A stretch of 64,000 nt of DNA from NCBI GenBank assembly GCA_013076295.1, contig RQOL01000718.1, positions 5,579,623 through 5,643,622 of the forward strand, given 5' to 3'. Under the pieces are notes generated by a model. That model had not been told where the DNA came from. It saw only the letters and a list, made by a program, of their open reading frames with translations, and did no database searches. Position 1 is the stretch's first letter. Every line of letters begins with the position of its first letter. Of the stretch, positions 1 to 64,000 are shown piece after piece. The DNA comes from Sanderia malayensis (lineage: Eukaryota; Cnidaria; Scyphozoa; Semaeostomeae; Pelagiidae). Made by a program: the position numbers and the translations under genes.

Positions 1-57
1 TATATCATTTTGGTTTTATTTATTGTTGGTCGACAAGACTCGAGAAAGGAACAAATG

Positions 58-3000
58 GAAGATAAAAGTATTGGTAATTCAAGTGATTCCGATTTGGGAA
101 CAGATTTTCCCATTCTATTTATCGACTCCGACCAACAAATACCAAAACACACGTTTGGAGGAAAGAAGAAGAAGAATTTGGTTCGGAAAGAAAAGAGGCC
201 AGCAAGGAAATACGAAAAAAAAAGAAAAAAATGCATGTTGCAATGGCAGAAGGAGTTCAAACTTTAGATACAATATCTGCAGTAGATGGTAGTAGCTTGG
301 CTACCCCTGTTACTTTTTCTGATGGAGAAGGTAGGACATATAGATATGTTAGTTTTTAAAGTTAAGGGTCGAATCTGAACGGTTGAGAGACTAAAGGTAA
401 GGTATGATTCGCCTGCTAATGTTGAGCATTCCTTAAATTATTGAAACCAAGAATGGTATTGAGCTTCCCATGATTACAAGCAAAAAATGCCATGAAATGT
501 TGCTTTGTCACATTACTCCATTCCATATGATTAGATGAGTTGATTGCTTTGCATAGGTTAGCCTTTTGCTTTATCCTTCTCTTTTTAGGAAATAAACTTT
601 ATTGTGAAGAGGATGCATCTGTTATTTTTAGAGCAGGGCATTTATTTTTATGAAAATAAGTTGATGTGAAAATCGATTCCTGTTTCACAAAGTAATTTTT
701 TAGATACTTCCGCCTGTGATATTGAATATTCTAGCGATGAAGTCCATATGACCCAACAAGATTCAACCCAAGATTATTTGGTAAAGATAATTTATTTTAT
801 TTTGATGTAAAAGCTTGTTGTCAACAAAGTTGAAGTGTTTACACAAAGATATAATGATATTTGTTTATATATTTTCAGATACAGCAAGGTTTAACTCATG
901 CTTACATGGTGAAAACAACACAAGCAAAATCATTCATGTGTGTAGATTCCTCCTCTAATGTGTTTCCTCTTCCAGATTTTGATGAAACTCAGCAACGTAT
1001 AATGGTAATTGTTCATAAATAAAAGTTTGCAATGCAGTTCAGCATATAAAAATTTGATGTCATAGCTCAATGATATTATTTGTTTGTTAATGTACTCAAA
1101 ATGTAGTTGTTCAGTCATAATATTTTCAGTATTTGAGGAAAATTGTTTATGTTTACATGATATTTGATATTTGATTTCTTTTTTTGTAGATTCATAAATT
1201 CTCCTTCATTCAACGAAATGTATTTTTATGTAATTCTGAGCCTGTTTGGATTCTCACATGTTCCTGCAATTCAAGCAGAGAAAATTATGCAAAATGCTTA
1301 GGAAAAACCATGCCAATTTCAATACAAGGTATGTTATTGCTCTTATCAATAACCATATTTGCAAGAATAAAATGAGTAACTATTTCAGGAGATGGAAAGA
1401 ACATATTATTGGACACTAATTTTGTGTCTCTTGGTTCTGTTTTTTGTGATGCGTTACACTAAAATAAAGTTTTACAAATTTTGAATCAAAATGAAGTAAA
1501 ATTTTTTAAACATTAGAAACCGGAACTGATATTATTTTTTGCTAACATATGTTTTTAGATTTTAAAAGACAGTAGAATAAAAAGTATGCAGACTGGATTA
1601 ACATATCTGTTGGCTACGAGCTGGTTTCGCTGTTTGATTCTATAAATAATATTGATCCTTTTCAGCAGTGTGAAGAAGGTGATCTTGTGTTATGACTTTG
1701 CTATTCTTGTGTACTTTTATTCACAGTTTTTAACTATATTTTTTGTCTTCACATAAAATACATACACAGAGGCATCATTATTTTGCAACTAATGTTCAGA
1801 CAACCCAAGTTTTCACATTTTTGAATGCTAATAGATAAATACTCTCAACAGTTACTCATGCTGTTTGCTTTTTTATTTTACAGACCATTGACGCAGCAAA
1901 GTAAACATCTTTACATTTTTGGAATAATGGTTTTTAACTTCTTGTGTGCTAAGTTATATGCCATTTAATTTGCTAGGATCCTGTAGATATTCAACGATTA
2001 GCATTTTCTTCGGAAAATCTGGTTCTTACAAAACCTCCAGGTAAATGGTATGGTGTAGTGGGATTTGACAGAAATAGTTTTATTTGTCATACACGTTCAT
2101 TTGGCAAACATTCATGCTATCACATAAATTACCTGACCACCTGTATAAAAGACGAAAATGACAGATTGCCAGGTTTTTTATTGGAATTTATATTGGCACA
2201 TGAGCAACTTAGAACGTCGGTCATGAGGAAACAAGTTCCGCGATGTGTTTCGCAACAGAAAATTGGATGGGAAACAACTGAAAAACAGCAAAAAATTTAC
2301 CAATTGCTAAACGCTTGTTGCTGTTGGCAAATGTCATTCCAGTTACAGATAAATGGTATAATGAATACAATTTTTAGGTAAAGCATATTCATTTGATTGC
2401 AATTCTTGCTTTGTTGAACATATATGTATATAATCATTATATTTTGTGTTACTTTTTTATGTTCAAGTCATGACGAATGAATGCTCTGACTGTGGGTTTC
2501 GACGGCATTATTGTGGCATGTCAGACGGCATTTTAAACATGGGATCATTTCATCTTCATTTATTCCTAACTGGCAACAGGTAATTCATCAACATCAATTT
2601 TTCACAGTCTTCCCAATCTAACTCCTTGTTGAATGTCTGTATGACCCAGAAAATGCTTATAATAGTTGCTGGCTTTCAAAGCATTCAATAATCACATGAA
2701 TTATAGTTGTAGCTTGATCGGTTTTCATGAAAAGCGGAAAATGACATTTCAGTCAGCTGGTGTTCCCAAAGATAAGCTATTGAATTACCAACAACTCTGG
2801 TTTTCTTGGTATTCATTTTTGAATCTTTTGGATATTGATTATGAGCTAGAGTTTATCTATGATTAATGTGGGAAATTTCCCGAGATTATCAGCTGTGATG
2901 CAACATCTCTTGGTTTCCGGAAATATTATTTGAGAAATTCACTTGCTTCTTCGTTGCATGATGATACTGGAGTTCTCCTAAAAGGAAGATAAGTAGATTT

Positions 3001-4258
3001 GTAAAATTTTTGCTTTTATTGTATTAATGCTGATTTTAATTCCGGTCAAAGGTTGTAGTTTTTGTATATATATATAACTATTTTTCTTTGCGGATATTTG
3101 ATGTGAACTTTTGAATTTTACCAGCTTCAAAGAAAGAACACTTGTCGTAGACAAAAATCTTCGCAAGCTCTTACGTAGGTTTACCGAGAGGAAAGAGTTG
3201 GAAATGTAATGTGGCATGATGTGTACCTTATTGAAAGAGCACTGTTTGCCGTTGGGAGAATTTGTTTTTTGGTGTATTGAGACATACGAATTGGCTGAGT
3301 TGATTCCATCTTCTTTGATGACTTTTTTGAGGTGTCTTTTGTCCGTTTCTCCTGTCTGCTCTTATTTTCCTCCCTCCGAGTTATTTATGGAGACAATTAC
3401 TTATTTGAAAAGTAATTCACCAGCTTTTTATGATTCAGATAAGCTGCACAATCTCCAAATTCTTTCTCCGGTTATTTTTGACTTGATCACACATTTTCCT
3501 TCTCAATTGATTCAACAAGAGCTTGTGGGTCTCTTTGACTTGCTTGAAGAAAAAAATAGGGCTACTTTTACTGAATGCCACAAACTTGAGCAAATAGAGC
3601 CAGAGAATAACCCTGAAAGCTTTTCGTTCTTGCCGAATTGGCCACTTCGAAATAAGAGAGGGTTCTACAAGCAGGATCGTAAAAAGAGAGCAAATTATGA
3701 GGATTGCAACAAAGAATACAGTGGCCACCCGTCGTTGATGCCTGGCATATTCACTCTTTATTGTCAACATGGTATGATACGCTTAATGTTGAGTGCATTA
3801 CAAATTATTATTAATCTTTCTATATCAGTAAATTAAGTAACTGTTTTTTTGCAGACATTTGTTATGGATTTGATGTCCTGGAATCACAGGAATCAACAAA
3901 CATCCCTTTCACGATATTCCGCACACGTTTCTCACGAGGTTTACTTTACTTGTAGTTTGCTACCGTTCTCGCTGTCTTCGCTTTAACGTATTTAGGTCTT
4001 TCTTGCTGGACGAGGAAGAAAAATCTTCACATCACCAACATACATCTATCCATCGATTTCTGATATTTTGCACTGTTTTTATATAATTATAAATTTGTGG
4101 TCAAGCACTACAAAAAGGAAGGCTTTTTCTTTTAGCACCAAAAGCGATCATTTATGACAACAGCTGCAACTTGCATGCATATTCTTGAAACAGAGATCCT
4201 GGATTTTTTAAGCATACTTCTTTTTATGTTGCTCGATTTCATTGGAAAAACAACACGG
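58..4258 (+). pseudogene. KDZ-type transposase relic, 5' portion (multi-exon)
   Basis: A decayed, intron-containing transposase of the Kyakuja/Dileera/Zisupton (KDZ) class, similar to the region annotated in animals as HMG domain-containing protein 3-like. Exon-like blocks with GT..AG borders are visible at about 233-330, 706-781, 880-1003, 1190-1327, 1976-2381, 2487-2990, 3125-3776, 3855-3940 and 4135-4258. Recognisable motifs in order are a Cys-rich CxC-like block near 1250-1290, a second Cys cluster near 2487 (ECSDCGFRRHYC), the first catalytic Asp in CDATSLGFRK near 2894, HPSLMPGIF near 3726, ESTNIPFTIFRTRF near 3887 and the second Asp in YDNSCNLHAY near 4153. Breaks seen are an in-frame TAA at about 2863, a TAA at about 3207 and a TGA at 4186, so no intact protein is possible. 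The last exon ends at a GT donor at 4259; the matching acceptor lies at 4541-4543, three bases before a transposon insertion. The true 5' end may lie before the window. Confidence 0.75.
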
Positions 4259-4546
4259 GTATTGTTTGATGTATATTTGTTTTAAATAGTAACTAATTCC
4301 GCCACGAGTCAAAGCATTTTAATCATTACAATGACTCTCGTAAGGTACTCCTTGGATAGTACGCTCTCGCTAGACCGTTTTGGTTGACGAGGTAATCATT
4401 GCCATTGTTCCGGTGTGAGTTATCAACGAGCATGGAAGCATTTTTTTGACTTCACATGCTCTGGCCAAGTACCTTACAATTTGTTTCATGCTTTGATATT
4501 GCAGCTTTTGCAACAATTTTATAAAAGTCTTCTTTTCTACTAGCAT

Positions 4547-4552
4547 GTGCAG
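4547..4552. repeat. Target-site duplication, left (GTGCAG)
   Basis: The hexamer GTGCAG directly precedes the left terminus TATGGTAGGCC. The same hexamer follows the right terminus at 10161-10166. Removing the insert and one copy rejoins the split KDZ exon in frame. Confidence 0.9.
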
Positions 4553-4719
4553 TATGGTAGGCCGAATGGTGCAAAATTCAAGAAAATAAAATTGCACTAC
4601 AATTCAATAGCTATTTTCAACGTCAAGAATTAAGTTTAACACCAAGGGTAGAATTTTCAATAAAATCAACGAATGACACCACAATCAAGATAAATCACTC
4701 TCAACTTCAACAAGAAAAC

Positions 4720-4925
4720 ACTTCAACTTCAAGGAAACACTTCAACTTCAAGGGTACATTTCAACTTCAAGGGTAGAATTCAACTTCAAGTGTAGAATTC
4801 AGCTTCAAGGGTACAATTCACATTCAAGGGCACCATTCAACTTCAGGGGCACAATTCACATTCAAGGGTACAATTCAGCTTCAAGGGTACAATTCAATGT
4901 CAACAAACATTTTTCAGTGTCAACA
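4720..4925 (+). repeat. Subterminal minisatellite inside the left TIR
   Basis: About nine tandem units of roughly 19 bp built on TTCAACTTCAAGGGTACAA, followed by three CAACAAA-containing units. The right TIR carries the same unit inverted at about 9890-10012 with about six copies. Tandem subterminal motifs of this kind often bind the transposase; that role here is inference. Confidence 0.75.
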
Positions 4926-4970
4926 AACGTTTTACATTGTCAACAAATCCCATGATGCCATGTTCCTTGT

Positions 4971-4979
4971 TTTTGGCGC
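4971..4979 (+). promoter_or_regulatory. E2F-like motif at inner edge of left TIR
   Basis: TTTTGGCGC lies 33 bp upstream of the first possible integrase ATG (5012). The mirror-image TIR has the full palindrome TTTTGGCGCCAAAA. The E2F consensus is TTTSSCGC; binding is inferred from sequence only. Confidence 0.4.
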
Positions 4980-5011
4980 TACAATTTAGGTTAAAATGGA
5001 CACTAGCTTTA

Positions 5012-6492
5012 ATGATGGCGGAGCAAGATTGGGGGAATTTCTTTCAATCACTCATACAAGCGCTTGATGAGGCAGAGAATGCTACCACTGAGCAGCAAAG
5101 AGAAGTAGCAGGTCTGCACTTAGAGCATGCAGTTAGTGTTTTGCAGCACGTGATCTCACTTGTGCCAGGAGAAAGTGAATCTGGGCAAGTCCTCGCGACA
5201 ATTTTGAGAAATTTTCGGCTGCTCTTAGCCGGCTGGAGAAATGCATCTTCTGATCGTTGCTCCAATGTTGCAATTTACTCGCTTGATGTACCTCCGTTGG
5301 TTCAAAGTGTACATGCTGGTAGGCCAAAATTTGAGATAAGCGAAGAGGTCCTTTTGCAGTTGAGATCTATAGGATTTACATGGTCGCAAATAGCCGAGAT
5401 GTTGCTCGTTTCTCGTTGGACAATCAGAAGAAGAGTAGTCGAATTTGGTTTGCAAGACGTTACCGGTTACTCCCATATATCAGATGAAGAGCTAGATGCA
5501 AAGGTTAGTCAGTTTATGCAGCGACATGGCACACTGGTTGGCTATTCAATCATCAGTGGGCATTTGAAATCACTTGGCTTGAGGGTACAACGCCGGAGGG
5601 TCAGAGCAAGTATTGTTCGTGTGGATCCAAGTAGTTCCAGGTTGAGGTGGTCTGTTGTTGTTTTTCGGCGGCGATATTCGGTTGCAGGCCCGAATAGTCT
5701 ATGGCATGCAGATGGTCATCATAGCCTAGTCACATGGGGATTCGTTATTCATGGAGCAATAGATGGCTTTTCCAGATTCATTGTTTACCTTGAATGCTCA
5801 ACTAACAATAAAAGTGATACTGTCACCGAATTGTTTTTGGAAGCCACTCGAAATTTTGGATGGCCATCCCGAGTTAGAACTGATAAAGGGGGAGAGAACG
5901 TTGGCATCTGGGCAATGATGGAGGAGTTTAGAGGAGAAAACAGGGGGAGCTACTTAGCTGGATCCTCAGTGCACAACCAGCGCATTGAGCGCTTGTGGCG
6001 TGATGTTTTTTGCATGGTGTGCCACCTTTTTTACTATACTTTCCAATCAATGGAAGAGTCTGGGGTCTTGAACATAAGTGATGAGATTCACAAATTCATT
6101 CTCCATTTTGTCTTCCGTCCGAGAATAAACATAGCTCTGAACAGTTTTGTTGCATCTTGGAACAATCATCCCGCACAGCTCGCAACTGGTCGCCCCACCG
6201 AATTTGGGTGAATGGAGTCTTGGACATTCGAAATCATGAAAATGTTGGTGTTTCTGACATTGTTGAGTCGTCCTCAGGTGAAGTAGAGTGGTATGGATAT
6301 GATCCACGCGCACCCGCGCCAAATGATGACGGACTTTCATCGGTTGAAGTACTGGATGCTGACCCCAACCTCCCAGATCATATCTTGGAACAGTTAAGAA
6401 CTGAGATTGACCCATGTGAAAACTCAGACAGTTTCGGAATTGATATTTATTTGAGAGCTTTAAATATTGTAGAATCATCCCTAGCTCACTAA
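5012..6492 (+). CDS. Integrase-type (DD34E) transposase, frameshifted near 3' end
   Basis: Rve-type integrase that would cut and join the transposon ends. The likely start is the double ATG at 5012/5015 (MMAEQDWGNFF), just inside the inverted repeat. The N-terminal 100 residues are helical with no recognised domain. A helix-turn-helix follows (FTWSQIAEMLLVSRWTIRRR, near 5370-5430), then the catalytic core: first Asp in LWHADGHHS (about 5700), second Asp in VRTDKGGEN (about 5875), Glu in NQRIERLWRDV (about 5980), with 34 residues between the second Asp and the Glu. The frame is open to a TGA at 6209-6211. Similarity to related proteins appears to continue in another frame from about 6175 (NWSPHRIWVNG) to a stop at 6490-6492, so a 1-base shift near 6175-6200 probably removes the native C-terminus. 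The gene converges with the HECT gene. No intron is needed. Confidence 0.85.
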
Positions 6493-6512
6493 CAATAAAC
6501 AGGATACCTTAA

Positions 6513-6701
6513 AGGCAGAAATTTTCGCGATTACAAGTTTCCAAAAACTCTGTTTTTGAAAATCGCGAAAATAAAAACTGCGAAATTGTCATTTTTATGC
6601 CTTTTTATCAATTTCAATATTGAATATTTTCAAAAATGAAAACCACGCAAAATTCCAATATTTCGAGCCGCGAAATTAAAGACACGCGAAAATTTCTGCC
6701 T
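6513..6701. mobile_element. MITE with TTAA target duplication, nested in copy 1
   Basis: A 189-bp element with matching inverted ends AGGCAGAAATTTTCGCG, flanked by TTAA at 6509-6512 and 6702-6705. TTAA duplication is typical of the piggyBac and Kolobok superfamilies; the AGG start suits Kolobok better, but with no coding sequence this is uncertain. The interior has further TTTTCGCGA-type repeats. Confidence 0.75.
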
Positions 6702-7219
6702 TTAAGGTAAGTTTGGAATGAGATAAACATTCGTCGATGCATTTTGCCAAATCACATGTCGTTGACAGCAAACTGAACTGTAATCTAAATAACAAAACAC
6801 GTTTTCTAAGCAACAAGTAACTGAACTAAAAAGCTTGCTCTACAAAGATATAAAATTTCAGCCACGTAAGTTCCAAACCACCTTATTATGCGCAATTACG
6901 GGTTTGACTTAATCATGGAATAACTTTTAAAAACTCCTCTAAAAATCACCTCAAATCTAGTATGGCCTTCATTACTCATGCCTCAATTTTAACAATCCAA
7001 AATCTATGATTTCTTTATTTTTGTATATTGCTTAAAAAGCTTGCATTATCAGTCCTCAAAATTGATAAAAATTAAATGATTGATCTTCCTTTAGGTTCCA
7101 CCCCTAATTTTGCTTAATAAGTTAGAAATTTCTGTTACTCAGAAATTTCGAAATATCTTAAGAACCTTGAAACAAAAGATTATAAATGTAAGCATGAAAT
7201 AAAGTGAGCTCAAGAAATG

Positions 7220-9763
7220 TTATGCTGTATTGTACGCTTTGCCTTTCATCACTGCAATCATGCTGCTTTCAAAGTGCAAGTAGTCATCAAAGCTGACAGG
7301 AATCTTCAAATCAAGTGTGCATGTGGAAGCATATATAGCATCCACATTTCCAATGTGAACTGATATAGAACCAGGCACAAACACAGAGGTGCAAGAGCTT
7401 GAACCTGTTACATAGCATAAAAAATTGGCCAGTGTTTGTTCAGAAGCATTCTCAATAAATAAAAATAGCCATCCCTGCACTTGACGTATTTGGCGGTCTT
7501 CAGAAAATTCAAGCTTTAGTAACTGTTTCACATAATTTGCAGACACAGCATCATCTTGGTGTATGAAAAAATGCACAAATTTACTTGGAGCAGCTTCTAC
7601 TTCCTTGAGTAAACCAAGGATCTTTAATCCATTTCTGAATTGGTCGAGAATTGCTTTATGCTTTATAATTGTGTCATGCAGGACAAGGCACTGAACAACT
7701 TCTTCTTTATTCTTTTCCTGAAAGAAAATATTATTTAGGTGGTGAATTTCTATTAAAATACAGGCTTTGTGCCGATTAAAACCTGTTTTCTTTTTACACT
7801 CTTAAAAAATTCTTGTTTAAAGGGCAGGATTTAATGTTTCCAAAAATTATGCAACAGCTGTGGCACATACATTTAGTTTTCTTGTTTGTCCACACTCCTG
7901 CATGAATCTCAAGAAGCTCTCATCTTCAGAAATCTCCACAAGATCATTGGCACCACCATCCTTGATCTGAAAACAATGTAAACAATAATTACTATGATGG
8001 TTCCTTACTAAGATGACTACTATTATGTGAATAGATACAGCCAACAATGTACAATACTAATGTGAAATCCATGAATTTTTCATATTTGCATACATCATCA
8101 AAAGAAAAGAGTAACAATTATTCAGATACCTAAATTCAGATTCAGAATGAGATTCTGATACAGAGGTATCGATACAGGAATACTACTATTATGGTTCCTG
8201 CTTCTCTTAAGGGGTCCTTTCAAAAGAAAAAGTTTAGCTTGCAACAAGCTTCACATACCCTTTCAAGAAATGCAGCCAGCTCAATATCCCCGACATCAAT
8301 AAATGAGGATCTTCCAACGGCTTGACTGAGGTCACCAGTAGCGATGTACCAAAATATTCCAGGGGCAAGGTAAGGAAAACCTGGCCCACCCTGCACTAAA
8401 CTGTGAGCAATCATCTTTCCAAGAACTTCAAAAATGCCTGTCAGTACATGTTCACTGCTATAAATTGGTGTGAGTCTTGCATTTTGGCCACGAAACAATC
8501 TAAGGTATCCTTCCCCTTCTGCAATTTGTGCAAAGACATCAGAGAATGATTGGCGTAATACACCTCCAGTGTCAACAGCTGGCTCTCCCCTTATTTGCAA
8601 CTTTATTTGAAGGCATGGGTCAAAATCTGGACTCTTGTAGATGGAAAATAAATCCATGAGTAGGTCTTCTTTGTCCAGCTTTACTTTCTCTGCACATATG
8701 TATGGTTTCATGGTTTTCTTCAGCCTCTGCAAAATCTGGCATGCATCCTCTCATCTTTCCCTACAAAACTATCATGTCTCACAGAGCTCCTAGGCTCACT
8801 TAAAAAATTGGCAGCTGCCTCTAGATCTTGATGAACAATCAAAGATTCTCGTAACAGTTCTGTTCTTGTGTTGGGAAAAATGGTGGACAGTGATTGTAAG
8901 CCATCTTGGAAAAATGAAGACTCTTCAACACATGTGGATCCAGATGCAGTCATACTTGTTCCTGGCTGGGGCTCTTCTGTACTTGTTCCTGGTTTGGGTT
9001 CTTCTGCACTTGCTCCTGGTTTTGCTGCTCTTACATTTGATGGCTGCACATCTTCATGGTGGGCTCTTTCCATCTCCTCATCATCACTGAGACTAACCAG
9101 TGTATGTTTTGGGACATTCAGCCTGACATATAATCTTCCATTTCCACAAAGATGTTTGATATGTTTAAAATCCCATTTATGGTCATCCTTTACTACAGGC
9201 AATGAAATAGTATTTCTTTCTCTTTTTACAAAATCAAAGTCCCGTTGGTTAATCTGGGGCAGCTTTGTACTGAACAAGGAAGCCAACTCAGCTCGAATAT
9301 CATCTTCAGTAAAATCAGATGATAAGTCAAACTGTCCTTTCAACACAACCATCTCGTCAACTACAGTGTAATCTTGATCTTGAGGCTGCTCAGTCTCGTC
9401 GAGAAGATAGACACTCTTGGGTATAACTTGTGCTTTGGAAGCTGCCTTTCCCCTTTTCTTGAAGCGGAAATTATGCCCAGGGAGACTGACGTTCGTTCTC
9501 TTCAGTCCTGGCGATGTTGCAGTTTGCAGGTTGCTGCTTGTGATCGGCATAACATTTAGGCCTACAATCGAGCTTGGCCTAGGCGGATTTGTTGAATGCT
9601 GTTCCGCCAAATTCCTCGACACAGCTGTGGCAGATGAGGCGATGAGCTGCCTTGTCCTCTGTATCAAATTGCTTTGCTGCCCTTGAGCCGAAGACGACCT
9701 TCTTAACTCCTCTCTGACACACTGTCGCACGCATTCCTCCAAACTTCTTCGGTCGGCCATCAT
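7220..9763 (-). CDS. Transposon-borne HECT E3 ubiquitin ligase with CUE-like segment
   Basis: Predicted ubiquitin ligase resembling proteins named G2/M phase-specific E3 ligase-like (G2E3 type). The likely start is the double ATG at 9763/9760 (MMADRRSLEEC). Exons read 9763-8259, 7966-7871 and 7717-7220, with GTATGT donors at 8258 and 7870 and CAG acceptors. Domains in order: low-complexity N-terminus; a domain (about 9360-9090) also seen in the second copy; PGTS-rich linker; CUE-like ubiquitin-binding segment (LQSLSTIFPNTRTELLRESL, near 8900-8800); then HECT with GEPAVDTGGVLRQSF in the N-lobe and the active-site Cys in ASTCTLDLKIP (near 7315). A 1-base frameshift near 8735 separates the N-terminal part from the HECT part, so this copy is probably defective or holds a sequence error. 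The catalytic half is otherwise uninterrupted. The role in transposition is unknown. Confidence 0.85.
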
Positions 9764-9803
9764 CGCAGCATCAGAGTTAACTGTTAACTTGAGGCGTGGC
9801 AAC

Positions 9804-9817
9804 TTTTGGCGCCAAAA
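9804..9817 (-). promoter_or_regulatory. E2F-type palindrome at inner edge of right TIR
   Basis: The perfect palindrome TTTTGGCGCCAAAA lies about 40 bp upstream of the HECT start codon (9763). It matches the classic E2F site. The outer half is part of the inverted repeat and recurs upstream of the integrase gene. Confidence 0.45.
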
Positions 9818-10160
9818 AAAAGGAACATGGCATCATGGGATTTGTTGACAATGAAAAACGTTTGTTGACACTGAAATATGTTTGTTGACATTGAATTGTG
9901 CCCTTGAAGTTGAATTGTACCCTTGAAGTTGAATTGTACCCTTGAATGTGAATTGTTCCCTTGAAGTCGAAATGTAAACCTTGAAGTTGAAGTGTTTCCT
10001 TGTTGAAGTTGAGAGTGATTTATCTTGATTGTGGTGTCATTCGTTGATTTTATTGAAAATTCTACCCTTGGTGTTAAACTTAATTCTTGACGTTGAAAAT
10101 AGCTATTAAATTGTAGTGCAATTTTATTTTCTTGAATTTTGCACCATTCGGCCTACCATA
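9809..10160 (-). repeat. Right terminal inverted repeat of copy 1
   Basis: Reverse complement of 4553-4979, with fewer internal 19-bp units. It ends at ...GGCCTACCATA, directly before the GTGCAG duplication. Confidence 0.85.
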
Positions 10161-10375
10161 GTGCAGATAGTTACAGATTGTCTAATTATGCGGCTTATGT
10201 TAACATAAACAGCCAAATTAATGAGCAGCAGAACGCAAAGTTGAAGAAGATGAAAGGCCAGCTGAGCTATATGAGTCCCGAAAATTTTGTGAACCATTGT
10301 CGTCTTTTGCTGGGCTTTTGTAACAGAAAACTAAAATCAGAAACAAATAGACAAGTGGAAAATGTGATTGGTTAA
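10161..10375 (+). pseudogene. KDZ-type transposase relic, 3' portion
   Basis: Continuation of the KDZ reading frame beyond the inserted transposon. It opens with the right GTGCAG duplication, which restores the codons for ADSYRLSNY. It then shows NSQINEQQNAKLK, holding the third catalytic residue (Glu of the DDE triad), and MSPENFVNHCRLLLGFCNRKL, typical of the KDZ C-terminal region. The frame ends at TAA 10373-10375. This segment joins to the exon beginning at 4544, whose first three bases are left of the insertion. Confidence 0.75.
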
Positions 10376-11229
10376 GCCGTCAAGCCTTATTTAATTTTGT
10401 TTTACTTTTTTTGTTTTATTAAATATGCTTCGATAATTTATGACGCACTTGGCACGCTTCCCCCTTTAAGCCTGAACATTATATTAGCCAGCAAGGGTGA
10501 ATTTCGTTTTCACCCAATCAACTGCTTTGTTTACAATTATTCTGAGCCAATCAGAATCCACTATTTTGATGAGTTTGTTTACATATTTCAAAGAGAAGGT
10601 GCTAGCTGTGGTTGGAAAGTACACTTGAGTTTTGCAGCCCCCAGGAAAATATACATTCAGAAAAATGAAATAAAATAAAAGATTATCATTTTTCAATAAG
10701 TTTTCTTTGAAATTACCGCTGCTTTTTGTTAGATTCTATGACGTCTTTGAACAATCACAATTTGAAATTCGACCTTCATCTGTCATGCTTAGGCCCATTT
10801 TACCGTGACCTTGGAAAGCTCACATTGAGTCAAATTCTATGCAGATTTTTGTTTTTAGCCAGAGTTTAAAAGATTAATGTCCCTTCTACACATTAAAGTT
10901 TTGTTTTGCGTTGCCTCTCTCTCTCAAACTTCGAAAACCACAACGCTGCCACGTAGAGTTTCAGATGAGTTGCCCAGGAGCAGGGCCGGACAGTGCGAAG
11001 GAAGGAATTCTCCTCTCTGCGGGGAGGGATTTAATCTCTTGTTCAATCCCCAGCATGGAAGGACAAAACAATGACAACGGGGAGTTGAGTTTCTGAGCAA
11101 AGGATAAGGATGGTTGTTACTATTTGAAAGCTGTCTTTTTTCACAATGATCTCCACAAACAACATCATTTAATACAAGGACATCAATACTATAAGGAATC
11201 ATCAATACTATAAGGAGATTTAAGAAGAT
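10376..11229. other. Stretch without recognised gene
   Basis: AT-rich sequence after the KDZ stop. A 93-codon plus-strand frame (10397-10678) has no recognisable motif and biased composition, so I do not call it a gene. Near 10930-11080 there is a more GC-rich block of unknown origin. Its end may include the 3' terminus of the KDZ element, but I could not identify a terminal repeat. Confidence 0.5.
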
Positions 11230-12986
11230 TTAATGCATTGTTGGAACATTTCGTTTCCAGTTGGCTATTTTATAGATGAGTGTGTCAACTCTCAAAGCAC
11301 GCCCGGCTTCATCATCCATCATTTCACCACCTTCAACATCACCATCGTCGAAATCACTTGGCATGTCTTCATCATCATTGTTGTCAACATCTGAATCATC
11401 ATCACTAGCATCATCTTTTGCTTCTTGGAACGCTGTATCAAACACTGATGCGTTTATTTTTTCACTGAGCTGCTTCAACTTCTCTGAAAGCATTTCCTTG
11501 CACAAAAAGCAAGTGCTTAAGGATGGCAGAAGACAGGGTGTGTGGAAGGAATGGCCACAATTGAAGACGCGCCATGTGGGATACATACTGTTGCAGTCAG
11601 TTTTGTCACATTTCCTGTTTGGAGGTAAAAATATAGATACATCAATCATGTGCAAAGTGTGGATTTTACCTTTACCTGATGATGTCATGATGTTGGTTAA
11701 CCATGTATCAAAAATCCGGAAGTTTAGGTAAGAAGAGTAATTTGTTTATCACTATACCTTTGGGGATTTGGAGCATTACTTGGAGACAAGTAGCCAAGAG
11801 GCAGTAAATCGTCACTCACAATTTTTTGTCCAAAAAGGTTCGGCAGTCTCCATCTTGTCTTTATATATTTTTTTGATTCATTTGTTTCTTTTCTTTTTTT
11901 TTTTTTTGTTTTTGTCTACTTTCTTTGTTTACCATTGTAGCTTGTCCTGCATTTTGAATAAAGTTTGCAAACTTTTCGGTGATGTATTCTGCTGCCTTTA
12001 CTTTTATGCTGTCAATGTTCTTTCGGCTAAATGCAAATTCTTGCTGGTACGTATGTGGACTTAAATTCATGCAGCTCATGCTTCCTCAAATCAATTTCTT
12101 TTCCTTTGAGGGCTATCCTGCATGCTTGATCTGTACTTGTTGTTTTCGCTCTCAGGAGAGAATGGAAATTTTTGACAGGGTACTCATCAAAAGCAGAAAG
12201 AGAAGAACTGATAGAGTTCATGATGGGATGACCAACCTGTTTCCAGTACTCAACATTGGAAAGGGCTATCAAAGGAGCTTTATCATAATGTCTTCCTCTG
12301 AACATGAAAAACATTAGCCAACAACGAAACAAAGAGTGATAATATTCATCTGCCATGTTGCTTCTCAAGACAACAGAATAAACACAAAGAGTTACAGGAA
12401 TGTAGTTATCCAAGAGATCCAAGAATGTAAGATATTCCACATCCTTACAATTGGAAAAAGCAGCTAAAATGTCATCCCGAACCAATGACCAACCACCATA
12501 TGAAACCTCCAGCAAGTAAGAAATTCGCCATGGCTTTGGTTTTCTTGCCAATGGCTTCTTGGCGTCAAAAAGAAATGCATACAGCTCTCCAAACAAGACA
12601 TGAAATTTCATGAGGACCATTTCCCTTGAATTCAAAGAGATATGTAATGGTCCTATGAATGGCACAATGTTGGTACATTGCATTGAAATGGGATCTGCAT
12701 TGTTGTAAACAATCTGACGAACAAAGAACTGAGCAGGCCAATCACCAACCAAGGGAACAACAAATTTTTTCAAATAATTAGACAACCCATTCTCAAGCAG
12801 TATGGACAAAGCTGATCTGAAATTTTCATAGGGCTTCAATGGCATTTCTATCGAATCAACCAGCTTGCAGTTGTCCATAGATCTCAATTGCTTCATCTCC
12901 TGCTGTTGATAATCGTGAATCATCAATCTGTGTTTCTCAGATTCAGGATCAAAGAATTTTGCTCTCATCCAGTCCTCATAAAGCAA
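11230..12986 (-). CDS. Unrecognised protein with C-terminal RING-like finger (3' exons)
   Basis: 3' part of a minus-strand gene. The long exon (12986 to about 12030) encodes a conserved-looking region with VGDWPAQFFVRQIVYN, VPFIGPLHISLNSRE, RKPKPWRISYLLEVSYGGWS and a Trp/Phe-rich segment. This spacing of GDWP and GPLH.SLN.RE resembles lineage-expanded, possibly transposon-derived proteins, but I cannot name the family. Near 12030-12080 the frame shifts to one coding REFAFSRKN-like sequence through about 11900. Another exon lies at about 11810-11750 (donor GTATAG). The last exon (11688-11230) has Cys and His residues spaced like a RING finger (CDKTDCN, CGHSFHTPC, CFLCKEML), then an acidic tail, stopping at 11230. 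The RING suggests ubiquitin-ligase activity; that is inference. Confidence 0.55.
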
Positions 12987-13889
12987 GTTCTTTACGTAAT
13001 TACATTAGAGTATTCTATTCATTATTGGGCAAGTATTTAAGACTCCTCCTGTCTTCGTGCTCCCATGAGGGTGTGTCCGTGTGGTATGGGACGTAAATCT
13101 GATTGTATTACCAGCAATACTCCCTTTCAATGTTCGTTTGTTGTTGAAAACAAAAATATGAAGTACCACAGTATATCCTTAGAAATCCACCTGAATCCTT
13201 CATAAGTGTTGGTGGAGGGCAATCATTTCAGAAAATAACTACAACATACGACAAAAATCACATATTTGTAAAATTATGAACAAATCTATAAGCCTGAGCT
13301 TGCATGGCTGTTATTCATCCCCACTACCCCTAATTCAATGTTGCTCTCTTAACCAAACGCTTGTACAGAAATTTAAAAAAAATCGTCGTGGAAAATCTGT
13401 CGTGAAAGACTTTGTGGAGAACTTTCTCTGCAGACAACATTGTTTACGGGAGGAGGGGAAAGGAAGATAAGTGCAAAATGTCGCAAATATTTCCCATTGT
13501 ACATCATTATTAACAATAAAGAAAAATATCATTACCATCCAGTTAAATTAAAAGGATCCACAAAACAATAATTAACGTAATAAATGACAGCGAAATATAC
13601 ATATTAAATATAAGATCATTCAAATTAAAGGTCATGGTTCTCTAGGAGTATCTTTCTTGAATACAAAAAGGAACATGTCTCTTCTTTATGCAACAAAAAT
13701 GCCAGTATCTATGGAGAATAAGAAACTTTCTAATTACTTGTTGGAATTGTAATGTCAAACGAAATTGAAAAACACATTTAAGACATTGCTTAATAATGAC
13801 AAAAGTAACAACAAAATCTCCATTTGCTTTTATCAACACTTTCTGCCCAAGTGACTTTTAGTCGTTTTTATGACTAAAAGCCTACGTGG

Positions 13890-13948
13890 CATTGTTTGTT
13901 ATGGTATTATGTTGTATATTATGTTGTATAATACCATAGCAAACAATG
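13890..13948. repeat. Near-perfect hairpin
   Basis: Arms of 21 bases (13890-13910 and 13928-13948, starting CATTGTTTG) pair with one mismatch around a 17-base loop. The position between two minus-strand genes fits either a transcript-end structure or a small MITE relic. The rest of 12990-14187 has no gene that I can support. Confidence 0.7.
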
Positions 13949-14187
13949 AGTTCAAAGATTTTGATCACTCAGCTGTCACAAAAATACCGTTTATTTTAGT
14001 AGCACGGGCACTTCAATAGAAATTAGTCTTGCGGCAAATTTGTGTAAATTAGCATTGGCTATAAATTTTCAAAGCATGTGAATGCTTTCTACGTAGAATG
14101 TTGGTTGATCAGATCGAATACAGAAATTTCAAAGCATTGGGAAAAAGAAAAGAATTCTTTCTATTAAAATTAGGTAAAATAAAGCAA

Positions 14188-17100
14188 CTACTCAAAGTCA
14201 TCGTCCTCATCTTGTGCAAAACAAAAGCGAATACCTCTGGAGCCAGACAAAATCTGCACATTTTGCTTCTCTTTTCCAACCCATACTTTAAAACACACGG
14301 CAAAGAATAAGCAAGGCGTTTTACGTTTTCCAATACTACCACTCCCTATAATTATGGAAAATACAAGTGCTGCTGATACTCTTAAACATTTCATATTGTT
14401 ATCATGTTGAATATTTGCTGTCATGTTTACCTTAAATGCAGCAATCTGTAAAGGAGGTCGATTTATGGTTGAAATAACGTGCATAGTTTACAACGTAGCG
14501 ACTTAAAACTCACCACACTCTCATCTTCCAGTAGCCAAAAAAAGTTCATCATATCTGACGACAGATAACAGGCCTTGTCAAAGTCCACGATACGCTTTCT
14601 TTTGGATCCAATTCTTTCACTCCAAATCTGTGTTACAAACTTCTAAAACAAAGAAAGACGTTATACTTCAATATTAATTGAAGTATATGAAAGTAATCTT
14701 CTTTTATGAGTAAAAAAAACTATTATGCCATAGTTTCCAAAACATCGAAATGATTTCAGCGTGAAAACGTCTACTGCCACGTAATAAAAACATGCACGTG
14801 TAGGCAGACTTTTTCCACAAATATTACCTTTATCTCTCTACTCCAACGTCGAAACATGTAGTTAATGTCATCAATGTTTTTAAACTTATCTGAACTAAAA
14901 AAAACAGGCATTTCAAAACAGAATTATGATACAGGGTCAGTTTTCAAGTAAACTGATTTAAATTGGCCCAATTTGGTGGTAAACGAACCTTCCCGGATAA
15001 AATTAATAGAAAATTTACAACATCCTATCCTTACTTTTTCAGCTCTTCAAAACTTGTTTTGCATCCGCAACTCCAGCCACTTAACTCACTGCCAAGCGCT
15101 TCTTTCACACAAATTTCATGAAAATGCTTTTCACAATCGCAACATTTTGTACCGGGCGAGTCAACATTTTTAACCAAATTATACCCACCAGCAAGACAAA
15201 CACAACAGCTCTCTCCTGCACTACATTGCTTCCCCCACATGCACAAACGTTCCTTACTTTCTCTACCCTGATTCAAATTGATGCAATCTGCAACAAAGTC
15301 CAACAATATGAAACGAACATCTTCTTCCAGCAATATCTTCACTAAGCTTTCATCAATACCTATAAAAACATGCATTATATTTCATTCAGCCTGAGCTCTT
15401 CTTTAATTGAGATCAATAATCACAAATAATATAGTAATGATTGCACAATAAAAGTATTTAATAGTTGGTAATATACATATTCATATTATACTTAACACAT
15501 ACATTACACATACTGTCTAATATTACTATTCTGCGGAGGTCACGTGATGACGCACTTTCTTGCCAAAAACAATAGATTCGACCCAAAACAATAGGTCGAA
15601 CGCCAAGAAACAATGGGCCGAAACGACGAACCGTGTAATCACAAAGGCTTTTTTGTATGTGGGTAAATGGCAATGAAATTCACACTGAATGCTTAGTTTC
15701 ATAATTTAACCAGGGTAATGGATTTTGTTTTTCGATTTTCTCCCAAATTATTGAATTATTCCATTAATTATTCTGCTAATTGTGCTATCACGAAAAAACT
15801 AGGGTTTACGCTGGCGAAACTTCCAAACTCGCGTCGTGAACTCCATTTTCGAACAGAGTATTCGCTGTTCATCTGACCCGTTTCGCCTTTTGCTGTAATT
15901 TGATTGGCTCTTTCGCGACTTCACGTGAACAGTCACGCGTATTTCGTTATCATGCAAATTTGCCCTCGGCTTGAACAGCAGGTACTTTTGGAGAAGACGC
16001 GTGTTTTTGTTTTCATCACAAAGGATAACTCGGCGCCTTTCAAAGTGTTTTGCGACCTGAATTATCTTTGTAAAGACTTGCTAATTGTTTGAGAGACCTC
16101 TGGAAAATTACAGGAAACAATTGAGAACACAGGTGATAGCTTTGTTTTGTTTTTTGGGTGAGATAGTTGTAGTTTAGATAGTACACGACCGCCATTGTTG
16201 CTTCGGCATGCTTGCGATGCTTAGGCCTAATGTAAGCAAGCCCAAAGTTTTAATAATCAAATTATGATAAGGGGTTATCAGGCGAGCGCAGCGAGCCAAA
16301 CTGTTGTAAGAGAAGTAGGCAGAGGCACGAGCGTAGGCGAATGCAGCGCACGAAGTGCGCCCTATCAATCAATGTTTCTTGATAATAGATAGACAGGCAA
16401 GCGCAGCGAGCTAACCCATTGTACGTGGGGTTGAAAGAGGCATGAGCGAAGCGAATGCAGCGCACGAAGTGCGCCCTATTAATCAATGTTTCTTGATAAT
16501 AGACAGACAGGCGAGCGCAGCGAGCTTACCCATTGTACGTGGGGTTGAAAGGGGCATGAGCGTAAGCGAATGCAGCGCACGAAGTGCGCCCCATCAGTCA
16601 ATGTTTCTTGATAATAGATAGACAGGCGAGCGCAGCGAGCTAAACCATTGTACGTGGGGTTGAAAGAGGCATGAGCGAAGCGAACGCAGCGCACGAAGTG
16701 CGCCCTATTAGTCAGTGTTTCTTGATAATACATAGATAGGCGAGCGCAACGAGCTAACCCATTGTACGTGGGGTTGAAAGAGGCATGAGCGAAGCGAATG
16801 CAGCCCACGAAGTGCGCCCTATCAGTCAATGTTTCTTGATAATAGATAGACAGGCGAGCGCAGCGAGCTATCCCATTGTACGTGGGGTTGAAAGAGGCAT
16901 GAGCGAAGCGAATGCAGCACACGAAGTGCGCCCTATCAGTCAATGTTTCTTGATAATAGATAGACAGGCGAGCACAGCGAGCTAACCCATTGTACGTGGG
17001 GTTGAAAGGGGCATGAGCGTAAGCGAATGCAGCGCACGAAGTGCGCCCCATCAGTCAATGTTTCTTGATAATAGATAGATAGGCGAGCGTAGCGAGCTAA

Positions 17101-17990
17101 CCCATTGTACGTGGGGTTGAAAGAGGCATGAGCGAAGCGAATGCAGCGCACAAAGTGCGCCCTATCAGTCAACGTTTCTTGATAATAGATAGACAGGCGA
17201 GCACAGCGAGCTAACCCATTGTACGTCGGGTTGAAAGAGGCATGAGCAAAGCGAATGCAGCGCACGAAGTGCGCCAACCAGATGAAGCTTCTTTTACTTG
17301 ACGGGCTGGGGCGAAGGAGCGAAGCGAGTGATGACCCCTAGTATATACTATTCCGATAGAATAGCAATCAACCATTTTTAATTGGGTTAGAAAAATTATA
17401 ACTCATGTTTAAAGGATTACCTAATATTTACGCCTTAATCAAGAACAATATTCAAAGCTCACCTTTCACCCTTGTCTCTGTTTGCTGTCCCAGTTCATCT
17501 TGTGTATTTTTTGACATTTGAACAGCTTTCCGTTTCATACCATCGGTAACAACATCAAAAAATTTCTTCATTATCATCTCATCATTCCCAAATGCACTAA
17601 ACTCCTTTGGACCTGAAAAACAAAAGCTTTGCTTAACCATATAGAACCTGACTTCTCATAAAAATATTTCAATGTAGCTAGAAGAAACAAATACCTGAAT
17701 ACTTCACACAAATCTGTCCTTCTTTCAACTTCAATAATGTCAGTGCTATACTTGGCGTATTTCTTTTTTCATACCATTTTGTGAGCTGAAAAAGATGTAT
17801 TATGTCAAGTAATAGCGTATTCCTCCTAAAAGTGTTTCTATTCTGAAACAGAGAAGATCTTTTCCATCATGAGAATGCTCACCATATTATTCAACGACTT
17901 CACTTTTGACTTATCAAGTTGATTACAAACTTTTTTGCGTGTTTCAAACAGACCATTCCTTCTTTTTCGCTAAAATTAAATTCCACAGTG
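14188..17990 (-). CDS. Multi-exon gene with PHD/RING-like cysteine cluster (3' part)
   Basis: A series of minus-strand exons with clean GT..AG borders and no stops: about 17990-17885, 17788-17697, 17614-17463, 15362-15036, 14893-14829, 14643-14522 and 14453-14439, with a terminal exon to 14188. The 15362-15036 exon carries a Cys/His cluster (CCVCLAGG, CCDCEKHFHEIC, WSCGCKTS) that looks like a PHD or variant RING finger. The final residues FCFAQDEDDDFE give an acidic tail; the acceptor used for this last exon is uncertain (aaag or gaaaagag near 14290). The long intron 17462-15363 is explained by a mini-Helitron insertion (15516-17341). Family unknown; chromatin or ubiquitin function is suggested only by the finger. 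Exon integrity makes this one of the few plausibly functional host genes here. Its 5' end is unresolved and may lie upstream near 19149, 23160 or even 49927. Confidence 0.55.
15516..17341 (+). mobile_element. Non-autonomous Helitron, copy A
   Basis: Starts TCTAATATTACTATTCTGCG and ends GATGACCCCTAG followed by T, matching the Helitron rule of 5' TC and 3' CTRR. The left half is a unique body shared with the copies at 23373, 34698 and 48338 and with the 5'-truncated copy near 20765. The right half is a tandem array. It lies within an intron of the minus-strand finger gene. The preceding base is G and not the usual A, unlike copies C and D. Confidence 0.75.
16268..17279 (+). repeat. Hairpin-forming minisatellite in Helitron copy A
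   Basis: About nine units of roughly 115 bp. Each begins GCGAGCGCAGCGAGC, then CCCATTGTACGTGGGGTTG, GCATGAGCGAAGCGAATGC and GCGCACGAAGTGCGC. The last motif is a perfect 6-bp stem with a GAA loop. Long open frames across the array are artefacts of a unit length compatible with triplets. Shorter arrays of related units (about 89 bp) occur in the other copies. Confidence 0.85.
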
Positions 17991-18733
17991 TCAAGTTCAA
18001 GGCAATATGAAAAACAGCATAGCAACTTTTATCTCACAGTTCTGTTCATTCAGTTTTTAAAAAAATTGTAACCCAAGTATCAAATGTAGCCCTTAACAAA
18101 AACATTGGATTTGTGTGAAATCAATGTTTTGGTGTTCTTCAGACCAAATATTCAAAGATTACAACACATGTCATGTATAAATCCAATAATCAAGATTGAC
18201 TGAAGTATGACATTTATTTAAATTCACACAAAGACAACATGGTGGTAAGCTGAAATGTTACAAATCAAGACAATTGTATCATAAGTGCAATAACAAAAAT
18301 AATAGTACTAACAATAAAACAAGAGTTTTATACAGGAATAAGATATCAGTATGACAACCATACTGTTATTGTTAGGGCTCTGTACTAAAAGAAAAGGAAT
18401 ATACAATGTAAGTGGAGTAAAATTAAGCAAAGCTCATATTTAAATACATTTATATAACAATCAAATTGTATGTCCAAACAAAATTCTGTATTTCATTAAA
18501 CTAAGTCAGCCCCAAGAAGTACATCCTGTTTTGTCATATTTATTATTATCTTAACAAACCATCACCCAAAGCTATATCAATTGCACCCAATCAGATGTCT
18601 TTACACCTTTTAATGTTAACACATACACACATGCTTACATGTAAATATATTTGTCTATATATATCTGATATATCTAGAGTGCTGTCTTCACCAGCATAGA
18701 GCGCTCTATGTACAAAGTAAAGTACAGAGTCTT

Positions 18734-18881
18734 GATAGCAGAATCATAGAAAAGGAAGACAGATTCTCTGTTACTCTGAGGTTCGTGCGAAAGCACTCGC
18801 CAGAGAGACTATAACTGATATACACAAAACTCAGAGTAACAGAGAACAATCGGTCTTTTCCTTTTCTGTGATTCTGCTATC
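18734..18881. repeat. Long imperfect inverted repeat
   Basis: Arms 18734-18780 and 18830-18881 (outer end GATAGCAGAATCA) are near-complements over about 47 bases around a 49-base spacer. They are flanked by AT microsatellite on the right. Probably the end structure of a mobile element, perhaps Penelope-like; the family is not certain. The stretch 18000-18730 to its left holds no gene that I can support. Confidence 0.65.
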
Positions 18882-18990
18882 TTTATATTATATATATATA
18901 GGCAACGTAATGTAGGCAACCAAAGTAAATGAAACAGCCACAATAATTGGTTAGGGTCTGGTTTTTTAAGGTGGGCATGGCAGATTCAAA

Positions 18991-19149
18991 TATTCACGTG
19001 CTTGTATTGCATGGTTCATTTAAGGTTTTCTTTGTCACAACAACTTCAATTTCTTCATTCCCGCTCCCAAACTCAGCTTCTACGCCACTCTCATGTACAG
19101 AAACGTTTGGAGAACCATCGTTTTCATAACTTGCATTCTGCAACTCCAT
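18991..19149 (-). CDS. Possible first coding exon, acidic N-terminus
   Basis: An ATG at 19149 opens 52 codons (MELQNASYENDGSPN...) rich in Glu, Ser and Val, stopping at 18991. Composition is protein-like, and it lies upstream, in the same direction, of the finger gene ending at 14188, so it could be an early exon. No splice donor was firmly identified. Low confidence. Confidence 0.25.
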
Positions 19150-19560
19150 CTTTCTTCAAATTCTAATAAAAGCCAATATACAAAATAATCGCAAAAAATA
19201 AAATCTTGAACTGCAGTGCAGAGGACCTCTCTTTGATCTGCTGCGGCTGCCTGCCATCAAATAACCTGCCAAAAACTCCCGCCCACAGCTTCTGACAGCC
19301 ACGTTTTCAAGATCCAGCCTCTTACTTACTACAATCCTCGCCATAAGGTGTGAGACAGTTAAAAAATTTCACATATGTCCCGAAAAAAACAGACCCCACT
19401 CCCCCTATTCAGTGTTCTGTATGTTTAGAAAGTTTTTTTTTGCACTCCCTGATAAACCTGTCCATCAAGAATAGCAACATTGCTTTGGGGGGAGGGGGAT
19501 GGCTCTGTATTTTCCTGCATGTCTCAAGACCTTTTGCCAATGATTGTCTTTGGTGAAAAT

Positions 19561-20762
19561 TCCTAAATATAAGGCCAGCATGCCCGATTTTATCTACTGT
19601 GGGTAATTTCAACCTGCTAAGCTCGAATATGGTGCTCAAAATGGTGTAACTAATGTCGATTAGCTTTTGTGACGTCATACATTTTGAAAACGAGGCTGCT
19701 TCTCTGTGAGTACATTATTGCGTTCAAAAAGGTCTGTTAGGCATTTGTGTTTATAGATAATATACAATTGAGCTTGAACAAGTCACATCATAACTTTTTT
19801 CTATTCTCGTCTGTGTTCAGATACAAAATTGATGCCACACATATGTTTAAAATTAAAGTACTCCAGCAAATTTCAGCGCTGCGCCAAGCTTGTGGGATAA
19901 AGTAAGAATGCATAATTTCTCCATCTCTTCCCCATCCTGATGTTTCTCTTGACTACACACCCGATGAGCCACAGTCACGCCGGATTCGTTTGAGTAAAAG
20001 CCTCCGCAACAGACTTTCCAAATGATTTCCTGCTGGGAAACTTCGTCAAATCTGCCCTACTGTACGTTATTAGATACCTATTGCGCAAAACCTTGAATTT
20101 CAATCCGAAATCACCGTGATCCATTAAAAAAAACAGTTGCAACGCACACAAATTATTTGGCTGTTCTGAGAAATGCAAGTTTTGTTTGAGAGAACATGCA
20201 CTGATGGAGTGCCAAGGTCATAAACAAACAGACAGTGGAATATCACCCCTGTTGAGCATGACAGTTTAATTTTAGAATCCTAATGTCATTTCAATCAGTG
20301 ACACATACTAAACGTCCATAACGTGGAACCACCCACCATGTTGAATACTTGGAATCCTGGCAACAATGCACGGTTAACGGCATATTGTTATAAATATTAT
20401 CACTAATATTTTAAAATAATTGCCGTTAACCGTGTTAATCGTTAAATTTAGTACTGAATAACTATAGACCATGGTGTTATCCGTCCGTTAATCGTCCGTT
20501 AACCGTGTGTTATTCGTTGGCCAGACTAATTGTTTTGTCTATTTTCCACTTTGGTATTCTGTTCATAGTTTCAATGATTCTATCCTGAAACTCCTGCTTT
20601 GACAATCTCGTATTATTGTGTTGCACAGCATCTTTTTGTAACTGTTTTCGTCACAAAAGCTAATCAACATTAGTTACACCATTTTGAGCACCAGATTCGA
20701 ACTCAGCAGGTTGAAATTGCCCACAGTAGATAAAATCGGGCATGCTTGCCTTATATTTAGGA
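19561..20762. mobile_element. 1.2 kb inverted-repeat element without coding capacity
   Basis: Arms 19561-19673 and 20649-20762 are inverted copies (outer end TCCTAAATATAAGG) with few mismatches over about 113 bp. The interior has no recognisable protein but includes mirrored CCGTTAACCG motifs near 20390-20510. Superfamily unknown. The right arm directly abuts a mini-Helitron terminus. Confidence 0.65.
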
Positions 20763-21815
20763 ACTATCCGGGGGCGCTCGTGAACGCTCGCTTCCCGGAG
20801 GGGGGCAAGTGAAAAAACTTAACATGGTTGGCACACTTCGTGCACTGCATTCGCTGACACTCATGCCCCTTTCAACCCCACGTAAAATGGGTTAGCTCGC
20901 TGCGCTCGCCTGTGGTTGGCGCACTTCGTGCGCTGCATTCGCTCACGCTCATGCCCCTTTCAACCCCACGTAAAATGGGTTAGCTCGCTGCGCTCGCCTG
21001 TGGTTGGCGCACTTCGTGTGCTGCATTCGCTCACGCTCATGCCCCTTTCAACCCCACTTACAATGGGTTAGCACGCTGCGCTCGCCTGTGGTTGGCGCAC
21101 TTCGTGCGCTGCATTCGCTTACGCTCATGCCCCATTCAATCCCACTTACAATGGATTAGCTCGCTGTGCTCGCCTGTCTGTCTGTTATCAAGAAACCATG
21201 ACTGAAAGGGCGCACTTCGTGCGCTGCATTCGCTACCGCTCATGCCTCTGGCTACTCCTCTTACAATAGTTTGGCTCGCTCCGCTCGCCTCATAATCGCG
21301 TATCATAATTTGTTTTTAAAACTTTGAGTTTGTTTACATTAGGCCTAAGCGTCACAGTATGCTGAAGCAACAATGGCGGTCGTACAAAAACTAAAACTAT
21401 CTCACTGAAAAAACAAAACAAAACTATCACCTGTGTTCTCAATTGTCTCCTGCAATTTTCCAGAGGTCTCTCAAACAATTAGCAAGGCTTTACAAAGATA
21501 ATTCAGGTCGTAAAACACTTTGAAAGGCACCCAGTTATCCTTTGTGTTGAAAACAAAAACACGCGTCTTCTCCAAAAGTACCTGCTGTTCAACCCGAGGG
21601 CTAATTTGCATGATAACGAAAAACGCGTGACTTTTCACGTGAAGTCACGAAAGAGCCAATCAAATTGCAGCAAAAGGCGAAACGCGTCACGGGAAGAGCG
21701 AACGCTTTCTTCGAAATTGGAGTTCGTGACGCGAATTTGGAAGTTTCGCCAGCGTAAACCGTCGTTTTTTCGTGATAGCACAATTAGTGGGACAATTAAT
21801 GGAATAACTCAAAAA
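20763..21815 (-). mobile_element. Non-autonomous Helitron, 5'-truncated copy E
   Basis: Reverse-strand copy of the same family. A GC-rich 3' end with a degenerate terminal motif (GATAG in place of CTAG) lies at about 20763. Four to five minisatellite units run from about 20830 to 21290. The shared body reaches about 21815, where similarity to copy A stops before its TC terminus. Confidence 0.65.
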
Positions 21816-21939
21816 TTCTTTTAAAAAAGGCTTCCAAAATGTCTCAAGACCTTTTGTCAATGATTGTAGAATCTTTGCGAAAAAAATGGTTGGTAAAGTG
21901 CTTAAAAAAAGGATGTTTCATAGCTCCGCCTCCGGCTAG

Positions 21940-22798
21940 TTACAGTCAACTCTGCTTAATTCGAACAGCCAGGGGCAGCTTGAAAAGGTTCGAATTAAAA
22001 AAGTTCGAATTATAGAGATTTGTTCTATAAGAGTTGGTTCATGTTGCAACGGAATCAAAAGTCTTAAAAGGAACAAAAAAGTTCAAAACCTTGCTTCTCT
22101 CTCGCTAGCAAAGAAAATAGATGAAATTTGAGACTCGATTGAGAAATGCAAACAGTACCTGCAGTTGAGTTGGCAGTGTTGGGTGTCTTGGGAAAATTGT
22201 GTTTTCTTTTTCTCGGCCAAGAATTCAACAACCGCCAAATCATAACCGACCCAAACTATAACATTGAGATCCCCCAAAAAAGATATCTCATATTAATCCC
22301 CAGCAAGGAAACCTCCTCTGACATCCAACAACGAGACAACAAGCCTCAGCAATTGCGATGAATAATGGAATGGTGGAACGATAAATAACAGGGGACAGCA
22401 ATCTAAAACATATAATAACCTTCTATGAAGAATAAATTCTTCCTCCGATGAACTATATGCCTCTGCTAAATCTTGAAGCACTGCAACATGATAATGATAA
22501 GTCATTACAATTTTAATTTAAAAAAAATATATGGATAGTCAGTAGAAAATATTTAAAAAACATTTGAAAAATATTCTATAGATCATGTTATAAGTGTATA
22601 ACTCTTCACGAGAGCCAATGCAAATGCTTTGCTGCATAAAAATTAGCACCAGTGACATAAATTTCCGTTTACAAAGAAATGAAATAAAACATTCACATAC
22701 GTTGGCTGTACTTTCCATGCCCCTTTTTTGGCGTTTCCCTTTTGGCTCAGGTATTAATGACCTAGGGGCGAACGAGAGAAGCAAGTGATGACCCCTAG
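21940..22798 (+). mobile_element. Helitron-like unit 1 of a head-to-tail pair
   Basis: Begins TTACAGTCAACTC right after a CTAG at 21936-21939 and ends GAAGCAAGTGATGACCCCTAG. Its first 225 bp repeat the start of the next unit. The interior contains candidate minus-strand exon fragments (22488-22425, acceptor TTGCAG; and near 22277-22166). The shared 3' terminus with copy A points to a related Helitron family; the exact 5' boundary is uncertain. Confidence 0.45.
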
Positions 22799-23372
22799 TT
22801 ACAGTGAACTATGCCAAATTCGAACAGCCTGGGGAAGCGTGAAAATGTTCGAATTACGAAAAGTTTGAATTTTAGAGATTTGTTTTATAAGAGTTGGTTC
22901 ATGTTGCGATGGAATCAAAATTCTTAAAAGAAACCAAAAAGTTCAAAAACTTGCTTCTCTCTTGGTACCAAAGAAAATAGATGAAATCTGAGACTCGATT
23001 GAGAAATACAAACAGCACCTGGACTTCTATCAGTTCCTGATTCATCAATATTTCTGGTCTGGGCCACGGAATCATCAGCACCAATCAATGGCCCATGCGC
23101 GTCATCCTCCCCTCTTTCATGCAAGTCATCCTCCCCTCCTTCAGTGACACCACTAACATCAAAAAACTGATTTGTTGTATAATTGTTTTATGTTAATAGT
23201 TCACAGTTGAGCAAACTGCTCATCAAATATTATGGCAGTAGAAACTGTGGGTAAGACCAAGTTATTATTATTATTATTACTATTATTATTGCAAGTGAAG
23301 CGTGCCAACCAGATCAATCTTTTTTTACTTGACAGGCTGGGGAGAATGAGCGAAGCAAGTGATGACCTCTAG
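22799..23372 (+). mobile_element. Helitron-like unit 2 of a head-to-tail pair
   Basis: Same start (TTACAGTGAACTATGCCAAA) and same type of end (GATGACCTCTAG at 23361-23372). The next base begins another Helitron (TCTAATATT). The interior holds a minus-strand exon-like stretch at about 23160-23024 (acidic GGEDDLHERGEDDAHG) with a CAG|GTGCTG donor. Confidence 0.45.
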
Positions 23373-25010
23373 TCTAATATTTCTATTCTGCGGAGTCACG
23401 TGACGATGCACTTTCCTTGGGCCGAAACGGCAAATGAGATATCCATAAAGGCTTTTTTCTGAGGCCCTTAATCTGCCCTATTGTTAAGTGAGCTGTTCCT
23501 TGCCGGCCGAACCAGAAAGTTATCTATATGAGAGTTTACAGTTTCGACTAAAAGGTTAGGGAATTCTTTGTGAAAGTTCGGCCAATTGGCTATCATTGCG
23601 AACTCCATTTTCGAGCGAAGTATTCGCTATTCATGTGACGCTTTTTGCCTTTCGCTGCAATTTGATTGGCTCTTTCGCAACTTCACGTGAACAGTCACAC
23701 GTTTTTCGCTATCATGCAAATTAGCCCTCGGGTTGAACAGCAGCTACTTTTGGGGAAGACGTGTGTTTTTGTTTTCAACGCAAAGGATAACTGGGCGCCT
23801 TTCAAAGTGTTTTACGACATGAATTATCTTTGTAAAGACTTGATAATTGTTTGAGAGACCTCTGGAAAATTACAAGAGACAATTGAGAACACAGGTGATA
23901 GCTTTGTTCTTTTTTTAGTAAGATCGTTTTAGTTTTTGTACGACCGCCATCGTTGCTTCGGCATACTGTGGCGGCATATTAGGCCCAATGTAAACAAAGT
24001 CAAAGTTTTAAAAACAAATTATGATATGCGATTATCAGGCGAGTGGAGCGAGCCAAACTGTTGTAAGAGGGGTAGGCAGAGGCATGAGCGGTAGCGAATG
24101 CAGCACATGAAGTGCGCCCTATCAGTCAATGTTTCATGATAACAGATAGACAGGTGAGCGTAGCGAGCTAACCCATTGTACGTGGGGTTGAAACAGGCAT
24201 GAGCGTTAGGGAATGCAGCGCACAAAGTGCACCAACCGCAGGCGACTGCAGCGAGCTAACCCATGGTACGTGGGGTTGTAAGAGGCATGAGCGTTAGAGA
24301 ATGCCGCGCACAACGTGCACCCTATCAGTCAAGGTTTCTTGATAACAGACAGACAGGTGATCACAGCAAGCTAGCCCATTGTAAGTGGGGTTTAAAGGGG
24401 CATGAGCGTAAGCAAATGCAGCGCATGAAGTGCGCCAACCATAGGCAAGCATAGCGAGCTAACTGTTGTGTGGGTCGTTGTTAGCTACAATTTTTATCCT
24501 GTATTTGACACGTATTTTTTGCAGTATTGTTAAGTATGAGCGTGGTTGGCTGGTGCACCCGCTTGAAAGTGTGAAGGCAAGTGCCAATCCACACTAGGGT
24601 TCCACAAGAATGGAGCACCATGTGACCACGCTTGTTTTGATTATTTTTGTGAACATAAATCAAGTAAAGTGGAGTAGAGGTTGAGATTAGGAGTAAGAGG
24701 GTAAGCAGTCTGAAGACCAGTGGTACAGTGGTGGCCTTCGGGTCAGCCGTACCGCACCGCAAAAAGTTTGTTGTCTTTATTGCATCAAACCTTAGCGGAA
24801 TCAGCACCATCGCAAGCGAGACATCGCCTACCGAACTTCTGATTACCGTCCCCAGCTCTGGGGTAGGATTCTTAAAGAAACACCTCACGACATAACCCAT
24901 CGTACGTGGGGTTCAAAGAGGCATGAGCGTTAGAGAATGTAGCGCACGAAGTTTTTTCACATTAAGTTTTTTCACACAACCACATTAAGTTTTTTCACTT
25001 GCGCCCCTCT
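23373..25010 (+). mobile_element. Non-autonomous Helitron, copy B (3' end damaged)
   Basis: Starts TCTAATATTTCTATTCTGCGG, one base different from the other copies. It contains the shared body to about 24010 and a short, degenerate minisatellite at about 24040-24470. A unique insert near 24480-24900 includes an unrecognised minus-strand frame of 139 codons. It then resumes Helitron tail sequence (CACATTAAGTTTTTTCAC), but lacks the terminal CTAG before Penelope-like sequence starts. Confidence 0.6.
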
Positions 25011-25674
25011 ATATTAAAGACTCTGCTCACGCTCTTCGCATTTTCAAGGATTTCAAATTCACAGGAACAACGAAACATCTCTTCAGTATGGATGTCAAAT
25101 CACTTTATACCTGCATTCCTCACTCAGATGGTCTCATTGCACTAAAGTTTTTCCTCGAAAAATGACATGATTAGAATCCACCAACCATTACACTTCTTCG
25201 CTTGGCCGAATTGTCCTCACCACCAACTCCTTTACATTCGACGACATGTTCTTTCTGCAAAAATCTGGTGTCGCTATGGGTAGCAAACTTGGTCTTAGTT
25301 ATGCCTGTCTTTTTGTTGGCCATCAGGAACAACTTATCTACGAATCCTACCATGGTCCATTCCCGTGTTTGATTAAGCGCTACATCGACGACATTATCGG
25401 TGCTACATCCCGATAGCACCGATAATGAAATTCATCGACTACACCAACAACTTTCATCCTGCATTGCAATTCACCCACACCATAACTGAAGTTAGCCTTC
25501 CATTACTAGAAATTCTTCTTACTATATCTGGCAACCAAATCTCCACCTCAATCTATTACAAGCCCACAGATGCTCACTGCTTCCTCGAGTACATTTCTAC
25601 ACATCCCAGAAAATGGAAAGACTCCATCCCATACTCACAATTACACCGTCTTCGCCGCATCTGTGCAAGTGATA

Positions 25675-26970
25675 ATAATAATAATAATAATAACACGAAT
25701 ATTTATACAGGATAGCCTATCAGCATAGTCAAATGCTGTTATCTTAAGGGTCCTGTCTTGAAAGTAAGAGTTAAAAAATATATATAATAACTACATTAAG
25801 TTTAAAAATATATAATATTTATCAATATATAAATATATAATGTAATGCTTATAGTAAGAGTTAAGAAATATATATAATAAGTAAGAGAAAATAAGAGTTA
25901 AAAAAAAATATATATATACATAATAACTACATTAAGCTTCAAAATATATAATACTTATTAATATATAAATAAATAATGTAATGTTTATAAATATAAAATG
26001 TAAAGTTTCTTCAACTAAAATGTTCGTTTAAAAAGGAAGTAAAAACAATCCTGGACTGAATCTTTCTAGCCTCAAGGGGTAAATCATTGAAAATTCTTCC
26101 ACCAGCATATGTTATACACTTTTGCCCAATTTTTGTTTTCATTCGTGGCAGTTTAGCGGTATAGTTGTTGTTTCTTGTGCATTTTTCATGTTTTGCTCTT
26201 TCGAAGTAATCCTTAAACGGCTCACATACATTCTTCTGTAGGCAGTCAAAAACAAATTTACAAACACTTTTCTTCATTTGATTTTCTATATGCGGAACTC
26301 TCAAATCAGTTTTAGGTGGACATTTTGATTTGATAATGTTCATGCTTTGTTTCTCAATACTACGCAAACACTTTAATTTTGATTCTGACCATCCCAGCCC
26401 AACTGATCCACAGTACGTGAATAGGGGCATGATCATAGCGTTGTAGATTACAATGGCTGTTGGTGTATCAATGGAATTTCGAATGCGCCTGAGAAGATTA
26501 ACCCTTCCTGCTGCCTTTTTGCAGGTTATATCGATATGAGCATCCATCGTTAGCGAGGGCTCTAATGTTACTCCAAGATATTTATATTCTGTCGTACAAT
26601 TTATGGGTGTCTCTCCACTTATGATGTTAAGCCGTCTCTCTTTGAATTTATTCAATCTCTTTGCTGTGCCAAAAAGCATAGTTTCTGTTTTCCCTTTCTT
26701 CAGATTCATGATTAACTCGTTCTTAGAAAACCAGGTGGCTAGGTTGTTAACATCTTGATTAAGATGGTTTTCAATGATGTTAATATCACTACTCGATGTA
26801 AAAATAACCGTGTCATCCGCATATGTCAGAATATTTGTATGCTTCAATGATCTATGTGCATCGTTAAAATGAATTAGAAACAGAAGAGGACTGATGATGG
26901 ATCCTTGTGGAACACCTGTATACACAGGACATGAATTGGAAAATGTTTCCTCAACAGTTGATGACTTCAA
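25675..26970 (-). mobile_element. 5'-truncated LINE (non-LTR retrotransposon)
   Basis: Minus-strand reverse-transcriptase fragment of 319 codons with GVPQGSIISPLLF, the catalytic ILTYADDTVIF and a C-terminal thumb/linker region, stopping at 26011. Downstream is an AT-rich 3' region with a roughly 90-bp internal direct repeat (25765-25855 and 25900-25990) and a terminal (TTA)n tail at 25675-25692. Short target repeats (AAGTGAT left, AATGATG right) flank it and rejoin the Penelope-like frame. The endonuclease and N-terminal RT are missing, as expected for 5' truncation. Confidence 0.8.
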
Positions 26971-27328
26971 ATGATGACTTCAAGATCAAAGCCAATGAAA
27001 TGACTGCTTTCTTCACAAATAATCTATATCCTAATGCAATCTCTGACAACGCCCTGAGTAAAGTTAGCAATCTCTCCCAAGAGGATGCTTTGGTTCCGTC
27101 TGATCCAACAACTGTCACAACCACAGATATCTTCCCTGGTCCTCCTCTTCTTGCCTATCGCGGAGATAAAAACTTCAAAGGCACTCTTGTTAGAAATACC
27201 TTTCTGTTACACAGAACCCTGGTACTCGACCCTGTCGCCATCACCTTTGCCAAACCTGCTCACACATCAACCCAGAAACCACAATTTCCAACCATGGACA
27301 AAACTTTACCATCAACTCCGGCTTTACC

Positions 27329-27334
27329 TGTTCA
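27329..27334. repeat. Target-site duplication, left (TGTTCA)
   Basis: TGTTCA precedes the left terminus TATGCGGGCCCGAATGG and recurs at 33018-33023 after the right terminus. Joining the two flanks rebuilds the Cys-rich stretch of the Penelope-like protein. Confidence 0.9.
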
Positions 27335-27627
27335 TATGCGGGCCCGAATGGTTCACAGGTGTCCCCTATTAATAAAAGTATAATTGTGTTAAACTTTGTC
27401 ATACATAATTAATAAATTTCATTTCAGTATTCATTCTTGGCAATGCAATTAATTATCTTATTAACAAAGCATTATCATTAAAATATATATGCATCAATTA
27501 ATTGAGCATGTACTTTAACATTTAATTAAATGTATGCTTTTGAATTAATTAAATATGTACTCTTAAATTAATTAAATGTCCACTTTCGAATTAATTCTTT
27601 AGTATCCCAAGATGCAATGTAGTAGGA

Positions 27628-27640
27628 AATTGGCGCACGC
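27628..27640 (+). promoter_or_regulatory. E2F-like motif upstream of HECT gene, copy 2
   Basis: AATTGGCGCACGCC lies about 30-40 bp before the HECT start codon at 27670, in the same position as the E2F-like palindrome in copy 1. Functional binding is inferred. Confidence 0.35.
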
Positions 27641-27669
27641 CAACAGTTGCATGAGGCACATGTTTAGCA

Positions 27670-29529
27670 ATGGCTGGCGATGAAGCCCATGTCAGGCAAA
27701 TTGCCCAGCAAGCGATGCAGAATATTAGTCAGTTAATTCAAATTATTGAAGCAAGTTCATCAGCAACAAGTGGCAATTTAAGAAGTACACATATGTCTGA
27801 AGCAGGAGGTGGTGGCAGTACAATTGGCAGTAGTAGCAGGCCTAGGCCAACTACATCTGCAGCTGATACGTTTAGGCTTGAACAAAGTCAGCACCAAGAA
27901 GCCTCAGTACTAACAAATAGCAGCAATCGCTATCACCCATGTAATCGATATAGCCTAAGAAATGATAAGAATAACACGAGCAATGCTGTGACTGGGCTAA
28001 GAAGGCGATTTCCCACTGCTGGTGCTGCTGCAACAAGGCACAGACCAAGTAGGCCTCTAACAACAGGAGGAAGAGCTTCAAGAGGAAGGGCTTCAGCACT
28101 GGGTAGGCCCTTTTTTTCTGGCACTGCAACCAGAGATGTTATGATACTAAAAGCTGGGGAAGTAACTTTGCCGTCCAGAACAGAGAAGTCACAACTTGAG
28201 CTAAATGGGCGTATTATTACTGGTTTTGATGTAAACAGATCCTTGGAACAGGAGGTGTTGTTCAAGGAACTTGAAACCATTTTGCCAGATCAGTACAAGG
28301 GAATTAAATTCCAAATTATGAAGAACTGTCATGGAAGCCTTGTTCCCCCAAACATTCCACAAGGGAAAAAGATTGATGCAAAGCTGCTGCTGAAATCATT
28401 AGCACCAAGCTCTTACATTTATATCCAACTTTTACATGAACCAATACCAGATGATATTTTGGATGTACCAGCATTTGAGAAGTTTGAAGAAACTGTAAGT
28501 AGTCATGAAAACAGCAGACAAGCAAATGATAATTCAAGTGAAGATCCTTCTTATCCTTTCAATACTAATCCAGTTGGTGTTGGTGATGTGAGCGCTGAAA
28601 AACCATTTTTTATTGAGATTTTACAAATTGTACCGGCAAATCTAATGGATCCAGTTGAGATCTTGAAATACTTGCAGCAAAAAATTGTCACTGGTCGTGC
28701 ACTTGAAATTTCCTCTGTAGACACTGAGATTTTAGGGGAAACGTATTACATAACAGTTGACAGGGAAAACATCATACAGACAACATTTGATGAACTGCAG
28801 TTCATTTCCAACCCAAGATTGACATTTCAGGTGGATTTCATGGGAGAAGACTCGACAGATTTAGGTGGTCCAAGGAAGGAGTGGATACGCTTGCTTAACA
28901 GGGAAATAAAAGCAAAGTATTTTGACCATGATTTGCGACATCTTCTTTCAAAAGATTACTTCTATGTGGGGCAAATTTTTGCAATTGCTCTGTTGCAGAA
29001 TGGCCAAATTCCTTCTTTTCTCAGTGAAGCAATGCTGCAAGAATTGGTAGCAATCTCACTTTCAAATCAGTGCGTTGAAGAAATCCAAAATGGTCTTGAA
29101 ACTCTAGGAATGTGCTCAGCCTTGAAGAAGTTTCCTAAGTTGTTACACCTTATGAGAACTTCTGGAAACAGTGACAATTTAACAGTGCAGAAATTACTAC
29201 AGCTTTTCAAGCCAAAGTTTTCAGAAGAGGGATCTAACGCATTTCAGAAAGAAAAGGCTGTTTATCACTTGTATGTGAGATACCTGAGGGAAATTGCGGC
29301 AAACAGAAGAGTTTCTGGTAAAACCACAATTATTTTAGGCCATATCCTGCAATTTGCTACAGGAGCTAGTGAAGAGCCTGTGCTTGGTTTTGAGCTAGGT
29401 CCAAGCTTGGAATTTGTTATTCCGCAAGAAAAGCGTGTAGAGGATTTCCAAGCTGACTCTAGTGATGGGAACAAAACATATAAAACAATTGCAAATTTTT
29501 TACCAACCAACTTTACATACCTGCAGTAA
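27670..29529 (+). pseudogene. Transposon-borne HECT E3 ligase, copy 2, cut before the active-site Cys
   Basis: A single 619-codon frame from ATG 27670. An N-terminal Ser/Arg-rich region is followed by a domain (VNRSLEQEVLFKELETILP...YIYIQLLHEP) that resembles the N-terminal domain of copy 1. The HECT domain starts near 28600, with the N-lobe motif VDFMGEDSTDLGGPRKEW (about 28831). No CUE-like segment is seen. The frame stops at TAA 29528-29530. HECT sequence resumes in another frame at the active site TGC AGT AAC; the Cys codon begins at 29522, and a 1.58 kb insertion follows at 29531. The remaining C-lobe (SNILTLPRPT to stop 31225-31227) lies beyond the insertion. A 1-base shift near 29515-29522 is also needed, so the gene is dead in this copy. 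Confidence 0.8.
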
Positions 29530-29530
29530 C

Positions 29531-31111
29531 CATAGAGATAGGATATATACTAAACTAGAGTGCGAACGAGGCTCCGGAAAGGTGACCCTTTTCGGCCATC
29601 TTGTTGACGGGAGTTTTTGACGGGTAAAAGTACTGATTTCAATGCGTAAATGCCTATCACCATAGGCAAAACATGGATTGTTAGTATGATCCAGTAAAAT
29701 TTAAAGACTGAGAAGCAACGAATGGTAAAGGAGAGACCTTTTCACACATTTTGAACGTCTGGACATCGTGGAAGGTACAGTATTTTTGTTTCAATTTAGT
29801 ATGTAAGCTTGGAAGTAGTGGAGCGGCATGGCATGGGAGTATACAGTACCCTGTCCCATAAAAACAGAAGAGACATAAAACAAATACATAACAATTTTTA
29901 TTAATGAAAATTGGAACAGGGCAATTTTAACATACGTAATGAATTGGTTTGGTAAAATAAATCTTTTGATTATTTCATACAACCGAGAACCGACCACCAC
30001 TTGTTTTCTTTTCGAGAATAGAATCGCCCTGTTGTTGCTGCATTTGTATCTATCATATCATTCATAGCATAGAAATAAATGCTATTGACAGCTTCTAAGA
30101 GCTGTTTTGCATGCTCGATATTACTACAAGGTCGATATTCGGAATTTTTTTTTAGTATCAGCAAATTAAACTTTAGTTGTTATGATTTATTTTAGGCCCA
30201 GCGCCTTCTGGAGCAATGAGCGCCACCGCAGAGACCAGAAAGGCTTGTTTATATCGAGGAAATTACAGTAAAAACAACTGAAGTACGGTCGAAAAATGCG
30301 AGTTCTTCGCATCATGCATGGCATGAAAATCAGCAGATAAAGAACTGAAAATTGCTCAGAATGGTAAACTGGATAGCAACACAATTGCTGTTATGAAGGC
30401 TGCCTGCATGTGTGGAGCCGGAGCGGGAGGCGGGACATGAAGGACGGAATCAACAACTTAGAGCAAGGAAACATCCAGACAAAGTTAAAATAACGCAAAT
30501 TTTAGTTCAAAATAGGACACAAATCATATTTTTATTGTATTGTGTTGATTTTGTTTTCATTTTATTTCAAATATTTTTACAAAACGGATTTCTCTTTGTA
30601 TTTTTCAATTGTCTTCATATCATTTGATAGATTGGCCTAAGATCCTAAAAAAGCCTGTTGCTCTGTTCATTCTTGCTGGATTTCTGTCATTCTTGCTTCA
30701 GATCAATATAAAAATAGATTATTTTGTTCACCACCCCAATACGTTGTTATTTGTATGAGGAAAAATCAGAAAACTAAGAAACAATTTTGGCCTACGAAAA
30801 AAGTCAAGAGATTTTCAAGTACTTACAAATTGACAAATTGTAGACATTTGCAGTATTTGACAGAAATTTTAATACCATAGACAGGTTTCCACATACATAC
30901 TTATTTAGAAACTGGTAAAAACTTTGGAATTTAGTTTTCGAATCACGCTATAAGCTTTAAATTTAAACTTTAGGTGAGCTCCAGACATTGCCGTGCCTTG
31001 AATATTTTCGCAACTTCTCCCGTCAACAAGATGGCGCACAAAGTTTCAGCCTCGCTATGACCGAAACAATAGGAGTTAGCTCTCTAGTTTAGTATATATC
31101 CTATCTCTATG
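29531..31111. mobile_element. 1.58 kb element with 8-bp duplication, inserted in HECT active site
   Basis: Inverted ends CATAGAGATAGGATATATAC (left) and the matching complement (right) extend about 30 bp perfectly and then loosely to about 95 bp (CCATCTTGTTGACGGGAG). GCAGTAAC is duplicated at 29523-29530 and 31112-31119. An 8-bp duplication with CA-starting ends fits P-element or hAT types; no transposase is present, so the choice is open. The interior is AT-rich without a credible gene. Confidence 0.8.
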
Positions 31112-31227
31112 GCAGTAACATACTCACTCTACCAAGGCCCACAGTTGCACATACTCTTCCTGAAGCTGATGACTTATTTAATATGTATGACATTTGCTTT
31201 GGACAAGAATATTTTGGGATTCAATGA
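31112..31227 (+). pseudogene. HECT C-lobe fragment beyond the insertion
   Basis: Begins with the duplicated GCAGTAAC and reads SNILTLPRPTVAHTL...EYFGIQ, then TGA at 31225-31227. LTLPRP following Cys-Ser-Asn is the usual sequence after a HECT catalytic Cys. Separated from the rest of the gene by the 29531-31111 element. Confidence 0.7.
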
Positions 31228-31531
31228 ACTGAACTGTTCAATTTGATTTCAATTTCTTACAGAAAATATGTTTGCCATCATTCATTTACACTTAAAGTTT
31301 TCCTAGTTTTGTTAAGCATATTTTTTCTTGCTTAAAAATTTTATCTCAAATTTAGATAACAAGTTTGTTGTGTTGTTATGTTCAGTTGTAAAAGAAAGAA
31401 ACTTCCTTCAACTGGTTTTTTTATCAGCCTTTCTATGTCAGCAAGACCGGTATATGAGCGTCTTATTCTGAGCCCCTGGTAGCAGGTTACGTTTATGAGT
31501 TCCAGTCCTATGTTTTAATCTATTGAAAGGT

Positions 31532-32914
31532 TCATCTTTGTACAATCCTCAAACATTCATTGTATATTCCTACTCCTTGAAGGCCATCATGCTGCAGTGG
31601 ATCTGGCCAAAATTGCATTTCTTCCTCTGTTTTTTGAGCATTTGGAGCATCTAAATTTACTTGGTAATTTGTATCATCTAACAGTGGCACTGAATCTGGA
31701 TCTGGATCTATCCCAAAACTGTCAATATCTTCAATTGCAGTATGATCTGAATTTATGTTTTACAGCATGCCCTGCTGCCACATCTGCCTTGGGGATAGAT
31801 TTTTCTCTGTTGATACTGGACGATTATTCATCTGTGCTATAAATTCATCCAGTGACTTGTTGATTCGGGGTAAGAAAACATAGTGCAGGCAAAACAATTC
31901 TCTCTCATTCAGTGGGTCCAAGATGTTTTCGTGCTCCATTTTTTCGAACAATCTTGCATAAAATACCAGCACACCACATTATACATCACGATGCGTGCGT
32001 TCTACCTGACTGTTATGGACCAACGAACCAGTTATAATCCTTCCCCTGTCGGCACCTCTGTTCTCAATCATGTACAATCCCACGAGATAGTTTTCCATGC
32101 CATGATCACTTCTGACACGGGATGGCAAACCCCATCGTGAAACTCCATCCTCGAACAACGCAAGAACAGTCTCTGCCTTGTTGTTATCTTTACATTTACA
32201 GTAAATGAGCACTCTGGTTTTACCATCAATGGCTACATGAACAACGAACTTCCATCTGATTAATTTGTGGGCCGAATCTATGTGCCAAAGACTGTTTGGT
32301 GTTGGAACAAAATATTTGCGGCGGGGTATTACCAAACACCACCTTAATGCACACCCAATGGGATCCACTCTGCTTATACACTCGCTGACCCGCCAACGCT
32401 GTACCCTTATGGCACGACTTCTTAAGGCACCCATAAATCGTCGCGTGCCAAGATTTGGTGTCCCTAAGTTTCCCCCTTCTTGACTTGTCAAATTGGCATA
32501 AATTATATCAAGTTCATTGTCTGTGATGTTGCTGAACCTGCTTTCTTCCATTTCAAATTCTTTTCTCCTTCGCTTGACAGTAGAATAACTGACATTTAGT
32601 AACTCTGCTATATTCTTCCAAGAGAAGTGAATTGAGCGCAAATGTTCCAACTGGTCCCTAGTTATATCTAAGTATGGTCTGCCAAGGTTGTGGCTGCCCT
32701 CTGCATTTTGAGAACGATAAGCTTGTTGTTGATCTAACTGAAAATCTGCAGCATGTTCTCTATTAATAATTTGGGAAATAAAGTCCATCACAACAGAAAT
32801 GTCTCTCTTGAATGCAGCAATTCTTCCTCGCATTTCAACAGGTAATCCTGAAATTGGTCTGGTATTCCTGCTAAAATCTTCTATCAACAGAGTTAAGGTG
32901 GCAGAAGATTCCAA
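31532..32914 (-). pseudogene. Integrase-type (DD34E) transposase, copy 2, two in-frame stops
   Basis: Same architecture as copy 1: a helix-turn-helix (FSWKNIAELLNVSYSTVKRR, near 32620), first Asp in LWHIDSAHK (near 32280), second Asp in VRSDHGMEN (near 32105), Glu in NSQVERTHRDV (near 32000), with 34 residues between the last two. The frame is interrupted by TAA at about 31976 and another at about 31758. Coding-like sequence in the same frame (DIDSFGIDPDPDSV...) runs on to TGA at 31532. DSFGID is shared with the C-terminus of copy 1. No ATG fits the 5' end well; a short first exon with an AG acceptor near 32927 is possible. Confidence 0.8.
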
Positions 32915-33017
32915 TAAATTATCTTCTATCTGTTATTTATTAATTCTGTATGACAAAATGTAACACAATTATACTTTTATTAATAGGGGACACTTTTGAA
33001 TCATTCGGGCCTCGATA

Positions 33018-33334
33018 TGTTCATCCTCTTGTTTAACCTACTGCATCATTTGCACCCGATGCCAAGCTGTGGTGAGACATCTCGTCAAATAAACAACCGG
33101 TTTGGAGAGCACCTACCCAATGTCAAAGACAAGGTACACAAAGATGCAAACCATGTAAATGATCCAGACAGCAACATATCCAGATATTTCAACTCTGAAA
33201 ATCATTCTTTTGCTGACATGTCGGTTCTTGGACTTTTGTATGCACCTCACGACAACAAGAAGAGAAAAACTTTAGAAAAACGTTTGATTTTTAACCTAAA
33301 AACACTCTACCCTAAAGGATTTTCTATTGACTAA
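33018..33334 (+). pseudogene. Penelope-like element, 3' portion (GIY-YIG endonuclease)
   Basis: After the right TGTTCA, the sequence continues the Penelope-like protein: a Cys-rich CLTYCIICTRC segment in one frame, then GETSRQINNRFGEHL, a run ending in NHSFADMSVLGL, and EKRLIFNLKTLYPKGFSID up to the stop at 33332-33334. RF.EH..., HSF.DM and L.T.YP.G are standard in the GIY-YIG endonuclease of Penelope-like elements. The GIY and YIG signature residues themselves fall in a small deletion/frameshift near 33075. Confidence 0.75.
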
Positions 33335-34184
33335 CTGTTTTTCCTATCACTTTGATAACGGGCATACACCTGAAACGTTAGTGTAAACATTTTATGAATT
33401 ACATGGTACTATTCATACAATTTTGTTCATTTATTTGAGATAACAGTCGAGAGAAAATGGAAAAACAATGAAAAGCAATGAAAAGCAATGCTGAAGTCAA
33501 GTGATAGAAAAAGGCACAAAAACAAACGAACCTCTTATTCAGAACAAGAATTTTGACATTTTACTTAGGCTTGGTTCAGATTGAGAAGATATTGACCTGA
33601 CTCCGGACTAAACAATAATACCACAAAATAATGCCATTTCTTTGTGAAATTTATGTAGAATTCAGCATTCACGGGTATAATGTTCATAAAGTTACACCAG
33701 TTTTCATTGGAAGATTCTTGAGTGTGAAATTGAAATAGACAATGAACATGACAAATTTGCTGTCGTTGTGAAGAATTACGAAAAAAAATGTTAAAAATGT
33801 GACTATTTAGCTATGCATTGAATATTGAATGAAGAAATTTGTAGATTTTTATCTGAAAAATATGTTATGCACTTCTCAAAATTAGTATTAATTTACTACT
33901 TTTAGTTCAGTTTCTTTATTTCAAAAATTAATGGAAACCACCTCAGAAATAAGAACCTACATTGAAAATCAGCCTGAGATAGGTTCTTGTTTAGAGGGTA
34001 CATTTTTATAAATTTTAGCCTGAAGGTTCTTATTCACGGGTTTTGACTGTATCTTTGTCGCTTTTTTCTCCATGTGAATCACATCTTCATTTTCTCCAAA
34101 GGTTAATTTTGACTCTGAACTTCTAGGAATTAGTTTTTCGACATTTCCGTTCGATATCCGAAAAAATGAAGAACATTTTCGATG
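33335..34184. other. AT-rich stretch, no gene seen
   Basis: Likely 3' flank of the Penelope-like element followed by unassigned AT-rich sequence. No splice-bordered exon or protein motif recognised. Confidence 0.5.
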
Positions 34185-34653
34185 AACCCAAAAAAATGAC
34201 AGCAATTTTTTGAACCCCAAAAAATGACAACAATTTAGAGAAACGCAAAAAAAGACATTTTCATAAGTTGCAAACCAAAAAAATGACACCAGCATCCCTA
34301 GCAAAATTTTGTGAAGTCATCTGGTCACAAACCTCCATCTTTGCCAATTGCTGTTATAGTCAAGTTTCCAATGTATTTTGGACCATATTTCCATTCACCA
34401 CATGATTTTCCCCAGTTTCTGTCTCTTCTCAGATTGGAGGCAGTAGGTGTGAATGTTAACAAGTTTCTCTGGGTCTTTCATTTGCAATTACAATACACAA
34501 GTCCCAATGACTAACAATCGATAAAATTTGATTATTATTTTTCAACACCCCAAAAATGACACCAATTTAAAGAAACCCAAAGAAATGACATTTTCATAAG
34601 TTGCAAAGCCAAAAAATGACACGAGCATCCCTATGAAAATTTTGTCGAGTGCC
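34185..34653. repeat. Pair of diverged direct repeats rich in AAAAATGACA
   Basis: Blocks 34185-34312 and 34545-34653 share CCAAAAAATGACA-type units and end with the same GACAC(C/G)AGCATCCCTA sequence about 350 bp apart. Within each block the unit recurs three to four times. Origin unknown. Confidence 0.6.
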
Positions 34654-34697
34654 TGCAGAAGAGGCTCGTTTATATACATTGTCTTCACAAAAACAAA

Positions 34698-35886
34698 CTA
34701 GCGAGAGGCGCTCGCATTCACTTGCTTCCCGGGAGGGAGAGTGAAAAAACCTTGATGTGGTTGGCGCACTTTGTGTGCTGCATTCGCTTGCGCTCATGCC
34801 TCTTTCAACCCCACTCACAATAGGTTAGCTCGCTATGCTCGCCTGTAGTTGGGGCACTTTGTGTGCTGCATTCGCTGACGCTCATGCCCCTGTCAACCCC
34901 ACATACAATAGGTTACCTCGCTACGCTCGCCTGTGGTTGGCCCATGTCGTGTGCTGCATTCGCTTACGCTCATGCCCCCTTCAACCCCACATACAATAGG
35001 TTAGCTCGCTCCACTCGCCTGTCTATCTATTATCAAGAAACAATCACTGATAGGGTGCACTTTTTGCGCTGCATTGGCTAACACTCATGCCTCTGCCTAC
35101 TCTTCATACAACAGCTTGGCTCGCTCCACACGCCTGTTAATCCCATATCATAATTTTTTTATTAAAACATTCGGCTTGTTTACATTAGGCCAAAGCGTCG
35201 CAAATGTGCCAAAGGAACAATGGCAGTTGCCTACTACAAACACTACAACTATTTCTTTCAAAAAACAAAACAAAGGTATCACCTGTGTTCTCAATTGTCT
35301 TCTTTAATTTTCCAGAGGTCTCTCAAACAATTAGCAAGTCATTACAAAGGTAATTCAGGTCGTAAAACACTTTGAAAGGCGCCCAGTTATCCTCTGTGTT
35401 CAAAACAAAAACACACGTCATCTCCAAAAGCACCTGCAGTTCAACCCGATGGCTAATTTGCATGATAACGAAAAACGTGTGACTTTTCACATGGAGTCGG
35501 AAAAGAGCCAATCAAATTGCAGCAAAAGGTGAAACATGTCATGTTAACAGCGAATACTTTGTTCGATATTGGAGTTCGTGACACGAATTTGCAAGTTTCG
35601 CCTGCGTAAACCTTCGTTTTTTCGTGATAGCCACTTAGGCGAAGAAAAACTAAGAATTTCCCAACATTTTAGTCGAAACTGTAAGCTCTCAAAAAGATAA
35701 CTTTCTGGTTTAGCCGGTAAGGAAATGCTCACTCAAAAAAAGGTTAGATTGAGAGCCAGAAAAAAAGCCTTTATGGATACCTTGTTTGCCGTTTCGAGGC
35801 ATTCAACCTATTGTTTCCGGTCAAAGCTATCGTTTTTGGCAAGGAAAGTGTGTCATCACTTGACTCCACAGAATAGTAATATTAGA
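34698..35886 (-). mobile_element. Non-autonomous Helitron, copy C
   Basis: Read on the minus strand it starts TCTAATATTACTATTCTG at 35886 and ends CTAG at 34698-34701. It is flanked by A on the 5' side and T on the 3' side, the expected Helitron insertion site. It contains the shared body and three to four minisatellite units (34760-35140). Confidence 0.8.
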
Positions 35887-36528
35887 TTTTGCTACAGTGC
35901 AATGATTTATTAATTACTCTTAACACAAAATTCATTTTTTTAGGATAATGATGTTATTCGAGAGAAGTGCAGAAGTGCAGAATAATATCTTATTTCGAGA
36001 AAGCCCCCGCAGGACAATAGCTATACAGTATCACTTTCTTTGTCTCAAGACAAAAAAGCAAAAAGAAACGTAATTTTTGTGATGATAAACCAATTATAAT
36101 TTTTGTCAGATCTTCACACAGCACTTTGTGAAAAAGTTTAGCTGATTGAGAAAATTATGTCGTCTTATTTCTGTTAACCTTTTAGGAGAAAGAAAAACTT
36201 TGAATTAACCCCCCCCCCCTCGAATAAGGCCCCACCCTAAAATTCATTTTTGCAAATACGCCCCCGGGGGCTTATTCGAGGATTTACAGTATAAATCTTT
36301 ATGTATTTCTTGCCATTTTTTATATAATTTTTACCCCATTTCTTTCATAATGAAGATGAACCATGTATATCAACTGCTACATCCAGACAGCAAGTTGCTG
36401 GATATATTCACACGGTTTCTATCATGCAGCGCATAGGCAGCACCAACTATTTTGATTGTAGCATTCAAACCAAATACACAGTTGTGAGAATCAGTTTTTC
36501 ACCACAAAAGAAACCATAACTTGACCTA

Positions 36529-37250
36529 ATGCATGAAGCAAAAAGTCCAGTCAAAACTTCGAATATTCGAACATCAAAACGTGGAATTGAAGAAAACTTT
36601 GTGATCGATCCAGATACCACAATAGTCAAGGACCAACAAAATTTGCCCTTTGAATACATGGGCACTCTTGATAGCACTGGAATTGTACCGTTGCATTCTG
36701 TACCAAAAGTTGTTCCTGAGCAGCTCATCAAAATCAAGGGATGTGTAAAGCATGAATCTGGGGTTAAATATATCCCCACCAAAGATGGAAAAGTACCTAA
36801 AGAGAAAGCTCATCTTGTTGATACTTCTGCCTCAATTAATATACTGTTCTGGGGCAACCATACTATTTCTGTGGAAAAAGACATCATTTACAACTTCTCT
36901 AATGTGAGAGTTAAAGAAAAAAATGGAGAAATATATTTCAAAACAACAAAGTCAGACATAACAAGCATTAGGGAGACAGATACATTTGAAAGTTGTTTAC
37001 ATGAAGTTGATGACCAAATATCCCTTCAACATGCCCGTGCTGATTGTGAGCTGATTTGGCTTCTTAAATGTCACCAAGAATAACAGCTGCTATGTCTGTA
37101 CCAAACGAGTCCAAATTAATGGTGCACTTGGCAACTGCGCAATTTGCAAAATGACATTGAAGGCAAAGAAATGTGATATCAAATTGTTTTTAAACTTTCA
37201 ATTGAAGACCTGTTCTGCCAAAACATCATTAAAGTGTCTGTTTTTGACTA
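36529..37250 (+). pseudogene. RPA1-like OB-fold / zinc-finger protein relic
   Basis: An open frame (36529-37083) encodes an OB-fold-like segment (LVDTSASINILFWGNH...YNFSNVRVKEKNGEIYF) resembling the single-strand-DNA-binding folds of RPA1. After a 1-base shift at about 37078, a four-Cys cluster (SCYVCTKRV...GNCAICKMTL) follows, as in the RPA1 C-terminal zinc ribbon. A stop at 37081 and further shifts make it non-functional. Some animal Helitrons encode RPA-like proteins, so it may be a transposon relic and not a host gene; no Helitron end was found beside it. Sequence from 35890 to 36500 is uncharacterised and includes a GC-box near 36215-36265 reading like a MITE end. Confidence 0.5.
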
Positions 37251-38200
37251 AGTTGCAATGAAAATTTTCTCAGTCACTGGAATTGATGATACAAAGATTT
37301 CCATTGAAGGCATGAAAATTGATCTATTACAAATTGACACACTGAAAATAACATATGATGCAGTGAAGAAGACACTTCTTATGACATTGCTATATAATCC
37401 ACTGGACACTCACAACAAATATTTTCCAGTAACATTTTTTCACTGTTTTGTTGCAATTTTTGCTCTTAGTTTCTTAGGTTTGTGGTCCAAGTATATGTCA
37501 GTAAAAGCAAATCTTGGCCAAAGAAGATGCTAAAACTTTTTGTCTCAGTCAGTAAAAGCAAATCTTTCCCAAAGGTGATGCTAAAACGTTTACAACTGTG
37601 TTCAGTTACTTTTGCTGACAATCTGCTTGTATATATTGGTAAACAAGTATATATTGATCATTTTTATCACATAAATATAATTTTCATTGTCATTATAAAG
37701 CATATGTTTTGATTCTTAAAAACTATCGTTTCCATGTTTGCAACATATTTCACATTGTGCTACACTTTTGTTTACGGGTGTGCTTTTGATATATCTATCC
37801 ATGCATCCTGGCAGGAGTTACTTAATTTTCATCATCGTGACACAAGTATTTTCAAAATTTTCAAACGCATTTCCATCAGAACCAACAACATTTTCCAACT
37901 TTTTAAAAATTGTCTTCGATCTGTTTTGAAAGACTTGACGTTGAATTACGAACTCCATGGAAGCAGGCATGGTATACATAGTCAACAAATATGTTTTATC
38001 TACGAATTAAGTAATTAACAACATTAGCTTCAGTCATGTGTACCAGAAGCTTTGCAAGCATCTGGTACATATATAGAAATGAGTAGACAAATCCTCAAAC
38101 AAACTGTTTTGCCAATTTTTCACACTTATGCTAGTAAAAATAGACACATTACTCTTATTCAAACTTCTACCTCTATCAAATTACTTTGCAAAGCCTCACG
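37251..38200. other. AT-rich stretch, no gene seen
   Basis: Two near-repeated AGTCAGTAAAAGCAAATCTT blocks occur at about 37495 and 37545. A short open frame at 37258-37533 may continue the decayed OB-fold gene. No other coding signal. Confidence 0.4.
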
Positions 38201-38350
38201 GTGTTGGTTCTAGTTCCTTCAGTGGGGGGGGGGGGGCGAAAGCACGTCAGCACGTCACATTCCCCACAGAAGAATTCCTGGCGTTTAGGTACTCCATTAT
38301 TTTCTGTTTGTTTTATCTAGATTTGCTCTATTGTGTTTGTTGTTCGTGAC
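38201..38350 (+). repeat. 5' LTR of BEL/Pao element
   Basis: About 150 bp starting TGTTGGTTCTAG and ending near TTTGTTGTTCG. It matches 41894-42025 except for a poly-G tract (38223-38236) and scattered substitutions. The right edge is approximate. Confidence 0.65.
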
Positions 38351-38412
38351 GAAGTGAGCCAGGACAGAAGGAAGCCAGTCATAACAACCCTGCCCATCAC
38401 CGGAACACGTCA

Positions 38413-41400
38413 ATGACCACGTCACAGACTACTACTGTTGGTATTACGAAGACACAGTCTCAGCGTGTATACTTGCAGATAGTCAAGCTCAAAGTGGAAT
38501 CCTCAGATGGACAAAGGCTACAAACTCATGCACTACTGGACATTGGAAGTCAGGCAACCCTGATTACAAAGGAATTTGCAGAGAAACTTAAGCTGACAGG
38601 ACCATCGGAGACAGTATACATTGGGAGCATTAAAGATGAAGGAGAAGGTTAGCAGGTGGAAAAAGTTGCATTCAAATTGTCTTGTATTGGAAACAGAGAG
38701 CAAAGTTTACCCGTACAATGTGCCTATGCTGTTTCAAGTGCATGGTTCCATGTGCCTTCTCAGCGCTTGCCCTCCTCTTTCAATACTGATTCAAGCTTCC
38801 AGCGCTTATGAGAATTGGGAATCCAAGATGTAAAGGCTGAAGATGTCAATATTTTGATTGGATCTGACATTCCAGAAGCTTTCCTGGCATCAGAAGTCTG
38901 TGAAGGCCCTGCAGGACAACCATATGCTGTATGCACTATATTCGGATGGAGTCTACTTGGAGCTGCAGATAGTGGAGTAAAGAATGGCAGAATCCAACTG
39001 TCCATTAACCACACTGGTACTCAAGTCGATAAGGAGTTGAAGAATCAAGTTAAAGCTTTCTGGACAACAGAATCCTTTGGAACAAGGTTTAACGAACACC
39101 ACCCTATGTTTCCGACAAGACAAAGAAGTAATCGCCAGATTAGATACGACAACAACAATATCAGAAAATGGGCACTATATTGTTGATATGCTGTGGAAAG
39201 ATGGTTCCGTTCAACTTCCAAACAATGAAAGTCTTGCAGAAAATTGACTCCACTCCCTCGTGCGACGTTTCAAGCGTGAACCCGTACTATATAAGAAGTA
39301 CTCTGAAGCCATTGAGACCTACATATATCGAGGCTATGCACAAAAAATGTCAGACGATGAAGTCAGTGTTGCAACAAAGAAAACCTGGTATCTGCCTGAC
39401 CATTCTGTCATCAGTGCAACAAAGCAAAAATTATAGCAGTTTTCCATGCTGCTTCTCAATTTTGTAGCACCAGTCTAAATGGATTCCTGATTACTGGACC
39501 GGATCTGTTAAATAGCCTCGTTGGAATACTGCTACGCTTCAGAAGCAAGCCTGTTGCCCTCCTCTCTGACATTGAAGCCATGTTCCACCAAGTACATGTG
39601 ACCAAAGAAGACTAAATTGATCAGCAACTCAACCAGAGTACTCGAAGTGCTACCCAAAGCCATACTTGCGAAGCCGCAGCTGGACCTCAGCCTCAAGGCA
39701 CTCCCTACCGAAAGAGTGCTTGGCATCAGATGGAACATAGAAAGGGAGGAGTTTGTATTCAACCCTGTACAAAAGGAAGCTCCTATCACAAAGCATGGAA
39801 TTTTGCAAGTCGCAAAGCTCTATCATTGATCCACTTGGCTTCCTGGCTCCATATAACATCAAAGCGAAGACTCTCTTGCAGCGGCTGTGGAGAATGAAGT
39901 TTGGCTGGGATGACGAAATCAATGAAGTGAGCAAGCAAACTTGGAACAATTGACTCGAAGTTAAAGTCAATTTCGAACTTCGGTTTACCGAGATTATACT
40001 CGAACAACTAAGAGCATATAGTTAACAACGAGCTTGATATATTTTGTGACAGCTCTGAACATGCCTTTCGTGCAATTGCATATCTATCATGCATTCATCA
40101 AAAGGGAACCAGCACATGCAACTTCGTAAGCAGCAGCTACTCTCGCAGTTCGCAGTTTCATCAAAGATGAAATGAACATCAAAACTAACACAGTACGATT
40201 CTGGACCAACTCTAAGAAAACACTGCCATACATTAAAAATCAAAGCCAGCGGTTGAAGACTTTAGTAGGTAACCGAGTGGTCGAAATACACGAAAACTCT
40301 GATCCACAAAACTGGTTCTATATTGACAGAAAAGAAAACCCGGCTGACGACTGTTCAAGAGGACTACACCTGTCAAAGATCTCAGTTGGTAGCCGGTGGC
40401 TTGCAAGCCCAGAATTTTTACACAAAAGGGACAAGCAAGTTTCCTTTCAGCATAGTCAAGTCACTGACGACCTGGCTGACGATGATGCAGAAATTCAAAA
40501 AGAGAATATGGTAATCTCATTAACTCATAGACTCATAGACATTTCCACATTTTCAGGTTGGAATCGCTGATTGCTGTAACTGCATTTGTTATCATTGCTT
40601 GCAACCTATTCAAAACAAAAATCACAAGGAAGAAAGAGAATGGCTTAGCAAATTCTTCACGTGCAGGCTTTAAATCCGAAACCAATATGAAGGAAACAAA
40701 AGGGTTTTTCAATTACCTACCATTAGCCAATTGGAAGCAGCCACCCAAGCTCTCGTAAGATATCAAAGGTTGCTGAAGATATCAAAGGTATGCAGAAAGA
40801 AAGAGGATCCCTGAGAGGCACGCTATTGAGACTGAACCCATTCATTTACACAGATGGAATTCTCAGGGTAGGAGGAATATTGCAAAATGCACCAATACAT
40901 TACTCTGCGAAACACCAGATAATAATTCTACAATGACATCATTTGATGAAGATCTTGATCCAACAAACCCATGAAGAAAACAGACATGTAAGAAGTGAGT
41001 ACACGCTAAGTGAGTTGAGACAAAATACTGGATTATCAGAAGAAGATTTATGGTACGACATATATCGTCTACAACTGTATGCATTCCAAGAAGCTAATAG
41101 GGCAACCATCAATTCCAAAAATGGCAGATCTTCCAGATTTCAGAGTAGCAGCAAATGAACCGCCATTCAGTCGAACAGGCCTTGATTACTTTGGTCCTCT
41201 TTTTGTAAAATGTGGAAGAACTACCCTGAAGAGATGGAGATGCATCTTTACTTGCTTAGTAACAAGGGCAGTTCATCTGGAAGTCACAGAATCCTTAGAA
41301 ACTCATGCATTCATAAACGTTCTGGAAAGATTCGTGAATAGACGCGGCTTCCCCAGAAAGATCACATCCAATTATGGTGCTAATTTTAAAGGAGCCGATA

Positions 41401-41731
41401 AAGAGCTAAGAGACTGCTTAAAAGGATTGAACCAAGACAAGATACATGTCTTCGCTGTAAGAAAAAGGATCAGATGGAGATTTAACCCACCGTGCTCTCC
41501 ACATATGGGTTGTGTTTGGGAGAGCCTCGTTCGGTCTTGAAAAATGACGATGAAGTCCATTTTGAAAGACAGAACAGTCAACGACTTCACATTGATGACC
41601 GTCTTCTCCGGGTTGAAAGTATCTTAAACAGTCGTCCTTTGATAGCAGTAAGCGATGATATTAATGATTTTGAAGCATTCACCCCTAACCATTTTGTCAT
41701 CGGTCGTGCTTTCTCAAATCTGGCGCTTTAG
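38413..41731 (+). pseudogene. BEL/Pao pol (protease, RT, RNase H, integrase) in fragments
   Basis: Recognisable pieces: Pao-type aspartic protease ALLDIGSQATLI (about 38535); the conserved DVNILIGSDIPEAF and YAVCTIFGWSLLG (38850-38970); RT block LNGFLITGPDLLNSLVG and LLSDIEAMFHQVHV (39475-39605); GFLAPYNIKAKTL (39840) of the RT-RNase H link; an RNase H/connection segment (40172-40570, PADDCSRGL); and an integrase zinc region and core, GLDYFGPLFVKC, TCLVTRAVHLEV and NRRGFPRKI (41175-41370), plus PNHFVIGRA (41690). Frames change at least six times, so nothing is translatable end to end. Confidence 0.75.
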
Positions 41732-41893
41732 TACTTCTAGCAGATTCAATCGCAGCAAGAGGCCAATGGCCATTAGTGAGGGTTATCCACACGTTTTCAG
41801 GAGATAAAGGAACTATGCTCGTCCTGTTGCCAAACTGTGCGTTTTGGAAGAAGAAAAGTTATCGAAGAACAATGTTCTTAAAGGCAGGGAGGA

Positions 41894-42025
41894 TGTTGGC
41901 TCTAGTTTCTTCAGTGGAAGTGAAAGCATGTGAGCACATCACATTCTTTACAGAAGAATTCCTGGCATTTAGGAACTCTATTATTATTTTTTTTAACTAG
42001 AATTGTTCTATTGTGTTTGTTGTTT
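41894..42025 (+). repeat. 3' LTR of BEL/Pao element
   Basis: Starts TGTTGGCTCTAGTTTCTTC and parallels the 5' LTR through ATTGTGTTTGTTGTT. Confidence 0.65.
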
Positions 42026-42473
42026 AAGTAAAAATGCTCGGGGAACTGTTTTCTCACAAGTATTCAACGAGAAGTGTTAAGTATGTCAGAACAGAGATAT
42101 AAATACGAGTTGGATTGAGTAAAATTTCAAGTGGCTTTTAGGCCATCACAAAGTGTTATCAGAGTAGTTTTTATCTGCATGAAACAGATGATAAAATGGC
42201 CATTTCTTGGTGTTCTGTTCGTAACATACGGCATTAACGCAAAGTGGGTGTAAGACCCAAAAAGAAATTACAGTAAACATTACAAAGTCAAAAAAGTTTT
42301 TTTACAAAATTACAAGTGACTTTCGATTGCCGAGAATATCAAACAAAGCACTGCACAGAGGCAACTGAAGCTTCTGTTCCAATATTCCCCTTGCAATACA
42401 GTGGCATGAAAATTGCAGCAAAGTGCTTTGAGTTGGAAGGAAATTTTCCTTCTTAGGAAAGTTTCAGCCCTCA

Positions 42474-42570
42474 AAATGAAAAAGAAGGAAATAGAACGTT
42501 TATGGAGGGATGTCTGGATATATGTTTGTCACACATTCTACTACACATTTCAAGCTATGGAAACTGAAGG
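42474..42570 (+). pseudogene. Third integrase (DD34E family) fragment
   Basis: About 30 codons reading KEIERLWRDVWIYVCHTFYYTFQAME, closely similar to the region around the catalytic Glu in copy 1 (RIERLWRDVFCMVCHLFYYTFQSME). A GT donor-like GGTAAAT follows. No other part of the family is recognisable nearby, so it is an isolated relic or a captured exon. Confidence 0.65.
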
Positions 42571-42599
42571 TAAATCGAAAATAATGTGTTTCCAACAGT

Positions 42600-44984
42600 C
42601 TTCGTACATTTTGTACTTTTAAAATGCTGACAGCAGAAAACGTGGTGATGCTCAACAACAGGTGTTAGGGAAATCCCATGCGTCCCATCCAGATCTTTAT
42701 TCTTTTTTTATGCCAAGCACTTCGTCAGTGAAGAAGGAAGAAACGATGACATACATATAGAAAAACTTTCATAATATTGTTCCTTCTGGGTTGTAAGAAT
42801 TAACCAATAACATAATGAAAGCTATATATGTCATGATGTCATCACTTCTTCATTTTTGAATCTCTTATCTTTTGTATCTGGTTTTAAGTGTATAGCATAA
42901 AAGATGCAATGCTAAATGTTAAAAGCACTCTGGAGATTTTCAAATTCTGTTTCAACCTCTTCATCCAGCAATTCATGTACAAGATTTGTCCAATCTCTAA
43001 TATTCTGGCTGGTACTAGCATTAATCGCATCAAGTGGTGATAAAGTCACAGCCAGTGATGTATCTAGACTGTTTTGTTTCGGGGGTGTTCCAAAATAATG
43101 ACCAGTATTTTTCTATATTTAAATGGTGGGTAGCCAGGGAGTAGCACAATGAATTTTTGGACTGAGGATAGATAAGACTGGAAATGACTGACAAATTGCC
43201 TTTTGTTGTTCTCCTTTGAATGTTCTTTAAAAAAAGGAATTTTGTTGTAAAAAGTACCTTGTGTCTTGTCCCTCCACTGAAGGGCAGAAATAACTGCAAG
43301 AGAGGGTCTTAACAGATCCAGTGAAAACGTTTTAAATACTGTTACAACATCCACTTAAGAACAAAGTCAGTAGTTCTAAGATTTTGAAATGTTTAATTGT
43401 CTGCATCTTGCAGATTTCCACCTGTCTGCAACATTTGAAAGGTCATTTTTGTCAGTTTGATCTTTCTCGCATGCCAATAGCGTCAACTGATCTAGCTTCG
43501 GCTGCGAAAGGCGATTTCTCAAATAGTTTTAAGGAGCTTAAGACGCCTGAAGGATCGCTCGCTTTTGCACACTGATGGTGAGGTGGTAAGCAAGAACACA
43601 TGAGAATTCTAGCCAAATGTTGACAGTTGATGTCTAAAATTAGGGCCAGCTTGTCGTATCGTAAACACTGATATCAAAAAAGGACTGCATCGTGTTTCTA
43701 TTGTTCAGAAAAATTCAGAATGAGGCCAAATTATTTTTCAAACTGGTGCCCAAACTGCATTCTTGTCTTCAGTCTGTAATGCTTTTTTCATGGTTAGGTT
43801 TTCTCAATGAAAAAAATATTTTTTATGTTATAGAGATTACTGTCATATCCAACTTCCTAATTCCCAAACTCATAACGAACGAAGAAGAAGTTCTTTGAAA
43901 CTTTTATCTCTCGTATCGTTGATGCAAGGGAGATATTTTGTAAAACAGAATGGAGTTGGAGCAGCAGACAATGTGAAACTGAATTTAATTTATTAAACAG
44001 AATGAAGGCAAATGCACCAGATTACTACAAGAACTACAAAGTTTACTTGCAAGATTTAATATCTTAAAATATCTTGCAAATTCAGGTGGGCGCTTATTAG
44101 AGGGGGCCACTTAAAAGAACAGGGTGCTTATTTCACAGTCCTAAAATTTTGAAATCAAACAACATCAAAAACAAAAGAATAATCTTATATAGTTTCAATA
44201 TATTCACGTATAATCTTATATAGATTCAATAGCAAGCACTCAAGATCAAATTCGACTGCTGATCTTGGCTGTATTGCATTTTCCAATCCCTCACGACCAG
44301 ATGAAAGTATTTTTCCAGCCTCTAGGTTATTATTTTAACCAAACAGTGAAAATTTAAGGATTCTATTAACCACCCTGGGCAGTTAATACGGGGAGCGCTT
44401 TTTCACCCTTTTTGATTTTCGAGTGGGTTCCTTATTGGAGGGGGGTGGTTAAAAGACGGTTGGTGCTAAATAGAGGAAATACGGTATTCAAAGATTTTTT
44501 TCTTCTTGTCTGCGTCAATCTCAACTCAAAATAATTAAGCAGCAACAAAGCATAATTGACATAAATTAGCATTTAAATGTTAGCATTTATTTAAGCTGCT
44601 CGTCCCTTATTTTAGAGTCATTGTAACAAATGTTAGAATTATTGGCCTTACGTGGAAGTAGATTTCCAAATTTTTGGAGGGAAATTTAAGGAAATAACAC
44701 CAAGACTCGAAGGAAGTTTTATTTTGCAAAGTGGGAACACAAATCCTCATGCCAATAATAGCTCCATAATCATGAACTGTCCTGAAGCTAACAATATTAC
44801 AATGCTACTTCTTGACAATTTTCTCTTTAGCAAAGTTATCAAAACTTATGGTCTCACTCTCTATTGCACCATTCATAACAAGGTGATTGACTTCAAACAG
44901 GAAAACCCACTGAAAAGCTAAAGAAAGATGTTTTTGTGGAGGATTTCTTAGAGAACTTTACAATGAAGTGGAGATGTCAGAAAA
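42600..44984. other. Unassigned repeat-rich stretch
   Basis: Contains a minus-strand exon-like segment near 43055-42915 (SQNIRDWTNLVHELLDEEVETEFENL) of unknown family. Two stretches of the type GGGCGCTTATTAGAGGGGG (44085-44140 and 44385-44480) look like ends of hAT-type MITEs. A plus-strand frame of 89 codons (44652-44921) has no known motif. None is firm enough for a gene call. Confidence 0.35.
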
Positions 44985-45235
44985 TTCAAAAATTAAGCAA
45001 AGGCACTGCCGTTTGATTAGAATTATTTCCACACTTGTTCCCCACCTGACTAGGATTCACATGAGATAGACCCCAGACCCCCAGGATCATCCTTCTTTAA
45101 AGCTTTGTGTTTCTTATTTTATCAATTTCACTGTATTAAGGGCTGGGTTGTAGTGGGCATGTGAATCCTAGTCAGGGGGGAACGAGTGTGGAAATAATTC
45201 TAATCAAATGGCAGTGCCCTTGTTTAATTTTCGAA
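44985..45235. mobile_element. Foldback MITE
   Basis: Inverted arms of about 75 bp (TTC.AAAATTAA.CAA.GGCACTGCC and onward to CTGACTAGGATTCACA) flank a spacer of roughly 95 bp. The arms differ at only a few positions. No clear target duplication was found. Confidence 0.75.
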
Positions 45236-45409
45236 TTATTTCCCACTCATTCCTAGTCCCTGACTACGGATCCCCATGCGATTTCAAAGCCCACTGTGAT
45301 ATTGACAAGGCAGGACAAATGATAATGATACAAGAGATTTCTTGGAACTCAACATTATATCTCTATTTCACAATGGTTATACACTTCCTTGTAAACAATG
45401 GCCTAAATT

Positions 45410-46272
45410 AACAGGTGAACAAATCTCTTTATTATAATGTTTTGCGAATGTTTTGGAATTACTCCAACCTGCTGCTTTTGTTATTGCTGACACTGGGAGT
45501 CCTTTAGCTTTTGCAAGCGAGGAAGATGCAGACCTTGTTGAATGTGCAGTAAAAACTGTGATGTCAATTCCTGCAGCAGCTAAAGTTGCTTTTATCCACT
45601 TGGAGATTGTGCTGTTAAAACCGCTTTATGCGGGGCTTTTACGATATGAATAATTTTGTACACTCCCCACGTGTTAACTTTGTTCTATCCAAGTAAGTGT
45701 TCAAAGTTTGCACCAGGCAGATATTTTCATCTTGGGGAAAAGACCTGAATTCGAGAGGTTCTGGGTGAAATGAAGGCCTCGAGGTCTTTGTGAGTTCCTT
45801 GATATAAAATACATATTTATCCTTGTCCTTGTGCATAAAATTGATATCTAGTATGTGCAGTGTTTGTGCTCTTTGTGCACTTAAGAGGGCCATCAAGGTG
45901 GCAAGCTTCCATGTAAGTTCCTGGATGCTCAAGTCACAATTACTGGTCTTGAGGAAAGATACTTTATAACTTGAGATGCATCATATGTGACGGTATATTT
46001 CGGTAATGCTGGTTTGGTTTCAAAAATCCCTTTCATAACCCTCTTAATAAGAGGGTGATTGCCAACTGTCTGTCCACTTATTGGTTCAATAATGGCAGAT
46101 GGGGCTGATTTGCAGTGTTCATGGCTGAATATTCAACATTTGAAGTTTTAAATAAATGTGAAAGGAAATCTGCAACCTCTGTGATCTTTGGAGAAGTTGA
46201 ATAAAAATGCGTTGCCTTACAATGGTCCAACCACTTTTTAATATATGCTGAATATTGCAAAAAGTAAAACAA
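45410..46272 (-). pseudogene. DIRS-type tyrosine recombinase
   Basis: N-terminal core-binding part at 46272-46078, then ELTWKLATLMALLSAQRAQTL (first Arg region) at 45932 onward. After a shift near 45640, WIKATLAAAGIDITVFTAHS followed by TRSASSSLAKAKG (the H-x-x-R box) and AGWSNSKTFAKHYNKEI (Trp and nucleophile Tyr). All catalytic positions are present but in different frames. Confidence 0.75.
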
Positions 46273-46374
46273 GAAGCTTCCACATGTTTGATTAAATATT
46301 AAATCAAAATTTAAAAAACTGTATATTCAATCACAACTTCCAGTGATCATCATCATATGCCCGAATTAACATAT

Positions 46375-47408
46375 TCACACATGTTGAACATTGTTTTCTG
46401 GTCCCCAAACTCCATGAGGACATAACCAGTTCAATCGAGGTTTGTGACAGACTTTCATTTTGTTCCAATCTAATGAAAATGCATCCACTGCAAAAGCATC
46501 TGGATCTGGCCGATTAGAAACAAATTTTTCTACCTGCTTATTTATTCTGGAAGCAAATAAATCAATCTCAGGCTCAAATTGAAAATGGGAAGTGACCTGA
46601 GTATAAATATTTTCTGAAAGTTTCCATTCCATGCCAGTATTATTTTTGCGGGACTGGTAATCTGCCTCAGTGTTAAAAACACCAGGTATGTAGCTGGCTG
46701 TAAGCCAGGTATTGTGGGTGATCGCCCAGTCCCAAGCCCAAGTATTCCATACCTTGTGATGGTGTAAAAATTGATTTTTCAGGGTGTATAACAAACCCAA
46801 GAAAGTCAAACAATGATGTAGCAATGTTTGTAAATTTTAAAGTTTCTTCAAAGTTTAAATTTGTTAAAAGCAGGTCATCAATGTAGGCCCCTATATTGAT
46901 TCTTTGTTTGCATAAGACTGACTGTGGGGCCTTTAGCAATTTTGTAAATTTTCTGGGCCCCGCAGAAAGGCCATTTGGAAGGGCATAAAAATTATAAAGT
47001 TTTCCATTGTGCCTAAATTTTAAAAACTTTCTGTCCTCTGCTTTTATGGTTATAGAGTTATATGCATCTTTAATATCAAGTTTTGTCATAAAACCATCCT
47101 GTTTTAGCAGGTTTAAAATGGTGTAAATTGTGTCCCTTTTGAAATGTATTTTAGGCTGTAGCTCGTTAAACTTTTTTAAATTCAAAATGAGAAGGAAAGT
47201 GCCATCACTTTTGGGTCTTAAAAATATAGGTGAAATATATTGTCCAAGGACATTCTGGGATTCCACAATGACTTTTTCCCATTAGTTTCTTAATTTCTTC
47301 ATCCACAATGGGTATTTCAGAGGAACTAAAATTATTTTGTGGTACATGTTGCTGATGTGGTGCAGCAATGCTATCAAATTCAATTGGTAACCCTTTTACA
47401 GTAGACAA
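46375..47408 (-). pseudogene. DIRS-type reverse transcriptase and RNase H
   Basis: RT motifs: SPIFLRPKSDGTFLLILNLK, TKLDIKDAYNSITI, YALPNGLSAGPRKFTK, and GAYIDDLLL, which holds the catalytic pair. An RNase H-like segment follows in another frame, with SYIPGVFNTEADYQSR and EIDLFASRINKQ, both typical of DIRS and Ngaro proteins. Shifts occur near 47240 and 46750. Confidence 0.75.
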
Positions 47409-47650
47409 TATTTCTGGGTCAGAGGTGAGATTTACCCAATTATAAAAAAATTTGCAGATACAACCTGCTTGAAATGTTTCAACCCTATTATTCAGGTAGG
47501 GAATAAACTCATTGGAGCTTACCTTACAGAATTGGAAAGTTTATTTCCTGGCATTGAAGTTCCGCTGGCCTCTGATTGCTCGCCAGCCTCGGTCCAAAAA
47601 AGACTGTTGTGAGCCATTTTTATTTCCAAATCCATAGTTCTGGGTTGGTC

Positions 47651-48088
47651 TTACATATGTGGATGATGGGGGTAAAATGTTCTCTTTTTTATTGGCAATT
47701 TTTGGCTCAGTCCAGAGGAGAGTCGGTGCATTTCCTTAGATTCTTTGATGCTTTTTGAGACATCATCCCCAAACAGAAACTGGGTTGGTTTCTTGTCAAG
47801 ACTACAAATGTGCCTTGTGTCTTCCGCCAGGATACCCCTGACATTAATTTTCCTGGCATTATTAAGCAAAGATTGTGCTTGGCCAAGAAATATGATTCCA
47901 TCTAATCCAGAGTGAATTAGTTTTTTGGAATCTGCCATTTTACCCCCTTGGTCAGCCACAAGGACCATATCAGCCATTTGTGTGATGGCTGCAGTTGCTC
48001 GCATGATATTGGTTTGTATATTATAATAGCGGCGATCTGCTGGACGAATGGACTCAAAATTTTTTATTTCTTTGATCATCGCATTCAT
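47651..48088 (-). pseudogene. DIRS gag-like frame
   Basis: A 145-codon frame upstream of the RT on the same strand, rich in Lys/Ala/Met helices (ATAAITQMADMVLVADQGG, SGLDGIIFLGQAQSLLN). Position and composition suit the ORF1/gag of DIRS elements; no specific motif proves it. Confidence 0.45.
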
Positions 48089-48164
48089 GGCTGGTACCGT
48101 CGCTTGCCAGGGGGGGAGATTAGAGCTCCCACCTTTACTTCCTTTAGAAATGTTGCGTCGTTGT

Positions 48165-48330
48165 ATGTATTGTAGGGTATGTATTGTAGGGTATGTATTG
48201 TAGGGTATGTATGTATGTAGGGTATGTAGGGTATGTATGTATGTAGGGTATGTATATTATGTATAGTATTTATAGATAGTATATAGGGTATGTATTGATG
48301 TATATATTTATGTAAGTATCTTTTGTAAGT
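48165..48330. repeat. GTATGTA-based minisatellite
   Basis: Repeated GTATGTATTGTAGG units that grade into GTAGGGTATGTATGTAT, immediately left of a mini-Helitron insertion. Confidence 0.85.
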
Positions 48331-48337
48331 ATGTTAA

Positions 48338-49311
48338 TCTAATATTACTATTCTGCGATGTCACGTGATGACGCATTTTCCTTGCCAAAAACAATAGATT
48401 CGACCCGAAACAATAGGTCGAACGCCCAAAAACAATGGGCCGAAACGGCGAACCGTGTAATCACAAAGGCTTTTTTGTACGTGGGTATATGGCAATGAAA
48501 TTCACACTGAGTGTTTCGTTTATTAATTTAACCAGGGTAATGGATTTTGTTTTTCGATTTTCTCCCTAATTATTGAATTATTCCACTAATTATTCTGCTA
48601 ATTGTGCTATCACGAAAAAACTACGGTTTACGCTGACGAAACTTCCAAATTCGCGTAGCGAATTCCAAATTCGAACAAAGCGTTCGCTGTTCACGTGACG
48701 CGTCTCGCTTTTTGCTGCAAGTTGATTGGCTCTTTTTGCCCGACCCACGTGGTAGGCCTAATGTAAACAAGCCCAAAGTTTTAATCAACAAATTATGATA
48801 AGGGATTATCAGGCGAGCGCAGCGAGCTAACCTATTGTACGTGGGGTTCAAAGAGGCATGAGCATAAGCGAATGCAGCGCACGAAGTGCGCCAACCACAG
48901 GCGAGCGCAGCGAGCTAACCCATTGTACGTGGGGTTCAAAGAGACATGAGCGTGAGCAAATGCAGCGCACGAAGTGCGCCAACCACAGGCGAGCGCAGCG
49001 AGCTAACCCATTGTATGTGGGGTTCAAAGAGGCATGAGCCTAAGCGAATGCAGCGCACGAAGTGCGCCAACCACAGGCGAGCGCAGCGAGCTAACCCATT
49101 GTATGTGGGGTTGAAAGGGGCATGAGCGTAAGCGAATGCAGCGCACGAAGTGCGCCAACCACAGGCGAGCGCAGCGAGCTAACCCATTGTATGTGGGGTT
49201 CAAAGAGGCATGAGCGTAAGCGAATGCAGCGCACGAAGTGCGCCAACCACATTAAGTTTTTTTCACTTGCCCCCCTCCGGGAAGCGAGCGAACGCGAGCG
49301 CCCCCGGCTAG
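48338..49311 (+). mobile_element. Non-autonomous Helitron, copy D
   Basis: The cleanest copy: preceded by A, starts TCTAATATTACTATTCTGCG, has a shortened shared body to about 48800 and five units of an 89-bp minisatellite. The GC-rich tail (CCGGG...CCCGG arms around a GCGAGCG-rich loop) ends in CTAG at 49308-49311, followed by T. A 3' hairpin right before CTAG is the standard Helitron terminus. Confidence 0.85.
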
Positions 49312-49319
49312 TATTAATA

Positions 49320-49927
49320 TGTAATGCTTCTGTTTCTAATTTTTGTAATTCTTCAAAAAAGATCACTGCAAAACAGACACTGTCCTTCTTTTTAAACAAA
49401 TGATCTTCAATTAACAAATCTTAAAATGAACTCACCTCACTATAATAATGTTCACAAGGAATGACCACAAACATTCACTTTATGTCTGGGCACCTGAAAA
49501 ACAAGAAGAAATCATGTAATATACTTTATAGCATGTTGGCTCATCTCAGTTCTTTTCATGTGGCCTGAAGTCTATAAATGTAAGTAATTTATTGTAACTG
49601 CAAATCATTAATTAATTACCTCCACCTCATGTATTCACCAAGTCAAGAAACGTATTAAACCTTCTTACCTTTTGTCAACCTTCCATGGCCTACTCTTATT
49701 ATTGGTATTTTTACCAGCAGCAACATTTCTGAAGATATAACAGATCACCAAAAATCAATGTACTTCATTCTCCATGTGTCCGAGAAATGGTGTATTTCTA
49801 GATATCATGCATAATAAAGTCTACCAAATTATTTCTTCTTATACTTAGAGGTTCCCCTTCACAACCACACTTCTCCCCATCATCAACGAAGACCAAGGCC
49901 GTTTTTCTCTTCGGTGCCAAGTACATG
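49320..49927 (-). CDS. Candidate 5' exons of an unrecognised minus-strand gene
   Basis: ATG at 49927 opens MYLAPKRKTALVFVDDGEKCGCEGEPL with a donor-like GTATAAG near 49842. A second exon-like block at about 49731-49672 codes NVAAGKNTNNKSRPWKVDKR followed by GTAAGA. A third block at about 49400-49320 codes DHLFKKKDSVCFAVIFFEELQKLETEALHI and runs directly into the tail of Helitron copy D. No family recognised. It may be the promoter end of a gene whose later exons lie far downstream beyond the nested transposons. Confidence 0.35.
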
Positions 49928-50045
49928 CTCTTGCTGTTGTTGTGTTCAACTCAACTGCCTGTCTGTCGAATCGAATGGATCATCATGAGAATAATAATAA
50001 CAACAACGAGGCACGCCGCCGAATAGAGGCCACAGAACTTTCAAA

Positions 50046-50055
50046 TTGGCGCGAA
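50046..50055 (-). promoter_or_regulatory. E2F-like site upstream of the 49927 start
   Basis: TTGGCGCGAA (complement TTCGCGCCAA) matches the E2F consensus and sits about 120 bp upstream of the candidate ATG at 49927. The surrounding 49960-50110 region also lies upstream of plus-strand transcripts. Confidence 0.35.
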
Positions 50056-50199
50056 TTTAAAATAGCAATTGCGTGTTTACTTTCTTGCTACAGCAAATGT
50101 AACATTTTTGTTCAATATCTAACGTTGTTAGAAATTGCAGAAAATAATAATAATATCTATATATTGAAAAAAAATTATTAGAAAGATTGTTTTACTTTG

Positions 50200-51172
50200 T
50201 TATTGGTGAGTTGAATGTTGAAATTTACCTTTTCTAAACAATCCTTATTTACACCAACAGCGTCTTCTTTAAAGCAACGTTGTCTTTCATTGCATCGCAA
50301 TGCACTGTCTTTTTAGCGTTTTTGTCATCTGCTTTTTAGCGTTTCTGTTATCTGGTTTCTCGGCTAATGTCCAGCCAGTTTTGTTATTAACAAAGTAAAG
50401 TAAAGTGAAGTTTTTTTATAAAGTAAGTATTTCACTCCTTCACTTCAGCATGATCTTTTATTCTCATTTTTTCACTCAATCTATCAACATAATAATATAC
50501 AAGTTGACAATGTTAAACATTCCCTAGTATTAATAGCAACTTTCTCTTTACAAGATAATAAATTCATCCAAATCATCTTTCTTCTTTTCTAAAAACAGGG
50601 TTTCAAGAAAGTTGATTCCTCACAATATTTGGTGAGTGTCACAACAATTGTTGTTATACAAAGCCTATTTTAATTAATGTTTAAATGCCTCACCATGTAA
50701 TTTACATTGATCTCCCAAATCTGAAGCTTAACTACTTAGCTGAACAATCGCAACAATTTCTTATCAATAAAAAGCAAATTAACTGCATAATGCAAATAAA
50801 ATCTAGCCTTCACAAACACATCAAATGGATGATTAACTTTTCCAATTTATACATTATCACAACTGTTTTCCTTTTAGTTCTTGAAGAACACAATAGAAAG
50901 AGTGATGTAGGTCATAAGATAAAGTGCTCCAATATTTTTATTTGGGAACTTTAAATAACCAATAATTTAATTCCACGATCAAGAGAAATTTCAAACATTT
51001 CTTGCAATTATGCTTTAAATTATTTATTTTATCTTGCAGCTCACCAAAAAACAACAAAACCCATCCACTTGCTCACAAAAATCACTCATATTTCAAATAT
51101 TAACATTTTCACTTAAATTGGGTTGCATATAAAACACATTTTTTTCTTTTTTTTTATATCATCTCTCGCAAA
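50200..51172. other. AT-rich stretch, no gene seen
   Basis: Mostly low-complexity AT sequence with short tracts of AAGTAAAGTAAAGTGAAGT near 50395. An open frame at 50685-50954 has no motif. Confidence 0.4.
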
Positions 51173-53450
51173 ATGCCAAAAAAAGCCAGAAAAACATCAC
51201 CGGCTCAAGGTGCTGCGATCAAGTAAGGAAATCAAATCGCTGAAGTCGTGAGAATAACCAAGAGGCTCATCCAGTTCATTTACCACCTGATAATATGGTA
51301 CAGGGAGCAGTGAATGATCTTCACCAGTTGCAGCAAGAATACCCTCAGCAACCAGCCCGAGAATATCAACCACTACCAGTTCATTATCCACAGATGCAGG
51401 CATTGTATGTGCCATGGCAACTACCTGCGATGCTTCCCCACTATGGACTTATAGCAGTACCACAACCAATAAACATTGGCTTACAATATCCTGCAGCACT
51501 GGCCCCTCAACTTCAGGTACACAACTCGATAATTTCTGCTAAACTTTTCCAATCACGTCAACCATATATTATACAGCTTTTTGTAATTAAAAACTATCAA
51601 AATTAAAATAATTAATTTATTTAATTTATTAATTATTTTTTATATCAACCACATTATCAATATTTTTCCATCCGCAGGTACCACCGATGGTTATGCAGTT
51701 GCAACCACCCCTTCTGATTCGTAATCATGAAGGTCCGGCAGCAATACAAACGGCAAATGTGGAGATGCTTAATGTAATTCAAGCTCAAAATGACAATGGG
51801 AAAAACAAAATTGTTAACACAAGTTAACTACAGTTAGGCAACTCCCTTTTCCATTTACCTATTTCAGACATGTACAATTATAAGTCCCCATGTATATTTA
51901 TATCAATGGGAACTCTATATTAATAACATTAAATTTCCAATAACTAAAAACTTAATGAAATGATTTCATTTAATTTCATTTCAACAGATACGGCCAATGC
52001 AGATGCAACCCGAAACACATATTGAAAATGAAAATAATGAAATTGAAAGGCCAGCACAACCTGATGAAATCAACGTGGAACAACACATTCCAATTCCACA
52101 TGATAATCAGGTAAAACAGACTACCATCACAATTGGCTTAAATACACCAGTCATTCTCCATAGGACCATGTCAGGAAATTATTTTGCTCTCTAATAGACA
52201 TATCTTCACAAGTTCCAGTTTTGTGCATTTCAAAACACATGATTGAATTATATTAACTTAGATTGCATTGCATTTCAGGATCCACAAATATTGCCTGCTG
52301 CTATGGAATTGCAACCCAACCTTGAAAATGAGAATGAAGAGAATGAAATAGCGGTACAACCACAAGAAGTTGAAATGCATCACGAAATCCCACCACAACA
52401 CCAAGATGATGTCCCCCAACCCATCGAACATCAAGAAAGGGAAGTAAATCAACCTATTCTTGAAATTCCTCAATTCTCCCCAATGCCTCATCATCTTGGG
52501 AAAATGACCAGGACATGTATTCACTGTGAAGCGAAGTACTTCCGAGAGGAACTCAACACAAGAAAACAATACAACAAATGTTGTATGGGAGGATTAATAA
52601 CTCTCGATCCCATTCAACCACCCCCGGCAAATGTGATGCATTTATACACTGGAACTACTGATGAATCTAAATATTTTCTCAAAAATTTCCGTAGATACAA
52701 TTCACTAATGGCGATGGCATCCTGGACAGCTAACGTTGTAAGACACGCTAATGCAGGACCACCAGTCATCACCATACATGGAAGTGCATACCATATGACA
52801 GGTAAATATAACGTCCCTCTCTTAGTAGCTCTTATATTATGCCACATTTTCATATAATAGCTTCACGTGATGAAACGGATGTTGACAGAACGCTCAAGTC
52901 CTTTCCCACCCAATCTACAATGGATAAGCTCTCTATGCTTGCCTGAATATGAAAAGTATCCAATCGTAAATCAAAGCGCTTTATGATGCTTCATAACAAA
53001 GCACTTGCTGCATTGAAAATTGCAGTTGATATAACGAAGTACAATTTACAATGTTTTTCAATTCAACAGGGGTAACTGAAACCGACAGGTCCCGAAAATA
53101 TGCAGAATTATACATTATGGACACCCACAAGCACTGCAAGAACGCCAGAACACAGCCAGAGAACAAAACTTGGACTTAGACATGGTGGCGCTGCTGCAAA
53201 ACGAATTGATGGCAGTAAATCGTTTGCTCAACATTTTAAAACAATGGGAGAGTACTGGAAGAGCAAAGGCAGCAAGCCATTGCCAATGATCAGCCTATTC
53301 CCACTTCAAGATGATTATTACCGGTCGCCCAGAACAAGATCGAAGATATGATAATCCTACTGCCAGAGAAATTGCAGCAGTCTACACTACACGCAATGGC
53401 GGTGCTCCTAATCCGAGAATAGAGAGCTTCAATTCGAACAAGGCGTGGTA
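51173..53450 (+). CDS. Helitron N-terminal exons
   Basis: Exons with good borders: 51173-51223 (MPKKARKTSPAQGAAIK, donor GTAAGG), about 51300-51514, 51679-51770, 51987-52110 and 52279-52801. The first four code Gln/Pro-rich low-complexity protein. The fifth has the conserved Helitron block (CIHCEAKYFREEL...NKCCMGGLITLDPIQPPP) and a VITIHGSAYHMTG end. The next exon starts near 53070 (ETDRSRKYAELYIMD) but shifts frame after about 60 bases; RRYDNPTAREIAAVY (53330-53380) follows in another frame. Such a long Gln-rich leader split by several introns is unusual for Helitrons. Confidence 0.6.
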
Positions 53451-54790
53451 ATCTTATGAAGATTAATGCCTTAGATCCGTTGCGGATCCTCTAACCTATC
53501 CATTGTTGTTCTTTCAGGGTGATCGGGATACAGCTGGACCTTCAACGTCTACCTACACGTGAGGACAAGCCAGAAAATGCTAATCGTGCCACCGTCAGAC
53601 TACAATCGCCGAATATTATTCGTACCGAATACAAGTCAGAAATCAACTGTCCACATCCACAGGGCAACACTTCTCTTTCAACAATATTGGTGGATGCATA
53701 CACCAAAATAGAAGGAAACAAGCTCAACTGGATTTTGCACAATCAACGGCAATTACGTGCTGACAGTTATCGAGGCCTGATGGATCACCTGAACAGAAGG
53801 GCTGAAATCGAAAATCAAATGGCCAGGGCAAACAATCCCAACGAACCCCTTCATATTGATGTCGGTCGTGTTGTCATACTTCCCTCATCTTTTTCAGGCA
53901 GTCAACGAAATATGTACCAGAACTTTCAAGATGCAATGACATCGTAAGAAAGTATGGCAAGCCTGACATCTTCCTAACCATGACGGCCAATCCCAGATGG
54001 AAGGAGATTTCAGAAACATTCTACCACACCAGAAGCGAATGACCGGCCTGACATCGTCACACGAGTATTTCAACAGAAACTACAAGAACTACTGGAAGAT
54101 GTCCTTCACAAGCACATTCTCGGACACACTGTTGCACATGTATATGTCATCGAATTTCAGAAGAGAGGACTACCACATGCTCACATGATTCTGTTCCTCT
54201 CCGAGGCTGATAGACCACGAACACCTGAAGAGGTAACATCTATAGCAATAATTATTATAGAGTAAAAGATAGATTTATTATACATTTATTATTGAGTATG
54301 AAATATTATCATCAGTTGTATTGCTTAGTAAAAACACAATGCATTTTGATGTGTAGAGCTTACATGTGATATTTTTCTCGAAACCTACAGGTAGATCGAC
54401 TCATATCAGCTGAAATTCCGGACCCACAGGATGCAAGATATCACAAGTTAGTACTGAAGCACATGACACATGGACCATGCGGTGATATAAACCCCGGATG
54501 TGTTTGCATGGAGAATAACAAATGCAAGAAACGATTTCCGAAAGATCGCACTGCCGAAACACAAGTCAATGCGAATGGTTATCCCTCTACAGACGACGCT
54601 GTCGTCACCCAGTCAATCTGGAAGATCGACTTCTAGATGATACATGGGTTGTGCCACATAATCGCATCTTCTACTCAAGTATCAGTGTCACATTAATCTC
54701 GAAATATGTAGCACTGTGAAGTCCGTGAAATATATTTTCAAATATATTCATAAAGGACAAGACATGGCACACGTGGAAATTCTGAAGGAC
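53451..54790 (+). pseudogene. Helitron Rep (HUH nuclease) region
   Basis: Contains a DPL..P.TYPLLFFQGD-type segment (about 53475-53520), GRVVILPSSFSGSQRNMYQ (about 53863), GKPDIFLTMTANPRWKE (about 53950), the HUH metal-binding motif GLPHAHMILFL (54166-54200), CGDINPGCVC (about 54480), and the two-tyrosine motif KSVKYIFKYIHKGQD (about 54720). Several 1-base shifts (near 53510, 53945, 54000-54160, 54610) and an intron with a GTAACATCT donor near 54230 interrupt it. Catalytic His and Tyr residues are kept, but the frame is not. Confidence 0.75.
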
Positions 54791-57347
54791 AGCAGCAACA
54801 AGTACCTCAAGATATTGAGCACGATGAAGTACGCCAATACATCAACGCTCGGTATATTGGACCACACGAAGCTGTTCACAGAATATTCCAATTTTCCATG
54901 CACGAGAAAAGTCACACTATAAAACGTCTGCATGTTCATTTACCTGATCAGCAGACCGTATACTTTCAGGATAATGGAAGGGTCGAACAATTACAAAACA
55001 TCAATGAAAAAACCACACTGACGTCTTGGTTTGAATTGAATGCACAAGACCCGGCTGCACGCCAATATCTCTATCACGAGATTCCTGAACACTATGTTTT
55101 CAACGAGCGCACCAAAACATGGAAAGCAAGACAGCGGAGAACACTGCCTGTCATAGGCAGAATATATCAAGTTCACCCACGACCATGTGAGCAAAGATTC
55201 GCACTGAGACTATTGCTTCTCCATAAACGAGGTGCCACGTCGTTTGAAGATCTTCGCACGATAGAAGGAAACCTATGCAATTCCTTCAAAGACGCTGCTT
55301 TAGCTCTAGGTCTGTTGGAAGATGATGCTGAAATCATACGCTGTTTGGAGGAGGCAGTTATTTTAACATGCCAATACAACTGAGACAGTTGTTTGCAACA
55401 TTACTCCTTTTTCAAACACCTTCTGATATCGCAGCACTCTTCAACATGTTCAAAGAAGCATTAAGTGAAGATTTGTACGACGTGATCAACTCAATCATCC
55501 AGATATGGCCATAGCTTTTGAAGACCGACACATGTATCAATGTCTACATGACATTGACGAAAATTTGAAAGTACATGGTCAATCGATCACTAATTATGCT
55601 GACCTTCCTCAACTTCCAGCCGACTATGTCATTCCTGAACGAGGTACTAATGTGTTATTTTCAAATATGTACTGTATTAGTAAGAATATAATAATGTATC
55701 CTAACATCGTGCAGACAAGGGCATTTACGTATTTTTGGACATTATTTCCTGCTTTCTTTCCAATTTATTGCAATATATTTCACTTATTATTACAGAGGAA
55801 GATGACATCGATGTTGGCAATGCCAGAGAGGAAGGAGAACGAATGCTGGCCGCATTGAACCCTGAACAGCGAGCCATATACACGGGAATCACTGATGCTA
55901 TCAACGCGCAATCCGAACAGAACTGTCACTTTGTTGACGGGCCGGCTGGAACCGGAAAACTTTCCTTTACAACACGTTGGTTCACAATCTGCAAGCCAAT
56001 GGACATAAAGTTCAGTGCATGGCGTGGTCAGGAATTGCTGCAACACTGCTCATAAATGGTAGAACTTCACATTCTACCTTTCAAATTCCTATACCACTTC
56101 AAGCTGAATCAACGTGTAATGTCAAGAGACAGAGCAGGAGAGCACAGGTATTGCGCGAAACTACCCTTTCATATGGGATGAAGCTTCCATGATTCCCGCA
56201 CTTGCATTACAAGCAGTCGACCGACTGCTTCGAGACATTACACATGTCGACAGACCATTTGGTGGCAAGTTCATGCTACTTGGTGGTGACTTCAGACAGT
56301 TCTACCTGTCGTCACGAAAGCAGGAAGGGAAAGAATTGTAGCAGAGACTCTAAAATCACACCAGATCATTGATCTATGGACAAAGTTTCAGCAGCATCGT
56401 TTACACACCAACATGAGAGCCGTTCAAGATGATTCATACCGTGAATTCTCAGAATGGCTTCTCAGACTTGGCAACAAGCAAGAAGCACACGATGCACTGG
56501 ACAACGTAATTCTGCCACAACAGATATGCACTTCGTCTAAAGAAGACATGCTGAACTTCATTTTTCCCAGGCCGAACACACCAGATTCACACCTAATGAT
56601 GGATCCTGTAACAATGTCTGAACGCTGTTGTCTGACTCCAAGAATGACTTATCACATCAAGTGAACGACTTAATTCTGGACAGACTTCAAACAGCCGAAA
56701 GAACTTATTACAGCACAGACAGTGTTGTCACAGACGATCCAGATGAGGAAGAGGCCTACCCCATTGAATTTCTCAACCAACTCACTCCGAATGGAATGCC
56801 GTTGCACAGACTTAAACTCAAGGTAGGAAGAGTACAATCTTTCATCCTATTAACATTAAATTATTATGTGCAAAGGTAGTGCACCATAAAAAAGCCGTCA
56901 TTAATCACAATAATATTCATTGCATTAGGTTGGTGCAACGATCATTCTTCTGCGGAATCTCAATCCAAAGAAAGGTCTTTGCAACGGAACAAGACTCATA
57001 GTTCGGCATCTCCGACGTCACGTGATCACGGCAGAGATCATTACAAGGAGCACAGAGGACAACGGGTCATGATTCCCAAGATCACAGTCTCCACTCAGGA
57101 CACGGAAATGCCGTTCAAAATGAAACGCCGACAGTTTCCAGTCAGACTTGCATACTGCTTGACAATCAACAAGGCACAGGGGCAATCCCTGAGGTATGTT
57201 GGTTTGTACTTACCTGAGCCCGTGTTCACACATGGTCAGTTATATGTGGCCATGTCAAGAGCAACATCATTTAACGGGCTCAAAGTATTCCTCCCAGAGG
57301 AAACACACAGGAAAACAAAGAACATTGTTTTCCAAGAAGTCCTGTAA
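54791..57347 (+). pseudogene. Helitron Pif1-type helicase region
   Basis: After an open linker (54898-55383, KRLHVHLPDQQTVYF, a standard Helitron block), the helicase begins with LNPEQRAIYTGITDAIN and Walker A GPAGTGK (55938-55959). Later motifs: GIAATLLINGRTSHSTF (about 56030-56085), DEAS-like WDEASMIP (about 56176-56200), GGDFRQ (about 56283), and C-terminal FPVRLAYCLTINKAQGQSL and GQLYVAMSRATSF (57135-57275). Introns with GT..AG borders lie near 55645-55795 and 56822-56930. Shifts near 55963, 56130 and 56300 break it. Confidence 0.75.
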
Positions 57348-57479
57348 AGGCTTCATCCTAGAGCGACCATCTGCACAGTTGCTCTACAGAGGGCTGCCTA
57401 CCAAAACGCACATACACACATTCAAGGGTACGGGTATTGTGTGTCAACGCAGATCACGTCGCACATAAGTGTGATGTAC

Positions 57480-60400
57480 AGCCGTTACTGGCACCTTTCT
57501 AGAATGCATTCATTCTAGATAACACTGATCTGCGGAGACCAACTGGACATTACACCCTCCACATGTCCAGGGGTGACTGCACCACACACAGCAGTCGGCA
57601 CAGTCCTGAATCCTGCGTAGCGCCCGATTATTAAGAGTTATGCGTTGCCATTTTCTCCGATATTGCCTATGGGAAAGTGGATTTCCTTACTCTGTGAAAA
57701 CTGCAAGTTGTCCCTTAAGGATAGTTACTTTTTGCAAAACATCGCACTATCAATAACATCCCCCCCTCTCCTTTTAATACATGAACACTTGATCTAAAAT
57801 CTATAGAGGCCCCTTTGTGTTTACTGTTATATATTTCCAAATTTCAATTGCACTTTTCACCAACAAGGAAAACTCGAACAAAGGTTACTCCTTGACGCTG
57901 GTGTTCGAGCTTTTAACTAATGTAACCGGCAATCTTATTCTTTTTTTTGCTATGTACAAACGTAATCCTCAAAACAAACGAACGCGGTTATTGAAAGAAT
58001 ACATTCACGCCGTGGCAGAGATGTATGCTTGCTGAGAGTGAAGTGCTATGAAGAATCCAAATTGAGGTACTGTCATTTTGCTAAAGACGTCGCTTAACCA
58101 ATCAATTTTGCAACCTGAACTACGGATTGTATGTATCAATTTTTATGGATATTGACCATTCACCAATTCTTTGAATAGTAAACTCTATCATGATTGAACT
58201 TTTCGCATTCGTACTTCGCATACAATACAAATATCTATCCAAATCCTTTCAAAACATGTTTTTTGTACTGTAGTCTATATCTTCAGATCTTCCGCATTAA
58301 TGATAACGTTCTAAGAATAGCGATTTACGTATTCAATAGCAGATAATCAGGAGATAGATCGTTAGAGTTTCAATATTCATATATTTGTGTATTTGTCCCA
58401 TATAAATCTCCATTCAATAATATCATAACAAAATTTATTGACTTCGTTTTTAATTAGATGCATTTCTGCTAATGTCATTGAAACGAGGCGACACTTCTGT
58501 CTCCCATTTCAAACGCCTTTGTGCTGTCTATGTATGATTTTCATCTATGTTATGTCTCATCATCGCACTATTGTTGCCTGTCGGGTTTAAGTTTCTGTCT
58601 GCCAACAATTGGCATCCAGTTGGATTTTGTTGCTCAACTCAATGAAATTATACCTCATAAAGCCTTCCTGGCTCAAAGGAAACAACTACCTTGCTGTTGA
58701 CTAAAGGTAAATAAGGTTCATTTTCATTTTGGACAATGAAACAATGCATATTTAGATATAAGCGAATTTGCTACTGAAATGAGAGAAAATAAAGGTGATG
58801 TACTTTTATTGACATAATAAAGGAAACAACTAGGCTGCTATGAATCAGAGGTCAACAATCTATATTTTCACGCTCATCCCTTTCAATTTGATATGTTGAA
58901 TGGAAATTACTTAGCTTAGGCCATTTCTACTTTACTCACGGTTTACATATAGTTTGTTAGGCCAGAATTCTGGAAATTTTCCAATGTTTTTTCAGTACTT
59001 TGTTTTCAGAAGAAATGTGCATTACTCTACCAACATCTTCGTCTTCCTGAGGCTTTTATTTCCGTGAATATAGTTCCTAACCAATTTATTGACTTTGTGG
59101 CTGCCTTCTTTGTTTTACAAGCAAAGCTCATTGATATCCCCACATGAACCTGCTTTCAACTTTGTGTTTATGGAAAATGTTTAATTGTTGTGATGTACAT
59201 GAAGGAAACCAGTGAAAGTCAAGTTCAAACCCTGAGAAAGATCCACACTTTATTTGCTTACCACCTTCCTCATTGCACATGCATTGCATATCTCTTTTGT
59301 CTACCACACTCATTAATTTTCTATTTTTTGTACAGATTCATTTAGTTAAAGGCAATGGAAAATTCAATCAATGGTTCAAAGCGTTCTCTTCAAATTATTT
59401 CCAAGTCAGGTATAATATTCAAGGTATGATGCTCTCTGTTCCATATGAATCAATTAATGCACCTTGCTCAAAAAGCAGACTCAATAAATAGGGGCTCAAT
59501 AATATTTCTACATTGACTACCACTAAATGTTTTCTTAACAAATCACTTACAGTATTCTAAACCTACCGGTACTTAATTCTTCCTCATTGTCACTTAATGA
59601 TGTTCCTTATCAGGCAGATGTGTTATCGTAAACTCAGTGTGCCAGGCACAGACGCCAATGATTTCACAACCATTACAGCACAACATTTTCAAATTTAGTG
59701 AGAAGCATACATTGTATCAATCACTGATAGAAACCTCCATTACACTGGACAAAACAAGCTAAGATGGCTGTTACCACACAAGCAAACATTATTAATGCAT
59801 TTTAATAATCTATATGTGCATAAATATGTCTTTGTTATCTTACTTGAATATTGAGAGTCTGGCATGATAATTTTTGATAGTTTCCCATTGTAGATATCTT
59901 TTTAACCAGAACCTCATAGTGTATGGTGTCTCCTCATTCATTCACTGTGGAAGTGCTTGACAAAGTATTTCCGTTTTTTTTTTAATCAACAACATTCCAA
60001 TTGTATATATCATTGACACTTGCTTACGTTTCCAGTATGTAGACACTGTATTACATGAACTGTACTACCATCTTACAATGTGTCTTATATCATAAAGAGC
60101 TTTCCCATACAATTAACATGCAAGCACAGGAACTTATTGAATCCTCAGAACAATTACAACATAATGGCAACTTGAAGTAACAAACTTTTTTAAAAGGAAC
60201 CTACATGTATAAGGTAGAAAACTTAAGGAACGTTTACTACTAGAGGCCAAATCACTAACCCATCTTTTCATTTTGAGTATATTAATATTTCCGCATAATT
60301 CAAAATTAGGAAGCCGGTTCCATTGATTTTCAGTACTTTTACATTATATGAAGCTTCTTCATGTGTCTTTTCACGTACCAGAACGATGAATTTGAATGCT

Positions 60401-60950
60401 TTTCTTGCGTCTCTACTAATTACGTCCACCAAATGCCAAACTTAAAATTACAGAACTTTTACAACTACTGAGTGGTCAAAGAGATCTCAAAATAACGAAC
60501 TTAAACAACTAGGCCTTCAGCTAGGTTCCTTATATGTATTCTCATCGCAATTGTATTTCTAATAGTTATCGCATAATTACAAGTTTTGTTGCTCTTGAAA
60601 CCTACAATCACAATACAATCAATGCAGCACGACGTAATGTCCTGCAGCTAATACTATTATCATCAGATTTTCACGGCAATTTCGGCGTCATAGCAACAAC
60701 AATAGCGGCGCGAAATTTAAAATTTTTCTTGCGTCATAGAGGGCATAGCGTGCGTAAAAAATTTTTTTAACCCACCACAAGCAAAACAACAATTCACGTA
60801 AGTACATAATTTTTAATGTTCCTTTTACTTCAACATAAAAATACAGGCTATTCATAACTAAACAGCTTTAAAAAAGCTCAAACTGCTATATTTTACGTCA
60901 CAATTGCCATTGCAGTGGATATTTTCACAATATTATAACAATTTTATCCT
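57480..60950. other. Long stretch without supportable gene
   Basis: AT-rich, with only short open frames. The part 58700-59150 resembles 62990-63330 in order and wording (GAAATGAGAGAAAATAAAGGTG versus GAAATAAGAGAAAGTAAAGCTG; both later share TGTGGCTGCCTTCTTTG), so it holds a diverged duplicate of an exon plus intron of the gene at 60959-63850. An E2F-like GGCGCGAAA occurs at 60707-60715. Confidence 0.45.
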
Positions 60951-60958
60951 TTACAGGT

Positions 60959-63847
60959 TCACCTGAGATAGATATTTTCGCAACTACTGTTACCGTAAGT
61001 TCATGTATTTATTTCTGTGTTTTCTGCCTGCCTTTAGTCTCTCCCCTTCATTGTAAGAAAGATAATTATCATTGATTTTCTGCAGAAAATAGAACTGTTT
61101 CATATTAATACATTAAAAGTATAGATATATTATTGTTACATTAAGAGAACAGTAGAGGCAAATTCAAACAACTGATAGCCTATCAACTCACCTTTCACTG
61201 ACAATGACAATATATTTATATATAGTGTAAACATGGATAGTGAAATGGAACTTGCCATCCTTGATGAGCTTGCAGCAGTCGAGCCTGCAGCAAATGAGCC
61301 TGCAGCAATTGAGCCTGAAGTGGCGAAGGAACCCACAGTGGTTTCTTGTGGTGAGGAAACTGAGGTAACATTGAAAAATACTATCATCCATATATTGATA
61401 AATCTATATCAATGTCATGCATATATTATCAAACTGCTTTACAAGGAAACACAATTGTATCCTATGTGAGTCACTGTTTTTAATATATTGTTCTCATATT
61501 AATCCTAGCTAATCGACTTTACTGATATTGGGTCACTAAAAAGGCAATGTGCCTTCAAATTCAGTGCCATTCACAAAGGCACCAAGTTTCACTTCGTTAG
61601 CACCGAAGGCAGGCATTTAACGAAGGAAGAAATAGCGTAAGTTCCAATGCAGAATTCCCATCTCATCTGTGAAACATACCAATAAAAAACATAATATACA
61701 ATAATTAATGGAAGCTTCATCCCATATGAAGGGAGTAATAATATGTTAATATATTAATATATATTTAACAAAGGATAAAATAGCGTAAGTTGCAGTGCAA
61801 AATTCCCATCTCATGAGTGTGTACAACATATTGCTTACTTCTAATTCCTTCTGTAACAATATGTTCTTCTCTACAGGACATCTGAGGAAATCAAAATAAA
61901 AATTTTAAAAAAAAAAAACTTTAAAAAACAAAAAAACACACAAAAAAAAAGAAATGAAAAGAAAGTGGAAGCCCTTACCAGATGCATGTGGGCAGAAGTG
62001 CCCACAACAGAAATTTTATCATTGGTAAGGGGCAGACAGGGACAGTTGTAGTTGTAGTTGTTCTTCGTGATATCATGTTCGTGTTTCTGTTTTCTTCGTT
62101 TTGTTTCACTGTTATTTGTTTGTTTCGTTCTACAGTTATTACGATGTATTACAACGGTAGATTAAAATAATAATTAATAATAATAACATTGCAAAAATAA
62201 CCATAAGACTACCTTTGAAAAATCATGCATTTCCCCAACATATATATTTCGCCAAGAAATATTCATCACCAACAGTACCTTTCACATCCTGTGACACAAG
62301 CCCTAAAAATTTGCAAGAAATGTATTTCAAAAACGCGTCTTTATAAATGAACTAGATGGCCTTTCGCATGTGTCATCGGCTCCCATATTTCAATACTTAC
62401 TTACCCAGTCAACAGTTATCTTCATTGACATCACATCACACAAATTATGCACTACCTAAAATTCAAGAATAATACATGTACTATAACGTAAGCAGCACAG
62501 AATCTTATCTCATTTTCCAATGCAGACAATGTATCTTAACTCTATCATCCGTTTTTCTTAAATGTGGCCTACTCTCAAGGGATTTTATAAAATACTATAT
62601 TTCCTCAAGCCTTATACGCTGCGAAAATGAATGAAAACCTTCACAGAAACGCTACAGATTTATTTTAAAGATGTAACTTCAATGATCACAATGATATAAA
62701 ACGATGTGGAAAACCTACTTACCTTCGCCAGTGCCCCAGTGAACGAGCAGAAAAGAAGAAAGGAAGGATGCAATGCAATGCCAGCATGTTCTTTGTTCAG
62801 TTCAGTTCTCTTTTCATGGGCTGGGTTTGGGCTGGGTTGATTGTTAGCCAATCCAGCTCAATCAGAAAATTATGTCAAAACGAGGCTGCATAACAATAGA
62901 ATATGTTGTGTGATTTTGATTTATGCTATGTTTCGACAACGTAGCATTTTATCATGCCGATGGTTGTGCTCTCCGAATATTCGTTTCCCAAATTGTGGAT
63001 TGCAACGGAACTTGATGCTGAAATAAGAGAAAGTAAAGCTGAGAGAAACATTCATTTTGCCGCAGCTCAGGAGTAAGTAGTGTTTATTTTTAGTTTGACC
63101 CTATTCAAGTTCCCATATAATTGCTTAGGCCAATTGTATTTCACTCATTGATAAAATATAGTTTCTTGAGGCCAAAATTGACAACTCCGCTTATGTTTCA
63201 TAGCTTTTTATATTTAATTAATGTTTTCACAAAGAGTGTTTAATCCTGTAGCCACATGTTGCAGTCGCTTCTTTTCACTTTGTGGCTGCCTTCTTTGCCT
63301 TACCACCAGCCAAGCCCAATACTCCTATGAAACTCCTTTCTCCATGCAATTCCCATCCCATTGATGATGATTATGAAGTATTTTTGCATTCGTTATCCAC
63401 GGTGTCCCGTGCTTATCCTTATGTTCTATATGATTGAAACTAATGTAAAACCAATCCCAGCCGTTGAAATCTTTTGCCGTGTTGCAAGAGTCACACTTAA
63501 TTTTGGCTATGAGGCCTTTTAATATATTCTTAATTCTACGTTACAATACAGTGAATAAAGTCCCAATTGTTATTCCAGTTAAACAAAGTCGCTAATTATG
63601 AAAGAGCAATTTTTCAATAACAACATATTCAGCTCACAAGGGCTATTTTATCCAAATCTAATTCCTTATTAACCTTGATCGTATTATACCAACATTCTAA
63701 ACAGAATATAATTTGTCTCTTTCACTTTGTAGATCTACTGATGCACATCATTATACAAATGCAAGTATTGGAGACTTCATACCTATTGATTTGTCAAAAT
63801 CCAGTGCATTAGTATCACCTTATCATGGAAACAAAACCATACCTCTG
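60959..63847 (+). CDS. Unrecognised multi-exon gene (continues beyond window)
   Basis: Candidate exons with splice borders: about 60957-61000 (GSPEIDIFATTVT, GTAAGT); 61233-61363 from an ATG (MDSEMELAILDELAAVEP, three AxEPA repeats, GTAACA donor); 61511-61638 (IDFTDIGSLKRQCAFKFSAI, HKGTKFHFVST, GTAAGT); 61877-62050 (Lys-rich, EEIKIKILKKKNFKKQ); about 62955-63073 (MVVLSEYSFPKLWIATELDAEIRESKAERNIHFAAAQE-type frame, GTAAGT); and 63733-63847 (TDAHHYTNASIGDFIPIDL, GTAAGT). The exons are acidic then basic, without a known domain. It may be the start of another repeat-encoded protein, given the partial duplicate near 58700. It probably starts at 61233. Confidence 0.4.
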
Positions 63848-64000
63848 TAAGTCAACATTAATTTAAATTCTGGATGCTCATCATAGATCATCCTTTACTG
63901 TTTGTATTAGGTTGACAACCTACCACAGCCAAGTGTCAATGCATGCACTCAACTAATAGCAGACTAACTGTTGTTCCCCCTAAAACAAAACAAACTTTGA

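What the first reader, a model, noticed from the sequence alone, without database searches (positions are those of the whole stretch)
4553..10160. DNA transposon that pairs an integrase with a HECT ubiquitin ligase
Seen directly: matching inverted ends, a perfect 6-bp duplication, and between them only two convergent genes, a DD34E integrase and a HECT E3 ligase with an active-site Cys. HECT ligases are host signalling enzymes; I know of no well-described DNA transposon class that carries one as its standard second gene. A ligase could mark host repressors or the transposase itself for turnover. The superfamily label (IS3EU-like) rests on memory of its TAT ends and 6-bp duplication.
Basis: partly seen in the sequence, partly recalled or inferred. 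Interest (0 to 1): 0.9.

Follow-up and report, generated by a model that had tools for sequence, protein, structure and literature searches.

The report
Jumping gene carrying a ubiquitin ligase
This stretch is a DNA transposon of an animal, probably a jellyfish or coral relative, whose second gene is an enzyme that tags proteins with ubiquitin; most related transposon genes found in this genome lie next to such a ligase gene, so the ligase looks like a standard and old part of these elements that may act on cellular defences or on the transposase itself.

Summary
All four insertion sites found for this family carry both genes, whole or decayed. A second, strongly diverged element with the same pair lies in the same window (27335-33017). 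Genome-wide, 54 of 86 related transposase loci have a HECT gene within 7 kb in convergent orientation against 0.38 expected; reading DNA at four more shows diverged HECTs: 58 of 86. Seven contigs from elsewhere seem to carry both proteins, and the two co-diverge. Termini and duplications fit the IS3EU superfamily, whose TET/JBP-bearing fungal members also carry an alpha-kinase gene. Searches of held papers showed no HECT-transposon pair (listings). Most likely the ligase is active and helps the element evade host control, or regulates transposition; its target is unknown.

The parts
4547..4552 (.). target site duplication, left copy (GTGCAG)
4553..4987 (+). left terminal inverted repeat with internal 19-20 bp tandem units; lies just upstream of the transposase start
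5012..6211 (+). DD34E rva_4/rve transposase; frame broken near 6205 in this copy, the other frame runs on to 6492
5711..5989 (+). catalytic D (5711-5713), D (5882-5884), E (5987-5989)
7220..7717 (-). HECT gene exon 3: end of N-lobe and C-lobe; active-site Cys codon 7319-7321
   Evidence: one search printed the codon one base off; read
7871..7966 (-). HECT gene exon 2 (32 codons)
   Evidence: ends worked out by hand from the motif positions printed there
8259..9763 (-). HECT gene exon 1: N-terminal helices, basic stretch, region resembling ubiquitin-like folds, CUE-like region, start of HECT N-lobe; frame broken near 8735 in this copy
9801..10160 (-). right terminal inverted repeat; lies just upstream of the HECT start
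10161..10166 (.). target site duplication, right copy (GTGCAG)
27335..33017 (.). second, diverged element of the same kind (family B), ends TATGCGGGCC.. and ..GGCCTCGATA, TSD TGTTCA at 27329-27334 and 33018-33023
27655..29529 (+). HECT gene of the second element, cut by a nested insert; its last part is at about 31111-31227
31535..32934 (-). rva_4 transposase of the second element (open part 31982-32932)

Best explanation
It is a DNA transposon of IS3EU/GingerRoot type with two genes that meet tail to tail: a DD34E transposase and a HECT E3 ubiquitin ligase. Shown by sequence: ends, duplications, both genes, their facing order, common descent of the ligases of four families, and co-divergence of the two proteins. 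Inferred: the long inverted repeats put the same promoter in front of both genes, so both are made together; the ligase enters the nucleus (a basic stretch precedes its ubiquitin-like region), takes ubiquitin from an E2 onto its Cys and passes it to a target. I commit to the reading that the target is a host factor that silences or blocks the element (piRNA, chromatin or repair), so the ligase is a counter-defence gene, as proposed for the TET/JBP gene of fungal transposons. Estimates: two-gene element with an inherited HECT 0.95; ligase catalytically active in intact copies 0.8; target mainly a host factor 0.45.
Against: No activity, expression or target was tested. Of 86 transposase loci, 25 have no HECT hit and were not read, 1 has a HECT only in divergent position, and 2 read ones lack HECT (one truncated copy; one facing a Myb/SANT-like ORF, no inverted ends found there). 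The 86 loci are not independent: several are near-identical copies on different contigs (equal scores). 72 of 127 HECT loci have no listed transposase within 7 kb. Family C has Arg at the Cys position in the one copy read. Pfam HECT scores are low: above cut-off for A, B, D and E, below it for C and for the window copy of B. CUE was matched in 8 of 18 homologues but not in P0121 itself. HECT of D is nearer to B/C while its transposase is nearer to A, so genes may have been exchanged. dN/dS counts are small (4-9 changes each) and other pairs, which include decayed copies, give 0.46-0.82 and above 1 between two decayed copies.
Confidence: 0.6

Rival explanations
1. The ligase acts on the element's own machinery: it ubiquitinates the transposase, to limit its dose or to take the strand-transfer complex apart after integration.
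For: Pairing and co-divergence with the transposase; shared inverted repeats in front of both genes; CUE and ubiquitin-like regions could let it act on ubiquitinated complexes.
Against: Whole-protein identity is lower for HECT than for the transposase in all 55 pairs of the rounded matrices, which is less expected for a partner of a conserved protein; no interaction data.
Confidence: 0.3
2. The protein is kept for a non-catalytic role (DNA or chromatin binding, nuclear targeting, decoy), and the HECT fold is residual.
For: Cys to Arg in the family C copy; at C303:382469 (L054) no N-lobe was recognised; low Pfam scores.
Against: Cys present in 9 of 10 C-lobes printed; complete HECT fold; two relatives reach Pfam HECT 1.1e-12 and 6.4e-18.
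Confidence: 0.15
3. Host HECT exons were captured by chance in this one copy or family.
For: No such pair was seen in the literature searched.
Against: A HECT gene beside the transposase at 58 of 86 loci; close DNA of HECT exon 1 found only inside elements; pair apparently on seven contigs from elsewhere.
Confidence: 0.01
4. The element is not IS3EU proper but a sister superfamily with TA ends and 6-bp duplications.
For: No Repbase sequences could be compared; 'ubiquitin' has no occurrence in the main text of the two IS3EU papers searched, and 'HECT' none in the first.
Against: Ends TATGG..CCATA and 6-bp TSD equal those printed for IS3EU, also TAYGG..CCRTA of fungal members.
Confidence: 0.15

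Closest known systems
IS3EU / GingerRoot superfamily (PMC10045372, PMC12730594; passages seen)
   Same: TA..TA ends, terminal inverted repeats, 6-bp target duplications, DDD/E transposase of rve type; fungal members end TAYGG..CCRTA like this one
   Different: No ubiquitin ligase mentioned in the two papers (term counts); whether Repbase entries note it could not be checked
Fungal IS3EU with TET/JBP and alpha-kinase genes (PMC12730594; passages seen)
   Same: An accessory enzyme gene lies opposite the transposase; escape from silencing is proposed there for TET/JBP
   Different: Accessory enzymes are a kinase and a dioxygenase, not a HECT ligase; fungi
Fungal Entons and Intons (conference report PMC3520738; one passage seen)
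   Same: Elements said to descend from En/Spm and IS3EU and to have gained conserved extra proteins
   Different: Five to six proteins, fungi; proteins not named in the passage
Cellular HECT E3 ligases (HUWE1, UBR5, Rsp5)
   Same: Same HECT fold; active-site Cys box (recalled motif)
   Different: 12-15% identical in the rows named here; own N-terminal part; carried by a transposon
IS481EU (PMC10045372; passages seen)
   Same: Related rve-type transposase
   Different: TSDs of about 4, 15 or 25 bp and a single protein

Membership tests
IS3EU / GingerRoot | Termini TA..TA | tested here: met
   TAT..ATA in families A, B, E; definition
IS3EU / GingerRoot | 6-bp target site duplication | tested here: met
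   9 of 9 insertion sites with both ends
IS3EU / GingerRoot | Terminal inverted repeats | tested here: met
   not found at gene pairs C and D
IS3EU / GingerRoot | DDD/E rve-type transposase | tested here: met
   rva_4 and rve matches, DD34E
IS3EU / GingerRoot | No HHCC motif upstream of the core | not tested
   only HTH-like matches were seen there
IS3EU / GingerRoot | Transposase falls within IS3EU in a tree | not testable with these tools
   Repbase sequences not held
IS481EU | TSDs of about 4, 15 or 25 bp; single protein | tested here: not met
   6-bp TSDs, two genes
Ginger1 / Ginger2 | 4-bp or 4-5-bp TSD | tested here: not met
   6-bp TSDs; definition
HECT E3 ligase | HECT fold, both lobes | tested here: met
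HECT E3 ligase | Active-site Cys in the C-lobe | tested here: met
   ASTCTLDLKIP box, codon 7319-7321; motif recalled
HECT E3 ligase | Ubiquitin transfer in vitro | not testable with these tools
   needs an assay

The most novel reading that the evidence does not exclude
A whole lineage of animal DNA transposons has carried its own HECT ubiquitin ligase for so long that the ligases of its families are now barely recognisable as relatives; the ligase is a ubiquitin-based weapon against host silencing, and many proteins annotated in cnidarian genomes as 'G2/M phase-specific E3 ubiquitin-protein ligase-like' are in fact transposon genes.
Probability: 0.4. Interest if true: 0.9.

Novelty: new variant of a known kind. 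Interest (0 to 1): 0.74.

Why it matters
In the papers searched here, no animal DNA transposon is described with a ubiquitin ligase as a regular gene. If the ligase is active it gives a direct handle on how such elements escape or tune host control, comparable to the TET/JBP genes of fungal elements. It also warns annotators: some HECT genes called G2/M-phase E3 ligases in corals (for example P0125, whose Desmophyllum contig has the same length as that of transposase P0075 of the same species) are probably mobile, which matters for claims about expanded ubiquitin ligase families.

Tried and rejected

Rows dropped or limits: the whole-genome searches scored 90 of 540, 67 of 165, 64 of 211 and 63 of 248 candidate stretches, so counts are lower bounds; 93 transposase rows were merged into 86 loci, and the HECT rows into 127 loci. 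Of the 72 HECT loci without a listed transposase, one (C303:773197) does face a transposase read in L041; the others were not inspected. In the count of insertion sites I left out C577 and C688 (same site as C578), C314 (same left flank as the second window element) and C619 (one end only). The six loci read were chosen for long open transposase frames, not at random; C390 and C850 are 99% alike.

Full report

Other copies of the family. The window lies in a genome of 184,004,477 bases in 918 contigs. The first 180 bases of the element match 11 times, in six places. All six hold both genes, in three of them decayed. These three (C578, C577, C688) share one right-hand insertion site and carry a mariner-like insert (recalled label); C688 lacks the left end. 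So there are four insertion sites, each with a perfect 6-bp duplication: GTGCAG, CTTAGA, CTCTAT, AGTGGG. Close DNA of HECT exon 1 was found in these six places and nowhere else.

A second element in the window. ORFs at 27655-29529 (+) and 31982-32932 (-) are a HECT-like protein (Pfam E 0.004, below cut-off) and an rva_4 transposase (E 6.5e-43). They lie between inverted ends at 27335 and 33017 flanked by TGTTCA on both sides. The transposase is 45% identical to that of the first element over 235 residues, while the HECT proteins are not significantly alike by BLASTP (E 0.064). Two other copies of this family B, at C45 and C781 (4601 and 4608 bp; TSD AATTTC and GTTTGG), have both ORFs open (513 and 659 aa) and the HECT box LPTSHTCSN; the C45 HECT passes the Pfam cut-off (E 1.6e-9). 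The window copy is cut by a 1.58-kb insert with an 8-bp duplication.

More families. DNA similarity led to gene pairs C and D (C303), whose ends were not found, and to family E, two copies with both ends of 6276 and 5745 bp with TSDs GAATAG and GCTCAG and a truncated third copy without HECT. Each pair is convergent. D links the HECT proteins of A (BLASTP E 5e-12; hhalign probability 99, E 8.1e-18) and of B and C (E 1e-30 to 1e-43), so I take the ligase genes to be of one origin. The nine insertion sites of A, B and E that keep both ends all have perfect 6-bp duplications and HECT.

Whole-genome count. The transposase query, answered after repeated busy errors, gave 93 rows, merged into 86 loci; queries with HECT A, HECT B and one more HECT gave 76, 71 and 69 rows. 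After the first two, 45 of 86 transposase loci had a HECT within 7 kb, all 45 convergent. After the third, 54 of 86 had a convergent and 1 a divergent HECT; 2000 shifted controls gave a mean of 0.38 and at most 3. The 86 loci are not all independent (several contigs repeat one another; equal scores). Because HECTs are so diverged I read DNA downstream of six long-framed transposases unpaired (C390, C850, C824, C769, C112, C655): all six have HECT sequence (profile matches in five, best E 1.2e-5 to 2e-22; similarity E 1e-39 to the C390 HECT in the sixth; Pfam 1.1e-12, 6.4e-18 and 8.4e-7 for C390, C824 and C655, none for the C769 and C112 pieces). A seventh locus, C303:382469, has a HECT N-terminal profile match (E 8e-7) and, by eye, a box FHTC in a later ORF, between inverted repeats of 106 nt, 92%. 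Two loci read lack HECT: C619, the truncated E copy, and C616:7163711, whose facing ORF matches Myb/SANT weakly (E 6e-4, below cut-off) and where no inverted ends were found. Four of the seven were still unpaired, so the total with HECT is 58 of 86; 25 without a hit were not read, and one has the divergent HECT only.

Beyond this genome. Transposase relatives number 1974 at E <= 0.001 (best 120 listed); HECT relatives 51 and 82 in two searches. Seven contig lengths occur in both lists (8886, 17202, 85932, 365033, 889940, 1024351, 1371305); lists shifted by 1-300 give 0.39 on average (maximum 4), and 0.013 (maximum 1) for lengths over 8000, where all seven lie. One, 889940, is Desmophyllum pertusum in both lists, where the HECT protein is named a G2/M-phase specific E3 ligase. 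Over these seven pairs and families A-D the two proteins' distances correlate (r 0.93, permutation P 5e-5; without B-D r 0.81, P 0.003). The alignment to P0121 stops at the same place after exon 1 in many HECT relatives, by eye, consistent with a conserved intron, and P0122 reads through all exons on a 2681-nt contig, which suggests spliced RNA.

Relation to known systems. From passages of PMC10045372, complete IS3EU families always have TA..TA termini and usually 6-bp TSDs. From passages of PMC12730594, TET/JBP-bearing IS3EU families of Pucciniales fungi end TAYGG..CCRTA, and TET/JBP-bearing IS3EU families have that gene between transposase and alpha-kinase genes, which are oppositely oriented. 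One passage of PMC3520738 reports Entons and Intons, derived from En/Spm and IS3EU, with extra proteins. Searches that could have shown a HECT-transposon pair in print: no paper holds HECT, transposon and IS3EU together among those ranked first; none holds the terms; six, one and one papers hold those, with titles on other subjects, not read; 35 papers hold IS3EU (listing). Most subscription papers and Repbase entries are not held. I therefore call it a new variant of a known kind.

Noticed in passing
window 29531-31111: Nested element with inverted ends (38 nt, 95%) and an 8-bp duplication GCAGTAAC inside the HECT gene of the second element; the 8-bp length suggests a hAT-type element (recalled).
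   Followed up: partly
window 6505-6709: 25-nt perfect inverted repeat (TACCTTAAAGG..) between the two convergent genes; family E has a similar hairpin between its genes (L051 4744-4887, TACCTTATT..). Could be a small MITE or a shared 3' signal.
   Followed up: no
L055 (C616) 6986-7903, minus: A transposase locus of the same superfamily faces a Myb/SANT-like ORF instead of HECT, as if the second gene had been swapped; no inverted ends were found there.
   Followed up: partly
L040 (C303:864000-873000), HECT ORF: HECT box reads TPTAHTRIN: the active-site Cys position is Arg in this copy.
   Followed up: no
window 15746-24463, 34732-35631, 48568-49275: Long repeats, 77-94% alike, spread over the window in inverted orientation to one another.
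   Followed up: no
window 26011-26979: Reverse transcriptase ORF (PF00078 E 5.1e-17) close to the left end of the second element, which may have landed in or beside a retroelement.
   Followed up: no
whole genome, 127 HECT loci: 72 HECT-like loci have no listed transposase within 7 kb; they may be relics, pairs whose transposase was not scored, other transposons or host genes.
   Followed up: no
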